A stretch of 64,000 nucleotides of DNA from Symbiodinium sp. CCMP2592 (lineage: Eukaryota > Sar > Dinophyceae > Suessiales > Symbiodiniaceae), in contig CAJNDT010001890.1 of the NCBI GenBank assembly GCA_905221615.1, positions 922,602-986,601 on the forward strand. The letters run 5' to 3'. Position 1 is the first letter of the stretch, and every line of letters starts with the position of its first letter. The notes below the pieces were generated by a model. That model was not told the DNA's origin. It did no database searches and saw nothing but the letters and a program-made list of their open reading frames with translations. Below, one piece after another: positions 1 to 64,000 of this stretch. The position numbers and the translations under genes are program-made.

Positions 1-115
1 ATTTATGGGTTCATAATCTCTAACGCCGAAGGCGATGCTGCACAGACTGGCCTAGCCATCTCCACTGCATGACAAGTGGCAGTCCGAAAGACATCCCTAA
101 CACTGCAACCTGAAC
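1..115 (+). other. Exon-like island at window edge
   Basis: A short open stretch (positions 24-70, reading AEGDAAQTGLAISTA) with mostly G/C third positions lies just before the first telomere-like array. It may be the end of an exon cut by the window edge. No function can be given, and the strand is a guess. Confidence 0.2.
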
Positions 116-235
116 CCCGCCCCCTCCCCAAACCCTAAACCCTAACACCCCTAACACCCCTAAACCCCCTAAACCCCTAACACCCCTAAAACCCCTAAAA
201 CCCTAAACCCCTAAACCCCTAAACCCCCAAACCCT

Positions 236-332
236 ACCTATAGTCTCCATTGTAGTTCCTGTTACCTTTTAGGATCCTTAATATATAATCGGTTAAACCC
301 AAAAAAAGGGAACTACATTGGAGACTCTAGGT
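236..332. mobile_element. MITE family 1 (CTCCATTGTAGTTCC hairpin), copy 1
   Basis: Imperfect palindrome of about 97 bp. The left arm ACCTATAGTCTCCATTGTAG pairs with the right arm ending GGAGACTCTAGGT. The loop holds TTTAGGATCCTTAAT. It sits directly against a CCCTAAA array on each side. Other copies are at 11909-12010, 30522-30586 (right arm lost) and 59684-59784. There is no coding capacity, so it is non-autonomous. Confidence 0.8.
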
Positions 333-369
333 AAACCCTAACTCCCCACAACCGAGCCCTGAATCTCAA

Positions 370-425
370 CCCCTAAAACCGATCTCCAGATCGGCCCTTG
401 CCAAGTTCCGCGAACTGCCCCTACA
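370..425 (+). other. Exon-like island
   Basis: After a pyrimidine-rich CTCCAG acceptor-like site the sequence reads SALAKFRELPLHPE with G/C third positions, then runs straight into the family 7 element. It is too short to assign; exon status is inferred from codon pattern and position only. Confidence 0.25.
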
Positions 426-435
426 CCCTGAACCT

Positions 436-640
436 TACTTGGAGGCCCAGGGGACTAAGTAGGGTTCCCCAAAGGGATCCTTAAGGGGATCTATAGGGCT
501 CCTTAAAGGGATCTATGGGGTTTAGGGTTTAGGGTCTACTTGGAGGCCCAGGGGACTTAGCAAGCAGGTTATAAGTAAGGTTATAATTGGGAAAGCACTG
601 CATTTAGGGTCCTTATAATCCTACTTATAACCTAAGCGAA
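436..640. mobile_element. MITE family 7, composite copy carrying telomere-like repeat
   Basis: The motif TACTTGGAGGCCCAGGGGAC occurs at 436 and again at 539. Between them lies a segment with GGGATCTATGGGG followed by two TTTAGGG units and GGTCTACT. The second half (539-640) is a hairpin closing in CCTACTTATAACCTA. The same composite, including the telomere-like units in the same place, recurs at 24301-24462, so this telomere-like piece travels as part of a dispersed element. Confidence 0.65.
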
Positions 641-720
641 CAGCTTGGATGCATCAGCTGGGGCCTTGTAAAAGCCCATCGTCAGAAATTCAACGCCTGC
701 GCAAAGCAGGGGCATGAGGG
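640..720 (+). other. Exon-like island
   Basis: An open frame reads MHQLGPCKSPSSEIQRLRKA between a family 7 hairpin and a TTTAGGG stretch. The call rests on codon pattern alone. Confidence 0.2.
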
Positions 721-908
721 TTTAACAGCTTAGGGTTTAGGGCTTAGGGGTACCTGAGGCTTCCTTTAAAAGGGTTATTATATAAGGGCACTAATTATAA
801 GGGCTCCTTTCAAGGGCTCCAGAGAAGGGCTTCGGGTACTGCAGGAGGATTTGGGCCCTTTGTTGAAGGGGCTGCATCGGTCTTTGAAGGCTTTGTAATT
901 ACGGTCAA

Positions 909-1014
909 ACTCAGAAAGTTGGAACATGGATTAAGGATGATTAATGCTAGGATCCCTTATACTTTCCCTTAAGGGCATGGGGATAATGATGTTCCAACTT
1001 TCTGGCTTCTACTA
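909..1014. mobile_element. MITE family 6 (CAGAAAGTTGGAAT hairpin), copy 1
   Basis: A palindrome of about 105 bp. The left arm TCAGAAAGTTGGAACATGG pairs with a right arm reading TTCCAACTTTCTGGCTTCTA. Other members are at 5651-5748, 7795-7900, 23542-23645 and 27999-28101. Confidence 0.75.
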
Positions 1015-1479
1015 TAGGTACTGCCCCCTTACAGTAAGTGTCTATAATAGGGCTACTATTCAGGTCCAAATAGATCTATATTATGAATATTCGTCGTGAT
1101 TAATTGGGTTGTGCTTTAAACCTTTTGAAAACTATTTATGAATAGGGTTTAGGGTTAAGGGTTTAGGGTTTAGGAATTATTTATGAAAAAAGTTATCCCA
1201 AAGTACAACCCAGTTAAGGGCGCCCAAACCAAACACTCTGCTCTGCTGCGTGCCATTTTGAAGTCACAAGAAACCAGGGACCTACACCCAAAGCCTTGAA
1301 CGCCAAACCCTGAACCCTAGTTAAATCCTCAAACCTGTTTAAACCCTCAACCCTCAACCCTGATTAAATTCTAAATCCTTTTTTTACACCCTAAACCCTA
1401 AAACCTATCTAAACCCTTAACCTTTAAACCCTAAACCTTTTACCCTAAACTTGTTCGAACCCTAACTGAACCCTAAGCC

Positions 1480-1620
1480 TCAGGAGTAGCATGCGAGCCA
1501 CCCAGCATGTGGAGCAAATCTCTGTTGCCAGAATGGATCACTGAAACCAAATGCAATGCTGAATGCTCCATTTTTGGAGCGATGCACAGTCAACCCCTAT
1601 ACCTTTTCTCCGACTTAGGT
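1480..1620 (+). other. Exon-like island
   Basis: Between a CCCTAAA stretch and a TTTAGGG-type stretch. One forward frame reads RATQHVEQISVARMDH before a stop. There is no recognisable domain. Confidence 0.2.
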
Positions 1621-2029
1621 ATTTACGGTTTAAGCTTTAGGCTTTCCGGTTTGGGCTTTCGGGTTTAGACTCCCAACAAAGCTAAAGGCAACTCTCGGAT
1701 GCGGAATGCACCGGGCCTTCCCAAACTTCGTTCTCGTTGTCCTTTCCGCATCACTTGGGCTTTAGGGTGGAAGGGCTCCTTTAAAGGGTTCCATCCGGAG
1801 GGTTTAGGGTGTTTAGGGTAGTCTCTGAATGTAACAGTACGTGTAGCCCCCACACAACAGCAAGAAAGGAGAAGAAGCAGAGGACGCCAGGTTGACAAGA
1901 AGTCGGCTTAGGGTTCAGTTATCTTCTCAAGGTGGGTTTAGGGGTTACGGTTTAGGCTTCAGGAGACAATAAGAACAGAAGACGAGCGAGCCCAAAAACG
2001 GCGAAGCTGCCCAAACCTCCTGCCGGCAA

Positions 2030-2140
2030 AGCCGGTTTAGGATTTAGGGTTTTAGGGTTTAGGGTTTGGGGTTTTTAGGGATTAGGGTTTTAGGGTTTTA
2101 GGATTTTAGGGTTTTAGAGTTAGGGTTTAGGGTATAGGGT
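2030..2140. repeat. TTTAGGG-type array
   Basis: About a dozen TTTAGGG, TTTTAGGG and TTTGGGG units in a row. The drift towards extra T is typical of the interstitial copies in this window. Confidence 0.85.
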
Positions 2141-2741
2141 TGTAGGGTTTCCTGATACCCCTACCGTAAACGTCCTCCCTTCCCCCTTCCCCCTCCTTCG
2201 GGGCTTAGGGTTCAGGGTTCTGTCGGGTCTCCAGTGCAACCCAAGATCATCAAATCTGAAAGCCGTGTACTCCTAAACCCGAGGCCCTAAACCTCGAACC
2301 CTGAGCCCTTAAACCCCAAGCCCGAAACCTTAGACGGCCCTTCAAAGCAACCAGCCTATTCCCATTTTATCAACAAGGCTTCGGGTCCTCGACGACCCTG
2401 GCTTCCGGAACTCCAAACCTCTAAACCTCATTCACCAAACTCGAAAACCCGAAAACCCTACACCTTGCAATCTCCAAATCCCTAAACATCCGGAAACCCT
2501 ACAATCTCCAAGTCTCTAAACCCCGAAATCCCTAAGCCCTAAACCCTAAACCCCTAAACCCCTAAACCCCTAAACCCCTAAACCCTAAACCCTAAATCTC
2601 TAGTCCCTAAACACTAAAATACAAAAACAACCCCCAGGTCCCTAAGCCCCAAAACCCTGGAAGCCGAAAATCCCTAAAACCCCCCAGCTCCCCAAGCCCC
2701 AGCAAACCCTCAAAATCGACTAAATCTCGAACATCCCCAAA

Positions 2742-2847
2742 TGGGAGTTTCCGAAAATAGGGGACCCTAACATCGTACCCTAAATAGTAGGATCCTTATT
2801 ATAAGGACCCGCAAAATAAGGTAACCCCCTGATTTCGGAAACCCCCA
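2742..2847. mobile_element. MITE family 2 (TGGGAGTTTCCGAAAATAGGG hairpin), copy 1
   Basis: Palindrome of about 106 bp with arms TGGGAGTTTCCGAAAATAG and TTTCGGAAACCCCCA. The core contains TAGTAGGATCCTTATTATAAGG. This is the most abundant family here. Other copies: 6832-6926, 12217-12306, 22282-22383, 22778-22879, 26883-26962, 30866-30970, 36251-36335, 36681-36886 and 40204-40292. Confidence 0.85.
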
Positions 2848-2849
2848 AA

Positions 2850-2935
2850 TCCCTAAACACCCCAACGTCCTCGACGACCGGGGCGCCGTAGGGCTTCGAC
2901 CGCTCGACCAGGTTTGAATCCATGTCGTAGGCTTC
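2850..2935 (+). other. Exon-like island
   Basis: Reads NVLDDRGAVGLRPLDQ on the + strand up to CAG|GTTTGA, which would be a good donor. The opposite strand also reads open (AEAYDMDSNLVERSKPYG), so the strand is unsettled. It lies between a CCCTAAA run and a TTTAGGG run. Confidence 0.3.
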
Positions 2936-3189
2936 GGCCCTGGATTGCTCTCGGGTTCACTTGAGGCGTTTAATGTTTTAGGGTTTAGGGTTTAGGGCTT
3001 AAAGCTTTAATGTTGTTGTTTAAACTCCTTTTCTGCATCGCCCGAAAGGTCTGCGAGGCTTTAATGTTTAGGGTTTAGGGTTTAGGGTTTAAGGGTTAGG
3101 GTTTAAGCTTTAGGGTTTAGGATTTAAGGTTCCAGTGTTTAGAGGTTCAAGGGTTTACTTGTCAAGGGGTTGCTTTTACTGGGTTTGTT

Positions 3190-3440
3190 TTAGGGCTGTG
3201 TTCATGGGATGCTTTTCAAGGTTCCTACCTGCTCCATTGATGGCTCCTTGTCAAGGTCTAAGGTTCCACCACAGAAACAACTACTGCCGCAACCACCACT
3301 CCCACTGCCACGACTACCGCTGGTTATTCGTCTTCATCGCGTTGCTGAAGTGTTTGCTTGTCCAGTATCAAGGACTCTTGGGGAACCAAAACCCAAAGGA
3401 GGTTGGAGGCCGCCTACCCTACTACGCGTTGCTGGCGATG
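3190..3440 (+). other. Open region between telomere-like arrays
   Basis: Two overlapping + frames stay open (109 and 82 codons) over moderately GC-rich sequence bounded by TTTAGGG on the left and CCCTAAA on the right. Neither product resembles a known family. This is the opposite bracketing to the islands I call exon-like, so it may be intron interior. Confidence 0.15.
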
Positions 3441-3699
3441 TACGCCCCAAACCCTAAACCCTGAAGCCCCAAGCCCCAACACCTAACCCCTAAACCCTAA
3501 ACCCTAAGCCCGAAGCCCTAAACCCCAAACCCTAATCCCCAAACCCTCATCCCCAAACCCTAATCCCTCAACCCTAATCCCTCAACCCTAAAGCCCTAAA
3601 TCTAAAACCCCCAAACCCTAAACTCTAAACCCTGCAAACCCTGCAGCCCTGGGCTCCTTGAAGGAGTCCTTTAAAGGATGTTATTACTAATTCTTGATT

Positions 3700-3790
3700 T
3701 ATTGTTATTGTTATTATTATTCTTATTATTATTGCCATAAGTATAATATATATATATATATATGTATGTATATCTATTTATTTACATTGA
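3700..3790. repeat. AT-rich simple repeat
   Basis: (TTA)n and (TA)n simple sequence, including about eleven TA steps. The short ORF through it is low complexity and not a gene. Confidence 0.7.
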
Positions 3791-3801
3791 TATTGTTCCG
3801 G

Positions 3802-3873
3802 GTGCCCGGGCGTGCCGCAAAGCACCGCTTCGTGGACGACTCGAATCCGATCCTGCCGGATACTTGGCCAATC
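3802..3873 (+). CDS. Putative exon fragment
   Basis: Reads VPGRAAKHRFVDDSNPILPD and on to TWPI with strongly G/C-ending codons. It is followed within 25 bp by TTTAGGG units (3895-3950), the usual bracketing of exon-like islands in this window. Splice boundaries are not certain and no family is recognised. Confidence 0.35.
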
Positions 3874-3889
3874 CCCCCCAAGCCCTGAA

Positions 3890-3955
3890 GCCTAGGGTTT
3901 AGGGTTTAGGGTTTAGGGTTTAGGGTTCAGGGTTCAGGGTTCAGGGCTCCAAAAA
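3890..3955. repeat. TTTAGGG array grading into TTCAGGG
   Basis: About five TTTAGGG units followed by three TTCAGGG units: a clean example of block-wise drift inside a single array. Confidence 0.85.
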
Positions 3956-4448
3956 AACTATAACCACCTCTGTTCTGATATGACGACACAACCGCTTATG
4001 CGGGGATGATGCATCTTCAGACCCCTATCTTCAAGGCTAACCCTGAAGCCTAAACCCTAAACCCTGCGCCCTCTCTGCAGATCCTCTGTAAGGAACCCCA
4101 AAACCCTAAAGCCCCGAAATCTAGGGCTAGGCTCCCTTCTGCCACTCCTGCGGGAGGAAGCCAAGCCCTTGCACACCTTAGCACGGCTATTGCGAGAATC
4201 TGATAGAAAGCACATGCACTAGCACTTGGGTTTAGGGTTGAGGGCCTATAGGATTTAGGCTGCAGGAGGCTGCTTTTGTTGCTTGGGCTGCCTGGGTTTA
4301 GGGTCTAATTCGTCTTGGGGCCAGGGTGAAGGCGCAGGGTTTCGGCGTACTTAGATGAAAAAGTGCAGTCAGGCGTCATGGCGAGGGAACTTCTGCTGCT
4401 GGTGGACCACATGTAGACAGCTTGTGCCCCAAAAATCGCTCGAAGTGC

Positions 4449-4661
4449 CTATGTCTCCCTGAGCTCCAAAACTCCTGAAACTCCTAAACCCTGTCGCCCG
4501 AGCGAAGCGCGTATATTCAGCGGTCTCCCAATGGCTCCGGTGTACGTCTTGACCTCCTTCGCGATGGGTTGCAATTCTGGCTGTGACGTTGGGTGGCCTT
4601 CTGCCCTTGTCTTCCCGTTTAGGCTCTCAAGGGGGTTCATCTGCACCTTACACACAACCAA
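4449..4661 (-). other. Possible minus-strand coding island
   Basis: The minus strand reads ELQPIAKEVKTYTGAIGRPL in a 70-codon frame. The plus strand is also open. The minus reading looks more protein-like, but there is no domain match and no start context. Confidence 0.2.
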
Positions 4662-5650
4662 TGCTGTCCCGAGATTCTACACTCCTCAACCTAAATCCCA
4701 ACCTCAAACCAAGCCGGCACCGACACCTTCGGACCACGCATGACGACGTCAATCTCGCAGATCGATAACCTGACACCAAGACAAAGCATATCATGAAGCC
4801 ATATCAATACCGCTCGTATCAGCAATGAGGCAGCATCGAAAGTCATGAAACAATCGCAAAAAGAATCGTACTACTAATGGCACGTAAACTCTTGACGGTT
4901 GGCGCAACAACAAGTGCAAAGCTGTTATTCTCCTTACTTGTATAAAGAATACTGTTGTACACAGAATAATGTCAACAATGGTAAGACGTCTATCAATGCT
5001 GTGGGGACATCTCGCAGCATTGTCTGCAGCTTCAACCCGAACCCAGTTGGCTCTAGGACCAATAGCCTCAAATCAACCGCCTAAAGCCCAAAGCCAAAAT
5101 CGTTCGCCCTACACGCAAAACCTGAACTCCTTAACCCTAAACCCTAATCCTGAACCCTAAACCCTAAACCCTAATTCCTTAACCCTGGCTAGCTCTTGCA
5201 CCACTGTCGCCGTTGCACCTTGCTCGCTCCGTGTTGGGTGCCCCTGGCGACTGAAGTAGCTGGAAGGTTGAGTCGGAAGTCACGGTTTAGGGTTTAGGGT
5301 TTAGGGTTGAGTCGGCTAGGGCTCCTTTAAAAGTGATTATAAAGGTTCCGTTAAAGGGCTCTATAAGGGCACTATAAGTGCTTTCAGGGCTTTTGGGCTA
5401 TTGAAGGCTGGGTGCTCTACTAACTAGGATTTGGAGTTGAGGGCTTCAACAGGTACAGGACTCTTTTCTCATAAAGTCTCTGAGTCCTTTTATTTCCATG
5501 CTGCCACGACCCATCCTGGTTCAGGTGTGGTTGCACCGAGCTGGAGCTTGCTATACTGGAGAATGCACCCAGAAAGTTGCAGGCCCGCGTGTTTGGCGGT
5601 TCGGGTCGAAGGTTTGGGCCGAAACCCGACATCCTTATTAGCTAAAGGGA

Positions 5651-5748
5651 GCTCCAGAAAGTTGGAATATGGATTAATGGTAGGATACCCTATACTTTAC
5701 CATAAAGGGTTTAGGATAATCATATTCCACCTTTCTGGCTTTTACTCT
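5651..5748. mobile_element. MITE family 6, copy 2
   Basis: Arms CCAGAAAGTTGGAATATGG and CCACCTTTCTGGCTTTTACT; core GGATTAATGGTAGGATACCC. Close in sequence to the copy at 27999-28101. Confidence 0.75.
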
Positions 5749-5759
5749 AAACTTTGCTA

Positions 5760-6190
5760 AACTGGCTCTGCGGCGTCAACCCTAAACCCACCCGGGCGCG
5801 CCTATGAACACATAGCGGGCCCCAGCAAAGCAGTTCACAGCCGTCACGCCGACGGTCTGCAAAATGACTCCGCTGCTGCAGGCCTTCGGCGAAAAGCTAC
5901 TACATGTCTCTGAATGCCATTAGTATTGAAGGTTTAGACTCTTGCTACAAATATGATTTCTAGAACTGGCACTCTGTTATTGCTGCTACAATTCAGGAAA
6001 CTTCAAAAGTTGCTGCTACTTCTCTGATTGGCGTTGTAGGCTATTCTCTCTTCTCCAATAACCAGGCCCAAACAAAGTTCAAACTTTTTAAGCTAGACCA
6101 AATATATGAAGCCAAAAAGTTTAAAGTTCTCCAATAGGCTAAGTAAGTATTACTACCGGACTACCGTCAGCTTTAAGGGCCGCCCGATCC
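5760..6190. other. Intergenic or intronic stretch without a recognised gene
   Basis: Unique sequence. Contains a weak inverted pair around 6080-6137 (AAGTTCAAACTTTTTAAG against AAAAAGTTTAAAGTTC) and no convincing open frame. Confidence 0.5.
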
Positions 6191-6255
6191 ATGCACGGTT
6201 TAGGGTTTAGGGTTTAGGGTTTAGGGTTCAGGGTTTAGGGTTGCTGGGTCACTGT

Positions 6256-6328
6256 TAAGGAACTTCTCGATACTGTTTGCCAAAACAGCCTGTGACCTCA
6301 TCGCGGTGTCGAGAACTGAGTTCCCTAA
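6256..6328. repeat. Single-copy hairpin
   Basis: AAGGAACTTCTCGATACTG pairs imperfectly with GTGTCGAGAACTGAGTTCC across a short loop. No second copy was seen in the window. Confidence 0.5.
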
Positions 6329-6831
6329 AACTCCACAAAAACCGTTTGTAAGAATTCAAGATTACATTGTGCTTATGCATGTCCGGTTCCAGCATCTTCA
6401 GACATGCAGAAACGATAGAAAATGACCTCTGGTTTCGGTATCTTAACTTAAGACACTGTAAACCCTAAACCCTGAACCCTTAAACCCTCAAGCCTCAACC
6501 CTAGACCCTAACCTCAGACCCTAGACCTCCTTTGCTGAGGCCCGTGCCGGGTTATTCTCCCAGGTGTTTCGGAGACCTGCCCTCACCTGGATGCCGGTCC
6601 TCGGTGCTTGCGCTGAGGGGAGGGGGGTGTTTTAGGGCTTAAGCTTTAAAGCACAACGCTTCGGATTTAGGATTGAGGATTGTTTTTAAGGTTTTTAAAC
6701 GTAAACACTTCGGATTTATCGCTTTGTGTTGGGGTTTTGGGTTGAACTCTTTCTTTCGGCGCAGATGGTCGCATAAACACCCTAAGCCCAAAACCCCTAA
6801 ACCCTGCACCTCTGTATACAATAGTACATAT

Positions 6832-6926
6832 GAAAATACCGGACCCTAATATAGTACCCCAACTCAAGGATCCTTATTAGAAGGACGCCCAAAATAAGGT
6901 ACCCCTTAATTTTTCGGAAACTCCCA
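6832..6926. mobile_element. MITE family 2, copy 2 (left arm decayed)
   Basis: The core CCCTAATATAGTACC and the right arm TTTTCGGAAACTCCCA are kept; the left arm is mostly lost. Confidence 0.65.
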
Positions 6927-6974
6927 CATAGCGCCGTCTGCTGGCCTGCAAGCCCTTGAGCTGGCGCAGGTCTC

Positions 6975-7200
6975 ACTTCAGTTTAGGGCTTTGGGCTTAG
7001 GGCTTAGAGTTTAAGGCTTAAGGTTTAGGGTTTAGGGGGTAGAGGGTTTAGGGTTTAGGGCTTCAGGGTTTTAGGGCTTAAGGGTTTAGGAGTTTGAGAC
7101 TGCATGGTTTAAAGGGTTCCAGGGTTTAGGCTTCAGGGGCTTCAGACTATAGGGCTTCAGGGGCTTTAGGGTTTAAGGGTTTAGGGTCTAGAGATTCTCA
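6975..7200. repeat. Degenerate TTTAGGG-type array
   Basis: Long, diverged run of TTTAGGG, TTAGGGC and TTCAGGG units with short unique interruptions. Confidence 0.75.
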
Positions 7201-7279
7201 CCTACCGGAATGAAGCGTGTGTGTGTGTGCGAAAACAGGAGATTCGACATTTAGGTTCGTTTAGGGGGCTTGTGTAGGA

Positions 7280-7305
7280 GCCTCAATAATTAGAATTATT
7301 GAGGC
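7280..7305. repeat. Small perfect hairpin
   Basis: GCCTCAATAATT and AATTATTGAGGC form 12-bp perfect arms around two bases. It resembles a terminator hairpin, but there is no adjacent gene to support that. Confidence 0.5.
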
Positions 7306-7544
7306 ACTTATCTTACCGTTTGGGCCTAGGGCTGACGGGGTTTAGCACATATGATACAACGGCCTGAGAATTTCTTCCCTTTAGGGTTTAGGGCTTAAGT
7401 TCTAGGGTTCAGGGTTTAAGGTTTGGGGTTTAGGGTTTAAGTTTTAGGGCTCAGGGTTTAAGGGTTTAGGCTTTAAGTTTTGGGGTTTAGCCTTTAAGGG
7501 TTTAGGGTTTAAGTTTAAGTTTTAGGGTTTGGGTCAGGGTCTGA

Positions 7545-7660
7545 CAATGACAGCACTCTGAGACCGGCACATGGTAAAGTCTCGATTGTCCTGGCCCGGC
7601 GCTTGTAGCTGGAGGCACAAGCCCGGTTGCGCAAAGCAGAACTCAAAAATAGGGTTAGGA
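7545..7660 (+). other. Exon-like island
   Basis: Reads TLRPAHGKVSIVLARRL, then a stop in frame, then LEAQARLRKA. Lies between a TTTAGGG run and a family 4 element. The internal stop argues for decay or an undetected splice site. Confidence 0.2.
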
Positions 7661-7662
7661 TT

Positions 7663-7949
7663 CCCAGAGACTCCAATATCCCTTAACTCAGGAATATATG
7701 CCCTAAATTATGGTAGGATCCCTACTTTGACTTAAGGTCTATTCCCTAATCAAGGAATATGCCCTAAATTATAATAGGATCCCTACAGTAGAAGCCGAAA
7801 AGTTGGAAACCCAATAGCTTCAATCCTTAAGAGTAGTATATAGGGAATCCCAGCACTATTTGGCCCTTATCCGGTTTCCAACTTTATGGGGTCTACTGTA
7901 CTTTGATTTAAGGTCCAGTCCTTACTTAAGGGATCTTGGAGTCTCTGGG
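7663..7949. mobile_element. MITE family 4 (CCCAGAGACTCCAATATCC), interrupted copy
   Basis: Outer arms CCCAGAGACTCCAATATCCC and TTGGAGTCTCTGGG. The inner part repeats AGGAATATGCCCTAAATTAT and is split by a complete family 6 element at 7795-7900. Other family 4 members: 24112-24254, 25059-25150, 30246-30420, 36336-36442 and a worn one at 60238-60421. Confidence 0.8.
7795..7900. mobile_element. MITE family 6, nested insertion with TA duplication
   Basis: The inserted element runs from CAGTAGAAGCC to GTCTACTG, flanked by TA on both sides. The empty site is visible within the same host element (GGATCCCTACTTTGACTTAAGG at about 7717-7738), so the insertion added the element plus one TA. That is the target preference of Tc1/mariner-type transposases. 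The copy at 23542 has nearly the same interior. Confidence 0.8.
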
Positions 7950-8030
7950 TAGCTGCAAGCACAGGCCTTCTGCGCAAGCTTCAACCGCAGATCCCTAAAC
8001 CCAAAGAACAACCCTAACCTTAACCCCAAG

Positions 8031-8093
8031 TAACCTACCTTTTGAGGGCCCCCTAATATGATTTCGTTATATAAGTCCGAAAGAGGTAGGTTA
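8031..8093. mobile_element. MITE family 9 (TAACCTACCTTTT hairpin), copy 1
   Basis: TAACCTACCTTTTGAGGG pairs with the right arm GAGGTAGGTTA; TA at both outer ends. The second copy is at 27269-27334 with the same core CCCTAATATGATTTC. Confidence 0.7.
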
Positions 8094-8198
8094 TTTGGGG
8101 ATACGGAACACCCCGAAACCTGAAAACCTTAAACCCTACCCAAAAAGAAGCCTAAAGCCCCCCCGAAACCTCGAAACCTTAAACCCTAAACCCCAAAG

Positions 8199-8326
8199 AA
8201 CCTTAAGGCCCCTAAGAACCTTAAGGCCCCTAAGAACCTTAAGGCCCCTAAAGAACCTTAAGGCCCCAAAAAGAACCTTAAGGCCCCTGAGAACCTTAAG
8301 GCCCCTAAGAACCTTAAGGCCCCTAA
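8199..8326. repeat. 18-bp minisatellite
   Basis: Seven units of AACCTTAAGGCCCCTAAG, two of them with small A insertions. Both strands are open through it because the unit is a multiple of three; the frames are not genes. Confidence 0.85.
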
Positions 8327-8379
8327 GCCATGGCGTAAGCCCTACAAAATCCCCTCCCCCCCCGGGTCCGTGCGAGGAT

Positions 8380-8450
8380 AGATGCGGACCTCGGCGGGCC
8401 AGGAACTGCAGCAGACCGAAGTCGTCTAAGGCCCTAAGGATGCAGCCTCG
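8380..8450 (+). other. Exon-like island
   Basis: One + frame reads ARIDADLGGPGTAADRSRLR with G/C-rich third positions, following the minisatellite. No function can be given. Confidence 0.2.
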
Positions 8451-8881
8451 GGTTCCTTCTGGTTCTTTGAAAGCTTTTTGCAAGGGGCTTAAAGAAAAAC
8501 AGATTAGAGGGCTTTTGAAGGGCTTGACATAATGTCGCAATGCAAAAGCATTAATATTCAGACTAGGGTGACTAGGGTTTTGGCAAAGCACATGTTTCTC
8601 CAAGTTTAGAGGTGCTATCTTTAAGGGCCTACTGCTGCGAAGTATTCAGACCTCCCCTGTAGAGAACTATGAGCTAATCCGTACAAAAACTGTTACAGAG
8701 GCAAAAGCAATGTACTCACTCTAGTCCCTATACAACCCTATAAAGACTTAAGCTAGAATCGCGCGGACCCTGACAAAATTCGCTGCAAACTTCGCCCCAT
8801 CCAACCCTTATCAAGCCCTGTAAACCATCATAACGCCCCTCTAAAGCAAAAAGGAACCATTGTAAAACCCCTAAAACACCC

Positions 8882-8996
8882 CAGAGCAGCCCTCATGCTG
8901 CCGATCTTCTGATCTTCCGAGGGCCTGGCCACAGCCATAGGAATGATGGCTTCGAGGTCCACGCTCCACCAGGGGTTGGCCTGCTCAAAGCACTCC
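8882..8996 (-). CDS. Putative exon resembling part of an F5/8 type C (discoidin-like) domain
   Basis: On the minus strand, directly after the CCGTAG end of a family 5 element, 38 codons read ECFEQANPWWSVDLEAIIPM and on through AVARPSEDQKIGSMRAALG. It then meets GTGTTTTAGGG, a possible donor. Third positions are about 80% G/C on this strand against about 60% on the other. The NPWWSVDL core followed by an I..V pattern is typical of galactose-binding-like F5/8 C and fucolectin domains, which bind surface glycans. One exon is too little to be sure; the rest of such a gene was not found. Confidence 0.35.
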
Positions 8997-9102
8997 TACG
9001 GTTGATGATATAAGTCCTGCAGAAGCCATAGTAAGGAATGTACCATAGTTCCCATAGTGTAGGGTCCTTAAGGTGATGCAGGATTCATATCATCAACCGT
9101 AG
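8996..9102. mobile_element. MITE family 5 (GTTGATGATATAAATCCTGC hairpin), copy 1
   Basis: CTACGGTTGATGATATAAG to the right arm CATATCATCAACCGTAG. The inner part contains CCCATAGTGTAGGGTCC. Other copies: 10241-10291 (half), 14158-14265 and 36743-36842. Confidence 0.8.
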
Positions 9103-9146
9103 TTCTTTCTTTTGTACCATAGTGTTAGGGTTTAGGGTTTAGCCCT

Positions 9147-9802
9147 GCGGGTTCACTTTCGGGGGTGGTTTTGTATCGTTTTTTTCGGGGTTCGGTGTTT
9201 TTACGTACTGGGAAAAAACTTTTATGGGCAGGGGTTTGGGATAGCATGTATCGTGAACTTGTTTCGTGTGTAGTGATAACTGGTTGTTCTGGGGATTGCT
9301 ATTACTGAGTTGTATGTAATGCACGTGGTGTGTAATGATGATGATGATGGTGGTGATGATGATGATGGTGATGATGATGATGATGGTGATGCCGGCAGTG
9401 ATGATGACGATGCTGATGTAATGCAGTTGTTTGGAGTTCAAGCTGTAGAACAACATGCCAAACCCTTGGCTGTGCGTAGGGAACTTCGCAGCTTGATTTG
9501 TGTTCGCTTGAACAGAACGTCATTACTCCCTCCCCCCCCCCACCCCCCCACCCCCACCCCCCCATCCCCCCCCCACCCCCACCCCACCCAAAGAGCAAGC
9601 AGAGCACATGACCGAAAACAAAATCGACGCAAACAACGCAGAAAAGTTCAGGGAAGTTTGGAGCTTCATTTGTGTTCGCGTATCTCGTGTAAGTCGGGGT
9701 TCCCATGTTTCTTTGTTGTTCTGTTTCCTGTCAGTAGCACGCTTGCACAGGGAACTTCGCAGCTTGATTTGTGTTCGCTTGAACAGAACGTCATTACGAC
9801 CC

Positions 9803-9854
<52 letters not shown>

Positions 9855-10219
9855 AGAGCAAGCAGAGCGCATGACCGAAAGCAACAACGACGCATAAAAC
9901 GCAGAAAACGCAAAGCGGCAGACACCCCAAAAACATGCCTGCAGAAAGTCAGGAATACAGCACGCAGGCCACGTTTTTCGATGTTCCGACGAATTCGCAA
10001 CCGAAAATGTACTACCAAAAACGACATCGTTTTTGGTGCAAAAAACAAAGACAGCGTGAATCAGACAAAACACTCGGCTACCAAGAGCGGAACACATGTA
10101 ACAAGGCGAAAACCTCGCGCTGGGCGGTGTTTTCCATGTGCCGGAAGGGCCGTGCGAAGGAGAAGGGCATACAAAGGCACATAAACAACAGGAAAAACCA
10201 CCCCCGAAAGTGAACCCGC
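9147..10219. mobile_element. 1.07-kb element with 26-bp perfect terminal inverted repeats
   Basis: Positions 9147-9172 (starting GCGGGTTCACTTTCGGGGG) are the exact reverse complement of 10194-10219. Both ends are bounded by TTTAGGG-type units, and those by pieces of a family 5 element, so it appears to have landed within a telomere-like patch inside an older MITE. The interior has a GAT/GGT trinucleotide run, a duplicated block (9479-9526 and 9750-9797, starting GGGAACTTCGCAGCTTG), long C runs, and a repeated stretch CAAAGAGCAAGCAGAGC after each C run. The open frames inside are His-, Pro- or Gly-rich by-products of the simple repeats. It encodes no transposase that I can see, so it is probably non-autonomous. 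Confidence 0.7.
9804..9852. repeat. Uninterrupted run of about 49 C
   Basis: A homopolymer C tract; a second, A-interrupted C-rich tract is at 9531-9590. Such lengths are hard to sequence, so the exact count should not be trusted. Confidence 0.8.
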
Positions 10220-10619
10220 TAGGGGGTTTAGGGTTTAGGGCCCATAGTGTAGGGTCCTTAAGGTAGTGCAGGATTTATACCATCAACAGTATGGAATCCG
10301 ATTTCCCAAGCGCCTGAACCCCGAACCCTACAACGCTTAAGTCCTTAAACCCTGAAACACTAAAACCCGACCTCGAAAATCCTAAATCTTAAACCCTGGA
10401 AGGACTAAACCCTAAAGTCTTAAACTCCTACACCTTAAACGCTTCAGCCCTACAACCTTGAAACCCTAAAGTCTTAAACCCCTAACACCGAAAACCCTTA
10501 AACCCTGAAATTTAAACCCCCAAATCCTAAACCCTGAAACCCTAAACCCTTCAGCCCTCAAACCCTGAAACCCTAACGTCTTAAGCCCCTAAACCCGAAA
10601 CCCTGCCTGCCAGTCTGTG

Positions 10620-11220
10620 ATGGCACAGCCGTTGGAAAAGTACAAGTGGCTGCCTCGTGGAAACTAGACGCATGACGGCAGCATACCTAGACCCTTGTTC
10701 AGAGCCCACAGAGACCCTGTAAATAAGGAATACAGGCGCTATAGGGGTCTAGAAGGGTATTTATGAGTTTTCACAGGGTCGGACTCTTTGCAGGAATCTG
10801 GCCTTTATAGGCTGTTACACGGGGTTGTATAGGGGGTTGAGTTTATCGGGATTTTAGGGTTGTCATAGGGCTTTATTGGGCGCTGGAGGTCCCTAATCGA
10901 GGAACGTAGCTTCAATCATATGCTGAAGGACCCTATACATATGTTTAGCTCATTTAAGGAATGTAGCTTCAATCAAAAGATTAAGGCCTCTATAAAAAAT
11001 GAATTTAGCTCATTTAAGGAATACTGGGCTCTCTGGACATAGTCGCTTGAATCGCTTGCCGAGGTGCCATAGTCGCCATCCACAGCCTCGCAGCAGTTCA
11101 TGGAAGACCGAGTGCAAGCATCAACCGCCCCTACTTTAGGCTCTCAAGCACGCATAAGCTTGTAAAGCGCTTTGGCCGTAGAAAGGTGGATGTACAGCTA
11201 TGCTTACACTTTCTTGTAGT
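10620..11220. other. Stretch without a recognised gene
   Basis: Unique sequence with telomere-like fragments and a worn element at about 10880-11035, in which GGAACGTAGCTTCAATCA and GGAATGTAGCTTCAATCA repeat, ending in CTCTCTGG like family 4. Confidence 0.45.
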
Positions 11221-11908
11221 CCTAGGATGACCTACACCCTGAATCCACACACCCGAACCTCATTCTACCCAAGATCCTCTTCCCTGAGCCCCAAACCTTA
11301 GACCTGGACCCTATTTAGCCCTGAACCCTACATCCGAAGCCCTACAATTGACGAGTCATTCAAACCCTTGAGGCCCTGCGCCGAAAAGCCGAGGCCGGGA
11401 CTCTGTCTGCGGTGGTAAAGGCAGCTTCGATGTTCCCATTTGATGACTGTGTTGCCTGAACCGGGGCGTTCCAGGTAGAATATGCCACAAAAGCCTGTTT
11501 GTTGAGGGCAACATAGGCATTAATATGTACCCAAAATGCTGTTCACAAGTTGCAAAATAGTGTATGTCACCCCAACGAGCCCGTTCTTAAGGTGCTTAAA
11601 GGCATGCTTTAGCCGTCGGGTTTGGGGATTCAAGGCTTCGGGCTTTTTCGGCGGAACGGTTTACGAGTTCGGGTCTCAATTGCGGGCTTCAGCGTCTACA
11701 AGGGCTGTTTCTATGCGCGTAATTCCTATATACAGGCGGTGTTATATAACAGTTTCTCTCATTCTTTCATGGCTTTGCAGGGGTAATGTGCAGCTGTTTG
11801 GGACTTGACTGGGGCTGCGCAGCCTAAACCATACGGAAGTTCGAAAAGCTCCGAAGCCTACCAACCCTACATCCTCCACGCCCGAAAACTTAAAAGCCTT
11901 TGCAGCCT

Positions 11909-12010
11909 ACCTACAGTGTCCATTGTAGTTCCTTTTTGGGGCTTCCTTTTCGGATCCTTGATATAAGATTGGTTAAACCAGAAAAAGGAACTACAATGGA
12001 GACTATAGGT
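11909..12010. mobile_element. MITE family 1, copy 2
   Basis: ACCTACAGTGTCCATTGTAG pairs with CTACAATGGAGACTATAGGT; TA lies at both outer borders. Confidence 0.8.
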
Positions 12011-12216
12011 AGATCCTCGAAACAAACCTAGATCCTAAACCCAACTCCAAATATGCCAGTCGGGTCGCAAAGCTTCTCAAAGCTGAGAGAAACTTTCGGA
12101 GCCCCCAGAACGCCTGACGTACACACCCTCATATGACACTACAAACACCCTATAGGACGCTTCACAGACCTTTAAAAACCACCCTACCCTATAGAACCCT
12201 CCCTAAGCCGGTATTT

Positions 12217-12306
12217 GCGAGTTTCCGAAGATTTGGGACTCTAATTAGCAGGATCCTTATTCGCAGGACCCCAAAATTAAGGTACCCCTCATTTTCGGAA
12301 ACTCCC
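12217..12306. mobile_element. MITE family 2, copy 3
   Basis: GCGAGTTTCCGAAGATT pairs with TTTTCGGAAACTCCCA; core AGCAGGATCCTTATTCG. Confidence 0.75.
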
Positions 12307-12539
12307 ATGAAAAAAAACGAACACCCCCTTTAAAGCCCCACGCAGAAAGAACTCGCGAGCCTTCTTAAAGGTCGCTGGATTTGAGGATGAACCTGGCAGG
12401 TCTAACAACGAAGGAGCTGAGTCGTTGAGGAGGAAGTTGCTTCGAACGCCGGTGGGTTTAGGGTTTGGGGTTTCGGGGTTTTGGTTTAGGGTATAGAGTT
12501 TAGGGGTTTAGGGTTTAGGGGCCTTTTCGAACTGCTGAA

Positions 12540-13340
12540 GTTGAAATCCTCTCTTCTGCAATGACTCAGGGTTTCGAGTACAGCACAATGTACATCCGGC
12601 TGTCACACATAGCAGCATAGCAGCTTCATTTTCGAGACACCAGGCTTGGCGACAAAGCTGTCTCGCTTACTTCGGCTGGGAACCGATCACAGCAAAGGCT
12701 GCCCAACTAGAATCAGAAACGCTTTCCGCGATATGTACAATCAAGGTCCCGCCGGTCTGCGCAACTCACTTCGGGGTCATTGTTGGCCTCAGAAGCACGT
12801 CCGAGCATCACCACTGTGAGCTAAAATGAGAAAAAGCGCTGACATAAGTCACAACAGTTGGATAGGAGCATCGCGTCCTTGCATCCTAAACCCCGAACGT
12901 GGCGCTGACGACATGCACGGATATGTGAAGACCCAACGAAAGAACGACATGCGGCGTTTGCCCTGTCTGTAACAAGTCTTGCTAGCGGCCGTTCGACAGC
13001 GGTCGCTGCACAACAAAGATCGAAACAGAAAACTCAAGCGGGGGCTATATAGTTACCAACACGATTATGAAGTTTTAAGTGTACTATCGTATACCACAAA
13101 ATCCCTTGCCAATAGTTGAAGCCCCTGTGTGACATGTTCACCTAAACCCGAAACCGTATGCAAGTTCTGCACTTCACGCCTCAACCATGCCCACCTTGCA
13201 ACCCTGCATAGCTGCTGTATATCGAGATTGAACCACTTGTTGAATTATAGTAACTATACGGCCTGAACATCTACCAATAATGAATATTCGTTAGGGCCCC
13301 TCGTTATACTTGTAGTAGAAGATGCCCCGAACCCTATTCT
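12540..13340. other. Stretch without a recognised gene
   Basis: Mostly unique sequence free of telomere-like units until about 13140. Short open frames (up to 62 codons) on both strands show no family resemblance. Confidence 0.4.
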
Positions 13341-13563
13341 AATTCTCAATGCCTCTACATATAACCCTAAACCCTGAATCCTACATGTGTTCATACAACC
13401 CTAAACCCGAAACCCTAAACCCTAATCTGTACTCATATAACCCTAAACCCAAAAAATAATTTTACAGTCTGGCTTAGGAAAAAAAACTAAACCCAAAACC
13501 CCAAACCCTAAACCGTATGCGACCCTATGCCCTTGACCTCAGTCCCTTTCCAGCCCTGCTCAG

Positions 13564-13609
13564 AGCGGCACTGGCGGGGCACCTGCTCAGGGTGCTTCTG
13601 GGCAATACG
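13564..13609 (+). CDS. Putative small exon
   Basis: A pyrimidine-rich tract with three CAG sites ends at CTGCTCAG|AGCGGC. 46 bases then read RAALAGHLLRVLLGN up to ATACG|GTTTAGG. The flanks are CCCTAAA on the left and a 130-bp TTTAGGG array on the right. The minus strand is also open, so the strand is likely but not certain. Confidence 0.35.
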
Positions 13610-13745
13610 GTTTAGGTTTTAGGGTTTAGGGTTTAGGATTTGGGGTTTAGGGTTGAGGGTTTAGGGTTGAGGGTTTAGGGTTGAGGGTTTAAGTTTTAGG
13701 GTTTAGGGTTGAGGGTTGAGGGTTGAGGGTTTAGGGTTTAGGGAA
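13610..13745. repeat. TTTAGGG / TTGAGGG array
   Basis: About eighteen units alternating TTTAGGG and TTGAGGG, starting exactly at the putative donor of the island at 13564-13609. Confidence 0.85.
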
Positions 13746-14157
13746 TAAAAAAACTCTCACTCAAAAAGCATCTGAGCGGCTTGGTTTACGGACTTAGGGC
13801 TCTAAAGGGTTTTACCATGGCTTTTGAAGGATTTCGGGGCTTCGGGGTTGAGGGGGCTCTCAGGTTCGGCTTTCGGGGCGGTTGGTTGGAATGATTGATG
13901 CTTGATGTGGTGATCCCAGTAGCTGTTCTTTTCGTTCTGGTTCAACCTTCCCGTGATACCGCTGTCAGCATTACGAACTCTTTCATCCCAGCTGCCACTA
14001 CTGCGAATCCTAAAGTCCTAAACCCTAAACCCTAAAGACCTAAAGCCTAAACCCTAAAGGCCTAAACCCTAAACCCTAAAGACCTAAAGCCCTGTGAATG
14101 TCACCAGAAGCCCTCTAATCTTCGAGCTCAGCCACCTTGACCTCAAAAAAAGAAAGA

Positions 14158-14265
14158 ACTACGGTTGATGATACAAATCCTGCATTACCTTAAGGGCCCT
14201 AAACTATGGGAATTATGGTACACTCCTTATTATGGATAATGCAGGATTTATATCACCAAGGGTAT
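14158..14265. mobile_element. MITE family 5, copy 3
   Basis: CTACGGTTGATGATACAAAT pairs with a right arm reading GCAGGATTTATATCACCAAG. Confidence 0.75.
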
Positions 14266-15049
14266 GGGAAGCCTAATGAATCCCGGATGACACGCGCAGA
14301 GACTAATGGAACCACTAGTGGAACTCGTACAGAATCCTGATGAAACCCTTATGGTTTGGGGCTTAAGGTTTCCCATAAAGAACCCTTATGAAACCCTGAG
14401 GGTTTGGGGTTTAGGGTTTCCCGTTAAGAATCCTTATGAAACCCTTATGAAGCCCTTGGGTCGCCTTCACGGACCACATGAGTCTGCAGCTTCGCACAAC
14501 CTCGGCGACCGGACGCTTCCGTGATGGGAGGCCAAAAGGGGAGGGTTAAGATTCTTGGGGTGGGGAGTCCTTGATATAAGCCCTATTATGGGAACCCTAA
14601 TCCCTACTAAACCCCCATGTGGGATTTCTTACTCAAGGGCTAAGGGCTCTCCACGTGTTCGATCAAGCTTGAACACGGGTTCCATACAATCTACAGGGTT
14701 CCATGAAACAGGTGCCATACCCTAAACCCTAAAGCCTAAACCCCAAACCCATTCTGAACTTAGACCCCTAGCAAAAATTATAATTTTTGCTGTTTATTAG
14801 GGATTATAATAACCGAACATTAAAAAATTATTTCTAAGTACCCCTAAGAAACCCTAAACCTTGTCTAAATGGTTTCTCTGCGGGGGTCTCCAGGCTAAAG
14901 GGGTTCTATTTCAAGGTTCGAGAGTGGCGGCCAGGGGGCTCTTTTCGGGTTCTGCAGTCAGGGTGTCGGTAGGGTCCTGGGTGCTCCAACACCCCACACT
15001 TAAGAGAGCTGCAAAACGCTACGAACAGTTATACCCATAATAAGAATGA

Positions 15050-15135
15050 TACTAATAAGAATAATACTAATAATGCCAACAATACCAATAATACCAATAA
15101 TACCAATAATAATAAGAAGAAGAAAAAGAAGAAAA
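15050..15135. repeat. (AAT/AAG) trinucleotide simple repeat
   Basis: Runs of CCAATAATA and GAAGAAGAA; A-rich and non-coding. Confidence 0.6.
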
Positions 15136-15295
15136 TATAGATTACACCTTAGACTATAAAGTGTTTAGTGCTATAGGTTAACGTATGTTCCTTTGCCAAC
15201 TCTCCCAAAGGACCCTTATCAAAGGAACACGCCTTGGAAAGTGATTGATAAGATCATGTGAAAAATCCACTCCCTACCTAATCCGTCAACCCACA

Positions 15296-15488
15296 AGCGC
15301 CAAAACGCCTAAACCCTAAACCCTAAAACCCAAAAACCCAAAACCCTAAAACCCTGAAACCCTAAAACCCCAAAACCCCAAACCCTGACACCCCAAAACC
15401 CCCAACCCTGACACCCTAAAACCCAAACAACCCAAACCCTAAAACCCTAAAACCCAAAAACCCCAAACCCTAAAACCCTAAACCCGAC
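15296..15488. repeat. CCCTAAA / CCCTAAAA / CCCAAAAA array
   Basis: About 27 degenerate units, ending at the start of the exon-like island at 15486. Confidence 0.85.
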
Positions 15489-15578
15489 ATGTTCAACCGC
15501 TTCATAAAAGTGCTCTCGGGCCGAAACATGACAGCCCGCCGCAGTGAGAAGCGCCAGCTGCACCAAGCCGTACCTTGG
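15486..15578 (+). CDS. Putative exon
   Basis: 31 codons with no stop read DMFNRFIKVLSGRNMTARRS and then EKRQLHQAVPW, with about 74% G/C in third positions against about 59% on the other strand. A CCCTAAA array ends at its left edge, and TTAGGG-type sequence follows its right edge (TTG|GGCTTAGGG). Rich in basic residues; no family recognised. Confidence 0.4.
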
Positions 15579-16123
15579 GCTTAGGGCTTTTCTTAAGAGC
15601 ACCTTGTTCCACCTAGCAGTTAAGGTCGGTTTAGAGGTTTTTTTTATCGCTCCTTTTCTCCTGCAACTGCGGTTTAGAGGTTTAGGGTTTAAGGTTTCGG
15701 AGAGGCTGCAAACGCTCTTGGGTAGTTCTCTGGGTTAGGGACCCCTTTGGGGTCATGTTTATAGGGTGCCGTACTACTTTTCGGGCCTGAACATACCCCC
15801 TTACTGTGGAAGTCTTGCCAGGCACTGTAGGCTTTTATAGGTGTAGGGTGGCCACCTAAGTGTTGGCTCCTGTTCAGATTATGATTTTCATGTACATGAC
15901 TTGTCTGTGAAGACCTGCCGGTGTTAAGGAACATCTACGAATCGCGGATGTCTATGGCCGTGCGGTGCACGTTGCCAGGCAACCACACGTCTCGGATGCT
16001 GTACATCACCAGCTGCTCTCCGAAGCCCTAAAGCCCCAAACCAGAAAACGCCTAAAATCCTCAAACCCTCAATCCCAACCCCAAACCCCCGTCCCTCAAC
16101 CGTACACCCTAAACCCTAAACCT

Positions 16124-16250
16124 GTACTTGGGGGGTCGGGGGACTTAGTAAGTAGTTAGTAAGTAGACTTATAAGTACCCTAAAAGGGACCCTAATTGGG
16201 TTATAAGTCCCTAAAATAACCAGTTACTAAGTCCCCCGACCCTTCAAGTA
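16124..16250. mobile_element. MITE family 7, copy 2
   Basis: TACTTGGGGGGTCGGGGGAC pairs with GTCCCCCGACCCTTCAAGTA; TA at both ends. The whole 127-bp element lies between CCCTAAA and TTTAGGG runs. Confidence 0.8.
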
Positions 16251-16439
16251 GACCCCTGAGCCTTGACAAGGTGTCCGAGAAGCGGATTGCGGCCCCCTCC
16301 TGCTCACAGAGCTCCCAAAAGGAAACTTCATTCGATTGGGGTTTAGGGTTTAGGGTTTAGGGTTTAAGGTTTAGGGTTTAGGGTTTAGGGATCCTACGAC
16401 AACCTATCAAAACCCTGCTTCTTTAGGGCCCCTATATAC

Positions 16440-16700
16440 CCCATAATAGGGTGTATAATAAGAACCTACACAAAAGTAGAGAGCCAAATATCCTTTAGTT
16501 CAGGACTATCGCTTAAATCATGACGGCCAGCCTCTTGCAATTTTGGTTGTTGCCCTGAATGTGTATAATAAGAACCTGCACAAAAGCCGGCTTTGGTAGT
16601 TTAAGGTAGATAGCCAAATATCCCTTAGTTCAGGATGACGGCCAGCCTCTTGCAATTTTGGCTGTTGCCCTGAATGAAAGGGAATTGGGCTCTCCGGGAT
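16440..16700. repeat. Direct duplication of about 110 bp
   Basis: The block starting GTGTATAATAAGAACCT (16450 and 16559), with AGAGCCAAATATCC, TTAGTTCAGGA and GACGGCCAGCCTCTTGC, occurs twice with small differences. Confidence 0.75.
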
Positions 16701-16955
16701 GCAAAGAAGGTACTTGACTTCAGCTTCCTTAGTCGTGGGAGCATACTGCACACTATCTATCCCTTTTCACCCCCCATTACAAGCAAAAGCCGAAATCCCG
16801 AACAGCGTTAGCATCTCTGAACCTAAGCTCGAAAGCCAACCCTTAAACCCTTTGGAACCCTCAAAGCATCGCTTCTGGCACCCTTCCTAAATCCTCTAAA
16901 TACCCCTTACAGAACTCGAAAGAGCCCTGAACCTCAAAAGGCCCCGTCCTGCCAG

Positions 16956-17015
16956 AAGGCCGCGCACCAGCGGCGGCGCCAAGAAGCGGCTCGCCGATGA
17001 GGAGAGAAGTGCCTG
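16956..17015 (+). CDS. Putative exon
   Basis: A pyrimidine tract and CCAG acceptor precede a GC-rich island that reads RRPRTSGGAKKRLADEERSA in one + frame. Another + frame and the minus frame (PVAWVSLDGQASG) are also open. Bounded by CCCTAAA-type sequence on the left and the long TTTAGGG array on the right. The reading frame is therefore tentative. Confidence 0.3.
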
Positions 17016-17047
17016 AGGCTTGGCCATCCAACGAAACCCACGCAACC

Positions 17048-17170
17048 GGGGAGGGGATCAGGGTTCAGGGTTCAGGGTTCAGGGTTTAGGGTTTAGGGTT
17101 CAGGGTTTAGGGTTCAGGGTTTAGGGTTCAGGGTTTAGGGTTTAGGGTTTAGGGTTTAGGGTTTAGGGTT
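17048..17170. repeat. TTTAGGG / TTCAGGG array of about 17 units
   Basis: One of the longest and cleanest arrays. TTCAGGG and TTTAGGG alternate in blocks, ending in seven perfect TTTAGGG units. Confidence 0.9.
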
Positions 17171-17786
17171 TTTCCTAAAGTTGATGTGCACCCTTTCTCC
17201 AAAGTAGCGCCCTGGCATTTTGCCCTCAACTTAGTGAAACATAGAATCACAGGAATTAGAGTTTCGGGTTTCTGGCTTCAGGTGTAAAGCAGGCACTTTC
17301 TGAGGGTTTACAAGCAGAAAGCTCGAAAACCGAGGTGCGAAGGCCCGTGCCGTATATCCCAAGCCTGAAGCCCTGAAGCCCCAACCCTGAGCCAGGAATC
17401 CTGCGAAAACCACCCTACAACTCTAGAACCCCTAGAACCCATGCCTGAATCCCAAACACTGCAATCCCCCAAACCACACGCAGGTGCACCAATCCAAAAC
17501 CCACACTATCGGAAGGCTAGAACTCCCAGAACCCTTTCTTTGAACCCCTCTTTGGAACCCCGACAAACATCCTCCGTAAGTCCCCAAAAAAAACCTCAAA
17601 CTGAAAAAAGAGTGTATAAACCCTGCATAATCCTCCACAACCCCTTACCGAACCCTATACACCCGTTTCTAAAAGCGCTAGACTCTAAGCCCTAAACCCT
17701 AAACCCTCAGCCCTAAACCCAAAGCCCTAAACCCAAAGCCCTAAACCCTAAGCCCTAAACCCCAAGCCCTAAACCCTTTTTACAAG

Positions 17787-17891
17787 CCCTCGCGGCCAAG
17801 GAGCCGTCAGGTGGAAGGCTTCTGGGCTCCAGGAGCTGTTGGGCGCCGCTGCCTTTGTGGAGTCCCACTTCCCAGATCCCCGGGAGGAACT
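17787..17891 (+). CDS. Putative exon
   Basis: Following TTTTTACAAG, the + strand reads RGQGAVRWKASGLQELLGAA, then AFVESHFPDPREEL, with many G-starting, G/C-ending codons. A long CCCTAAA array ends just before it. A family 13 hairpin starts inside its last codons. The protein looks helical and acidic at the end; no family is recognised. Confidence 0.4.
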
Positions 17892-17979
17892 AGAAAGTAG
17901 ATCCCCTAATTTGGGGCCCTATACTACTAAGGGTACATTATAGGAACCCCCATTAAGGGATCTACTTTTTGGATCCTCC
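17883..17979. mobile_element. MITE family 13 hairpin
   Basis: GAGGAACTAGAAAGTAGATCC pairs imperfectly with GGATCTACTTTTTGGATCCTC across a loop of about 50 bases. It abuts the exon-like island to its left. Single copy in this window. Confidence 0.65.
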
Positions 17980-17999
17980 CGGTGGTCTGGGTTTGGGGC

Positions 18000-18200
18000 G
18001 CTTGGGGTGGGGTTCTCTAAGGGCTGCAATGAGGGTCTACAAGGGTTCTATCAGGGCTTCATCAGGTTCTACAAGGGTTCTGTGAAGGCTTTATGTACAG
18101 GCTCGATCCGGGATTTGTAAGTGCTTTAAAACCGTTCTCTAACGGATCGAGAAGACTATGAAGTTCTATGAAGGCTCCATCGACGGTTTAGGGCTTTTAG
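18000..18200. repeat. Degenerate AAGGGTTCTATAAGGGCTC-type repeats
   Basis: Loose repetition of 20-25-base units such as CAAGGGTTCTATCAGGGCTT. Similar low-copy blocks occur at 780-850, 5320-5400, 31380-31540 and, most ordered, 33001-33160. Confidence 0.5.
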
Positions 18201-18489
18201 GGTCAGCTTGCTCTAATCAACTGCAACATTACTTCTCTTAGCTTCCGATGGACCAAAGTATGGTGGTGGGGTCAGTGGGTCTGGGGGTGGTACTGATACT
18301 ATAAGGATGTAGTAGAGGGCTTCCAGGGGACATTATACTCAGTATTTTTACCCCGTTGAAAACTAAGCGTTTAGACCCCAAACCCTAAACCCTAAACCCT
18401 CATAGATCATTTGTATGATCCCTTATAGGGTCCCTTCACGGAACCCTAAACCCTAAACTAAACTCTGCCCTCTTCCCTGGGCGCCAAAG

Positions 18490-18582
18490 GCACGCGCTTT
18501 GCCCAGCGCTCCGCAATGGCCGTGGCAGGCGCGGCGGTTCCCTGCAGCCTGGGATTTTCAAAGATCGTCCCAAATCCTTCAG
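18490..18582 (+). CDS. Putative exon
   Basis: 31 codons between CCAAAG|GCACGC and TTCAG|GTCAGC read TRFAQRSAMAVAGAAVPCSL, then GFSKIVPNPS. The proposed donor GTCAGC leads directly into AATATACCTTAAATTGC, a worn family 4 element, so the MITE may have supplied the intron start. Preceded by CCCTAAA units. Confidence 0.4.
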
Positions 18583-18599
18583 GTCAGCAATATACCTTA

Positions 18600-19160
18600 A
18601 ATTGCAGTTGGATCCCTCACATGATTTAAGGCATACTCGGTACTGAAAAATTTTGGGGGTCTGAACATGATGTTTAAGCTATGTTCCTTAATCAAGGGGT
18701 TTTGGAAGATCTGGGCCACGAATTGTGAACTAAGGGTCTTGTTGGAATAGGGTTCGTTTAGATTGTTTCATAAGGATCACTTTCAGGGTTGTACGCCTGA
18801 GGGGCCGAAGGGTTCGTGCAAAAGGGTTCTGTAGTAAAGGCTCAATTTTATGCGGTTGTTACGATTTGGGATTTAATGCCACTATACTTAGAAGATTGAA
18901 AACTGCAAGGAATTACTCAGGCTTCCATGTCGGCCTCATCAAGCGAGCTCGAAAAGTTTACATTTTCCGATAAGAGCAGGTCTATGTGTAGTCCATATAA
19001 TGTAGGGTTGATATGAATGGGTTTTATACGATATATTTGTGCTTTCATGGAGTGTGTATCCTGCTGCTCTGTAGCCCGGACAGATGGTGTTTGACTGCAG
19101 CACTTGTTTAGCTTAGTTTATGTGGGTCTAAGTTTCAGGATGCAAGCTTAAACACCCTTT
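18600..19160. other. Stretch without a recognised gene
   Basis: Unique sequence with a decayed family 4-like element at about 18583-18716; no open frame with coding character. Confidence 0.4.
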
Positions 19161-19230
19161 ATCATATGTATCAAAACCCTAACTCGGACAGTGGCAAAAT
19201 TGTTTTTTTCGGGTCCGTGGCCAAGGAAAT

Positions 19231-19452
19231 CGCCAAATTGCAACTAATTTTCGCCAAATTGCCATTAATTTGCGCCAAATTGCGACTAATTTTCGCCAAA
19301 TTGCCACTAATTTTCACCAAATTGCCACTAATTTTCGTGTTAGTGGCATTTTCGCACAATTGAAACTAATTTTCGGGTCCGTGACCAGGACATCGCCAAA
19401 TTGCCACTAATTCTCGTGTCCGTGGCCGAGGAAATCGCCAAATTGCCACTAA
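19231..19452. repeat. 21-bp minisatellite (GCCAAATTGCCACTAATTTTC)
   Basis: About five adjacent units at 19231-19340, then isolated units after two further copies of a GGGTCCGTGGCCAAGGAAATC leader, which also precedes the first. The 21-bp unit keeps frame and would give repeated AKLPLIF heptads, but there is no initiation context or flanking coding sequence. Confidence 0.8.
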
Positions 19453-19459
19453 ATCGCGG

Positions 19460-19600
19460 TGGCCTAGGGTTTCGGGTTTAGGGGCCTAGGGTTTAGGGTT
19501 TAAGGGCCTAGGGTTTAGGGATTAAGGGCCTACGGTTTAGGGTTTAGGGACTTCGGGTTTAGGGTCTAGGGGCCTCGGTTTGAGGTTTAAGGGCCTACTG
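19460..19600. repeat. TTTAGGG-type array with GGGCCTA insertions
   Basis: Units of about 14-20 bp combining TTTAGGG and AGGGGCCTA, at least six times. Confidence 0.75.
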
Positions 19601-19748
19601 TGAATGAGAGTGAAATTTTGTATTTTCCTAATGTTACGGGATTCTAAGGGTGGGTGGGTGTTCTTTCTAAACCATAAACACTACTTTGCTGTAAAACTGC
19701 TCGATCCGGAGCTGCTGAACCCTAAACCCCAAACCCTGTTTGGCACAG

Positions 19749-19835
19749 TGGAGGCCCCAGACTCCTAGTGCAAATTTTCGAGCAGGAGCAGTGCATCGCC
19801 CACCAGCAAGCCGGTTGCACCCAGGGCCTTCGCAG
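19749..19835 (+). CDS. Putative exon
   Basis: Between TTGGCACAG|TGG and TTCGCAG|GTTTAGGG, both canonical, the + frame reads GGPRLLVQIFEQEQCIAHQQ, then AGCTQGLR. The donor's GT is the start of a TTTAGGG array and the acceptor follows CCCTAAACCCC. The minus strand is also open (AKALGATGLLVGDALLLLENL), so the strand is not proved. Confidence 0.4.
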
Positions 19836-20093
19836 GTTTAGGGTTTAGGGCTTATCGCAAGCTGTCATGTTGATGCTTTGGCGAAGACCAGACCCCAAAA
19901 CCCCGAAACCAAAACCCACAAAGAACAGAACAAGGTCTACGCCCGCAACCAGAAACCACAAAACAGAAACCCTCAAACCATCAACTAGAACCTGGAAACC
20001 ATGGATCCTCAACCTTGAGCCCTAAACCCTAAACCCTAAACCCTGCATCCTAAACTCTAAACCTTATAAACCCTAAGCCCAAAGTCTGCCAAG

Positions 20094-20181
20094 TTCCGCC
20101 TTGAGGTCAAAGAGCAAGGAGCAACCCAACAGCGCGAGCGCCGAGCAGGTCAAGAACACCTGGGCGGTGATCAGTGATCGT
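20094..20181 (+). CDS. Putative exon
   Basis: After CTGCCAAG the + strand reads SALRSKSKEQPNSASAEQVK, then NTWAVISDRL, with about 83% G/C in third positions; TTTAGGG-type sequence follows. The antisense frame is equally GC3-rich and hydrophobic. A vague likeness to globin helix A (EQVKNTWAVI) is not enough for a call. Confidence 0.35.
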
Positions 20182-20639
20182 CTCTTTTGGGTTTCGGGTT
20201 TAGGGTTCAGGGCCCTCAACCCAAACCCAAAACCAGGGTCTCTTTTGGGATTAGGGTGCATGTTGTCTAAGGGCCCATTTCGACTGGTTTAGGGTTTACT
20301 TAGTGCCGGATTTAGAATGGAACTACATCGGACTGTGCAAAGGACCATGATTTTGAGTGTTACCCACCTGGGCTTGCGGTTTCACCTTTTGGCTTAAGGC
20401 TTAAAAATGGCGGGGCCCAGGGCTCAAAGCTTAGATGCTGGATTCTTGCGTTTACGATTTTACGCGTGGGGTTTTGAAGCTTGGGGCTTGGTCTTGGGTT
20501 TATCCAAAAGACCTAGACTCGAGACATTTGTTATGGTCCCTAGTACCGTTGAAGAACTTCCACCTTAAAGGAAACCTCAAAAGGATCCGTACAGTACCGT
20601 TACGGGAACCCTTATAATATGACGGCCTATAAGGGCTTA

Positions 20640-21765
20640 AAGAATTACCAATACTATTTTGAGAGCTTTGCCGGGTGCACTTTCCCCACCTGAACATGCT
20701 CCGAGGACAACTTGCTCGCTCGGCTCAACGGCTATGACCATGTCAAGGTTCAGGAGGCGGGCGTACGCGTTGCTGCTAGGAGCCGGTGGGCGCTTCTCCT
20801 GCGGCTTCGGGTACATGCGCACCGCCTCCTTCAGTGGCAGCACTTGTGAGCAAGATCAAGCTTCAGGAACAAACTCTACCGGCACGGACTAGTGCTTGCC
20901 TCGAGAAGGTTCGGAAGAGGAGGTTCACGGTTGGCGCGTGGTCCCACAGAACGTGGGGTGCCACGTTAGGGCGCACTTCCTTTGCAAGGTCCGTCCGCAG
21001 CTCCTGTTTCAAGATCGGATGCTTCTCGTTTTTAAGAATATGGGACCGACGCTTTGGTTTCCGGTGTCCTGCGGGGACGGTGGCTTCGTCTTGTACATAT
21101 CGAGGCGGTTCGTGTACTCCAAGTGGCCACTGTTGCACAGGCAGAAGAGCTCGTACAGGACCTGCCATGTGATCATTGGCGCGAACCGACATCTTGGAGT
21201 TTGGGGGCGATGCGCCTTCTCCTTCGAGACGGGCAGCGACCGGGAGCAGTTGCCGCACAGGCAGCCCTCCTCGTCGCCGCAGACGCCAAGTTGCGCCAGC
21301 TCCAGCGCAGTTTCTGGCAGGCGTGCAATGGCGGTGTGGCTGTCAGGGGGTGGGGGCAAAACGAGCAGCTGCAAATTCCTAAGCATTAGTTAGCCTGCAC
21401 ACACTTTCGCGCTCGCTCGATGGTCGGCTAGTAGCCGACCTTCTGGCGGCGTTGAAGGCCTGCCCAAAACATCGGTGGAAAGTCAAAATGCGGCCGTTGG
21501 ATTCAACAGAAAAATTATGCGGGAGGATTTGATTTCGATATATCGCTCACCTCACCCAAGAGCAAATAGGTTTGACGTTGCTGATAGCACATGAACTGAT
21601 GTACCGGCACTCGCAGATTGATCCCTGACCCTTGCAACTGAAACACGAAGCGCTCTTCCTTCTCTCCCCTCGCTGCACACTCTTTTTCAAGTACTGTCAA
21701 GGCAGGACTCAGCGGGAAAGCTTGATGTATGGCGCTGCCGAAGTTGAGTAAGCTACTTTGGCTAT
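20640..21765 (-). pseudogene. Minus-strand gene or pseudogene split over three frames, family unknown
   Basis: This 1.1-kb stretch has no telomere-like units and shows strong G/C third-position bias on the minus strand. From upstream to downstream: (1) 21,765-21,560 reads LLNFGSAIHQAFPLSPALTV, later FVFQLQGSGINLRVPVHQFM, ending LLLG|GTGAGG, a plausible donor. (2) 21,380-21,060 after TTTGCAG reads GVCGDEEGCLCGNCSRSLPV and MITWQVLYELFCLCNSGHLE. (3) The next frame reads ILKNEKHPILKQELRTDLAK, then VRPNVAPHVLWDHAPTVNLL. (4) A third frame reads MYPKPQEKRPPAPSSNAYAR. The shifts between 2, 3 and 4 occur without obvious splice sites, and one stop lies between 3 and 4, which suggests a pseudogene or base-call errors. 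I do not recognise the product. Confidence 0.4.
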
Positions 21766-21769
21766 AACG

Positions 21770-22280
21770 GTTCTACAGCCAGTTCACTCGAGCCTATTCT
21801 TGAGCCACAGCGATTTTGTTTAGCGGAGCTTGCCAAATGGGACTTCGCTATGACTCGAGTATCAGAGTCGCTGACCCGAGTGTCGGCGTCATGGCGGTCG
21901 TAAGCGATTTGATGCCATAGCTCTTACCAAAGTATCTTCGAACTGACATCGCTTCGCTGTCCGTTCACAAATGAGCTACCATAGGGCCCACCCCCGTAGA
22001 GTTGCATAGAACTGTTGCGAGAGCACGATCTTGATTACTAGGGCACGGTGGCGGGACGACCACGCCAATGCAGGTTTTGGACTCAACGGAATTTACCGAA
22101 GCTTATTGTACCCGGCAAATTCGAACAACTGTGGCGAGAACACGATGCTGATGCATGAGAATGCCGTTCGTGTTTAAAGATCGGCTGCATTCTCCCCGGA
22201 AGCTATCAGGTACTTTCAATCCAGCTCGATGCTGCGACTTGCTCTGCAAGGCTTGGACCACACACCTCTTTTTTTTCTAT
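21770..22280. other. Stretch without a recognised gene
   Basis: Unique, GC-neutral sequence. A degenerate direct repeat of about 30 bases occurs twice (about 22010 and 22128: ACTGTTGCGAGAGCACGAT and ACTGTGGCGAGAACACGAT). Confidence 0.5.
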
Positions 22281-22281
22281 C

Positions 22282-22383
22282 TGGGAGTTTCCGAAACTAG
22301 GGGTAGCTTAGGTTGAGGTCCTTATATAAGGATCCTAGTATTTAGGGTACCATAGTAGGATCCCCTATTTTCGGAAAACCCCA
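22282..22383. mobile_element. MITE family 2, copy 4 (inverted)
   Basis: TGGGAGTTTCCGAAACTAGG pairs with CTATTTTCGGAAAACCCCA; the core runs in the opposite sense to most other copies. Confidence 0.8.
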
Positions 22384-22549
22384 TCTGTTTCTGCCCGACG
22401 TCGGACTGAGGGATGTCACTGGCTGCCCTGGCCGGTTGACATCGACGAAGGGCATTGGGTTTTCAAGCTGTGCTTTGTTTGTGCGGTTACGCGGGCTTGC
22501 GGTTTAGGGTTCCTCATATTCACTATAGCACGATATGCCCAAATTATGA

Positions 22550-22770
22550 AAGCCCCTTCATCATAGAGCCCGTGCTGTAGCTCTTTAAGGGACCCTTTAA
22601 AGGAACCCCCATTACAAAATCTTTAAGGCCCCTGCATCATAGTACCCCTGCTGTAGCTCCTTAAGGACCCCTTTAAGGGAACCCCTTATTCTAATGATCA
22701 AGGCCCCTTACCGTGCTGTAGCTCTTTAAGGACCCCTTTAAAGACACCCCTTCTTCTAATTGTTTGAAGC
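22550..22770. repeat. Three tandem units of about 80 bp
   Basis: Each unit has a GCTGTAGCTCTTTAAGGACC segment, CCCTTTAAAGG and a run of A/T before AAGGCCCC. They look like decayed tandem hairpins. A family 2 element follows directly. Confidence 0.7.
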
Positions 22771-22777
22771 CCCTCTT

Positions 22778-22879
22778 TGGGGGTTTCCGAAAATAGGGGA
22801 CCCTAATATAGTACCCTAAATAGTAGGATCCTTATTGTAAGGACCCCCAAATAAGGTACCCCTGATTCTCGGAAGCTCA
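22778..22879. mobile_element. MITE family 2, copy 5
   Basis: TGGGGGTTTCCGAAAATAGG with the core CCCTAAATAGTAGGATCC, matching the copy at 2742 almost base for base; the right end is worn. Confidence 0.8.
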
Positions 22880-23059
22880 AAACCTTAAACTCTAAACCCT
22901 TCATAGAACCCTTATAGACCCCTTTAGAGGAACCCTTATAGTAACCCTTTAAAGGAACCCTAAGGTGTATTGGTTCATGTTGAAGTCCTCTCGAGGTGCT
23001 GAGCTCTCCCTGGCTGGGGAATCCGCGGCGCCCAGGCTACTGAATAAGAGTGCAGCCTG

Positions 23060-23106
23060 GGATTAGGGTTTAGGGTTTAGGGTTTAGGGTTTAGGGTTTA
23101 GGGTTT
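23060..23106. repeat. TTTAGGG array
   Basis: Six perfect TTTAGGG units following GCAGCCTGGGA. Confidence 0.9.
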
Positions 23107-23404
23107 GGAGTTCCTTGAAGGGATCTTATTGGGGTTTAGGGTGTTTCGGGCTTGGGGTTTTGGGGTTCAGGGTTTGGGATTGGGGCTTGAGGGTTTAGGG
23201 CTTAGCGTTTGGGAAATTGTCTGTTGATTCGTTTCGGGTTTTGGGAATCTTCTTTTGAAATGTTTAGGGTTTAGCGCTCAGGGTTTGCACATTTGGATTT
23301 AGAGTTTCTGGTGTTGGATTTTGGGCTTTAGGGTCTGAGGATGTGGGCCTAAGTCCGTGAGATGGGAGCCTCAGGCACATGCCCCGGGCTCGCCTAGTCC
23401 TAGT

Positions 23405-23539
23405 CTCCCTGGTTCTTAGTAGGGAATGGGGGAATCGATATTGGAACTATTATGGGGGATTACATAAAGGGCAACTATAGGGATCCCTAAACCCTAAACC
23501 CTAATCCATTCCCCCATTCCCTGCTGAGCACCAGGGAGT
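23405..23539. mobile_element. MITE family 11 (TTAGTAGGGAATGGGGGAAT hairpin) with a telomere-like insert
   Basis: CTCCCTGGTTCTTAGTAGGG pairs with CCCTGCTGAGCACCAGGGAG. Inside, at 23484-23505, ATCCCTAA is extended by ACCCTAAACCCTAA. Relatives in the tandem units (51302-51388 and 58359-58445) have no telomere-like units. Confidence 0.7.
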
Positions 23540-23541
23540 TA

Positions 23542-23645
23542 CAGTAGAAGCCCAGAAGTTGGAAACCCAATAGCCTCAATCCTTAAGAGTAGTGTATAGG
23601 GAATCCCAGCACTATTTGGCCTTAATCCGGTTTCCAACTTTAAGG
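23542..23645. mobile_element. MITE family 6, copy 4
   Basis: Starts TACAGTAGAAGCCCAGAAG right after the family 11 element. The interior is nearly identical to the nested copy at 7795-7900; the right arm end is lost. Confidence 0.75.
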
Positions 23646-23661
23646 ACTATTGGAGTCCCCG

Positions 23662-23768
23662 CTTAGAGGCCCAGGGGACTTAGTAAGTAAGTTATAAGTG
23701 CCCTAACTGGAGTTACCCCAATCTTAACCCTACTTATAACCTACTTAGTCCCCTGGGCCTCCAAGTAG
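23662..23768. mobile_element. MITE family 7, copy 3
   Basis: CTTAGAGGCCCAGGGGACTT pairs with AGTCCCCTGGGCCTCCAAG; TA on the right. Third element in a row of back-to-back insertions (23405-23768). Confidence 0.8.
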
Positions 23769-23778
23769 TTGCAACCAG

Positions 23779-23902
23779 AGTGCAAGGGCCGCCAAGGACA
23801 AGCTGAGGCCACTCGCAACAGCAGGCCAACTGTAGCCCACTTCCAGAATCATCATGGTCGCTGCCTTGCCAAGAAGAGCAACGAGATTCTTACTAGGAGA
23901 AG
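23779..23902 (+). CDS. Putative exon region
   Basis: Following TTGCAACCAG, one + frame reads SARAAKDKLRPLATA with good codon bias up to ACAGCAG. A second + frame stays open further (NSRPTVAHFQNHHGRCLAKK). The acceptor lies ten bases after the end of a family 7 element. The frame is uncertain. Confidence 0.3.
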
Positions 23903-24034
23903 CCCCAAAACCCGTAAACCCCGAACCCCTAAAACCCTAAATCCCTAAAACCCTAAATCCCTAAAACCCTAAACCCGGACCCTAAAACCCTAAATCCCTA
24001 GAACCCGAAACCCTAAAGCCCCTCAAGCCTGCAA

Positions 24035-24109
24035 AACATCCCGATGGTGACCCTCGGAGCAGCGCGCCTCTGCACCAGCAGTGACGAAGGGCCGAACCTG
24101 AAGACTCAG
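24035..24109 (+). CDS. Putative exon
   Basis: 25 codons read NIPMVTLGAARLCTSSDEGP, then NLKTQ, ending CTCAG|GACCCAGAGA at the very edge of a family 4 element. CCCTAAA units precede it. If exonic, the intron would start with GA (a donor type reported in dinoflagellates) or a few bases away. Confidence 0.4.
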
Positions 24110-24111
24110 GA

Positions 24112-24254
24112 CCCAGAGACTCCAATATCCCTCAATTAGTGGATATACTTTAAAATATAGCAGGACCCCTAATATTATATTCCTTAAGTTATAGTAGGAT
24201 CCCTAAGATGATCTACGGTATATTCCTTAATTAAGGGACATTGGAGTCTCTGGG
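24112..24254. mobile_element. MITE family 4, copy 2
   Basis: CCCAGAGACTCCAATATCCC pairs with GGGACATTGGAGTCTCTGGG; the internal TATAGTAGGATCCC is repeated. Confidence 0.8.
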
Positions 24255-24300
24255 GAGCACACACTCCCGACTGCAGGAGCCTTAGCCAATAGAAACAGAA

Positions 24301-24462
24301 TACTTGGAGGCCCAGGGGACTTAGTAAGGGTTCTTCAAGGGCTCCGTAAAGGGGATCTATCTATAGGGTTCCTTAAAGGGATCTATGGGGTTTAGGGTTT
24401 AGGGTCTACTGAGAGGGGCAGGGCGGCAGGGGACTTAGTAAGTCCCCTGGGCCTCTGAGTAG
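24301..24462. mobile_element. MITE family 7, composite copy with telomere-like repeat
   Basis: Same order as at 436-562: TACTTGGAGGCCCAGGGGAC, then GGGATCTATGGGG, two TTTAGGG units and GTCTACT. It ends in the hairpin GGGGACTTAGTAAGTCCCC. Confidence 0.7.
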
Positions 24463-25058
24463 GGCTTCTGTGGTATATGTTACATTAACTGTGATAGAGG
24501 CCCCAGTGTTGGGACCCAACATACAAGACCCTGGAGATCCAAATATTGCACGAGCTGCTCAGGTCCTTGTACTACAGGCTCAGCTTCGGAAGGGGACTAC
24601 TAATCATTCAAGTCCTTCCCTCCTGAACCCTACAAAAGAACCCTAAACCCTAATAAATTACACGAACTATGGATTCGACTCCAGAGGGACGAGGCACCAG
24701 GAAGAAGCGGGACATCTCCGTGAAAAGCTGCTTGCGAGAACCTGGCCCGTTCTTCTCTCGTCTGTGAGTTGAATGATTAGGGCTTTCAGGTTCCTCTAAC
24801 GGGATCTATAGGGTTCCTGTAAGGGTTCCTTCAAAGATTCAGGATTCAGGGCCTAGGGCCAAGGGGCTTAGGGTTTTAGGCTTAGGGTTTTGGGCTTTAG
24901 GACTTCGACTCTTGGATTTGGGGTGTAGGAAATGAAGGGCGCTCAACCTCCAGCACGCTGGAACCTAGGGTTCAGGGTTTAGCCGCTCTGATGTGGATTC
25001 GCTCATGCCTGACATGCTGAAAAACCGAAGCAAACAAGCTGTGGCAAATGTACTCAGA

Positions 25059-25150
25059 CCCAGAGACTCCAATATTCCTTAATTCAGGAATATGCCTTAA
25101 ATTATAACAGGATCTCTAAAATCATTTAAGGTAAACTCCTCAATTACGGG
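25059..25150. mobile_element. MITE family 4, copy 3 (right end lost)
   Basis: CCCAGAGACTCCAATATTCC, then AATTATAACAGGATCTC; the right arm is missing and coding-like sequence starts 20 bases later. Confidence 0.7.
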
Positions 25151-25172
25151 ATACGCCTGCATCCATCTCCAG

Positions 25173-25279
25173 CTCCATTTGTGCTGGGGGCGCTACCGCC
25201 GGAAGCGCCTGTGGCAGCACCTGCCGTGCGGGCAACTGCGGGCGCTGATCCCCTCCATCCGAATGCCCTTCAACCGACC
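25173..25279 (+). CDS. Putative exon (best-supported island)
   Basis: Between ATCTCCAG and the start of a family 8 hairpin, 35 codons read LHLCWGRYRRKRLWQHLPCG, then QLRALIPSIRMPFNRP. About 89% of third positions are G or C, and the other strand hits a stop, so the + strand is well supported here. MITEs lie directly on both sides (family 4 remnant, then family 8), so this exon appears boxed between two transposable elements. No family is recognised; it is rich in Arg, Trp and Leu. Confidence 0.5.
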
Positions 25280-25413
25280 CTCAAAGGGCAAAAGGAGGGA
25301 CCCCTAATAAGGACCCCTAAGTATATGCCCATAATATAGCCATTATATACCCATTATATAGCCCATTATAGGGTAGGGGTCCCCATTAAGGGTCCCTCCT
25401 TTTCCCCTTTGAG
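25280..25413. mobile_element. MITE family 8 (CTCAAAGGG hairpin), copy 1
   Basis: CTCAAAGGGCAAAAGGAGGG pairs with CCCTCCTTTTCCCCTTTGAG. AT-rich loop with repeated CCATTATATA. Other copies: 36049-36146 and 37178-37306. Confidence 0.85.
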
Positions 25414-25443
25414 ACCCGAAACCCTAAACTCCTAAACTCTACC

Positions 25444-25551
25444 CCTCAGGGTCCAAGGGACCCAATAATTAGGTACTCCGCTGAAGGATGGTAGTTATGC
25501 AGGTTACCATTTTGGAGAGTATATGATAACCAGGTACTTGGACCCCGAGGG
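25444..25551. mobile_element. Hairpin element (CCCTCAGGGTCCAAG ends)
   Basis: CCCTCAGGGTCCAAG and CTTGGACCCCGAGGG form the ends of a 108-bp imperfect palindrome. One copy seen. Confidence 0.65.
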
Positions 25552-26100
25552 TACAGCTTAAACCCTAAACCCTAAACAGCTAAACAGCGCCACACGCTTC
25601 CACCCCGAAAACCCTCGAACACCTCTAGACTGAACCCAGGAAGAGCCTCCAAAAGAAAGCCCTACACCCAGGAACCCTACCCAGAGTACTTAAAAGAAAA
25701 ATTCATGTTCCGATGTGTAGGGTTACACCTCTTTGAAAAATAAGTATATTGTTTACTCTTGGTAAACTTCAAACTCCCAAAGACCGAAATGCATTAAAAC
25801 CCTGAGGATAACACAGTAGTGACTGGAAAGCCATCTGATCTTAAAAACCCATCGTATAAACCAACGTTAAAAACCCTTAACCTGAAGTCCTAAACCCTCA
25901 ACACCACATCCGAAGCCCAAACCCCCAAACCCGCAAACCCTAAAGCCCAAGCCCAAGACCCTAAACCCTAAACCCTTATAGATCCTTTGTAGGATCCCTT
26001 TAAAGGAACCCTAAACCCGTAAGCCTTGTGCAACACAAACTCCTGAGCCCGAGGCCAGGCTCGCCAGGCCAGCGCCGGCCAGGGAGACCAGTGCCTCTGC

Positions 26101-26217
26101 TACTTAGAGGCCCAGGGGACTTAGTGAGGAGTTTGAGGTTCCCTTTAAGGATACTATCGGGTACAATAATAGGGTCCCCTACTTACTAACAGGGGCCTCT
26201 GCTACTGGGTTTTGAGT
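26101..26217. mobile_element. MITE family 7, copy 5
   Basis: TACTTAGAGGCCCAGGGGAC; the right part CCCCTACTTACTAACAGGGGCC is worn. Confidence 0.65.
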
Positions 26218-26725
26218 TTGGGGTTTAGGCCTTGTAGGGTTTGGAGTTTAGGGTTTGGGGTTTAGGATTTGGGGATTAGGGGCCGTGAATCCGAATATCT
26301 TGGGCCCTAAGGCCCGCGAAACCTTACAAAAAACCATTACGGGGCCCTAACCCTCAAGCCTTAAACCCTGCACGCTGAAACCCTAAACCACAAAACCCCC
26401 CAAAACCGTCGACCCTGACTTAAACTTTTCAACTCCACACCCGCACCTCGTAAAAACCGAAAGCCCTTCTTGAACCAAAATCCCTCTCAACCCTTGTTTC
26501 GAGCTTCAGGGCGAAGGGTTTTCTTACTGGCGCTTAAGTGGGAGTGGGCATGGATCCCTATCATAGTCCCTAAATTACATGATCCCGTACAGTAATACTA
26601 TACTCTGTAACTCAAGCACCCTAACCCCAAACCCTAAACCCCAAACGCCAAGCCGTCAAACCCCAAACGCAAAGCCCTACACCGTAAACCCTAAACGCAA
26701 AAAAACACCCTTAAGCATATGGGTG

Positions 26726-26824
26726 GTTGTCAGAATTATGGTCCCCTTTTGGGTCCTGAATATAGTACGGCACCTAATAATTAGGGTACCCCAAAAGGGA
26801 CCCTAATTTTGGCAACTCCCCATC
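26726..26824. mobile_element. MITE family 3 (TGGGTGGTTGTC hairpin), copy 1
   Basis: ATGGGTGGTTGTCAGAATTA with the right arm GACCCTAATTTTGGCAACTC. The second copy at 32278-32374 has clean CCATGTGGGTGGTTG-type ends. Confidence 0.65.
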
Positions 26825-26882
26825 TGCAGCCTAAACCCTAAAATCCCCAACCCCTAAACGCAAAACCCCCTTAGGCATCTGC

Positions 26883-26962
26883 CCTAATATAGTACCCTAA
26901 ATAGTAGGATCCTTATTATAAGGACTCCAAATAAGGTACCCCTCATTTTTCTGAAACTCCCA
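26883..26962. mobile_element. MITE family 2, copy 6 (left end lost)
   Basis: Core CCCTAATATAGTACC and right end TTTCTGAAACTCCCA are present; the left arm is missing. Confidence 0.7.
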
Positions 26963-26964
26963 CA

Positions 26965-27060
26965 TGGGCTTGCTGCTTTGCCGATCCGAGGCGCCGCCAG
27001 CGCCAAGGCCTGCGGGAGGCCAGCGGATGGCAGAAGCAGCAGCAAGGCGGGGCCTCGGAA
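26965..27060 (+). other. Exon-like island
   Basis: GC-rich (reading LLLCRSEAPPAPRPAGGQRM on the + strand), directly after a family 2 end and directly before a trinucleotide array. Both strands are open. Confidence 0.25.
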
Positions 27061-27071
27061 GTGGTTGGGCT

Positions 27072-27250
27072 ATTAATAGTAATAGTGGTACTAGTAGTAA
27101 TAGTAGTAATAGTAGTAATAGTAGTAATAGTTGTAATAGTAGTAATAGTAGTAATAATGGTAATAGTAATAGTAGTAGTAATAATAATAATAGCAATAGT
27201 AGTAATAGTAATAATAGCAATAATAGTAATAGTAGTAGCAGTAGTAGTGG
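27072..27250. repeat. AGT/AAT trinucleotide array
   Basis: About 180 bp of AGT and AAT triplets. Open frames through it would be poly-Leu, poly-Val/Ile or Ser/Asn, and none is a gene. Confidence 0.9.
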
Positions 27251-27268
27251 AAATACCTGGACCCTAAG

Positions 27269-27334
27269 GAACCTAGCTTTTTAGGGCTCCCTAATATGAT
27301 TTCTTTATATAAATCCTCAAAAAAGTAGGTTGCT
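27269..27334. mobile_element. MITE family 9, copy 2
   Basis: GGAACCTAGCTTTTTAGGGC with the core CCCTAATATGATTTC and a right arm AAAAAGTAGGTT. Confidence 0.65.
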
Positions 27335-27749
27335 TGGGGTTAAGGTAGGGATTGAGGATCAAGGAGTAAGGGTTAGGGGTTTAAGGATTAAGGATGAGGG
27401 TTTAGGGATTGTGGTCGAGGGATTAAGGACTAAGGGTTAGGGTTTAGGTTAAGGCTTCAGGGTTTAGGGCTTGAGGCCTGACGCTGCTAGATCTTAGGGA
27501 AGCCTGGAAGGTTTTCTGAGAGCTGTTATGGCTAGCTAGAACAGCTCTTGAGGAGTTTATGGCTGCTCTCTGGCTTTTTTGTTGAGTGCTCTGGGGCTGC
27601 CTTGAAAGTTAAACCTAAACCCTAAACCCTAAACCCTAAACCGTTAGTAGGACGTTTCATGGCCTGGTTTGTGTGTTTCTTTGTACAGTTCATGCAAGTA
27701 AAACATGGCTGGCCGGCGTTCAGGATTTCGGTGTGTGGGGGCTAGAGTC

Positions 27750-27875
27750 CCAGCAACAATAGTAATAATAGTAATAATAGTAATAATAGTAATAATAGTA
27801 ATAATAGTAATAATAGTAGTAATAGTAGTAATAGTAGTAATAATAATAATAATAGTAATAGTAGCAATAGTTGGG
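27750..27875. repeat. AATAGTAAT trinucleotide array
   Basis: At first a nine-base repeat (AATAATAGT), then mixed AGT/AAT triplets, similar in composition to 27072-27250. Confidence 0.9.
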
Positions 27876-27998
27876 GTGCTTTGAGTGCCATTTGGCTTAC
27901 GGCGAATCGTAAGCCTTGAGGGATTTTTAAAGCATCGGGAGTTCAGTGCCTTTGAGGGTGAAGGCCTGTCGGGTGCAGGGTTTACCCCGAATCCCCTA

Positions 27999-28101
27999 CA
28001 GTAGAAGCCAGAAAGTTGGAATATCATTATCGTAACCCCTTTAAAGTAAATTATAGGGGATCCTACCATTAATCCATATTCCAACTTTCTGGCTTTTACC
28101 T
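27999..28101. mobile_element. MITE family 6, copy 5
   Basis: TACAGTAGAAGCCAGAAAG pairs with CTTTCTGGCTTTTACCTTA. One of the most complete copies of the family. Confidence 0.85.
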
Positions 28102-28434
28102 TAGATGAGCGAATGAAATCCCTACCCTGCGCCGGCCTGCAGCTGTGCCCAGGCAACGTGAGCACTGGACCAGCATCGTCCTGTTTCGGGGCTTCGGTGT
28201 TCCTTTTAAGGGTTCCCTTGGGTGTAGGGTTTAAGCAAAAGAAGAGCTCCAAACTACACCCAAAAATTCTGATTGCGCATGTATAAGAATAAACAAAAAG
28301 CCCACGCATTGAAGGCATTCAACAACGGCTAGGAGAGCCCTTAGAACCGAAACCGAACCCTTACATAGACTTGTATACAACCTCCAAAACCCTGACAAAC
28401 CACAAAAAAAAACTAAAAGCGCCCGTTTGGAAAG

Positions 28435-28535
28435 GCTCTGCCAACTTTAGCCGCGAGGACGAATCGCCAGTGATCCGCCGCAGCATCCCCAGTGCCGGCG
28501 TCAGCGCAAAAGCTGCCCTGTCGAGGCTTCAGCAG
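28435..28535 (+). CDS. Putative exon
   Basis: 33 codons read SANFSREDESPVIRRSIPSA, then GVSAKAALSRLQQ, ending CTTCAGCAG|GTGTCGG, a good GT donor. The start is probably at GGAAAG|GCTC. TTTAGGG-type sequence follows. Codon pattern and the donor favour the + strand. No family recognised. Confidence 0.45.
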
Positions 28536-28869
28536 GTGTCGGCTGTAGGGGTGCTTTATAGAAAGGGTTTGGGGTTTAGGGAATTTTTTTTTTGGGGGGG
28601 GGCACTATTTTCCGTCCGCCTAAGAAGGCTAGGGAGTTTTAGGGTTTTAGGGCTTATAAATAGAGTTTAGGGCTTAGGTCCTTGAGGCAGCTCCTAAACC
28701 GTAAGGATCCCTTATAAATCCCTTAAGGCAGCTCCTAAACCGCAAACCCTAAACCCTTACAACAAAACCCAAGTTCGACTGTAGGGGATTCCTTATAAAT
28801 CCCTTAAGGTAGCTCCTAAACCGTAAACCCCAAACCCCTTAAAACCCAAAAACCCAAGTTCGACTGCAG

Positions 28870-28914
28870 GGCCAAGGTGCGCAAAGGCCTCGCCCTGGCG
28901 AAGGCCCAGGAGCC
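28870..28914 (+). CDS. Putative small exon
   Basis: After TTCGACTGCAG the + strand reads AKVRKGLALAKAQE with nearly all codons ending in G or C. Lys/Ala-rich, like the islands at 29144, 32597 and 32888, which could belong to one protein. Confidence 0.35.
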
Positions 28915-28925
28915 TTAGTCAGTAT

Positions 28926-28964
<39 letters not shown>

Positions 28965-29018
28965 TTATTTATTTATATATATACATAAATAAATAAATAT
29001 ATATATATATATATATAT
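28926..29018. repeat. Large AT palindrome
   Basis: (TA)n, then TTTATTTATTTATT, a short centre, then AATAAATAAAT and (TA)n: about 45-bp near-perfect arms able to form a cruciform. Confidence 0.85.
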
Positions 29019-29143
29019 TTCGGAGTAGAAGACCCCAAACCCCAAACCCCTAAAGCCCCTAAACCCTAATATCCCTAGAACCTCTTCTATAGAACCCTAT
29101 TATAAATCCATTATAGAAACCTAATCCCCTAGGTTTCTAAAAG

Positions 29144-29216
29144 AAGGCCCAGGCGCACCCAGAGGCCGCCGGAGTCATTCGGAGCCAGGGCAGACTGGGC
29201 CACACAAGCCTCGCAG
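29144..29216 (+). CDS. Putative exon
   Basis: 24 codons read KAQAHPEAAGVIRSQGRLGH, then TSLA, with strong G/C third positions, ending CTCGCAG|GGTGG. CCCTAAA-type sequence lies upstream. Confidence 0.35.
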
Positions 29217-29229
29217 GGTGGAGGATTTT

Positions 29230-29760
29230 GGGTTCAGGGTCTATAAGGCGTAAATATAAAGGGATCTATAAGGGTACCATACTAGGAATTTAGGCTGTGG
29301 TTTTTTTTTGATCGCATTTTTCCGACATGTTTGGGAGGCTGTGACAAGTCATGCGCACCACTGGGCCGTCGAAAGGCTTTGTAGGATTTCATCGGCGTTC
29401 TAATATAAGTGCCCAAGTAGCCTTTCGCGGACGTGCTGCGTTGTGGTTATCATCTCATAAAAGCTGCTTTCAGGATGTCTAGTCTTCAAAACATTCAACG
29501 AATCACGCATTCTTGAGAGTTCAGTAAGAAATCCGCATCCCAAAAAGAAACCTGTAAATGTGGATTTGAAGCCCACAGCTTGCCACATCTCCCCTCCAAG
29601 TTGAAACCATCGAAAACATCTACAACCCCCAGTAAACCTGAAAAAACCGACACCCCCGAAGAATGAACATCGCCGCATGCCCCACGGAACACCTCCAGGA
29701 GCTGAATCGCGCTCGTCAGCAGCCCAGCCCAAACGCCTAAATCTAGGGGCCTAACGGGCA
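29230..29760 (-). other. Region with open frames, no recognised gene
   Basis: Minus-strand frames of 110 and 88 codons overlap at 29,400-29,760. One has aromatic and Gly-rich segments (GFFLGCGFLTELSRM). No domain or supporting codon bias, and the two frames contradict each other. Confidence 0.15.
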
Positions 29761-29763
29761 TGT

Positions 29764-29838
29764 CATCGATAGCTACACTATGGCTATGGGATAACCGTAG
29801 TATAGTTGCAATATAGTCATAAATAATCCGATGATGGT
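29764..29838. repeat. Hairpin with CATCG ends
   Basis: TCATCGATAGCTACACTATG and the right side CAATATAGTCATAAATAATCC then GATGA form a weak palindrome. Single copy. Confidence 0.4.
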
Positions 29839-30245
29839 GTGCAAGGAAGCCGAAGGAATAATACCGGCAAATTTTAAGGCAGGTACATAAAGAGCTCCGA
29901 CTGTCAGAGGATTTCTCAAGGCTTTTCTAAGGACTTTACGGGCTCGGGCTCCAATATGGGAGCCTTGGTTTGGGGTTTAGGAGTTACATTGCAATTAGAT
30001 AGGGAGGTGACCTGGGGGCGGAGGCTTCAGGATTCAGGTTGGGTTTGGTGTTCAAAAATCAAGGCTTTAAGCTTTCTGGGAATTTCGAACTCTAAACCCT
30101 GAACCCTCAATCCTAAACCGTGAACCGTAAACCCTAACCCCCCCTGATTTGAGGCTTCGAAAGATCTGAAGCTGGGAGAGGGCCGGGAAGCAAAGTCGGC
30201 GCGCTGTCGGCTGATCCCAGGCAGCATCCTTCACACCTCACAGAA

Positions 30246-30420
30246 CCCAGAGACTCGAATATCCCTCAAGTAAGGAATATACCTTAAATCATTTGGGGAT
30301 CCTATTATATTCTTATGTATCCCTTAAATTTAGTTCAGGAATATACCTTAAATCATATCGGAGATCCTACTGCAATCTAAGGTGTATTTCCTTAATTGAA
30401 GTATGTTTGGAGTCTCTGGG
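30246..30420. mobile_element. MITE family 4, copy 4
   Basis: CCCAGAGACTCGAATATCCC to TTTGGAGTCTCTGGG, with AGGAATATACCTTAAATCAT present twice inside, as in the copy at 7663. Confidence 0.8.
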
Positions 30421-30521
30421 AAGCAGCTTCCAAGCCCCAAACCCTAAAGTCTGAGCTTTAGCCCCTGGAGCCCTGAACCCAAACTCCAGGCCAGAAACAG
30501 AACCCCCCCGATCGAAACCCT

Positions 30522-30586
30522 ACCTATAGTCTCCATTGTAGTTCCGGTTTTGGGTTACTTTCTAGGATAAAAAAAGAAACTACGAT
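30522..30586. mobile_element. MITE family 1, copy 3 (truncated)
   Basis: ACCTATAGTCTCCATTGTAG is intact; the right arm stops after GAAACTACGA. Confidence 0.7.
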
Positions 30587-30865
30587 ACGGCACAAAACTC
30601 CAACACAAAGCCGCGAAACAAGGACCGAAGCCTTTCCGCTGTCTGCCCGCTCTGTCGCAGAAGGTAAACCTTGAACCCTCCATCCACTAAGAACTGCGCA
30701 AACCCTAAATCCAACAAACCTGGGCAAAGCCCTAAACCCTGAACCAAATACACCTTCACAAACCCTTAGCCCGAGGTCCTAAACCCCGCTAAACCCCCTA
30801 AATCCCTGCACTTTCGCTGGCTTCTCTTTGAAAGCAAAACCCGAAAGCATTCACAAAGCCCTAAT

Positions 30866-30970
30866 TGGGAATTTCCGAAAATTCGGTGTACCGTATTTTG
30901 GGGGTCCTTATCATAAGGATCTTACTATTTAGGGTACTATAATAGGGGCCCCTATTTTCGGAAACTCCCA
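30866..30970. mobile_element. MITE family 2, copy 7 (inverted)
   Basis: TGGGAATTTCCGAAAATTCG pairs with CTATTTTCGGAAACTCCCA. Confidence 0.85.
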
Positions 30971-31009
30971 AATGCTACACCCAATAAGCCTTCTAACCCT
31001 ACACCTTCG

Positions 31010-31175
31010 CAGGGCGTCTCTTCGAAAGACGAAGGGCAGCCCATCCAAACCTGAGATCCCAAACCTCAAGAAACCCACCTACATCAGTCTAGGGTTGAGG
31101 GTTAAATCATTAAGCCTTACCCTACTGCACGTTCCCGGTGCTTCTCTTCGAAAGACGAAGGGCAGCCCATCCCCG
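31010..31175. repeat. Direct duplication around CTTCGAAAGACGAAGGGCAG
   Basis: CTTCGAAAGACGAAGGGCAGCCCATCC occurs at about 31018 and 31144, each preceded by a GCGTCT/GCTTCT context. This suggests tandem duplication of an island of about 125 bp. Confidence 0.7.
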
Positions 31176-31262
31176 CCAGCAGGCCCAGGGCGCCGCCCAG
31201 GGCTCCTCCCGAGAGCAGAAACCCCGAGAGCACGGCGCCATGGCCTCGAAGGCGCTTGGAAT
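31138..31262 (+). CDS. Putative exon
   Basis: GC-rich island reading HPRQQAQGAAQGSSREQKPR, then EHGAMASKALG on the + strand; TTTAGGG-type sequence begins shortly after. Gln/Ala-rich; no family recognised. Confidence 0.35.
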
Positions 31263-32277
31263 TTTTGCGGAATTTGGTTGGAGTTCAGGATTTAGGGTGC
31301 AGGGTTTGGGGTTTATGGTTTGGGGTTTAGGGTTTCGGAAATTTGTTTATGGGTTTTAACATGCTTTCGCGGAACTCATGGGGTTTCATGAAGGCTCAAG
31401 GGGTTTTTAGGAAGGTTGAAAGGGCTTTTTAATCCCTTCATGAAGGCTTTCACAAGGTTTATAGGGTTTGATCGGGCTTTGATCGGGTTTCATAAGCTTT
31501 TAAGGGACTTTGACAAGGGCTTCTGAGGTGTTTGGCAAGGTGTGAAGAAGGCTTCATCAATGTTGTGAGGGGTGCGTACGAGGGCTTCCCAAGGGTTTAT
31601 GCGTGTTTTGTTATACTTGGCCTACAAACTCCGAAAGCCTTTATGAAGGAATACACCTTAAATCATGGAGTCTCTTATAGAGGGGCTCCTGATCTGATTG
31701 AGGTATACTCCTCATTTCAGGGGGTGGGGGTCTTTGTTTTCAGGAGTCTGCCAGTGGCCCTTTGCTTCTGCGTGTAAGATTCTTAAGGGAAGGTCTTGAG
31801 TTGAGGGTCGAGGGTTGATAAGCTTGATAAGATTTGTCTGAGCCCGGGTTTAGACTGTTTCAGTTTAAGGTTTAGAATTTTAGGTTTGGGGTTTAGGGTC
31901 TGCAGGGTTTTAGGCTTCGAGTTTAGATAACAAGATACATAGAGGATTTGTCCCCAGTATCCCGTGGCTGCACCTGCTCACAAGCTTTTGATAACTCTGC
32001 TTCCACATGGAGCTGCACTACCACATGGACTCTAAACTCCAAATGCTAAACCCTTTAGAACCCTTTCAGGAACCCTCATAAGAACATGTCTATGAACCCC
32101 GAACCACGAACCCCAAAAACCGTAAGAATCTAAGCCGTCAAGAAGCCCAAGGCAATGGCAAAGTCAAAGGCCACCGGCATCACAACCTGAGCTGTCCCTG
32201 CTCCGGAAGCTGATCAAAAGAGCAGTGTTACAGGGTTCAGGGTTTAGGGGTTCAGGGTTTAGGGTTTAGGGTGTTAC

Positions 32278-32374
32278 ATGGGTGGTTGTCAAGTTAGGGT
32301 CCCGCTTTAGGTACCCTAAATATTAGGTGCCGTACTATCATGGGGACCCAAAAAGGGTTGAACAACCACCCACA
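32278..32374. mobile_element. MITE family 3, copy 2
   Basis: CATGGGTGGTTGTCAAGTTA pairs with GGGTTGAACAACCACCCACATG; the outer CATGGG/CCCACATG ends are clean. Confidence 0.75.
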
Positions 32375-32469
32375 TGGCGTTACATGGGACAGGTCTCCCT
32401 GCGCCTAGACCCCCACTTTCCCTGCCCAAGCGCTTGCAAACCAGCTCCCTGAGCCAAAACCCGGATCTA

Positions 32470-32595
32470 GGGCCCAAAAAAAGCACATAAGCAAAAATTA
32501 GGGTAGGGATATCCCATATACATCCCCTTATAATGAAGCCCAATAAGGTATGGATATCCCCATAAAATGCTTATGCTTATGTGCTTTGTGGGCCC
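32470..32595. mobile_element. Hairpin element (GCACATAAGCA ends)
   Basis: GGCCCAAAAAAAGCACATAAGC pairs with GCTTATGTGCTTTGTGGGCC. The core carries two copies of GGTA(G/T)GGATATCCC. It directly abuts the island at 32597. Confidence 0.75.
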
Positions 32596-32596
32596 T

Positions 32597-32750
32597 AATG
32601 ATCGCCACGAAGAGGAGGCTGCAGCGTCCAAAAGCACCGGCAAGGAAACACGAGAAAGGCTTATTGCCAGACGAAGCGGCCGAGGAAGCTGCGAAAGTAC
32701 ATGCGCACATCCAGCAAAAAATTGCCTCAGGTGTCGTTGCGTGCACGACC
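32597..32750 (+). CDS. Putative exon
   Basis: The + strand reads ATKRRLQRPKAPARKHEKGL, then LPDEAAEEAAKVHAHIQQKI and ASGVV. Basic first half, acidic-helical second half, good codon bias. A second + frame is open too. Starts at the end of a hairpin element. Confidence 0.4.
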
Positions 32751-32887
32751 CTCAGATGTTGAACCCCTACTCCCTGAAACCCTAAACCTTCAATCCTAAA
32801 CCACCAAAATCGAACAAAAACCCCCGAACCCTAGAAAAGAACCCCTTCATGAGAAAACCCTATACGTCCCTTCGATGGAAACCCCAT

Positions 32888-32982
32888 GCTCATCTTGTGC
32901 CTGCGACGGCGGTGCGGAAGGCGCTGAGGGCGTCCGATCCAAGCCCAAGGCGGCCAAAGGCAGCACCAGGAAGATCTCCTGA
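32888..32982 (+). CDS. Putative terminal exon
   Basis: Reads CSSCACDGGAEGAEGVRSKP, then KAAKGSTRKIS and TGA. Nearly all codons end in G/C until the stop, so it may be the last exon of a Lys/Ala-rich protein whose other pieces are the islands at 28870, 29144 and 32597. Confidence 0.35.
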
Positions 32983-33000
32983 AACGGATCTGCTGTACAA

Positions 33001-33160
33001 GGAGTCTATAAGGGCTCCTTTAAGGGTTCTATAAGGGTTCTATTAGGGCTCTTTAAGGATTCTATAAGGGCTCCATAAGGGCTCATTTAAGGGTTCTATA
33101 AGGGTTCTATTAGGGCTCTTTAAGGATTCTATAAGGGCTCCATAAGGGCTTTATAAGATC
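33001..33160. repeat. Tandem duplication of about 70 bp
   Basis: The block TTTAAGGGTTCTATAAGGG ... GGGCTCCATAAGGGCT is present twice in a row with almost no change. Confidence 0.8.
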
Positions 33161-33501
33161 TCTATGACGGCTCCATGACAGATTTATGAGGGCTCCAATG
33201 GACGGGCTCCCAAAATGTGCACAACGGGAAGTGCTTCGTGGCTTTAGGGCTTTAAGCATTCACGTTTGGCTTTGGGCTAAGCAGTCATGATGATGTCAAT
33301 GATGTCGCCAGGAATTGCGTTCGTCCACAGCTGCTGCAACTGTTCATGGATCCCTTACAAAACCTTGCTAGACGCCTTTGCAAAGCCCTACAGAAGACAG
33401 TACAAAGCACTTCATAACCATAAACCTACACTCCAAACCCCAAGCTAAACCCCAACCCCCCCCCCAAAAAAAAAAACAGACGCAGCAACCACCCCTGTCC
33501 C

Positions 33502-33575
33502 TTCAGTGAGCTCCTGCAGAACGATCAAGAAGACCACAAGAAGCACGGCAGAGCCTCGACATGGATGCGCAGAGT
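33502..33575 (+). CDS. Putative exon
   Basis: Reads FSELLQNDQEDHKKHGRAST, then WMRR, with a pyrimidine-rich tract upstream (CCCCTGTCCCTTCAG). Charged, probably helical; no family. Confidence 0.35.
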
Positions 33576-33599
33576 TAAATACAGGCTAGTTTCGTTTCG

Positions 33600-34440
33600 T
33601 ATAGCTTCGGAAGGCTTAGTGTTGCAGTCCAGAGAAGCTCAGTATAGTTTAAAAGGTGTAATAGTTAAACGTAGTTTCATGTAGCTTACCCGTGACCCTA
33701 AACCTCAACATAGTTCAGTGACAAGTCTTGTGACGCACTCTAGAGAGGTTAGAGGGTGGGCTGCTACATGCCTGCCTTCACGGCTTCTGCCCTGCAACTG
33801 TTTAGACAGTTTGGGGTTTAGGGTTTAGGGGGTTTAGGGTTTACGGCTTTGGGGTGTTGGGGTTAGGCCTTAGGGTTCGCGACTTTATGCAAACTGAGCT
33901 GCATAGCCATGCAGGGAGCGGGACGGTGTTCTTCACGGCGGCCTGCCAGGGAACGAGTACCGATGGCGGGCCATCAACAGAAGATGGAGAATTGCCTATA
34001 CTGTCTTCAACACTATATTAAGCTATACTATGTAGTACTTTATATCAAACTGTTCTTGCCTATACGGGTGCGCATCCTCGACCCTCTTCCCTAAACCCTC
34101 TCAGCCGCACGCCCCATCGTCGCCTGCACCAGAGCCAGCCAGGGCTCCTGTACCTCCTGTGTCACGTTCGCACCTGCGCCAATCAAGGAAACCCGAACAT
34201 AGCAACTTTGATCATCCGAACAGCGTTTCGGGGATATGAGAAGGAACCCTGTGGAATGGCATTGGTACCTATCTCTATGCCTCTAGATTTAACCCTAAAC
34301 CCTAAACCCCAAAGATTTAACCCTAAACGCAATAAACCCTATCCTGGAACCAGACCCCTGGAACCTGTTCCCTGAACAATAAACCCGAAGCCTTATACCC
34401 TAAACCCCAAACCCAATAACCTAAACCGTAGAGTTGTAAG
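33600..34440. other. Stretch without a recognised gene
   Basis: Unique sequence with a TTTAGGG patch at 33815-33850 and CCCTAAA patches at 34290-34430. Short open frames only. Confidence 0.4.
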
Positions 34441-34446
34441 CAGCCT

Positions 34447-34562
34447 AATGTAGGGACCTTCAGTCAGAATAGAGTTTTTTTTGGGGGGGTCCCTTTTTTT
34501 TCCTTATAGTATAATATACCCCCAAATCCTAGTCTAATTTTGATTAAGGCCCCTACATTACA
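34447..34562. mobile_element. Hairpin element (TAATGTAGGGACC ends)
   Basis: TAATGTAGGGACCTTCAGTC pairs imperfectly with TGATTAAGGCCCCTACATTA; loop with a T-rich run and ATAGTATAATATACCCCC. A worn relative may lie at 62071-62148. Confidence 0.65.
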
Positions 34563-34740
34563 CTTCAGGGCTTGGGGTTTTGGCTCTAGGCGTGTAGGGT
34601 CGAAGAGCAGGCCACCGGGCCTTGGATGACGAGGCTTCTCTGAAGGAAGATGGCCTGCGGCAGTGCACCACAAGCTTCGCCACTTCAGGCAGTGCACAAA
34701 GCTTCCTTCCGCTTATCAACTCATAAACCTGTCTGAATAT

Positions 34741-34835
34741 GTGTGTATATATATATATAGATATGTGTATATATTTAGATATATATATATATATATATGT
34801 GTTATATATATATATGTATATATAAAAGAGAGAGA

Positions 34836-34866
<31 letters not shown>
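34741..34866. repeat. (TA)n followed by (GA)n simple repeat
   Basis: About 80 bp of TA/TATG steps, then about 40 bp of GA steps. Confidence 0.9.
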
Positions 34867-34869
<3 letters not shown>

Positions 34870-35136
34870 CCCTAAACGAAATCATCTTAACGCGATTAGG
34901 GCTAACCCGCAACCCCAAGCTAGCAAGTCCGAAGCGCAACCCAACACCCTGCAGCCCTGCACCCAACTCCCAAAGCCAATTAGGGTGCAGTGTTTATATG
35001 GTACCTCTTTTTGGTGTCCTTGTAATCAGGACCCTGAAATACAAGGTACTGTATCAGGGAGACTCCCATATCTGAACCCTAAACCCTGAACACAAAAAAG
35101 TCTCCTCGGCACTTTGCACGTCGTCATCGACCTCGC

Positions 35137-35325
35137 ATGTGCTGTCCTGTCAAAGACTTCGTCGAAACTTACGCAGACAAGCCCACAATGCTCCGATTCG
35201 GTGGAGGGGCCTCAACAACTAGAAAAGGGTTTAGGAGCCCGTTATACTACATTGAAAAGGAGGAAGGGGCCGGCTTCAAGGAGCAGGGTCCGGAAACCCT
35301 GCGAAAGAGCAGAGCATGTTTGTAA
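35137..35325 (+). CDS. Putative exon or short gene, 62 codons
   Basis: A single + frame reads MCCPVKDFVETYADKPTMLR, then FGGGASTTRKGFRSPLYYIE and KEEGAGFKEQGPETLRKSRA. This is one of the longest islands with coding character in the first 40 kb. A TTTAGGG array (35390-35430) follows. ATG at 35137 could be a start, but an exon continuing from upstream is equally likely. Confidence 0.4.
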   Translation: MCCPVKDFVETYADKPTMLRFGGGASTTRKGFRSPLYYIEKEEGAGFKEQGPETLRKSRACL

Positions 35326-35389
35326 ACCCCTCCAAACCCCCCCAAAGAAATTGACTGCGGCACAAGTGAGAGCACCCTGGGAAGGTCTA

Positions 35390-35430
35390 GGCTTTAGGGT
35401 TTTAGGGTTTAGGGTTTAGGGTTTAGGGCT
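35390..35430. repeat. TTTAGGG array
   Basis: Five units abutting a family 10 hairpin. Confidence 0.85.
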
Positions 35431-35431
35431 T

Positions 35432-35523
35432 ACCTGTAGCCGAAAGGACCTACCCTTTTAAGGAACTATATATAGAAACCATAATAAGGAACCCGAAGAA
35501 GGTAGGTCTTTCCGGCTACAGGT
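35432..35523. mobile_element. MITE family 10 (CCTGTAGCCGAAAGG hairpin)
   Basis: TACCTGTAGCCGAAAGGACC pairs with GGTCTTTCCGGCTACAGGTG; the outer TA is kept on the left. Centre contains ACTATATATAGAAACC. Confidence 0.75.
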
Positions 35524-35536
35524 GGGGTTTAGGACA

Positions 35537-35651
35537 CCCTGGGAAGCCTTGCAGTGCACCGATTCCAGCACTAGCAGCAGGCTCAAGAGACGCCATCGCA
35601 TGGCAAGGCCTTGGCTTTCAAGAAAATACAGTGAACCCAAGGTCAGCCTAA
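35537..35651 (+). CDS. Putative exon
   Basis: 38 codons read PWEALQCTDSSTSSRLKRRH, then RMARPWLSRKYSEPKVSL, starting right after the family 10 element and a GGTTTAGG patch. Ser/Arg-rich; no family. Confidence 0.35.
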
Positions 35652-35783
35652 ACCTCCAATCCAAAATGCCCTAAAGCCCTAAAACCCAAGTTTTGCCTCT
35701 TTGGGTTCTTCAGGCATTGGGGATTTTGGGGCGTTTAGGGGTTTGCTTCGCCGGATTCCTCGAATGCAACGATTTACGGGGTT

Positions 35784-36047
35784 CTATAGATTAGGACGCC
35801 TTCTTTTGTAAAGTGGCACAGTCGTAAATCCAACGTGGGACCCTACTTCAGGGATTGGGACTTGGTTTGGTTTAGAGAACCCAAGTTCGAAAAAGTAACT
35901 TGCATCCGGCACCCTAACCAGGCAAATCACCTCAGGCCGCGGCAGACGGTTCGGTTGGAATTGTGCCCATTCTGTTACACAGCGAGCACTTGAGCCATAG
36001 ATGTGACATCCAGCAAGCTTGCCCTGCAGTCCATCGGCGAAACACAA
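35784..36047 (-). CDS. Possible minus-strand exon, 87 codons
   Basis: The minus strand reads MCFADGLQGKLAGCHIYGSS, then ARCVTEWAQFQPNRLPRPEV and DASYFFELGFSKPNQVPIPE. The + strand is broken here, so this is a fair candidate. A family 8 element lies directly upstream (36049). Function unknown. Confidence 0.35.
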   Translation of the reverse strand: MCFADGLQGKLAGCHIYGSSARCVTEWAQFQPNRLPRPEVICLVRVPDASYFFELGFSKPNQVPIPEVGSHVGFTTVPLYKRRRPNL

Positions 36048-36048
36048 C

Positions 36049-36146
36049 TCAAAGGGGAAAACGAGGGACCCTTAATGGGGACCCCTACCCTATAATGGTA
36101 TATACCTAAGGGGTCCTTATTAAGGGTCCCTCCTTTTACCCTTTCA
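36049..36146. mobile_element. MITE family 8, copy 2
   Basis: CTCAAAGGGGAAAACGAGGG pairs with TCCCTCCTTTTACCCTTT. Confidence 0.8.
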
Positions 36147-36250
36147 ACAACGGCAACCCCGGGACTGGTCCTGAGAGACTGAGAGAAACGCAAACCTGCG
36201 GGAAACTCAAGGGTTTAGGGTTTAGGGTTTAGGCTGCAAACTCCTCCCCA

Positions 36251-36335
36251 AGGGGGTACCTTATTTTGGGGCCCCTTTTTAATATGGTTCCCACTCTTTA
36301 GGGTACTATATGAAGGTCCCCTATTTTCGGAAACT
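36251..36335. mobile_element. MITE family 2, copy 8, joined to family 4
   Basis: The right half is intact up to CTATTTTCGGAAACTC, where a family 4 element begins at once. The left arm is missing. Confidence 0.75.
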
Positions 36336-36442
36336 CAGAGACTCCAATATCCCTTAATTAAGGAATATACCTTAAATTATCATAGGATCCTTTATATGAG
36401 TTAAGGAATATTCCTTAATTAAGGGATATTGGAGTCTCTGGG
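36336..36442. mobile_element. MITE family 4, compact copy
   Basis: CAGAGACTCCAATATCCCTT pairs with AAGGGATATTGGAGTCTCTG: the cleanest family 4 hairpin in the window (107 bp). Confidence 0.85.
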
Positions 36443-36444
36443 CA

Positions 36445-36535
36445 CCTCTGAATTCTACGGCTTCGCCGCGCAAGAAGAGTGCCAGCAGCCACAACCTTGC
36501 ACGCGGGAGAGCTCAGTGGCTCGGGGTGTTGACGC
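36445..36535 (+). CDS. Putative exon
   Basis: Starts right after the family 4 element. The + strand reads TSEFYGFAAQEECQQPQPCT, then RESSVARGVDAS, ending GCTTCAG|GGGTTTAGG. The minus strand is also open (SSPACKVVAAGTLLARRSRR). Confidence 0.35.
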
Positions 36536-36680
36536 TTCAGGGGTTTAGGGTTTGGTATACGATAACCCGCTATACTATCTTGTACTAGACTGTACTATGC
36601 TATACTGCACTATCTATACAATCCTTTACTTTACTAAAAAGTTCCTAGACTCTACTTAAAACTCTAATACTACACCGACT

Positions 36681-36886
36681 TGCGAGTTTCTAAGAATAGG
36701 GGACCCCCATGCTGTACCCTAAATACTAGGATCCTTATTAGAACTGTTGATGGTATAAATCCTGCATTACCTTAAGGACCCTACACTATGGGAATTATGG
36801 TATATTCCTTACTATGGGTAATGCAGGATTTATATCAGCAACCAAAGGACCCCAAAGATGGCGTCCCCTGTTTTCGGAAACTCCCA
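36681..36886. mobile_element. MITE family 2, copy 9, interrupted
   Basis: Left part CGAGTTTCTAAGAATAGGGG to GGATCCTTATTAGAA and right part AAAGGACCCC to GGAAACTCCCA are separated by a complete family 5 element. Confidence 0.8.
36743..36842. mobile_element. MITE family 5, nested inside family 2
   Basis: CTGTTGATGGTATAAATCC pairs with GGATTTATATCAGCAACC. It sits in the middle of the family 2 core, which fixes the order of the two insertions. Confidence 0.8.
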
Positions 36887-37177
36887 CATCGGGGCCCGGC
36901 CTCAAGCCTTGCATCATGCAAAGGGGTCATCGGCACATTGAATTCTCTTAGAAGGTCACGCTCTAGGGTACAGGGTATGTAGGGTTTATACAGTGTATAG
37001 GGTTCAGGGTTTAGGGTGAAATGACATTTGCAAACCTTTCAAAGGAATGTGGACACTTGATTATGCTGCTGTATCATGAAACTGTCTGGTAGGACATACA
37101 CGAAAACGCACATGTTCATGTCCTGAGCCTGAGCATGGAATGGCAAAGAAGCAACGACACGCAAGGCTTCACTCCAA

Positions 37178-37306
37178 GGGTTAAAGGGGGGACCCTTAAT
37201 AAGGACCCCTAGGTATATACCCTGAATAGAGCTATTATATGCCCATGATATAGCCCATTATAGGGGTAGGGGTCCCCATTAAGGGTCCCTCCTTTTCCCC
37301 TTTGAG
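37178..37306. mobile_element. MITE family 8, copy 3
   Basis: TTAAAGGGGGGACCCTTAAT pairs with TTAAGGGTCCCTCCTTTTCC; loop close to that of the copy at 25280. Confidence 0.8.
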
Positions 37307-37399
37307 CATGTGCAAAGTTCCTGTCTGCGTGGGATGGGCTCACCAGCCGTCACTTCGCAATCATTCGGCTTCAAAAATCCGTTTCGGAAGATCGAAGTT

Positions 37400-38760
37400 G
37401 CACACAGTACGGTTTAGGGTTTAGGGTTTAGGGCTTAGGGACACAATGTTGAATCCGTGATGTCTTGAACGGAACGGGAACAGTGCGCAAACTACAATAC
37501 CGAAAGCATCTCCAACCGTATGTGCCTTAAAGATTGGTCCACACAACATCAGACCATGAAGTCTGAACTGCACATCTCGGCTCGGCTGAAGAATCCAAAC
37601 AAAGCACAGCAGAATACCTTGGTAAGAACGAGTTGTCGAAACATGCGCGACAGTCCAGCAGGCTGCAGTGCAAAGCAGCTGCACACCCTTACCCTGCTAC
37701 TTGCTCACAAAGCGTGAGTTTCTGTATGCTAATTCGCGCTTCGGTCAGAGTATGCAAACTTAGTGTGCGTCAGCAATCACTACACCCTGCTTCCTGTATG
37801 CCAGCATGAGGAGTCGGGAAACTGCAACAATTTACCCAGACTGGTGTTGCAAGCACATAGCTCTGCAAACTGAACCGTGCTCCCATTCTCGCAGGGATCT
37901 GAATCTGCCGGCAGGTCGCAGGCTAACAATCCGCCCAACCAACCCTTCGACAATCCTCCACTTGTTTTGGACATAAGGTTCCGAGTCTCGGCATGTGAGG
38001 TCAAGAGCGTGGCATCACCACGCAAGAGTTTGTCTGTAGCGCAAAATTCCGGTGTGGCGACATGCTGCGCTTTGCATGCAAGCACAGTACTTACCGCATA
38101 CACACATTAGCGCTCAAACAAGCAGCTGGCAAGATCCGTGCCCAGAGGCAGCCTGGCAGGCCAGCAAGTAGAAAAAAGTAGATGGCACGCCGTGCTTCCG
38201 ACTGCACTTTACCATGCCAAGCATCTTCTTTGTAAGATTGCACACTTTGGTGACTGCTCTGTCTGGGATGCAGTTTGCAGCAGTCGTAGAGCCAACAAGC
38301 GCAGCATCCCGCCTTGACATGGGATTTTTTTCCGACTGAGCTCGTGCCGCTGTAGAAGATTATTGTCAGTTGGAAACCAGGTAAGAGAGCAAGCGAAGAC
38401 TCCCTACGCTCACTTTTCGAGCATCTGCATTGCGCCTGTCTTCCCTTCCGACGAATTACGGCTGGAAGAGTTCTTGCGGATGTGGAACTCTTGGAAGTTT
38501 CCGCGTTGTCACTTAGATTGTCGTCTTTCGACAACAATTGCCTTGGCCTGCGCGCTCATTCCAAGTGCATGCAATGGCCTTCGAGACGTATCTCACTCAA
38601 CAAGTTTGAAGATCTTTCCAGTGAGGCAGAATTCGAGATAGTTAGCAAAGCAACACAACAAAAATCGAAGCAGTCTTGCTCGTTCACAGCCAACCAACCC
38701 TCCTGGGTCTACATTCGCGTCTTTGAACACAAGCACCGACGTCCCATCCGTGCAGCAAGC
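37400..38760. other. Unique stretch without a recognised gene
   Basis: After a short TTTAGGG array (37411-37440) there are about 1.3 kb without telomere-like units or MITEs. Frames up to 148 codons are open on both strands, but none shows consistent codon bias or a known motif. Confidence 0.45.
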
Positions 38761-39960
38761 TCCTCATGTAATGCAAACCCCAATGCGCAAAGCAACATCC
38801 AAAGGGAATCATCCTGGCGTCTTTCCTCTTTTGCGCACAATCAAAGAGACTTATAATCATTCACTCAGGAAGCCTCACGAAACGTGCAATACAAAATAGC
38901 AACATTGATGTCTCTACAGACCTGTTGCCACATCTGCAAGTGCCCCCCCAACAAGAAGAGCAATGTCTGCGTGATCACATTCATGCTTTGCAGAAGCGTA
39001 TCCTGCTTATCCGCCTTCAAGAGCTCATTTTGCAGTGGACCCAGAACCCAAATAACCAGAGTAACATCCTGCAATGTCGGGCTCCAGACCCAGACCCCCA
39101 AGAAGCAGCGCCGGCTTATAGACCCTAAACCCTAAACCCTAAACCCTAATTATACAGTAGACCGACACCCCAATGACCAAAGCAACATCCGACAATCGGG
39201 CTCGAAACCCAGACCCGCCAGTAGGCAGAGCAACTTCCAAAGGCAATCCGCCGCTGCCCCCACCCCAATTATAGCAGAGCAGCATGTGCGCAATGATGTT
39301 GCTGCTTGGCAGAAGCGCATCTTATGTCTCCAAGGAGACGTACTTGACAAGCGTAGTTCAGTGTGCAAAAAAAATACACCCCCCAATAAGCAGAGCAACA
39401 TCGTACGATGATGGGTTCTAAGCTCAGACCCCAATAAGCAGAACAGCATCCAAAAGCAAATCCTTCCTGCCTCTGCCCCGGCGTGTTTCCCCTTTTCTAA
39501 CTCTTTTTAAGCATCCGGACTGGAGGCATCAGATTTCGAACAAGCAACACTTATGTCCGTTGTCTTGCCATATCCGTCGGTGCCGCCACCAATAAGCAGA
39601 GCAAATTCTGTGCACTCACGTTTCTTCTTGATACAAGCGCTTCGTGTTTATCCGGAGAAACCCATATTATGAATACTTCAATCTGCCACAAACCTGACTT
39701 GACCCCCAATAAGCAGAGCAACATCCTACGACGTCGGGCTATAAACCCAGGCCCCCTCATAAGCAGAGCAACATCTGCACGTTCAGGTTTCTGCTTTGCA
39801 CACGCGCATCATGCTTGTCCGGATTGACACACCTGACAACCGACAACTATGTTTCGATGTGCAATTGAACTTGAACTAGACCCTCCCCAAAAAGCAAAGC
39901 AACATCCTACGATGTTACGCTCTAGGCTCAGACCCCCCAATAAGCAGAGCAACATCCAAA
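38760..39960. repeat. Decayed satellite with paired CCAATAAGCAGAGCAACATC motifs
   Basis: The roughly 20-bp motif CCCAATAAGCAGAGCAACATC or a variant occurs at about 38778, 38943, 39085, 39168, 39215, 39271, 39381, 39429, 39587, 39703, 39752, 39884 and 39935. Several come in pairs 47-51 bp apart with a shared spacer (CTACGATGTCGGGCTCTA). Between pairs a second module, like TTTCTGCTTTGCACACGCGCAT ... CTTGTCCGG, recurs. On the minus strand each motif reads MLLCLLG, which explains several short ORFs; they are not genes. Confidence 0.75.
39121..39150. repeat. CCCTAAA array inside the satellite
   Basis: Four perfect CCCTAAA units interrupting the satellite between two motif copies. Confidence 0.85.
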
Positions 39961-40061
39961 TGGAAACATCTCCCCTTCTCTACAAAACCTTCTAGACATC
40001 CGCTCCGATCACACAGCAGCAGCATTCTCTCCACTCCAGCTAAACCCAAATCGCAGTGGAG

Positions 40062-40134
40062 CCACACACCCACACACACACACACACCCACACACACACA
40101 CACACACCCACACACACACACACACCCACACACG
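40062..40134. repeat. (CA)n microsatellite with CCC breaks
   Basis: CACACA runs broken at regular intervals by CCC. Confidence 0.9.
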
Positions 40135-40203
40135 CACGCGCGTGCTTCCAGGGAGTGCCCTATAGGCTCTGTTCCAACGACTGCAGTCGTTAAACTAAGA
40201 CCG

Positions 40204-40292
40204 GGGGAGTTTCCGAAAATTAGGGGTACCTTATTTTGGGGTCCTACTATTTAGGGTACTGTATTAGGGTTCACTATTTTCGGAAATTCCCA
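40204..40292. mobile_element. MITE family 2, copy 10 (inverted)
   Basis: GGGGAGTTTCCGAAAATTAG pairs with CTATTTTCGGAAATTCCCA. Last MITE before the tandem gene array. Confidence 0.8.
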
Positions 40293-40439
40293 TATATACG
40301 TGTGTGCTTCCTACGTCATTGCCCAGGTTCTACTGCTCTGTCAACGGAAGAGACCGCTTCACGCTCCGCAGTTAAATCAAGGAACAAACCTGTATGCGAG
40401 CAAGCATACAAGTATATGTACCCATGCGTGCATACTGCG

Positions 40440-40482
40440 TTACCCTAAACCCTAAACCCTCAACCCTAAACCCTAAACCCTA
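40440..40482. repeat. CCCTAAA array next to the tandem gene array
   Basis: Six units (one CCCTCAA). This is the last telomere-like array for 17 kb. Confidence 0.85.
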
Positions 40483-40614
40483 CCACCGCGGCAACTGATT
40501 GGTCAAGATCCTCTCACAGCCAACAGGGCAGCGCGTAAAGCCCGCCGGTCGAGGCCCAGGTGCCTCCGGGATGTGCGCTGAATCCGCTGCGGCAAAGGAG
40601 CAAAGGACACCCGA

Positions 40615-41360
40615 AGCAATGCATGCTTGCAGTTGGAGTGATGCGCCTTTTTCGCAGCCAACCCCTCGAGACTATACTCCCAGGCAACGATGCATTCTCG
40701 GCATGCGAGATTTGGACCCAAAAGTACAAGCACCGTGATGGCCCGTGAAGCGGATTCACTGACTTCTTCAGAGATGATGTCCGAGGCCGTGGACTGCTTC
40801 GATGGTGTGTCCAGCCTCATCGTTCATACGTCATGTCGAGCTTTGCCGCAGCTGTGGAAACTCATCCTATAGAGATCATGGACGGTATCGATGCAGTCTT
40901 GCGTAAGGCCGGACAAGGTTACAAAGTACATTATCAAGCCGGGATATTCGGGAGCTGGAAAACAAGCCTTCGGCTTGCATTGAGGCATCCTGCGACCACG
41001 GCAAATTCAAACGACGACCCTTGCAGCAGCAGGCAGTTGCTCGTGTGGGCTCCAGCCAAAGTGTTCATGATCGTATCAAAGATACTTGCTGCAGTTATAC
41101 ATCCATTGAGGAGTGGGACATGGCAACTGCTACATGGTCAGCCCATGCTGAGGCCGCAAGTTCTGGCTGGCAAAGGAACATTCCGTGCACCCGAGAAAAA
41201 GTAAGAAAGGCAGAGGAAAAGGCAAAGGCAAAGGCAAGAAAGGAAAAGGCAGACGACTTGGAAGGACCGTGTGCAGGAATGCCACCAGGAAGGACATTGG
41301 GGAAACGAATGCCCGAATGTACATTAGAAAAGAAGTCAGCCTGACCTGGCAGGAGACTCT
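40615..41360 (+). pseudogene. Gag-like retroelement relic, unit A
   Basis: Opposite in strand to the genes. Short frames are broken by shifts. Near the end a Lys/Gly-rich stretch (GKGKGKKGKGRR) is followed, in another frame at 41280-41312, by CHQEGHWGNEC, which fits the C-x4-H-x4-C core of a gag CCHC zinc knuckle with the first Cys lost by one base. This order (basic linker, then knuckle) is typical of the gag of Ty1/copia-like elements. Upstream frames (EEWDMATATWSAHAEAAS) may be further gag sequence. No protease, integrase or reverse transcriptase is present. Long decayed and not expected to be expressed. Confidence 0.5.
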
Positions 41361-41362
41361 AC

Positions 41363-44300
41363 TCAGGCCCACTCAGTACGGGTCTCCTCGTCATGAAGTT
41401 CCATCTTTAGCACCACCGCCTCAGCAACGTCGTGACTGCTTTCAAGGCAGGTGTCTTCCTCGCCGACATTCTCGGCTTTGGCATCCGTTTGCTGCGTCTT
41501 GTTTCCTGCAGGCACGGAAGAAAAAGATGCAAAGGAGGTAATTCGACGCGTGGCCAACGCATCTGTGAGCTTGCTGCGGAAGCCTAGCTCCGTGCTCAGG
41601 AGGACGATCGAGGCGTTCACGTCACGGTAGTCATAGACACAGAGCGCTTCCACAACTTGTCGTACTTCCTTCTCCTGCATGTCTTTCTGGCTCTGAACGA
41701 AGTTCGTCAGGTTGTCGCAGAAGTCTGTGGAGGCTAGTGGCTTGCCGAGGTTCATGATCCACAGCTCATCATTGCTGCCCAAAGCCTTCTTGTAGAAGAG
41801 GGCAGCGATTGCAAGCAACAGCATGAGTCCGAGCACGCTCATCATCATCGCAGAGATGGCGGCCGCCAGGCTGTCCAGGACTGCAGGCCCGTCCTCAGGG
41901 TCTGGGCCAAGGCGGCCCAAACCAATTGCCAAGAGCATCACGAGGAGCAGGTTTGTGACACCGTCCACCAGGTTGAGGATCGGAGCCTTCCACGGCAAGT
42001 ACCAAATCTGCAGCTGCAGGGACAGTAGCAGGATGCCCAGCAGGAACACAAACTGCACGGCCGGCATGTTTGGCGCCGCGACAGCAGGCATGGAAAGGAG
42101 CGGTCCCCGCGTGAGAAGGACCAGGCCAAACCACCAGACATTCGGTCTAAAGCGGAAGATGAGGAAGCGGACACCTCCTTGGATTGCTTTGCCAGACCAG
42201 GAGGGAGCTTTCCAGGCAAAGAAGAAGCAGGAGCTGAGGAAGGCGCCACTCAAGGCCAAGACGGCTGTACCCAGCAGCTGCATCAGCGTGTGCTCGGCCG
42301 AGTTGCAGAAGACGGCGCTATACTTCAGCACGCTCTCGCTGCCTGCGGGGTGGCGGTAACACATGAAGGGAACCAAGCCTATGTTCGTCATCGTGGTGAA
42401 GCTCACCTGGCAGAATTGGCCGATCGTGCTCATCGTCTTGTACTTCTGCCAGGCCAGCCAAGAAAGGCGGCGGGGAAGGAGCAGGTTGGTGAGGAATGCT
42501 GTCGCTACAAGACCTGAGAGCACAACGAAGAAGAAGGCACAGTTGCCAGCGAATCGATGCACGGGGCCACCAGCAACGCAGCTGAAGCCGAGGCTGTCCA
42601 AGTCCAGGAGGAAGATCTGGAAGAAGCCGAGAAAGTCCTTGAGCCCGTTCGGCCAGGGCACTGATACGGTCTGTATCACACCCAAGTTCTGAAACAGGGA
42701 GACCATCATGCCAAAGCTGCAGGTGGTGCAAGTCAGCACACTGGCTTTGGCCGTGTAGCTTGATGTGAGGAGGTAGTAAGAGCTGACTATGCCACAAACC
42801 ACGATACTCATGCCGAGAATCCAAAGCGCAGGCAGCGCTACGCCACACTTGGCACACTGGTTGCCCGTGCTGTAGAAATTCTCGGGGCACTCGCTGCAGG
42901 TGTGGCCCACGCGGCCACCGTCACAACTGCCTGGTGCTCCCCCAGGGCAATGCGACTGGCAGCGGTAGATCTCCAAGGGTGCTTCCATGCTGCTGAAGTA
43001 CATGGGCAGCACTTCGGGCCGTTCTTCACTGCTGCTGTTTCTGAGTCGCTCCACGGTGCTTCCCTTAGGGCAAGACAAGCCCTCGCCGCAGCTCACACAA
43101 CCCAGCGATGCTTCGATCAAGCCTTGTCTACACACGCAGTCTTCCCTTCTGCTCGCAGCAAGTAGCAGGGTCGTGCGGGCCTCGTCGCAGCTGGTGCAAC
43201 CGGTCTGGCCCTCCAAGACTTGGTACGATCCCTGATCGCACACGTTACAGGTCTCGCTGCCATGAGAGTCTGTGTAACTCCCAGGTTGGCATGGTGTGCA
43301 GCTGGTCGCTGCGCTCTTTTCCTGAGAAGTCCCCGGCGCACACGGGACGCAGCGGCGGGTAGCGGCTGTGTTGTCCAGGTACTCCTGCGAGAATTTTCCG
43401 GGGGTGCACACTTCGCAGCTTGTTGCATTTGCCCTGTCCATGACAAAGCTGCCTGCGGCATCAGCTAAACCAAAGCCCGTGATGCAATTGGTTTCGATCG
43501 GAAGCCACTCTTGCCACCGCGGTTTGTTGTCTCGGACCCACCGGCATGCAACATCATAGCGCAAGGTCCCGGAAGCGATCGTCAGCAGAAGATCCATGAG
43601 CTCTCCGAGTTCGAAGGTCACCTTGGAAATGAAGCTGCTGACCCTTGGCGCCTGGTTTGCGAAGTTGCTGCTGACTGCCTTACTGATGTAGGTTCCACTT
43701 GCAGCAGTCCTCATGTTGCCCTGGGCCCACTCCGAAGCGGAATAGGGCGGGAACGTGATGAACTGTGGCTGCTGCGTGATGAAGGTTGCGTCCGGCACCC
43801 ACCAGTAGTAGAGGATGCGCGTAGTGGAAACAATCGAGACATAGTTGCCCCAGGAGTTGGCCACGGCGATTGCAGTCGGCAGGCCATAGGTCGTCGACCA
43901 GAACATCATGGCCTGGAGCTTCCACCCGATACCTGCAGTAATCACAGGGATGCACGTCGATGGGTCACTCCGGCACTGGGGAGATATCCACCACTTGTCT
44001 GCATGACACTTGGCGGCATAGTTGCCATTCGCCAGCACCCGAAGTCCTGCAGCATCACCCGTCCATCTGGCATAGGCTGCCATAGACTCCGGCTTGTAGA
44101 AGTCGGTTTCCTCGCAAAGGAACAGGTCTTGCAAGTTTATGGCATCGATGTCATCGAAGTACTGTTTGGGGTTGTGGTGCGTCAGATTGTAGCCTCGGTA
44201 GAAGTCCAAGGTCAAGCCCTCGGCGTCAAGTGCCTGCTGGAGAACACCCTTGGCGACGTACATCGACTCTTCGCCGTCGTATCCCATGCTGCCCAGATCG

Positions 44301-44731
44301 ACGGGCACCAAGTGCGGGTACGTCTCCTTCATATCTTCCACTACGGCAGCATAGGTGGCGGACCAACAGTCTACGCAGACATGCAGCCGCGTCTCGTTGA
44401 TGCCACACTGTTGATTTGTAGCATTGTTGAAATCCAAACACCCGGCGAGGGCATAAGGCGTGGTCACTGCACTGCGTCCATCCTCCGGGTGTAGCCATGT
44501 CTGGTAGCCCAACACTTCCTCAACCAGGATTCGGGCGATGTCCGATGTCAAGTAGGAAGACTCCCATGCGGCTTGGAAGAATCCAATGGGGATGTCCGTG
44601 CCGTCGAGGGCTTTGATGTGTGATCGCTCAGCCGCTGGAATTGCTTCTGGCAAACATGTTGTAGAAGCACCTCTGCTCGCGACCAGACATACCATGACAC
44701 GAAAGAACAGCCAACGCTGAAACCTCGTCAT
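41363..44731 (-). CDS. Receptor-like multipass protein with OpuAC-like ectodomain, copy 1
   Basis: 1,122 codons in one uninterrupted exon. Layout by residue: signal peptide about 1-25 (hydrophobic LFFRVMVCLVA); 36-425 an ectodomain resembling OpuAC-type substrate-binding proteins of glycine betaine/choline transport (opening IPIGFFQAAWESSY, late ILYYWWVPDATF where bacterial members have a GWTPHW motif); 438-630 Cys-rich GCC2/GCC3 or ephrin-receptor-like modules (CTPGKFSQE, CAPGTSQ, CQPGSY, CDQGSY); about 633-980 with roughly nine membrane segments; 981-1122 a cytoplasmic tail without a kinase or other known domain. Several N-glycosylation sequons lie in the ectodomain (NAT, NET, NLT). It probably sits in a surface membrane and senses or captures a small quaternary amine, but ligand and output are inferred. 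The start ATG gives the signal peptide directly. The N terminus (MTRFQRWLFF) differs from copies 2 and 3. The neighbours are its own paralogues. Confidence 0.8.
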   Translation of the reverse strand: MTRFQRWLFFRVMVCLVASRGASTTCLPEAIPAAERSHIKALDGTDIPIGFFQAAWESSYLTSDIARILVEEVLGYQTWLHPEDGRSAVTTPYALAGCLDFNNATNQQCGINETRLHVCVDCWSATYAAVVEDMKETYPHLVPVDLGSMGYDGEESMYVAKGVLQQALDAEGLTLDFYRGYNLTHHNPKQYFDDIDAINLQDLFLCEETDFYKPESMAAYARWTGDAAGLRVLANGNYAAKCHADKWWISPQCRSDPSTCIPVITAGIGWKLQAMMFWSTTYGLPTAIAVANSWGNYVSIVSTTRILYYWWVPDATFITQQPQFITFPPYSASEWAQGNMRTAASGTYISKAVSSNFANQAPRVSSFISKVTFELGELMDLLLTIASGTLRYDVACRWVRDNKPRWQEWLPIETNCITGFGLADAAGSFVMDRANATSCEVCTPGKFSQEYLDNTAATRRCVPCAPGTSQEKSAATSCTPCQPGSYTDSHGSETCNVCDQGSYQVLEGQTGCTSCDEARTTLLLAASRREDCVCRQGLIEASLGCVSCGEGLSCPKGSTVERLRNSSSEERPEVLPMYFSSMEAPLEIYRCQSHCPGGAPGSCDGGRVGHTCSECPENFYSTGNQCAKCGVALPALWILGMSIVVCGIVSSYYLLTSSYTAKASVLTCTTCSFGMMVSLFQNLGVIQTVSVPWPNGLKDFLGFFQIFLLDLDSLGFSCVAGGPVHRFAGNCAFFFVVLSGLVATAFLTNLLLPRRLSWLAWQKYKTMSTIGQFCQVSFTTMTNIGLVPFMCYRHPAGSESVLKYSAVFCNSAEHTLMQLLGTAVLALSGAFLSSCFFFAWKAPSWSGKAIQGGVRFLIFRFRPNVWWFGLVLLTRGPLLSMPAVAAPNMPAVQFVFLLGILLLSLQLQIWYLPWKAPILNLVDGVTNLLLVMLLAIGLGRLGPDPEDGPAVLDSLAAAISAMMMSVLGLMLLLAIAALFYKKALGSNDELWIMNLGKPLASTDFCDNLTNFVQSQKDMQEKEVRQVVEALCVYDYRDVNASIVLLSTELGFRSKLTDALATRRITSFASFSSVPAGNKTQQTDAKAENVGEEDTCLESSHDVAEAVVLKMELHDEETRTEWA

Positions 44732-44769
44732 GGTCTGGATGATGCGGCGCTACTTCGGCAGGGCGGCAA

Positions 44770-44794
44770 GGCCAAACGGCAGAGCCAAACGGCT
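44770..44794 (-). other. Possible relict spliced-leader pair upstream of gene 1
   Basis: On the gene strand the 5' flank, 39-63 bases before the ATG, reads AGCCGTTTGGCTCTGCCGTT then TGGCC. The first half matches the end of the dinoflagellate spliced leader (AGCCATTTTGGCTC) at 12 of 13 aligned bases if one T is skipped. The second half is a weaker 13-base repeat. Tandem leader relics are known from mRNA-derived dinoflagellate genes. The match is short and could be chance. Confidence 0.35.
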
Positions 44795-45039
44795 TATGCA
44801 GTGTTTGAAGTGGTTCTGGCTTCAGAGTTTGGCGTCCTCGAGCAGACTGACGCTCGACAGTCATGCGTCTGAATCTTGCCTGCAGTCGCCGGTGCTGGCG
44901 CAAACAAGGCAGAAGTTGCAGCAAATAAGCGCAGAAAGTAGGTTACCGTGCTGGCGTACATGCACTGAAGTAAGTCTTAGTTTAAGACGAACAGCGTACG
45001 CAGACTGCACGTGGAACCGCCGGACAACAGACAGCAATG

Positions 45040-45600
45040 CATCTTGCAGTTGGAGTGATGCGCCTTTTTCGCAGCCAACCCCTCGAGACTATACTCCCAG
45101 GCAACGATGCACTCTCGGCATGCGAGATTTGGACCCAAAAAAACAAGCACCGTGATGGCCCGTGAAGCGGATTCACTGACTTCTTCAGAGATGATGTCCA
45201 AGGCCGTAGACTGCTTCGATGGTGTGTCCAGCCTCATCGTTCATACGTCGTGTCGAGCTTTGCTGCAGCTGTGGAAAGTCATCCTATAGAGATCATGGAC
45301 GGTATTCATGCAGTCTTGCGTAAGGCCGGACAAGGTTACAGAGTACATTATCAAGCCGGGATATTCGGGAGCTGGAAAAACAAGCCTTCGGCTTGCGTTG
45401 AGGCATCCTCGGACCACGGCAAAAATAAAGACGACCCTTGCAGCAGCAGGCAGTTGCTCGTGTGGGCTCCAGCCAAAGTGTTCATGATCGTATCAAAGAT
45501 ATTTGCTGCAGTTATACATCCATTGAGGAGTGGGACATGGCAACTGCTACATGATCAGCCCAAGTTCTGGCTGGCACAGAAACAGTCTGTGCACCCGAGA
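45040..45600 (+). pseudogene. Gag-like relic, unit B
   Basis: Same sequence as in unit A with stops and shifts. The basic linker and zinc knuckle are deleted between CACCCGAGA and ATGTACATT (CCGA at both deletion edges in unit A). In one frame around 45330-45440 it reads KPGYSGAGKTSLRLALRHP, which contains a P-loop pattern (G-x4-G-K-T). That frame is broken in unit A by one base. Confidence 0.4.
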
Positions 45601-45627
45601 ATGTACATTAAAAAGAGGAGACTCTAC

Positions 45628-48600
45628 TCAGGCCCACTCAGTACGGGTCTCCTCGGCATGAAGTTCCATCTTTAGCACCGCTGCCTCAGCCACATCTTGA
45701 TTGCTTTCAAGGCAGGTGTCTTCCTCGCTGACATTCTCGGCTTTGGCATCCGTTTCCTGCGTCTTGTTTCCTGCAGGCACGGAAGAAAAAGATGCAAAGG
45801 AGGTAATTCGGCGCATGGCCAACGCATCTGTGAGCTTGCTGCGGAAGCCTAGCTCCGTGCTCAGGAGGACGATCGAGGCGTTCACGTCACGGTAGTCATA
45901 GACACAGAGCGCTTCCACAACTTGTCGTACTTCCTTCTCCTGCATGTCTTTCTGGCTTTGAATGAAGTTCGTCAGATTGTCGCAGAAGTCTTTGGAGGGT
46001 ACTGGCTTGCCGAGGTTCATGATCCACAGCTCATCATTGCTGCCCAAAGCCTTCTTGTAGAAGAGGGCAGCGATTGCAAGCAACAGCATGAGTCCGAGCA
46101 CGCTCATCATCATCGCAGAGATGGCGGCCGCCAGGCTGTCCAGGACTGCAGGCCCGTCCTCAGGGTCTGGGCCAAGGCGGCCCAAACCAATTGCCAAGAG
46201 CATCACGAGGAGCAGGTTTGTGACACCGTCCACCAGGTTGAGGATCGGAGCCTTCCACGGCAAGTACCAAATCTGCAGCTGCAGGGACAGTAGCAGGATG
46301 CCCAGCAGGAACACAAACTGCACGGCCGGCATGTTTGGCGCCGCGACAGCAGGCATGGAAAGGAGCGGTCCCCGCGTGAGAAGGACCAGGCCAAACCACC
46401 AGACATTGGGTCTAAAGCGGAAGATGAGGAAGCGGACACCTCCTTGGATTGCTTTGCCAGACCAGGAGGGAGCTTTCCAGGCAAAGAAGAAGCAGGAGCT
46501 GAGGAAGGCGCCACTCAAGGCCAAGACGGCTGTACCCAGCAGCTGCATCAGCGTGTGCTCGGCCGAGTTGCAGAAGACGTCGCTATACTTCAGCACGCTC
46601 TCGCTGCCTGCGGGGTGGCGGTAACACATGAAGGGAACCAAGCCTATGTTCGTCATCGTGGTGAAGCTCACCTGGCAGAACTGGCCGATCGTGCTCATCG
46701 TCTTGTACTTCTGCCAGGCCAGCCAAGAAAGGCGGCGGGGAAGGAGCAGGTTGGTGAGGAATGCTGTCGCAACAAGACCTGAGAGCACAACGAAGAAGAA
46801 GGCACAGTTGCCAGCGAATCGATGCACGGGGCCACCAGCAACGCAGCTGAAGCCGAGGCTGTCCAAGTCCAGGAGGAAGATCTGGAAGAAGCCGAGAAAG
46901 TCCTTGAGTCCGTTCGGCCAGGGCACTGATACGGTCTGTATCACACCCAAGTTCTGAAACAGGGAGACCATCATGCCAAAGCTGCAGGTGGTGCAAGTCA
47001 GCACACTGGCTTTGGCCGTGTAGCTTGATGTGAGTAGGTAGTAAGAGCTGAATATGCCACAAACCACGATACCAAGGCCGAGAATCCAAAGCGCAGGCAG
47101 TGCTACGCCACACTTGGCACACTGGTTGCCCGTGCTGTAGAAATTCTCGGGGCACTCGCTGCAGGTGTAGCCCACGCGGCCTCCGTCACAACTGCCTGGT
47201 GCTCCCCCAGGGCAATGCGACTGGCAGCGGTAGATCTCCAAGGGTGCTTCCATGCTGCTGAAGTACATGGGCAGCACTTCGGGCCGTTCTTCGCTGCTGC
47301 TGTTTCTGAGTCGCTCCACGGTGCTTCCCTTAGGGCAGGACAAGCCCTCGCTGCAGCTCACACAAACCCCCAGCGACGCTTCGATCAAGCCTTGTCTACA
47401 CACGCAGTCTTCCCTTCTGCTCGCAGCAAGTAGCAGGGTCGTGCGGGCCTCGTCGCAGGTGGTGCAACCGGTCTGGCCCTCCAAGACTTGGTACGATCCC
47501 TGATCGCACACGTTACAGGTCTCCCTGCCATGAGAGTCTGTGTAACTCCCAGGTTGGCATGGTGTGCAGCTGGTCGCTGCGCTCTTTTCCTGAGAAGTCC
47601 CCGGCGCACACGGGACGCAGCGGCGGGTGGCGGCTGTGTTGTCCAGGTACTCCTGCGAGAATTTTCCGGGGGTGCACACTTCGCAGCTTGTTGCATTTGC
47701 CCTGTCCATCACGAAGCTGCCTGCGGCATCAGCTAAACCAAAGCCGGTGATGCAATTGGTTTCGATCGGAAGCCACTCTTGCCACCGCGGTTTGTTGTCT
47801 CGGACCCACCGGCATGCAACATCATAGCGCAAGGTCCCGGAAGCGATCGTGAGCAGAAGATCCATGAGCTCTCCGAGTTCGAAGTTCACCTTGGAAATGA
47901 AGCTGCTGACCCTTGGCGCCTGGTTTGCGAAGTTGCTGCTGACTGCTTTACTGATGTAGGTTCCACTTGCAGCCGTCCTCATGTTGCCCTGGGCCCACTC
48001 CGAAGCGGAATAGGGCGGGAACGTGATGAACTGTGGCTGCTGCGTGATGAAGGTTGCGTCCGGCACCCACCAGTAGTAGAGGATGCGCATAGTGGAAACA
48101 ATCGAGACATAGTTGCCCCAGGAGTTGGCCACGGCGATTGCAGTCGGCAGGCCATAGGTCGTCGACCAGAACATCATGGCCTGGAGCTTCCACCCGACAC
48201 CTGCAGTAATCACAGGGATACAGGTCGATGTGTCACTCCGGCACTGGGGAGATATCCACCACTTGTCTGCATGACACTTGGCGGCATAGTTGCCATTCGC
48301 CAGCACCCGAAGTCCTGCAGCATCACCCGTCCATCTGGCATAGGCTGCCATAGACTCCGGCTTGTAGAAGTCGGTTTCCTCGCAAAGGAACAGGTCTTGC
48401 AAGTTTATGGCATTGATGTCATCGAAGTACTGTTTGGGGTTGTGGTGCGTCAGATTGTAGCCTCGGTAGAAGTCCAAGGTCAAGCCCTCGGCGTCAAGTG
48501 CCTGCTGGAGAACACCCTTGGCGACGTACATCGACTCTTCGCCGTCGTATCCCATGCTGCCCAGATCGACGGGCACCAAGTGCGAGTACGTCTCCTTCAT

Positions 48601-48990
48601 ATCTTCCACTACGGCAGCATAGGAGGCGGCCCAACAGTCTACGCAGACATGCAGCCGCGTCTCGTTGATGCCACACTGTTGATTTGTAGCATTGTTGAAA
48701 TCCAAACACCCGGCGAGGGCATAAGGCGTGGTGACTGCACTGCGTCCATCCTCCGGGTGTAGCCATGTCTGGTAGCCCAACACTTCCTCAACCAGGATTC
48801 GAGCAATGTCCGATGTCAAGTAGGAAGACTCCCATGCGCCTTGGAAGAATCCAATGGGGATGTCCGTGCCGTCGAGGGCTTTGATGTGTGATCGCTCAGC
48901 CGCTGGAATTGCTTCTGGCAAACATGTTGTAGAAGCACCTCTGCTCGCGACCAGACATACCATGACACGGAAGAACCAACGCAGCGCCAT
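45628..48990 (-). CDS. Receptor-like multipass protein with OpuAC-like ectodomain, copy 2
   Basis: 1,120 codons, intronless, same domain order as copy 1. The N terminus is MALRWFFRVMVCLVASRG; a second Met (residue 9) could also serve as start. Differences from copy 3 are few (about ten residues): TYSHLVP, STMRILYY, SKVNFEL, CTTCDEA, GVCVSCSEG, VGYTCSEC, ILGLGIVVCG, QETDAKA. It has one residue more than copy 1 in the Cys-rich part (SLGVCVSC against SLGCVSC). No stop, frameshift or lost Cys that would suggest decay. At several of these sites copies 1 and 3 agree against copy 2, and at others 2 and 3 agree against 1, as expected from exchange between units. Function as for copy 1: surface sensor or scavenger receptor, inferred. 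Confidence 0.8.
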   Translation of the reverse strand: MALRWFFRVMVCLVASRGASTTCLPEAIPAAERSHIKALDGTDIPIGFFQGAWESSYLTSDIARILVEEVLGYQTWLHPEDGRSAVTTPYALAGCLDFNNATNQQCGINETRLHVCVDCWAASYAAVVEDMKETYSHLVPVDLGSMGYDGEESMYVAKGVLQQALDAEGLTLDFYRGYNLTHHNPKQYFDDINAINLQDLFLCEETDFYKPESMAAYARWTGDAAGLRVLANGNYAAKCHADKWWISPQCRSDTSTCIPVITAGVGWKLQAMMFWSTTYGLPTAIAVANSWGNYVSIVSTMRILYYWWVPDATFITQQPQFITFPPYSASEWAQGNMRTAASGTYISKAVSSNFANQAPRVSSFISKVNFELGELMDLLLTIASGTLRYDVACRWVRDNKPRWQEWLPIETNCITGFGLADAAGSFVMDRANATSCEVCTPGKFSQEYLDNTAATRRCVPCAPGTSQEKSAATSCTPCQPGSYTDSHGRETCNVCDQGSYQVLEGQTGCTTCDEARTTLLLAASRREDCVCRQGLIEASLGVCVSCSEGLSCPKGSTVERLRNSSSEERPEVLPMYFSSMEAPLEIYRCQSHCPGGAPGSCDGGRVGYTCSECPENFYSTGNQCAKCGVALPALWILGLGIVVCGIFSSYYLLTSSYTAKASVLTCTTCSFGMMVSLFQNLGVIQTVSVPWPNGLKDFLGFFQIFLLDLDSLGFSCVAGGPVHRFAGNCAFFFVVLSGLVATAFLTNLLLPRRLSWLAWQKYKTMSTIGQFCQVSFTTMTNIGLVPFMCYRHPAGSESVLKYSDVFCNSAEHTLMQLLGTAVLALSGAFLSSCFFFAWKAPSWSGKAIQGGVRFLIFRFRPNVWWFGLVLLTRGPLLSMPAVAAPNMPAVQFVFLLGILLLSLQLQIWYLPWKAPILNLVDGVTNLLLVMLLAIGLGRLGPDPEDGPAVLDSLAAAISAMMMSVLGLMLLLAIAALFYKKALGSNDELWIMNLGKPVPSKDFCDNLTNFIQSQKDMQEKEVRQVVEALCVYDYRDVNASIVLLSTELGFRSKLTDALAMRRITSFASFSSVPAGNKTQETDAKAENVSEEDTCLESNQDVAEAAVLKMELHAEETRTEWA

Positions 48991-49028
48991 GGTCTGGATG
49001 ATGCGCAGCTACTTCGGCAGGGCGGCAA

Positions 49029-49041
49029 GGCCAAACGGCTT
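49029..49041 (-). other. Single leader-like motif upstream of gene 2
   Basis: Unit B has only one AGCCGTTTGGCC where units A and C have the 13-base motif twice. It lies about 40 bases before the ATG. Confidence 0.3.
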
Positions 49042-49046
49042 CTGCA

Positions 49047-51300
49047 GTGTTTGAAGTGGTTCTGGCTTCGGAGTTTGGCGTCCTCGAGCAGACTGACGCT
49101 CGACAGTCATGCGTCTGCATCTTGCCTGCAGTCGCCGGTGCTGGCGCAAACAAGGCAGACGTCGCAGCACCTGTCAGATTGCACAACACTCGTCAATCCT
49201 CAGTGTGCGATTTACGGAGACATGTCTTGTCTGGTTCGAGAGGTCATGTCATCTTCTGGGAGCAGCATGGCGTTTCATCACAACGCAGTCGAACTTATTG
49301 CCACCTAACAGACGGCCGTTAATGGAGCTCAACACACAAATCAGCGAAACTGATCCTAACACCACACGGGGTGCTTCTCGAGGTACCTGCCGAGAATTTG
49401 GATGTCTGATCTTTGCTATTATAATCCACACACACTCATGCAAGCTTAGATTAAGGCTGCGTTTCAATAAATAGGACCGTGGCGGAAACTCCACATCTGC
49501 GTGTTGAAGACTCCCGTCCCCACAGCAACATCCAAGAGTTAGTGAGAGGATCCGTCCATGGGCGGCGAGGCTCGAGCCACTGTGACAACAGCGCAGATCA
49601 GGTTTCGCTTGACAAGAGCCGTTTGCGGATTCTCTGCCTGCAGTGCGCAACCAAGGGGAGTCCAGCTCTTCCGTAACATTGCGTGTCATGCGATGCTGGT
49701 TCAAACTGCAAAGTAGGGATTTGTGCAAGCATCACATGTCAGGGTACCCAAGCCTCAAGGTGTTGTAGCCCCGAGGTCATTGGTTTAAGCGCTTGCAATC
49801 CATCTATTAGGCCACTGAATGCCACTGAGTCGTACACGCAGCTGCAACACCACAACACGGAGACCACGTGCACATTTGTCCTGCGCAACAGCTTCGCATG
49901 CTTCGGCTTGGGCATACCGACGCATAAACGAGCATATTGCCCAGCATCGCGCTACCGACAACCGATGTCGAAGAGCATGAATGTGAGATTTGTTTGGTTG
50001 GCGGAGATCACGTGTTGGGCTTGGGTGACGCGTTGCAAACTGACTAGTCTCCGTCAAAGGGTGCCGGACTTCGGTATGGATCACTGCAGAAGCACCTGCA
50101 AACCATCGGCCCTGCGGCCTTGTAGCGGTGTAACGAGCAGCTGTAGAGACATACTGCAGCAGACTTCCAAATTCAAATAATCCTAGCGGTCCTATAGCGC
50201 TTCCAAATTCAAGTTATGGAGGAATCTGAGACAAGCACTTCAGAATCAGTTCAAAAGCAAGTGCACTGTATTCTCTGAATACGACTAACTATCAGAACCT
50301 ATCTTCCCGAGACCATCCGCGGTGCACCTCCGGATGCTGGATCAATCCTTTGAGGGCGCACCTGGAGTGTGGTTTGCTAATCGTCGTCGTCTTTCGTCAC
50401 AGTTCGGGCATTGTGGGAGGTGATGATACGAGTTATCGTCGAGTTCTCCACGCATGCAGACAGTCGCTGGCGCCCCGGCACGGCACACTCTCGGATGTCG
50501 TCGTTGTGGTGCCGCGCCCCCTGCAAATTCGCAGCTCGCCACAACAGATTTGCTTGCGGCCCCGGTCTTGTTGCCAAGTGCATGGCCGGCGAGTCTAGGA
50601 TGGACAGGCTCAGCAGCCGTGCTGTCCCAGTCTTGCTCGGAAACTTGGAACTGCTCCCACACCGCAATGTGGCACCGGTCCATGTCATGGGAGTTCTTCG
50701 CAGGTCTCTTCATGGACTGCGGAGGCATCGAGCCAGGGCCTCGAGGATGACGCTGACGAATGAGGGCTCGTGGCCTCGAGGCTTCGGGTATCTTCGAAGA
50801 GCTTGCCGTGACTGCTCTGCTTCAGGCTTCGAGGGCTCAACTCGACTCCCTAAGCACCAACTGGTTGTGCGTTGTTGCCGGAACCTGCAACTGGTTGCTC
50901 TGAGGCAGCAGCCCATCATTCTACCCACCATGGCCAGCACCTCTGGGCTGGGCGGTGCTTGTCACAATTTTGGGAAGGCAAGCCACACGCGTGCACACAG
51001 GCATGCGACCTACCAACATGTCCAGAGCTATACAGCCCGCTGAAGAACCTCGCATATCTCGCATAACCTGAGCATGAAGGATATCTATCTCAACCTTGCC
51101 TGCAGAACCCAGGCAGCATGACTGACAGAATGCCAACTACCCAAATCATACATTGACATTCACAGCATTCACACTACATGAACGGCTGAAAACCCGACAA
51201 GGCCTAATCCCTATCCTACCAAACCGTCCTCAAGCCCCGGCCCAGTATCGGCGGGGATATTCCACACCATGCTCCTGACAAGCGGCACTGGCACTCGCAT
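49047..51300. other. Spacer of unit B upstream of gene 2
   Basis: 2.2 kb without telomere-like repeats. Frames up to 210 codons are open on both strands and are shared with unit C only because the DNA is nearly identical, so this is not evidence for genes. A possible retroelement remnant lies at 50342-50728. Any promoter of gene 2 should lie in its first few hundred bases, but no motif stands out. Confidence 0.5.
50342..50728 (-). pseudogene. Possible LINE-type retroelement tail, unit B
   Basis: In a minus frame the end reads VCMRGELDDNSYHHLPQCPN, followed by CDERRRR. This resembles the Cys/His tail after the reverse transcriptase of many LINE-like elements in dinoflagellates (C..C.......H.....CP), with one Cys lost. 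The upstream part is not recognisable. Weak. Confidence 0.25.
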
Positions 51301-51301
51301 C

Positions 51302-51388
51302 TTACCTTTGGTTAGTAGGGAATGGAGGAATGGGGGAATAAAAAACTACTATTACTACCATTCTTCCATTCCCTACTAACCAAAGGTA
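51302..51388. mobile_element. MITE family 11, unit B copy
   Basis: TTACCTTTGGTTAGTAGGG pairs with CCCTACTAACCAAAGGTAA: near-perfect arms of about 30 bp with TA at both ends. Confidence 0.85.
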
Positions 51389-51535
51389 AGCGATACACAG
51401 GTGCGAATCAAGTACTGTAGCATGACATGCCGGAGCCCCGTGGGCGAGATGGACATGTCGGGAAGATCGTGCATGCAGGCATGGTCCGGTCGAATGAAGT
51501 CCTCGCGACAGCGAGAGGGGCGACAACTCTGCGAG

Positions 51536-51625
51536 AGGGAGCGAGAGAGAGAGAGAAAGAGAGAAAGAGACAGAGAGAGAGAGAGAGAGAGAACGAACGA
51601 ACGCGAGCGAGAGAGCGGGACCTGC
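51536..51625. repeat. (GA)n microsatellite, unit B
   Basis: About 75 bp of GAGA with a few AAAG breaks and CGAACGAACG; the homologous tract in unit C (58598-58645) is about 35 bp shorter. Confidence 0.85.
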
Positions 51626-52059
51626 AAACCTACAAGCGGTCCAAGAGGCTTACACTGACACATGCCTACTCAAGCCAAGGGACCCGCCAAGAGATCGCCT
51701 TGAATTGGGCTCGAAGATCTGTCAAAACAACTGATGTGGACTCGTGGCGAGCATCGCTGCTCTGTGCGAGGAAGGGTTTGAGGAAGCGAGGAAGGAATGC
51801 GAAGAGGAGGAGCGAAAAGACAAGCCAAACCCAGAAAGAGTCGAGCACGAAGGAAGGAGTCTGAATTCGCGGGACATGCGCCAGACGCAACAGCATCCAA
51901 TGTAACACAACAGCCTGACGTCAAGCTGCAGCAAATAAGCGCAGAAAGTAGGTTACCGTGCTGGCGTACATGCACTGACGTAAGTCTTAGTTTAAGACGA
52001 ACAGCGTACGCAGACTGCACGTGGAACCGCGGACAACAGACAGCAATGCATGCTTGCAG

Positions 52060-52630
52060 TTGGAGTGATGCGCCTTTTTCGCAGCCAACCCCTCGAGACT
52101 ATACTCCCAGCCAACGATGCATTCTCGGCGTGCGAGATTGGGGCCCGAAAGTACAAGCACCGTCATGGCCCGTGAAGCGAATATATGGATTTCTGCAGAG
52201 ATGATGTCCAAGACCATGGACTGTGTCCAGCCTCATCGTTCATATGTCATGTCGAGCTTTGCCGCAGCTGTGGAAACTCATCCTATAGAGATCACGGACG
52301 GTATCGATGCAGTCTTGCGTAAGGCCGGACAAGGTTACAAAGTACATTATCAAGCCGGGATATTCGGGAGCTGGAAAAACAAGCCTTCGGCTTGCGTTGA
52401 GGCATCCTCGGACCACGGCAAAAAAAAAGACGACCCTTGCAGCAGCAGGCAGTTGCTCGTGTGGGCTCCAGCCAAAGTGTTCATGATCGTATCAAAGATA
52501 TTTGCTGCAGTTATACATCCATTGAGGAGTGGGACATGGCAACTGCTACATGCTCAGCCCATGCTGAGGCCGCAAGTTCTGGCACAGGAACATTCCGTGC
52601 ACACGAGAATGAACATTAAAAAATAAGTCA
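52060..52630 (+). pseudogene. Gag-like relic, unit C
   Basis: The longest open version: 169 codons at 52117-52626 (MSSFAAAVETHPIEITDGID ...). No knuckle remains. The P-loop-like frame of unit B is kept too. Two overlapping long frames in decayed DNA carry little weight. Confidence 0.35.
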
Positions 52631-52654
52631 GCCTGCCCTTGCAGGAGACTCCAC

Positions 52655-55600
52655 TCAGGCCCACTCAGTACGGGTCTCCTCGGCATGAAGTTCCATCTTC
52701 AGCACCGCCGCCTCAGCCACATCTTGATTGCTTTCAAGGCAGGTGTCTTCCTCGCTGACATTCTCGGCTTCGGCATCCGTTTGCTGCGTCTTGTTTCCTG
52801 CAGGCACGGAAGAAAAAGATGCAAAGGAGGTAATTCGGCGCATGGCCAACGCATCTGTGAGCTTGCTGCGGAAGCCTAGCTCCGTGCTTAGGAGGACGAT
52901 CGAGGCGTTCACGTCACGGTAGTCATAGACACAGAGCGCTTCCACAACTTGTCGTACTTCCTTCTCCTGCATGTCTTTCTGGCTTTGAATGAAGTTCGTC
53001 AGATTGTCGCAGAAGTCTTTGGAGGGTACTGGCTTGCCGAGGTTCATGATCCACAGCTCATCATTGCTGCCCAAAGCCTTCTTGTAGAAGAGGGCAGCGA
53101 TTGCAAGCAACAGCATGAGTCCGAGCACGCTCATCATCATCGCAGAGATGGCGGCCGCCAGGCTGTCCAGGACTGCAGGCCCGTCCTCAGGGTCTGGGCC
53201 AAGGCGGCCCAAACCAATTGCCAAGAGCATCACGAGGAGCAGGTTTGTGACACCGTCCACCAGGTTGAGGATCGGAGCCTTCCACGGCAAGTACCAAATC
53301 TGCAGCTGCAGGGACAGTAGCAGGATGCCCAGCAGGAACACAAACTGCACGGCCGGCATGTTTGGCGCCGCGACAGCAGGCATGGAAAGGAGCGGTCCCC
53401 GCGTGAGAAGGACGAGGCCAAACCACCAGACATTCGGTCTAAAGCGGAAGATGAGGAAGCGGACACCTCCTTGGATTGCTTTGCCAGACCAGGAGGGAGC
53501 TTTCCAGGCAAAGAAGAAGCAGGAGCTGAGGAAGGCGCCACTCAAGGCCAAGACGGCTGTACCCAGCAGCTGCATCAGCGTGTGCTCGGCCGAGTTGCAG
53601 AAGACGTCGCTATACTTCAGCACGCTCTCGCTGCCTGCGGGGTGGCGGTAACACATGAAGGGAACCAAGCCTATGTTCGTCATCGTGGTGAAGCTCACCT
53701 GGCAGAACTGGCCGATCGTGCTCATCGTCTTGTACTTCTGCCAGGCCAGCCAAGAAAGGCGGCGGGGAAGGAGCAGGTTGGTGAGGAATGCTGTCGCAAC
53801 AAGACCTGAGAGCACAACGAAGAAGAAGGCACAGTTGCCAGCGAATCGATGCACGGGGCCACCAGCAACGCAGCTGAAGCCGAGGCTGTCCAAGTCCAGG
53901 AGGAAGATCTGGAAGAAGCCGAGAAAGTCCTTGAGTCCGTTCGGCCAGGGCACTGATACGGTCTGTATCACACCCAAGTTCTGAAACAGGGAGACCATCA
54001 TGCCAAAGCTGCAGGTGGTGCAAGTCAGCACACTGGCTTTGGCCGTGTAGCTTGATGTGAGTAGGTAGTAAGAGCTGAATATGCCACAAACCACGATACT
54101 CATGCCGAGAATCCAAAGCGCAGGCAGCGCTACGCCACACTTGGCACACTGGTTGCCCGTGCTGTAGAAATTCTCGGGGCACTCGCTGCAGGTGTGGCCC
54201 ACGCGGCCTCCGTCACAACTGCCTGGTGCTCCCCCAGGGCAATGCGACTGGCAGCGGTAGATCTCCAAGGGTGCTTCCATGCTGCTGAAGTACATGGGCA
54301 GCACTTCGGGCCGTTCTTCACTGCTGCTGTTTCTGAGTCGCTCCACGGTGCTTCCCTTAGGGCAAGACAAGCCCTCGCCGCAGCTCACACAAGCCCCCAG
54401 CGACGCTTCGATCAAGCCTTGTCTACACACGCAGTCTTCCCTTCTGCTCGCAGCAAGTAGCAGGGTCGTGCGGGCCTCGTCGCAGCTGGTGCAACCGGTC
54501 TGGCCCTCCAAGACTTGGTACGATCCCTGATCGCACACGTTACAGGTCTCCCTGCCATGAGAGTCTGTGTAACTCCCAGGTTGGCATGGTGTGCAGCTTG
54601 TCGCTGCGCTCTTTTCCTGAGAAGTCCCCGGCGCACACGGGACGCAGCGGCGGGTGGCGGCTGTGTTGTCCAGGTACTCCTGCGAGAATTTTCCGGGGGT
54701 GCACACTTCGCAGCTTGTTGCATTTGCCCTGTCCATCACGAAGCTGCCTGCGGCATCAGCTAAACCAAAGCCGGTGATGCAATTGGTTTCGATCGGAAGC
54801 CACTCTTGCCACCGCGGTTTGTTGTCTCGGACCCACCGGCATGCAACATCATAGCGCAAGGTCCCGGAAGCGATCGTGAGCAGAAGATCCATGAGCTCTC
54901 CGAGTTCGAAGGTCACCTTGGAAATGAAGCTGCTGACCCTTGGCGCCTGGTTTGCGAAGTTGCTGCTGACTGCTTTACTGATGTAGGTTCCACTTGCAGC
55001 CGTCCTCATGTTGCCCTGGGCCCACTCCGAAGCGGAATAGGGCGGGAACGTGATGAACTGTGGCTGCTGCGTGATGAAGGTTGCGTCCGGCACCCACCAG
55101 TAGTAGAGGATGCGCGTAGTGGAAACAATCGAGACATAGTTGCCCCAGGAGTTGGCCACGGCGATTGCAGTCGGCAGGCCATAGGTCGTCGACCAGAACA
55201 TCATGGCCTGGAGCTTCCACCCGACACCTGCAGTAATCACAGGGATACAGGTCGATGTGTCACTCCGGCACTGGGGAGATATCCACCACTTGTCTGCATG
55301 ACACTTGGCGGCATAGTTGCCATTCGCCAGCACCCGAAGTCCTGCAGCATCACCCGTCCATCTGGCATAGGCTGCCATAGACTCCGGCTTGTAGAAGTCG
55401 GTTTCCTCGCAAAGGAACAGGTCTTGCAAGTTTATGGCATTGATGTCATCGAAGTACTGTTTGGGGTTGTGGTGCGTCAGATTGTAGCCTCGGTAGAAGT
55501 CCAAGGTCAAGCCCTCGGCGTCAAGTGCCTGCTGGAGAACACCCTTGGCGACGTACATCGACTCTTCGCCGTCGTATCCCATGCTGCCCAGATCGACGGG

Positions 55601-56017
55601 CACCAAGTGCGGGTACGTCTCCTTCATATCTTCCACTACGGCAGCATAGGAGGCGGCCCAACAGTCTACGCAGACATGCAGCCGCGTCTCGTTGATGCCA
55701 CACTGTTGATTTGTAGCATTGTTGAAATCCAAACACCCGGCGAGGGCATAAGGCGTGGTGACTGCACTGCGTCCATCCTCCGGGTGTAGCCATGTCTGGT
55801 AGCCCAACACTTCCTCAACCAGGATTCGAGCAATGTCCGATGTCAGGTAGGAAGACTCCCATGCGCCTTGGAAGAATCCAATGGGGATGTCCGTGCCGTC
55901 GAGGGCTTTGATGTGTGATCGCTCAGCCGCTGGAATTGCTTCTGGCAAACATGTTGTAGAAGCACCTCTGCTCGCGACCAGACATACCATGACACGGAAG
56001 AACCAACGCAGCGCCAT
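52655..56017 (-). CDS. Receptor-like multipass protein with OpuAC-like ectodomain, copy 3
   Basis: 1,120 codons, intronless; start and domain order as in copy 2 (MALRWFF, OpuAC-like 33-422, Cys-rich 435-628, about nine membrane segments to about 978, tail). Marks: SLGACVSCGEG in the Cys-rich region, GRETCNVC, ILGMSIVVCGIF, LKYSDVF, QQTDAEAENVSEED in the tail. All Cys of the stalk and the YYWWVPDATF motif are kept, so it should be functional if the family is. The 5' flank holds the doubled leader-like motif. The 3' end is followed on the other strand by the gag-like relic. Confidence 0.8.
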   Translation of the reverse strand: MALRWFFRVMVCLVASRGASTTCLPEAIPAAERSHIKALDGTDIPIGFFQGAWESSYLTSDIARILVEEVLGYQTWLHPEDGRSAVTTPYALAGCLDFNNATNQQCGINETRLHVCVDCWAASYAAVVEDMKETYPHLVPVDLGSMGYDGEESMYVAKGVLQQALDAEGLTLDFYRGYNLTHHNPKQYFDDINAINLQDLFLCEETDFYKPESMAAYARWTGDAAGLRVLANGNYAAKCHADKWWISPQCRSDTSTCIPVITAGVGWKLQAMMFWSTTYGLPTAIAVANSWGNYVSIVSTTRILYYWWVPDATFITQQPQFITFPPYSASEWAQGNMRTAASGTYISKAVSSNFANQAPRVSSFISKVTFELGELMDLLLTIASGTLRYDVACRWVRDNKPRWQEWLPIETNCITGFGLADAAGSFVMDRANATSCEVCTPGKFSQEYLDNTAATRRCVPCAPGTSQEKSAATSCTPCQPGSYTDSHGRETCNVCDQGSYQVLEGQTGCTSCDEARTTLLLAASRREDCVCRQGLIEASLGACVSCGEGLSCPKGSTVERLRNSSSEERPEVLPMYFSSMEAPLEIYRCQSHCPGGAPGSCDGGRVGHTCSECPENFYSTGNQCAKCGVALPALWILGMSIVVCGIFSSYYLLTSSYTAKASVLTCTTCSFGMMVSLFQNLGVIQTVSVPWPNGLKDFLGFFQIFLLDLDSLGFSCVAGGPVHRFAGNCAFFFVVLSGLVATAFLTNLLLPRRLSWLAWQKYKTMSTIGQFCQVSFTTMTNIGLVPFMCYRHPAGSESVLKYSDVFCNSAEHTLMQLLGTAVLALSGAFLSSCFFFAWKAPSWSGKAIQGGVRFLIFRFRPNVWWFGLVLLTRGPLLSMPAVAAPNMPAVQFVFLLGILLLSLQLQIWYLPWKAPILNLVDGVTNLLLVMLLAIGLGRLGPDPEDGPAVLDSLAAAISAMMMSVLGLMLLLAIAALFYKKALGSNDELWIMNLGKPVPSKDFCDNLTNFIQSQKDMQEKEVRQVVEALCVYDYRDVNASIVLLSTELGFRSKLTDALAMRRITSFASFSSVPAGNKTQQTDAEAENVSEEDTCLESNQDVAEAAVLKMELHAEETRTEWA

Positions 56018-56055
56018 GGTCTGGATGATGCGCAGCTACTTCGGCAGGGCGGCAA

Positions 56056-56080
56056 GGCCAAACGGCAGAGCCAAACGGCT
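56056..56080 (-). other. Possible relict spliced-leader pair upstream of gene 3
   Basis: Same doubled 13-base motif as in unit A (AGCCGTTTGGCTC then TGCCGTTTGGCC on the gene strand), 39-63 bases before the ATG. Confidence 0.35.
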
Positions 56081-57381
56081 TCTGCAGTGTTTGAAGTGGT
56101 TCTGGCTTCAGAGTTTGGCGTCCTCGAGCAGACTGACGCTCGACAGTCATGCGTCTGCATCTTGCCTGCAGTCGCCGGTGCTGGCGCAAACAAGGCAGAC
56201 GTCGCAGCACCTGTCAGATTGCACAACACTCGTCAATCCTCAGTGTGCGATTTACGGAGACATGTCTTGTCTGGTTCGAGAGGTCATGTCATCTTCTGGG
56301 AGCGGCATGGCGTTTCATCACAACGCAGTCGAACTTATTGCCACCTAACAGACGGCCGTTAATGGAGCTCAACACACAAATCAGCGAAACTGATCCTAAC
56401 ACCACACGGGGTGCTTCTCGAGGTACCTGCCGAGAATTTGGATGTCTGATCTTTGCTATTATAATCCACACACACTCATGCAAGCTTAGATTAAGGCTGC
56501 GTTTCAATAAATAGGACCGTGGCGGAAACTCCACATCTGCGTGTTGAAGACTCCCGTCCCCACAGCAACATCCAAGAGTTAGTGAGAGGATCCGTCCATG
56601 GGCGGCGAGGCTCGAGCCACTGTGACAACAGCGCAGATCAGGTTTCGCTTGACAAGAGCCGTTTGCGGATTCTCTGCCTGCAGTGCGCAACCAAGGGGAG
56701 TCCAGCTCTTCCGTAACATTGCGTGTCATGCGATGCTGGTTCAAACTGCAAAGTAGGGATTTGTGCAAGCATCACATGTCAGGGTACCCAAGCCTCAAGG
56801 TGTTGTAGCCCCGAGGTCATTGGTTTAAGCGCTTGCAATCCATCTATTGGGCCACTGAATGCCACTGGGTCGTACACGCAGCTGCAACACCACAACACGG
56901 AGACCACGTGCACATTTGTCCTGCGCAACAGCTTCGCATGCTTCGGCTCGGGCATACCGACGCATAAACGAGCATATTGCCCAGCATCGCGCTACCGACA
57001 ACCGATGTCGAAGAGCATGAATGTGAGATTTGTTTGGTTGGCGGAGATCACGTGTTGGGCTTGGGTGACGCGTTGCAAACTGACTAGTCTCCGTCAAAGG
57101 GTGCCGGACTTCGGTATGGATCACTGCAGAAGCACCTGCAAACCATCGGCCCTGCGGCCTTGTAGCGGTGTAACGAGCAGCTGTAGAGACATACTGCAGC
57201 AGACTTCCAAATTCAAATAATCCTAGCGGTCCTATAGCGCTTCCAAATTCAAGTTATGGAGGAATCTGAGACAAGCACTTCAGAATCAGTTCAAAAGCAA
57301 GTGCACTGTATTCTCTGAATACGACTAACTATCAGAACCTATCTTCCCGAGACCATCCGCGGTGCACCTCCGGATGCTGGA

Positions 57382-57768
57382 TCAATCCTTTGAGGGCGCA
57401 CCTGGAGTGTGGTTTGCTAATCGTCGTCGTCTTTCGTCACAGTTCGGGCATTGCGGGAGGTGATGATACGAGTTATCGTCGAGTTCTCCACGCGTGCAGA
57501 CAGTCGCTGGCGCCCCGGCACGGCACACTCTCGGATGTCGTCGTTGTGGTGCCGCGCCCCCTGCAAATTCGCAGCTCGCCACAACAGATTTGCTTGCGGC
57601 CCCGGTCTTGTTGCCAAGTGCATGGCCGGCGAGTCTAGGATGGACAGGCTCAGCAGCCGTGCTGTCCGAGTCTTGCTCGGAAACTTGGAACTGCTCCCAC
57701 ACCGCAATGTGGCACCGGTCCATGTCATGGGAATTCTTCGCAGGTCTCTTCATGGACTGCGGAGGCAT
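57382..57768 (-). pseudogene. Possible LINE-type retroelement tail, unit C
   Basis: Counterpart of 50342-50728, with a few substitutions (VCTRGELDD in place of VCMRGELDD). Same caution. Confidence 0.25.
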
Positions 57769-57893
57769 CGAGCCAGGGCCTCGAGGATGACGCTGACGAA
57801 TGAGGGCTCGTGGCCTCGAGGCTTCGGGTATCTTCGAAGAGCTTGCCGTGACTGCTCTGCTTCAGGCTTCGAGGGCTCAACTCGACTCCCTAA

Positions 57894-57912
57894 ACCCTAA
57901 ACCCTAAACCCT
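57894..57912. repeat. Telomere-like insertion specific to unit C
   Basis: Unit B has CTCCCTAAGCACCAACTGG at 50846; unit C has CTCCCTAA, then 19 bases of ACCCTAA repeats, then CACCAACTGG. The flanks are otherwise identical, so this array arose after the units separated, at a site that already had CCCTAA. Confidence 0.85.
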
Positions 57913-58358
57913 CACCAACTGGTTGTGCGTTGTTGCCGGAACCTGCGCGCTGGTTGCTCTGAGGCAGCAGCCCATCATTCTACCCACCATGGCCAGCACT
58001 TCTGGGCTGGGAGGTGCTTGTCACAATTTTGGGAAGGCAAGCCACACGCGTGCACACAGGCGACCTACCAACATGTCCAGAGCTATACAGCCCGCTGAAG
58101 AACCTCGCATATCTCGCATAACCTGAGCATGAAGGATATCGATCTCAACCTTGCCTGCAGAACCCAGGCAGCATGACTGACACAATGCCAACTACCCAAA
58201 TCGTACATTGACATTCACAGCATTCACACTACATGAACGGCTGAAAACCCGACAAGGCCTAATCCCTATCCTACCAAACCGTCCCCTCAAGCCCCGGCCC
58301 AGTATCGGCGGGGATATTCCACACCATGCTCCTGACAAGCGGCACTGGCACTCGCATC

Positions 58359-58445
58359 TTACCTTTGGTTAGTAGGGAATGGAGGAATGAGGTAATAAAA
58401 AACTACTATTACTACCATTCTTCCATTCCCTACTAACCAAAGGTA
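58359..58445. mobile_element. MITE family 11, unit C copy
   Basis: Same position as in unit B; the loop differs at two bases (GAATGAGGTAATA against GAATGGGGGAATA). Confidence 0.85.
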
Positions 58446-58969
58446 AGCGATACACAGGTGCGAATCAAGTACTGTAGCACGACATGCCGGAGCTCCGTGG
58501 GCGAGATGGACATGTCGGGAAGATCGTGCATGCAGGCATGGTCCGGTCGAATGAAGTCCTCGCGACAGCGAGAGGGGCGACAACTCTGCGAGAGGGAGCG
58601 AGAGAGATAGAGAGAGAGAGAGAGAGAACGAACGCGAGCGAGAGAGCGGGACCTGCAAACCTACAAGCGATCCAAGAGGCTTACACTGACACATGCCTAC
58701 TCAAGCCAAGGGACCCGCCAAGAGATCGCCTTGAATTGGGCTCGAAGATCTGTCAAAACAACTGATGTGGACTCGTGGCGAGCATCGCTGCTCTGTCCGA
58801 GGAAGGGTTTGAGGAAGCGAGGAAGGCACAAGGAAGGAATGCGAAGAGGAGGAACGAAAAGACAAGCCAAACCCAGAAAGAGTCGAGCACGAAGGAAGGA
58901 GTCTGAATTCCTGGGACATGCGCCAGACGCAACAGCATCCAATGTAACACAACAGCCTGACGTCAAGCT

Positions 58970-59136
58970 GCAGCAAATAAGCGCAGAAAGTAGGTTACCG
59001 TGCTGGCGTACATGCACTGACGTAAGTCTTAGTTTAAGACGAACAGTATACACAGACTGCACGTGGAACCGCGGACAACAGACAGCAATGCATGCTTGCA
59101 GTTGGAGTGATGCGCCTTTTTCGCAGCCAACCCCTC
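58970..59136. repeat. Stub of a fourth tandem unit
   Basis: GCAGCAAATAAGC to GCAGCCAACCCCT matches the start of units B and C; similarity stops abruptly at 59137, giving the right edge of the array. Confidence 0.85.
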
Positions 59137-59680
59137 CTTCGGTGCACCAGTATGTCAGATTGCCTTCGGAGATCTAGCCATCTTCGTCCAGTGGCCTGAA
59201 CATGGCAGCGTGCTAGAGGCTGGAGGCTGCAATGACATCCATTGCCAGACGAAGAAAATAATCATGAGCAGCGCTTTGTAGCAAAGGTATCACACACAAG
59301 AAAGCAATGGCAGGTCTTTCTTTGGCATTGCACTGCCGGCATGAAGCAGATATGGAACGTTTGCACCGATGCCGAGCACTCCACGACTTGGCTTGGCTGG
59401 AAGCAGCGGAAGCCACCACTTCAACACCGGTTGCACCTTGAGATCGCGGGCTGACTGCTGAAGGTGGCGGAGTGTTGAAAAGCCAAAGACTGGATCCCAA
59501 GAACAGCCCTCTTCGCCTGCGGTCGCAGCGTTACGCAAAGCAACAGAGGAGCCCACAGATACCAGAGCGCAATCGTCTTCGACTGCGTCGACCCAAGGCA
59601 TTGCTTCTAGGCTTGGAACGGAAGGTACCTAGATATGCAATGTCTGCTAATGGCCCAGAGTTGCTGTGAGGGGCTTGGCT
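59137..59680 (+). other. Region beyond the array, possible coding remnants
   Basis: GC-rich, with + frames such as LKSQRLDPKNSPLRLRSQRY and minus frames of 95-103 codons. The readings contradict one another; no gene is called. Confidence 0.2.
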
Positions 59681-59683
59681 ACT

Positions 59684-59784
59684 ACCTATAGTCTCCATTG
59701 TAGTTCCTTTTGGAGTTACCATTTAGGATCCTTAATGTATAATTGGTTAAACCAGAAGAAAGAACTACTATGCAGACTATAGGT
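59684..59784. mobile_element. MITE family 1, copy 4
   Basis: TACCTATAGTCTCCATTGTAG pairs with CTACTATGCAGACTATAGGTA; TA at both ends. This shows the MITE families extend past the array. Confidence 0.85.
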
Positions 59785-59789
59785 AGACT

Positions 59790-60235
59790 TTGATCTTCTG
59801 CCTCGCCTATACGTCTGACTGTTTGCAAGGGCAACGGCGCACAGTAACACGCTCATGCCATACCTCTCCAACAAGGCAGGACAGTGTCTCTAACATCAAC
59901 GTGTGCACAGGATGAGTGAGATCTAGCCCGAGAGTACAGGGAGGACTCACAAACCTGCTGACCAAGCCGTCATTTTGCCGGCGCAGACAGTCGGCTCGGA
60001 AGTGCACTCTCCTAAACGCAAACGTCCACAAACTTAAACCGAGAAAAATCTGTGGTCGCCGTTTGTGGAATCAAGACAGTGGAGCGGGAAAATCGCGCAA
60101 ATGCCCACCCTTTTGGGCCAGAGCTTGAGCTGCTAGAAGGCAAAAATGCACGGCCCGAGTTGTCGCCATAAAGACCGGACCGCGCAAAAAGGCACGAGTC
60201 TCTGCAAAGGACAGCCTATGCTGCCGGTGCCGGCA
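59790..60235. other. Stretch without a recognised gene
   Basis: Unique sequence, short frames only. Confidence 0.45.
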
Positions 60236-60237
60236 AG

Positions 60238-60421
60238 AATCCCAGACACTCTGAGCCCCTTAAATGGGGAATATACCTTAGATCATATGTGGAACCGTAG
60301 GAGAATTCAAGGTATGTTCCAGTTTTAGGGTCTAAACTGGGCTTTGGGCTTGGGATTCTTACGATAATAGCACTTGGGCACTTGGGGTATGTTCCTGACA
60401 TAAGGGTTTCGGAGCCTCTGG
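60238..60421. mobile_element. MITE family 4, worn copy
   Basis: TCCCAGACACTCTGAG at the left, GGAATATACCTTAGATCAT inside, GGAGCCTCTGGGA at the right; an internal GGGCTTTGGGCTTGGG insertion. Confidence 0.5.
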
Positions 60422-60659
60422 GAAATTAGTGTGTGGCGAGCAGGCTTCAGCAAAGGGTTCAAGCCCATCCGGCATAAGGTGGAGAGGAGGCAGTACACTC
60501 CAAAGAGAACACGACTAATTACTGACCAAAACAGTCATAGTCGTGATCACACTAGTTTTGATGAGAATTGTATCACCTCACTAAAGGACCAAGGAGGCTA
60601 TGAAGTCCGCAAACCTTAGGGTTTAGCGTTTGGGATTTAGGGTTTTGGGATTTGGGTTT

Positions 60660-60830
60660 CGGGTCCTCGAAGCTACAACTACAGCTGAGAACCACACCGA
60701 ACGCCGGCGTCGCCAACGCGCACCCACACTCTTTAACACGACCATCCCAAGTTAGTGCTGCTGCCTCAGTGGCGGAGCCGCCATGCTTGGGAATGGCTGG
60801 TAGCGTAGTCGCTGGAATACGCGAAGGCAT
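60660..60830. other. GC-rich exon-like island, strand unclear
   Basis: Open on both strands: + LQLRTTPNAGVANAHPHSLT, - ATEAAALTWDGRVKECGCAL. TTTAGGG-type sequence on its left. No family. Confidence 0.2.
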
Positions 60831-61199
60831 ACATAATAAGCAATACTTTTGTAGGGGGTGCTTATGGGGTTGCTATACCCACTCTAGATCCCCCAGTCAT
60901 AAAGGCTGCTAGAAGGGTTCTGCAGGAAGGGGTAATTAAGTAGAGGTTGCTTGAGGGGTTCCTGTTGCGGTTCTGTAAGCGATCTAGAACGTTCCGATAA
61001 CAGATTTAGGGATTCAGGGCGGGTTTAGGGCTGATATGCTTCTGGATTTGGGGTTTTGGGCTTTTTCTTGCGCTCAGTGTTTAGGGTTCAGGGTTTTGGC
61101 TACGTTGCGGTTTCGAGTACCCATGTTTTTTGGTGGATCCGATTTCTGTATGGTGGAAGTAATGGGATTCTGGCATTCACATGTTTGCGGCTCTATTGT

Positions 61200-61862
61200 G
61201 TTAGTGCATCAGCTTGAATCTGAGCAGGCAGCAAGCCAATCACTTGGAGAAGTTGTCGCTCATGCCCCAAACTGCTTTGCAGGCGGGTTCTTAAAAGCTG
61301 TGGCTGTGCAAATCCTCGCTGTCCGGTGCAACACGACAGTGAAAGATACTTCATTCAAGCACATTGTCTTGCTAGCTTGCAACATGTCTTGTGCCTTGTG
61401 GCCCAGACGGCGTGGATGAGTCCTCCGATATGCTTCTGCGCTGAATCTCCATCCTCTGCAGTGATCATCGGAAGAAGCCGACCTCACCTCATGGATATCG
61501 GTGCTTGGCGCTGAGAACAGAGAGGCGTGTCCAGAAGGCAACTCTGCTTCCTTTACAAGCTGCAATGACTTAGTGAGGCTCTCGCGATGCCCGAAGAAGC
61601 TCGGCTTGTACAGAGCAGCGCATCGCCACACCTTCACGTTCCCATGTTCCCTACAGTCTCTTGTGGAGAGGAGTGTGTCGTATTCACGCCAAGATGCAGC
61701 TGGCGTGGTCAAGATCCTATTCCTCGTCATCGTCGTCGTCATCGTCCTCGCCATCCTCGTCAGGGTTACAGCAGTGGCACAGCTGGGCGTCCCTCTGTCC
61801 CACACGACTGGCAGGCCCCCGCCTTCTTGCCAGGGAAGCTGAAACCAAGGACTTGGATGCAC
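61200..61862 (-). other. Possible coding region, strand unclear
   Basis: A 200-codon minus frame (61260-61862; includes SLTKSLQLVKEAELPSGHAS) overlaps + frames, one of which contains a hydrophobic run (ILFLVIVVVIVLAILVRV) produced by a GTC/CATC-rich stretch. Neither has a recognisable domain. A perfect TTTAGGG array follows at 61899. Confidence 0.2.
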
Positions 61863-61898
61863 AGGTCACAACCCTGGGGCTCCTTACTAAGACTCTAC

Positions 61899-61951
61899 TA
61901 GGGTTTAGGGTTTAGGGTTTAGGGTTTAGGGTTTAGGGTTTAGGGTTTAGT
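61899..61951. repeat. Perfect TTTAGGG array
   Basis: Seven uninterrupted units, among the cleanest in the window, hence probably young. Confidence 0.9.
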
Positions 61952-61954
61952 ATA

Positions 61955-62580
61955 TTGCTCCCTAAAACAAACCCTATATTCTTCCTATTCTATTTATTAC
62001 GGCCCCTATCCCTTCTATGAACCCTAAGCACACAAGCTCTGCGCCTCGTAACGATTGGCATGGGCTTTTGGGGCTCCTTACTATAACTATAGTCTAATAT
62101 ACCCCGAAACCCTATTCCAATTATTATGGCCACTGTAGTAGGTCTCTAGGTGCAGCCGGACAGCTCATGGTCTCCGGTGAAGGCACACCAAGCTCAGCCA
62201 GAATCGAATGGTACAGCGCCGTCGCCTGGACAGAAAGTGGAGGGCTTCGAAGAAGGGATTCCGGGTTCCTAAATATCCCCTTAACAGTAAGAACACCCTG
62301 TGTCCCATGATTGAGCGCTTTTGAAGCAAGCCCAACATAGCAAGGTTAAAGGGTCACGAAACCCTTCCAAAAGCATCCACAAAACACTTTACAGCTGCTT
62401 ATAGAACCCTTGTTCGGAGGCTTAACAAGGTACCTCCGGGAAGGAGATGCACCCTAAGGCTTCGAAGAGCCTCGGCATCCTCGAGATTCTCTATGGCTGC
62501 CGCAATTGCGAACTTGCTCATCTCTGGATTGGCTAAGATCATGATGTACCTGAGCTGGAAGGCTTCGGGAAAGCAATGCT
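61955..62580. other. Stretch without a recognised gene
   Basis: Holds two similar worn segments (CTCCCTAAAACAAACCCTATA at about 61967; CTCCTTACTATAACTATAG at about 62077), possibly old MITEs. No open frame of note. Confidence 0.4.
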
Positions 62581-62599
62581 ACTCAGCGTAAACAAACAT

Positions 62600-62765
62600 C
62601 ACAATAAGACTGCTGCTGCTAGAGCTGATGACTGCAAGAAAAATAAGAACAGGAATAAGAAAAGGACTAAGACTCAGAATAACAACATGAATACGAATGC
62701 GAATCAGAATGAATAAGAAAATCAATAAGAGTAAGAGTAGTAACAGTGGTTAACAATAACAATAC
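62600..62765. repeat. A-rich AAT/AAG simple sequence
   Basis: Runs of AATAAGAA-type words; more of the same at 62965-63035. Confidence 0.6.
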
Positions 62766-62837
62766 GACTTACACTTGTTATTGTGCTGATGTTTATCCTT
62801 AGGAATCTTATTCTTGCTTTTTAGTATTATTGGTATT

Positions 62838-62863
62838 GAGGTGAGGTGAGGTGAGGTAAGGTG
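62838..62863. repeat. GGTGA minisatellite
   Basis: Five to six units of GGTGA. Confidence 0.8.
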
Positions 62864-63179
62864 AGCATCGACCGAGGCAACGACCAGCAACGAGGTGTAG
62901 TAGGTATTGTTATTATTGATATGATTCATGTATTTAGGTATGTCTTGCTTTCGCTACAACAACGATCATAACAAAGCTAACAATAATACTGAGAAGAACG
63001 GTAGAAACAGTAGTAACAACAAAAAGAAATAAACACGATGATATTAAGGTCTCGGGTTTAGGGGTTGTCACTCTCTGGGTCCACAGGTTTGCTTAGGTCC
63101 TCACCCCACCAACAAGATTTGCCGGAGTGATAGAGTGTCGCGGGTCTGGGCTTGGGGATCCGACTCCACGGTTTAGTTT

Positions 63180-63235
63180 TGTTTAGGGTTTAGGGTTTAA
63201 GGGTTTAGGGTTTAGGGTTTAGGGTTTAGGGTCAA
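63180..63235. repeat. TTTAGGG array
   Basis: Seven units, one with an extra A. Confidence 0.85.
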
Positions 63236-63345
63236 GGATTTCTTGGCCAAGGAACTCCCAGTCGGCATCGACTGCCTGAAGGATGCGGGCCCCTGAGAGT
63301 CTTCGTCCCGCGTTGTCCTGGACATGGAGCGTTCTAAAACCAGGC

Positions 63346-63452
63346 CTACTATTTGCTTAAGAACCCCCAAAAAATAAATAATATATTCCTTATGGGGGTA
63401 ATATAGGGATTATTATTTGTATTTTTTGGGGGGTTTCTTAAGCAAATAGTAG
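63346..63452. mobile_element. MITE family 12 (CTATTTGCTTAAG hairpin)
   Basis: TACTATTTGCTTAAGAACCC pairs with GGGTTTCTTAAGCAAATAGTA: near-perfect arms of about 30 bp with TA on both sides. One copy. Confidence 0.85.
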
Positions 63453-63454
63453 AG

Positions 63455-64000
63455 GCAGCACAAGCCCGGAAGTTCAGAGTTCAGGGTGACTTGAGAAGTG
63501 AGCAGTTCTGGACAGCGTGTTCTGGTACTTGGTCCGGCGTGGATGTTGACCTCCCCATGCTGAGTTACGCGGGGGCCTATAGGCCTTATGTTTAGCGTAA
63601 GGTTGCAGGGGCCGATCCATCATGGCTCTGGGTTGCAGGGCCAAGTTGGTGCCAGCAGGTAAGGCAACTTTCCCGGCAAGCCACAACCTTCAGAATCTTG
63701 CTATGTCGATTGCTAGATTATACCAAAGAGTTCCTCTGACTTGCCGGCAGACCTCTCTCGTTTGATCAGGACACATGGCGTGCTCTCAAGATTCCTGGGG
63801 TTAGGGCTCAAAGGCTTGAGGGTTTGGCTCTTTGCGGGGTTTAGGAAGAAGGTCTGCCAACGGGCGTCAGCACCCTGGAATATCTTCATGCTCGAGCCAC
63901 TCGGTTGACGTGGTTCGACTAACATGGGGGCCTCAACAATGGCTGCCCTTTAAGGGTTCTACAACGAAGGCTCAATAATCAGGGTTTTTAAAGCTTAGGG
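63455..64000. other. Stretch without a recognised gene to the window end
   Basis: Two minus frames of 70 codons, no coding signal; a TTTAGGG-like patch near 63800-63845. Confidence 0.4.

Follow-up and report, generated by a model that had tools for sequence, protein, structure and literature searches.

The window analysed here is the 64,000-nucleotide stretch of Symbiodinium sp. CCMP2592 contig CAJNDT010001890.1 from position 922,602 to 986,601. It holds 325 exact telomere-type heptamers (168 TTTAGGG and 157 CCCTAAA), as against a mean of 15.35 and a maximum of 23 in its shuffled versions, and none of them lies between 41,000 and 57,880, the site of the tandem single-exon ORFs. The arrays detected in the window by TRF are degenerate, and degenerate arrays of this kind are common in or between the genes of this ~1.1 Gb genome, with exact 14-mers of the repeat numbering 487,741 in 1.1 Gb. 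Two reports (PMC11453091, PMC11508785) give TTTAGGG as the dinoflagellate telomere unit; judged by sequence, the arrays would be interstitial telomeric sequences (ITSs), in which the telomere unit of the species is repeated in tandem at internal sites. Searches of the window with Rfam at gathering scores and for tRNAs returned no match, and spliced-leader strings are absent from it.

Between 13500 and 20300, six islands stand out by a GC content of 0.58-0.70 against 0.48 across that segment (Table 1). A sequence-only reading had proposed that they have coding character, that each lies to the right of a CCCTAAA array and to the left of a TTTAGGG array, and that the arrays mark intron ends. We found that the nearest exact heptamer on the left is CCCTAAA for five of the six islands, the exception being island 3 with TTTAGGG, and that on the right it is TTTAGGG for all six; the oriented flanks fit well at islands 1, 5 and 6 and roughly at island 2, while islands 3 and 4 conform on one side only. 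Both junctions that had been quoted read as described, namely CGCAG|GTTTAGGG ending at 19835 and ATACG|GTTTAGG ending at 13609. The segment 17016-17786, between islands 3 and 4, could plausibly carry inverted repeats at both its ends, if its neighbours are exons. Since reverse-complementing an island with CCCTAAA to its left and TTTAGGG to its right restores the same arrangement, the pattern does not give the gene strand; island 2 has open frames on both strands.

Table 1. GC-rich islands and adjoining telomere-like arrays (window coordinates)
Feature	Position	Strand	Details
Array, CCCTAAA-type, left of island 1	13363..13454	-	TRF; 4 exact CCCTAAA inside, a fifth at 13506-13512
Island 1, possible exon	13564..13609		GC 0.67; CCCTAAA 51 bp left, TTTAGGG 8 bp right
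Array, TTTAGGG, right of island 1	13609..13743	+	TRF period 7, 19.3 copies, 85% matches
Array, CCCTAAA-type, left of island 2	15303..15485	-	TRF periods 8/23/31; 9 exact heptamers
Island 2, possible exon	15486..15578		GC 0.58; CCCTAAA 3 bp left, exact TTTAGGG 102 bp right
Island 3, right side alone fits	16956..17015		GC 0.70; nearest on left is TTTAGGG at 527 bp; TTTAGGG 69 bp right
Array, TTTAGGG, right of island 3	17060..17171	+	TRF period 7, 16 copies, 93%
Array, CCCTAAA, left of island 4	17685..17777	-	TRF periods 7/14; 7 exact heptamers
Island 4, close fit on left side only	17787..17891		GC 0.67; CCCTAAA 13 bp left, TTTAGGG 295 bp right
Island 5, possible exon	19749..19835		GC 0.62; CCCTAAA 22 bp left, TTTAGGG 1 bp right
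GTTTAGGGTTTAGGG, adjoins island 5	19836..19850	+	Sequence; exact heptamers at 19837 and 19844
Array, CCCTAAA, left of island 6	20020..20080	-	TRF period 7
Island 6, possible exon	20094..20181		GC 0.59; CCCTAAA 53 bp left, TTTAGGG 17 bp right

The coding character ascribed to the islands is putative. Pfam searches covered islands 2 and 6 of the six, and recovered no family for the peptides of island 2 on either strand or for the plus-strand peptide of island 6; seven window peptides, including two from these islands, likewise matched none. Among five ORFs, families were found solely in the tandem ORF, and seven joined peptide sets gave weak hints of PP-binding (L017), EF-hand (L012) and HET/TIR (L009) domains, the window's set containing no island peptide. 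A codon score delimited 101 segments in the window, with 41 flanks oriented as predicted and 13 opposed (48 and 11 with a looser filter at the same score cut), and a reversed-codon control gave 16 and 8. Across 20 shuffles of the codon score, the predicted flanks ranged from 22 to 47 and the opposing ones from 6 to 27. We rejected this test as proof of coding in the window, as two of the 20 shuffles (22:6 and 42:12) equalled or exceeded the real ratio. Taken with the reversed-codon control, the shuffles place the asymmetry chiefly with open GC-rich islands and not with codon usage. This result is also what would be expected if the arrays were an ordinary interstitial telomere-like satellite oriented by chance, with the pattern produced by picking islands between arrays.

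The order of neighbouring heptamers bears on the same alternative in both directions. In the sequence analysed, CCCTAAA followed by TTTAGGG (CT) exceeds the converse order (TC) at separations of 100-140 bp only (14 CT against 2 TC), which argues against chance orientation; the counts are 2 CT and 5 TC at 60-100 bp and 10 CT and 11 TC at 140-200 bp. When clustered pair starts are taken in the 105-195 and 200-230 bp bins, loci L009-L023 yield 83 CT and 27 TC, whereas the window yields 44 CT and 42 TC, an absence of overall excess that chance orientation would predict. Genome-wide, TTTAGGG followed after a gap by CCCTAAA occurs 32,079 times at 75-105 and 50,132 times at 150-180, counts of a single order that allow no inference on orientation.

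Since the codon test furnished no proof of coding, the polarity was tested instead around exons of this genome that homology had identified. For this, we used 46 short dynein exons lying elsewhere in the genome and chosen blind to their flanks, whose ends are HMM edges that only approximate the splice sites. Within 60 bp, CCCTAAA and TTTAGGG number 9 and 2 upstream of these exons and 0 and 8 downstream; within 150 bp, the corresponding counts are 31 and 4 upstream and 2 and 11 downstream. The predicted polarity is seen in 10 of the 12 repeat-bearing flanks within 60 bp (p=0.039), in 12 against 4 within 100 bp (p=0.077), in 13 against 5 within 150 bp (p=0.096), and, by majority call within 150 bp, in 12 against 3 with one tie (p=0.035). 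By hand count, 10 flanks with at least two heptamers of one kind agree and one does not, one of the agreeing flanks (L055) also holding a single TTTAGGG. The significance at the level of flanks is marginal and varies with the distance used. Furthermore, the repeat-bearing exons, 12 of the 46 by hand count, lie mostly on a few contigs (C4952, C5290, C5362 and C2135), each probably representing one dynein gene, and their flanks are not independent; the remaining 34 have no exact heptamer in 120-150 bp on each side. The marginal test, the sharing of genes by exons and the heptamer's presence in the fetched flanks of only 12 exons would all sit well with chance orientation, to which the blind choice of exons and the 10 to 2 outcome within 60 bp stand opposed; on balance, we consider that explanation unlikely. 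Thus, with modest statistics, the heptamers near homology-defined dynein exons are shown to be polarised, with CCCTAAA before the exon and TTTAGGG after it. The ATP-loop exon of L062 illustrates this arrangement, with a CCCTAAA array, AG, the exon and then GAGGGTTTAGGG.

Kinase exons present a mixed picture, with 6 CCCTAAA and 1 TTTAGGG upstream and 5 CCCTAAA and 1 TTTAGGG downstream within 150 bp. We read the downstream CCCTAAA copies, post hoc, as sitting close to the following acceptor where introns are short, the exon after that of L041 being putative. The spliced product of the three-exon kinase L037 scores 158.4 bits, with the profile unbroken from 82 to 263, as against 120 bits for the last exon alone. 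By eye, its introns are GC-AG and GA-AG, consistent with the unbroken kinase profile; a TCP1 intron, also read by eye, is GC-AG. Intron ends of the dinoflagellate type (GC, GA or GT donor and AG|G acceptor) were seen in the few introns so read. The intron before the last exon of L037 ends with a CCCTAAA array followed by CCCAG|. No other array-bearing intron has homology defining both of its ends, and in this one the array occupies just the 3' end.

These observations bear on the proposal that introners with telomere-like terminal inverted repeats made the introns, a single mobile element having TTTAGGG at one end and CCCTAAA at the other. Published work describes dinoflagellate introners that have inverted repeats and target-site duplications, and those of Amoebophrya, Symbiodinium and Polarella resemble the present case in having inverted complementary sequences toward the intron ends and non-canonical GC/GA-AG introns. 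Moreover, RNA pairing is possible between the two arrays that separate islands 3 and 4 (z -9.7), ~22 bp of exon are seen by eye to be duplicated at either end of the intron in L033/L034, and a recurrent element starts at or near the exon end in L041, L044 and L079. However, that element differs from the array, and pairing across an island is equally strong (z -11.0), the partners there being nearer. Duplicated exonic 9-mers occur at 5 of 92 dynein flanks, little more than the 3 of shuffled flanks, in a count confined to 9-mers where many published families have shorter duplications. Introns at the TTK^D position in the paralogues L053, L059, L060, L063 and L068 lack, by eye, the TTTAGGG array of L062, although parallel gain is possible. 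The arrays are also mostly set back, with a gap, by eye, of ~12 bases up to several tens between the nearest exact heptamer and the inferred splice site in L037, L061, L062 (acceptor), L066, L075 and L082; those directly at a junction, on the donor side of L062 and at 19835 in the window, are exceptions. For most arrays, as read by eye, the element ends neither coincide with nor set the splice sites. Unlike known dinoflagellate introners, the common sequence here is a degenerate tandem telomere heptamer, which is absent near most exons tested and found at one end only in the array-bearing intron of L037. Hence, the earlier view of the arrays as intron boundaries or introner-type inverted ends is not sustained, and an introner origin appears quite improbable.

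The same polarity would follow from capture of telomeric DNA, or telomerase action, at double-strand breaks in genes. Telomerase chemistry gives it directly: each broken 3' end would receive the G strand, leaving TTTAGGG on the left and CCCTAAA on the right of an insert then removed as an intron or part of one. On the minus strand of L017, the opening 21 bp of an exon-like stretch were seen by eye to be duplicated to either side of an insert of ~670 bp, which has CCCTGAA at its start and CCCTAAA repeats at its end. One study (PMC7215372) reports insertion of interstitial telomeric sequence at breaks in primates and rodents. Against capture, close head-to-head joins are few (6 TC and 2 CT among 438 neighbour pairs up to 60 bp apart), the arrays are degenerate, and some lie in introns of ancestral look. 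We accordingly hold capture to be of low probability.

We favour, if tentatively, the reading that the arrays arose within introns already present and persisted in whichever orientation splicing tolerates or uses. Before an acceptor, perfect CCCTAAA repeats would offer a C-rich tract free of AG, with a CTAA core resembling a branch site, whereas TTTAGGG there would present TTTAG|GG as a decoy acceptor fitting the AG|G junctions seen here; after a donor, TTTAGGG would supply GT and GGG runs. The window islands would then be short exons between array-bearing introns. A neutral insertion mechanism could, however, yield the same polarity. G-run intronic splicing enhancers near donors and C-rich or pyrimidine-rich 3' regions near acceptors are familiar elsewhere, and the present arrangement resembles them, differing in that the runs are carried by telomere-like repeats with a putative function. 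The arrays likewise resemble short ITSs in being internal, but are very abundant and polarised relative to exons; we know of no report of abundant ITSs so polarised. Among the matches listed, with most subscription journals outside the scope, no title or opening of an abstract mentions telomere repeats at intron ends. A broader proposal, that telomere-repeat DNA spread into introns genome-wide as raw material for splice signals (G strand on the donor side, C strand on the acceptor side), coupling telomere-repeat turnover to intron evolution, is speculative and rather unlikely. Genome-wide confirmation of the pattern would mean that a simple repeat with a telomeric role is sorted by its orientation within genes to suit splicing. 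Splice constraints could then be read directly in a lineage whose introns are unusual, new splice sites might have a source in these repeats, and gene prediction in dinoflagellates, in which short exons are difficult to recognise, would benefit.

Motif counts around 61 homology exons (46 dynein and 15 kinase) touch on these signals. Within 60 bp of the exon, CTAA occurs 23 times on the upstream side and 4 times on the downstream side; for TTTAG within 30 bp, the counts are 0 and 8. Most of these are the heptamers themselves, and once they are left out CTAA is not clearly biased; nor is there any enrichment of CTRAY, the tighter branch-site motif, over the 30 bp that precede the exons. In flanks devoid of telomere-like variants (46 upstream and 51 downstream), GGG is outnumbered by CCC upstream (23:49) and outnumbers it downstream (67:38; p=0.05), a polarity that agrees weakly in direction with that of the heptamers.

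The exact heptamers TTTAGGG and CCCTAAA occur 168 and 157 times in the window, where 100 dinucleotide shuffles give a mean of 15.35 and a maximum of 23 for both together, and tandem arrays of period 7-8 are common and degenerate. This abundance extends to the assembly (1,098,105,373 bases in 5,383 contigs, the window being a portion of a 2.08-Mb contig): the 14-mer CCCTAAACCCTAAA, with 83 copies in the window, has 244,814 + 242,927 copies genome-wide, as against 224 + 209 for its reversed control. TTTAGGG is the dinoflagellate telomere repeat according to passages of PMC11453091 and PMC11508785, and the 50% GC of the window is a value also reported for some Symbiodiniaceae genomes in PMC11114475; together with the spliced-leader-like stretch and the GC and GA donors described below, these traits suggest a dinoflagellate genome. 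The window further contains two C-rich tracts, the second almost pure poly-C.

According to the sequence-only reading, GC-rich islands of coding character at 13.5-20.3 kb have a CCCTAAA array to their left and a TTTAGGG array to their right; the two junctions it quoted are correct in the sequence. For the six islands (46-105 bp, GC 0.58-0.70 versus 0.48 in the surroundings) the arrangement largely stands, with CCCTAAA as the closest exact heptamer on the left of five and TTTAGGG on the right of all six, but it fails left of island 3, where the closest heptamer is a TTTAGGG 527 bp off, and is loose right of island 4, where it lies at 295 bp. As the arrangement is its own reverse complement, it carries no information on strand, and both island strands have open frames. 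The coding evidence within the window is weak: among 101 codon-usage segments scoring >10 in its first 40.9 kb and six loci, CCCTAAA and TTTAGGG number 18 and 9 on the left and 4 and 23 on the right, but 2 of 20 codon-score shuffles (27:22 to 22:6) equal or exceed the real ratio of 41:13. Hence, the counts speak mainly for asymmetric flanks of open GC-rich islands rather than for exons; peptides of islands 2 and 6, the two of six searched, yielded no Pfam family. Across the window and L009-L023, loci from elsewhere in the genome, adjacent heptamers 100-140 bp apart are ordered CCCTAAA then TTTAGGG (CT) 14 times and in reverse (TC) twice, with CT and TC counts of 2 and 5 at 60-100 bp and 10 and 11 at 140-200 bp; all pairs at 105-230 bp give CT 83 versus TC 27 in L009-L023 and 44 versus 42 in the window.

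Oriented repeats are nevertheless real and present beyond the window, as seen at exons fixed by homology, with statistics that are modest. The whole genome was searched exon by exon with Pfam families, and flanks were taken for 37 of 61 matches to PF12774, a dynein motor family, and for 9 of 18 matches to PF12780. These 46 exons are short-frame matches picked before their flanks were seen. The sample does not extend to matches in long frames, to several short matches in genes with longer exons, or to any of the 17 PF12775 matches; half of the exons (the first 23) have flanks of 150 bp, and the remaining 23 have flanks of 120 bp. Within 60 bp we found nine CCCTAAA and two TTTAGGG upstream, and eight TTTAGGG and no CCCTAAA downstream; within 150 bp the counts are 31 and 4 upstream, and 11 and 2 downstream. 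Flanks with at least one heptamer show the predicted polarity (CCCTAAA before, TTTAGGG after the exon) in 10 versus 2 cases at 60 bp (p=0.039), 12 versus 4 at 100 bp (p=0.077), 13 versus 4 at 120 bp (p=0.049) and 13 versus 5 at 150 bp (p=0.096), and a majority call per flank at 150 bp gives 12 versus 3 with one tie (p=0.035), these p-values being optimistic since the repeat-bearing exons are concentrated on few contigs (C4952, C5290, C5362 and C2135 among them) and their flanks are not independent. Among flanks with at least two heptamers of one kind, a hand count gives 10 as predicted and one, at L076, against; the fetched flanks of 34 of the 46 exons have no heptamer. At L062, the dynein ATP loop exon (AAA_6, 1.3e-7), the layout is ...CCCTAAACCCTAAACCCAAAAACAGTATCCTAAACTCAG, exon, GAGGGTTTAGGGTGCAGGGTGTTTAGGG, for which we infer the exact splice positions; CCCTAAA arrays also lie upstream at the loci L061, L065 and L066, and TTTAGGG runs downstream in the latter two.

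In the flanks of the 61 exons fixed by homology, we counted CTAA 23 times upstream against 4 times downstream over 60 bp, and TTTAG 0 times upstream against 8 times downstream over 30 bp. The CTAA bias is largely gone from heptamer-free flanks and so represents the repeats themselves. Once flanks with any of the listed telomere-like variants are set aside, a weaker and more general polarity is still seen, GGG:CCC being 23:49 upstream against 67:38 downstream (p=0.05, Mann-Whitney), and the data suggest that the heptamers follow a broader rule of G-runs after the donor and C-runs before the acceptor. Close to a 3' splice site TTTAG|GG might act as a decoy acceptor; CCCTAAA, which lacks AG and has CTAA at its core, may be suited to the position upstream of the acceptor, and TTTAGGG near donors could be a source of GT and GGG.

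Kinase genes give a mixed picture. In L037, three exons joined through probable GC-AG and GA-AG introns score 158.4 bits over profile positions 82-263 (the last exon alone, 120 bits); by eye, some introns of this genome use GC and GA donors. Its first exon is preceded by CCCTAAACTTCTACTCTAG; a CCCTAAA array closes its second intron, immediately before CCCAG|, and no such array is present in its first intron. Fifteen kinase loci, selected as partial matches from 137, have within 150 bp six CCCTAAA and one TTTAGGG upstream and five and one downstream; after the fact, the downstream CCCTAAA at L033 and L041 can be explained by short introns, within which they already lie close to the following acceptor. 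In the paralogues L033 and L034, ~22 bp of exon sequence is duplicated, by eye, at each end of a short intron, and upstream lies a relict stretch resembling the dinoflagellate spliced leader. Three TCP1 introns read by eye contain no exact heptamer.

The sequence-only reading further took the islands as exons, in which case the introns would have inverted telomere-type ends, reminiscent of introners. The introners described from dinoflagellates (PMC7789003, PMC9860276 and PMC11453091) carry inverted repeats together with target-site duplications. In contrast, the arrays mostly end short of the splice sites by eye, and L037, the sole array-bearing intron fixed at both ends (for dynein exons the far end is outside the fetched sequence), has its array at the 3' end only. 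At the TTK^D intron position, a TTTAGGG array is present in L062 and, by eye, absent from the paralogues L053, L059, L060, L063 and L068, though parallel intron gain could also explain array-free paralogue introns. The two ends of the 771-nt segment that separates islands 3 and 4 fold onto each other (z -9.7, 20 shuffles), but the arrays around island 1 likewise fold across it (386 nt, z -11.0), the partner across an island being usually the nearer one, so that pairing does not single out intron ends. Exon duplications of at least 9 bases beside dynein exons (5 of 92 flanks versus 3 of 92 in shuffles) are not clearly above expectation. Hence, introner-fashion boundaries are not supported, and the arrays, short of splice sites, one-ended in L037 and missing from paralogue introns, seem rather to have been added to introns already there; an introner origin is a less probable alternative, given slightly more weight because L037 is the one intron that shows one-sidedness. 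Among the matches listed, the open-access literature yielded no prior description of telomere repeats at intron ends. L041, L044 and L079 share an element of ~40-60 bp, 83-90% identical, that starts at the end of the exon or close to it (TTGGGTAACATTTTACATG...); it seems to be an introner family with no relation to the arrays.

The table lists further repeats and genes. The first tandem ORF copy, the one scanned of the three, encodes Ephrin_rec_like cysteine repeats (PF07699), and the span of these ORFs (41,000-57,880) has no telomere heptamer. The near-palindromic families recur in repeat-rich regions and, among the matches listed, some copies carry a single CCCTAAA/TTTAGGG. In L017, a stretch with a weak PP-binding match, resembling acyl carrier proteins, has its 21-bp start duplicated ~670 bp upstream, and the ~670-bp insert has CCCTGAA at its start and CCCTAAA repeats at its end.

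Coordinates of repeats and genes in the window and in L017
Feature	Positions	Strand	Remarks
Long single ORF copies, three in tandem	41363-44731, 45628-48990, 52655-56017	minus	~1,120 aa
Near-palindromic, MITE-like elements, four families	551-634, 5654-5738, 7665-7760, 23674-23747, 26725-26816, 28008-28092, 36336-36441		85-106 bp; also L009, L010, L017; among the matches listed
C-rich tracts	9528-9590, 9800-9852		
Duplicated start of acyl-carrier-protein-like stretch	7380-7402, 8052-8073	minus	positions in L017
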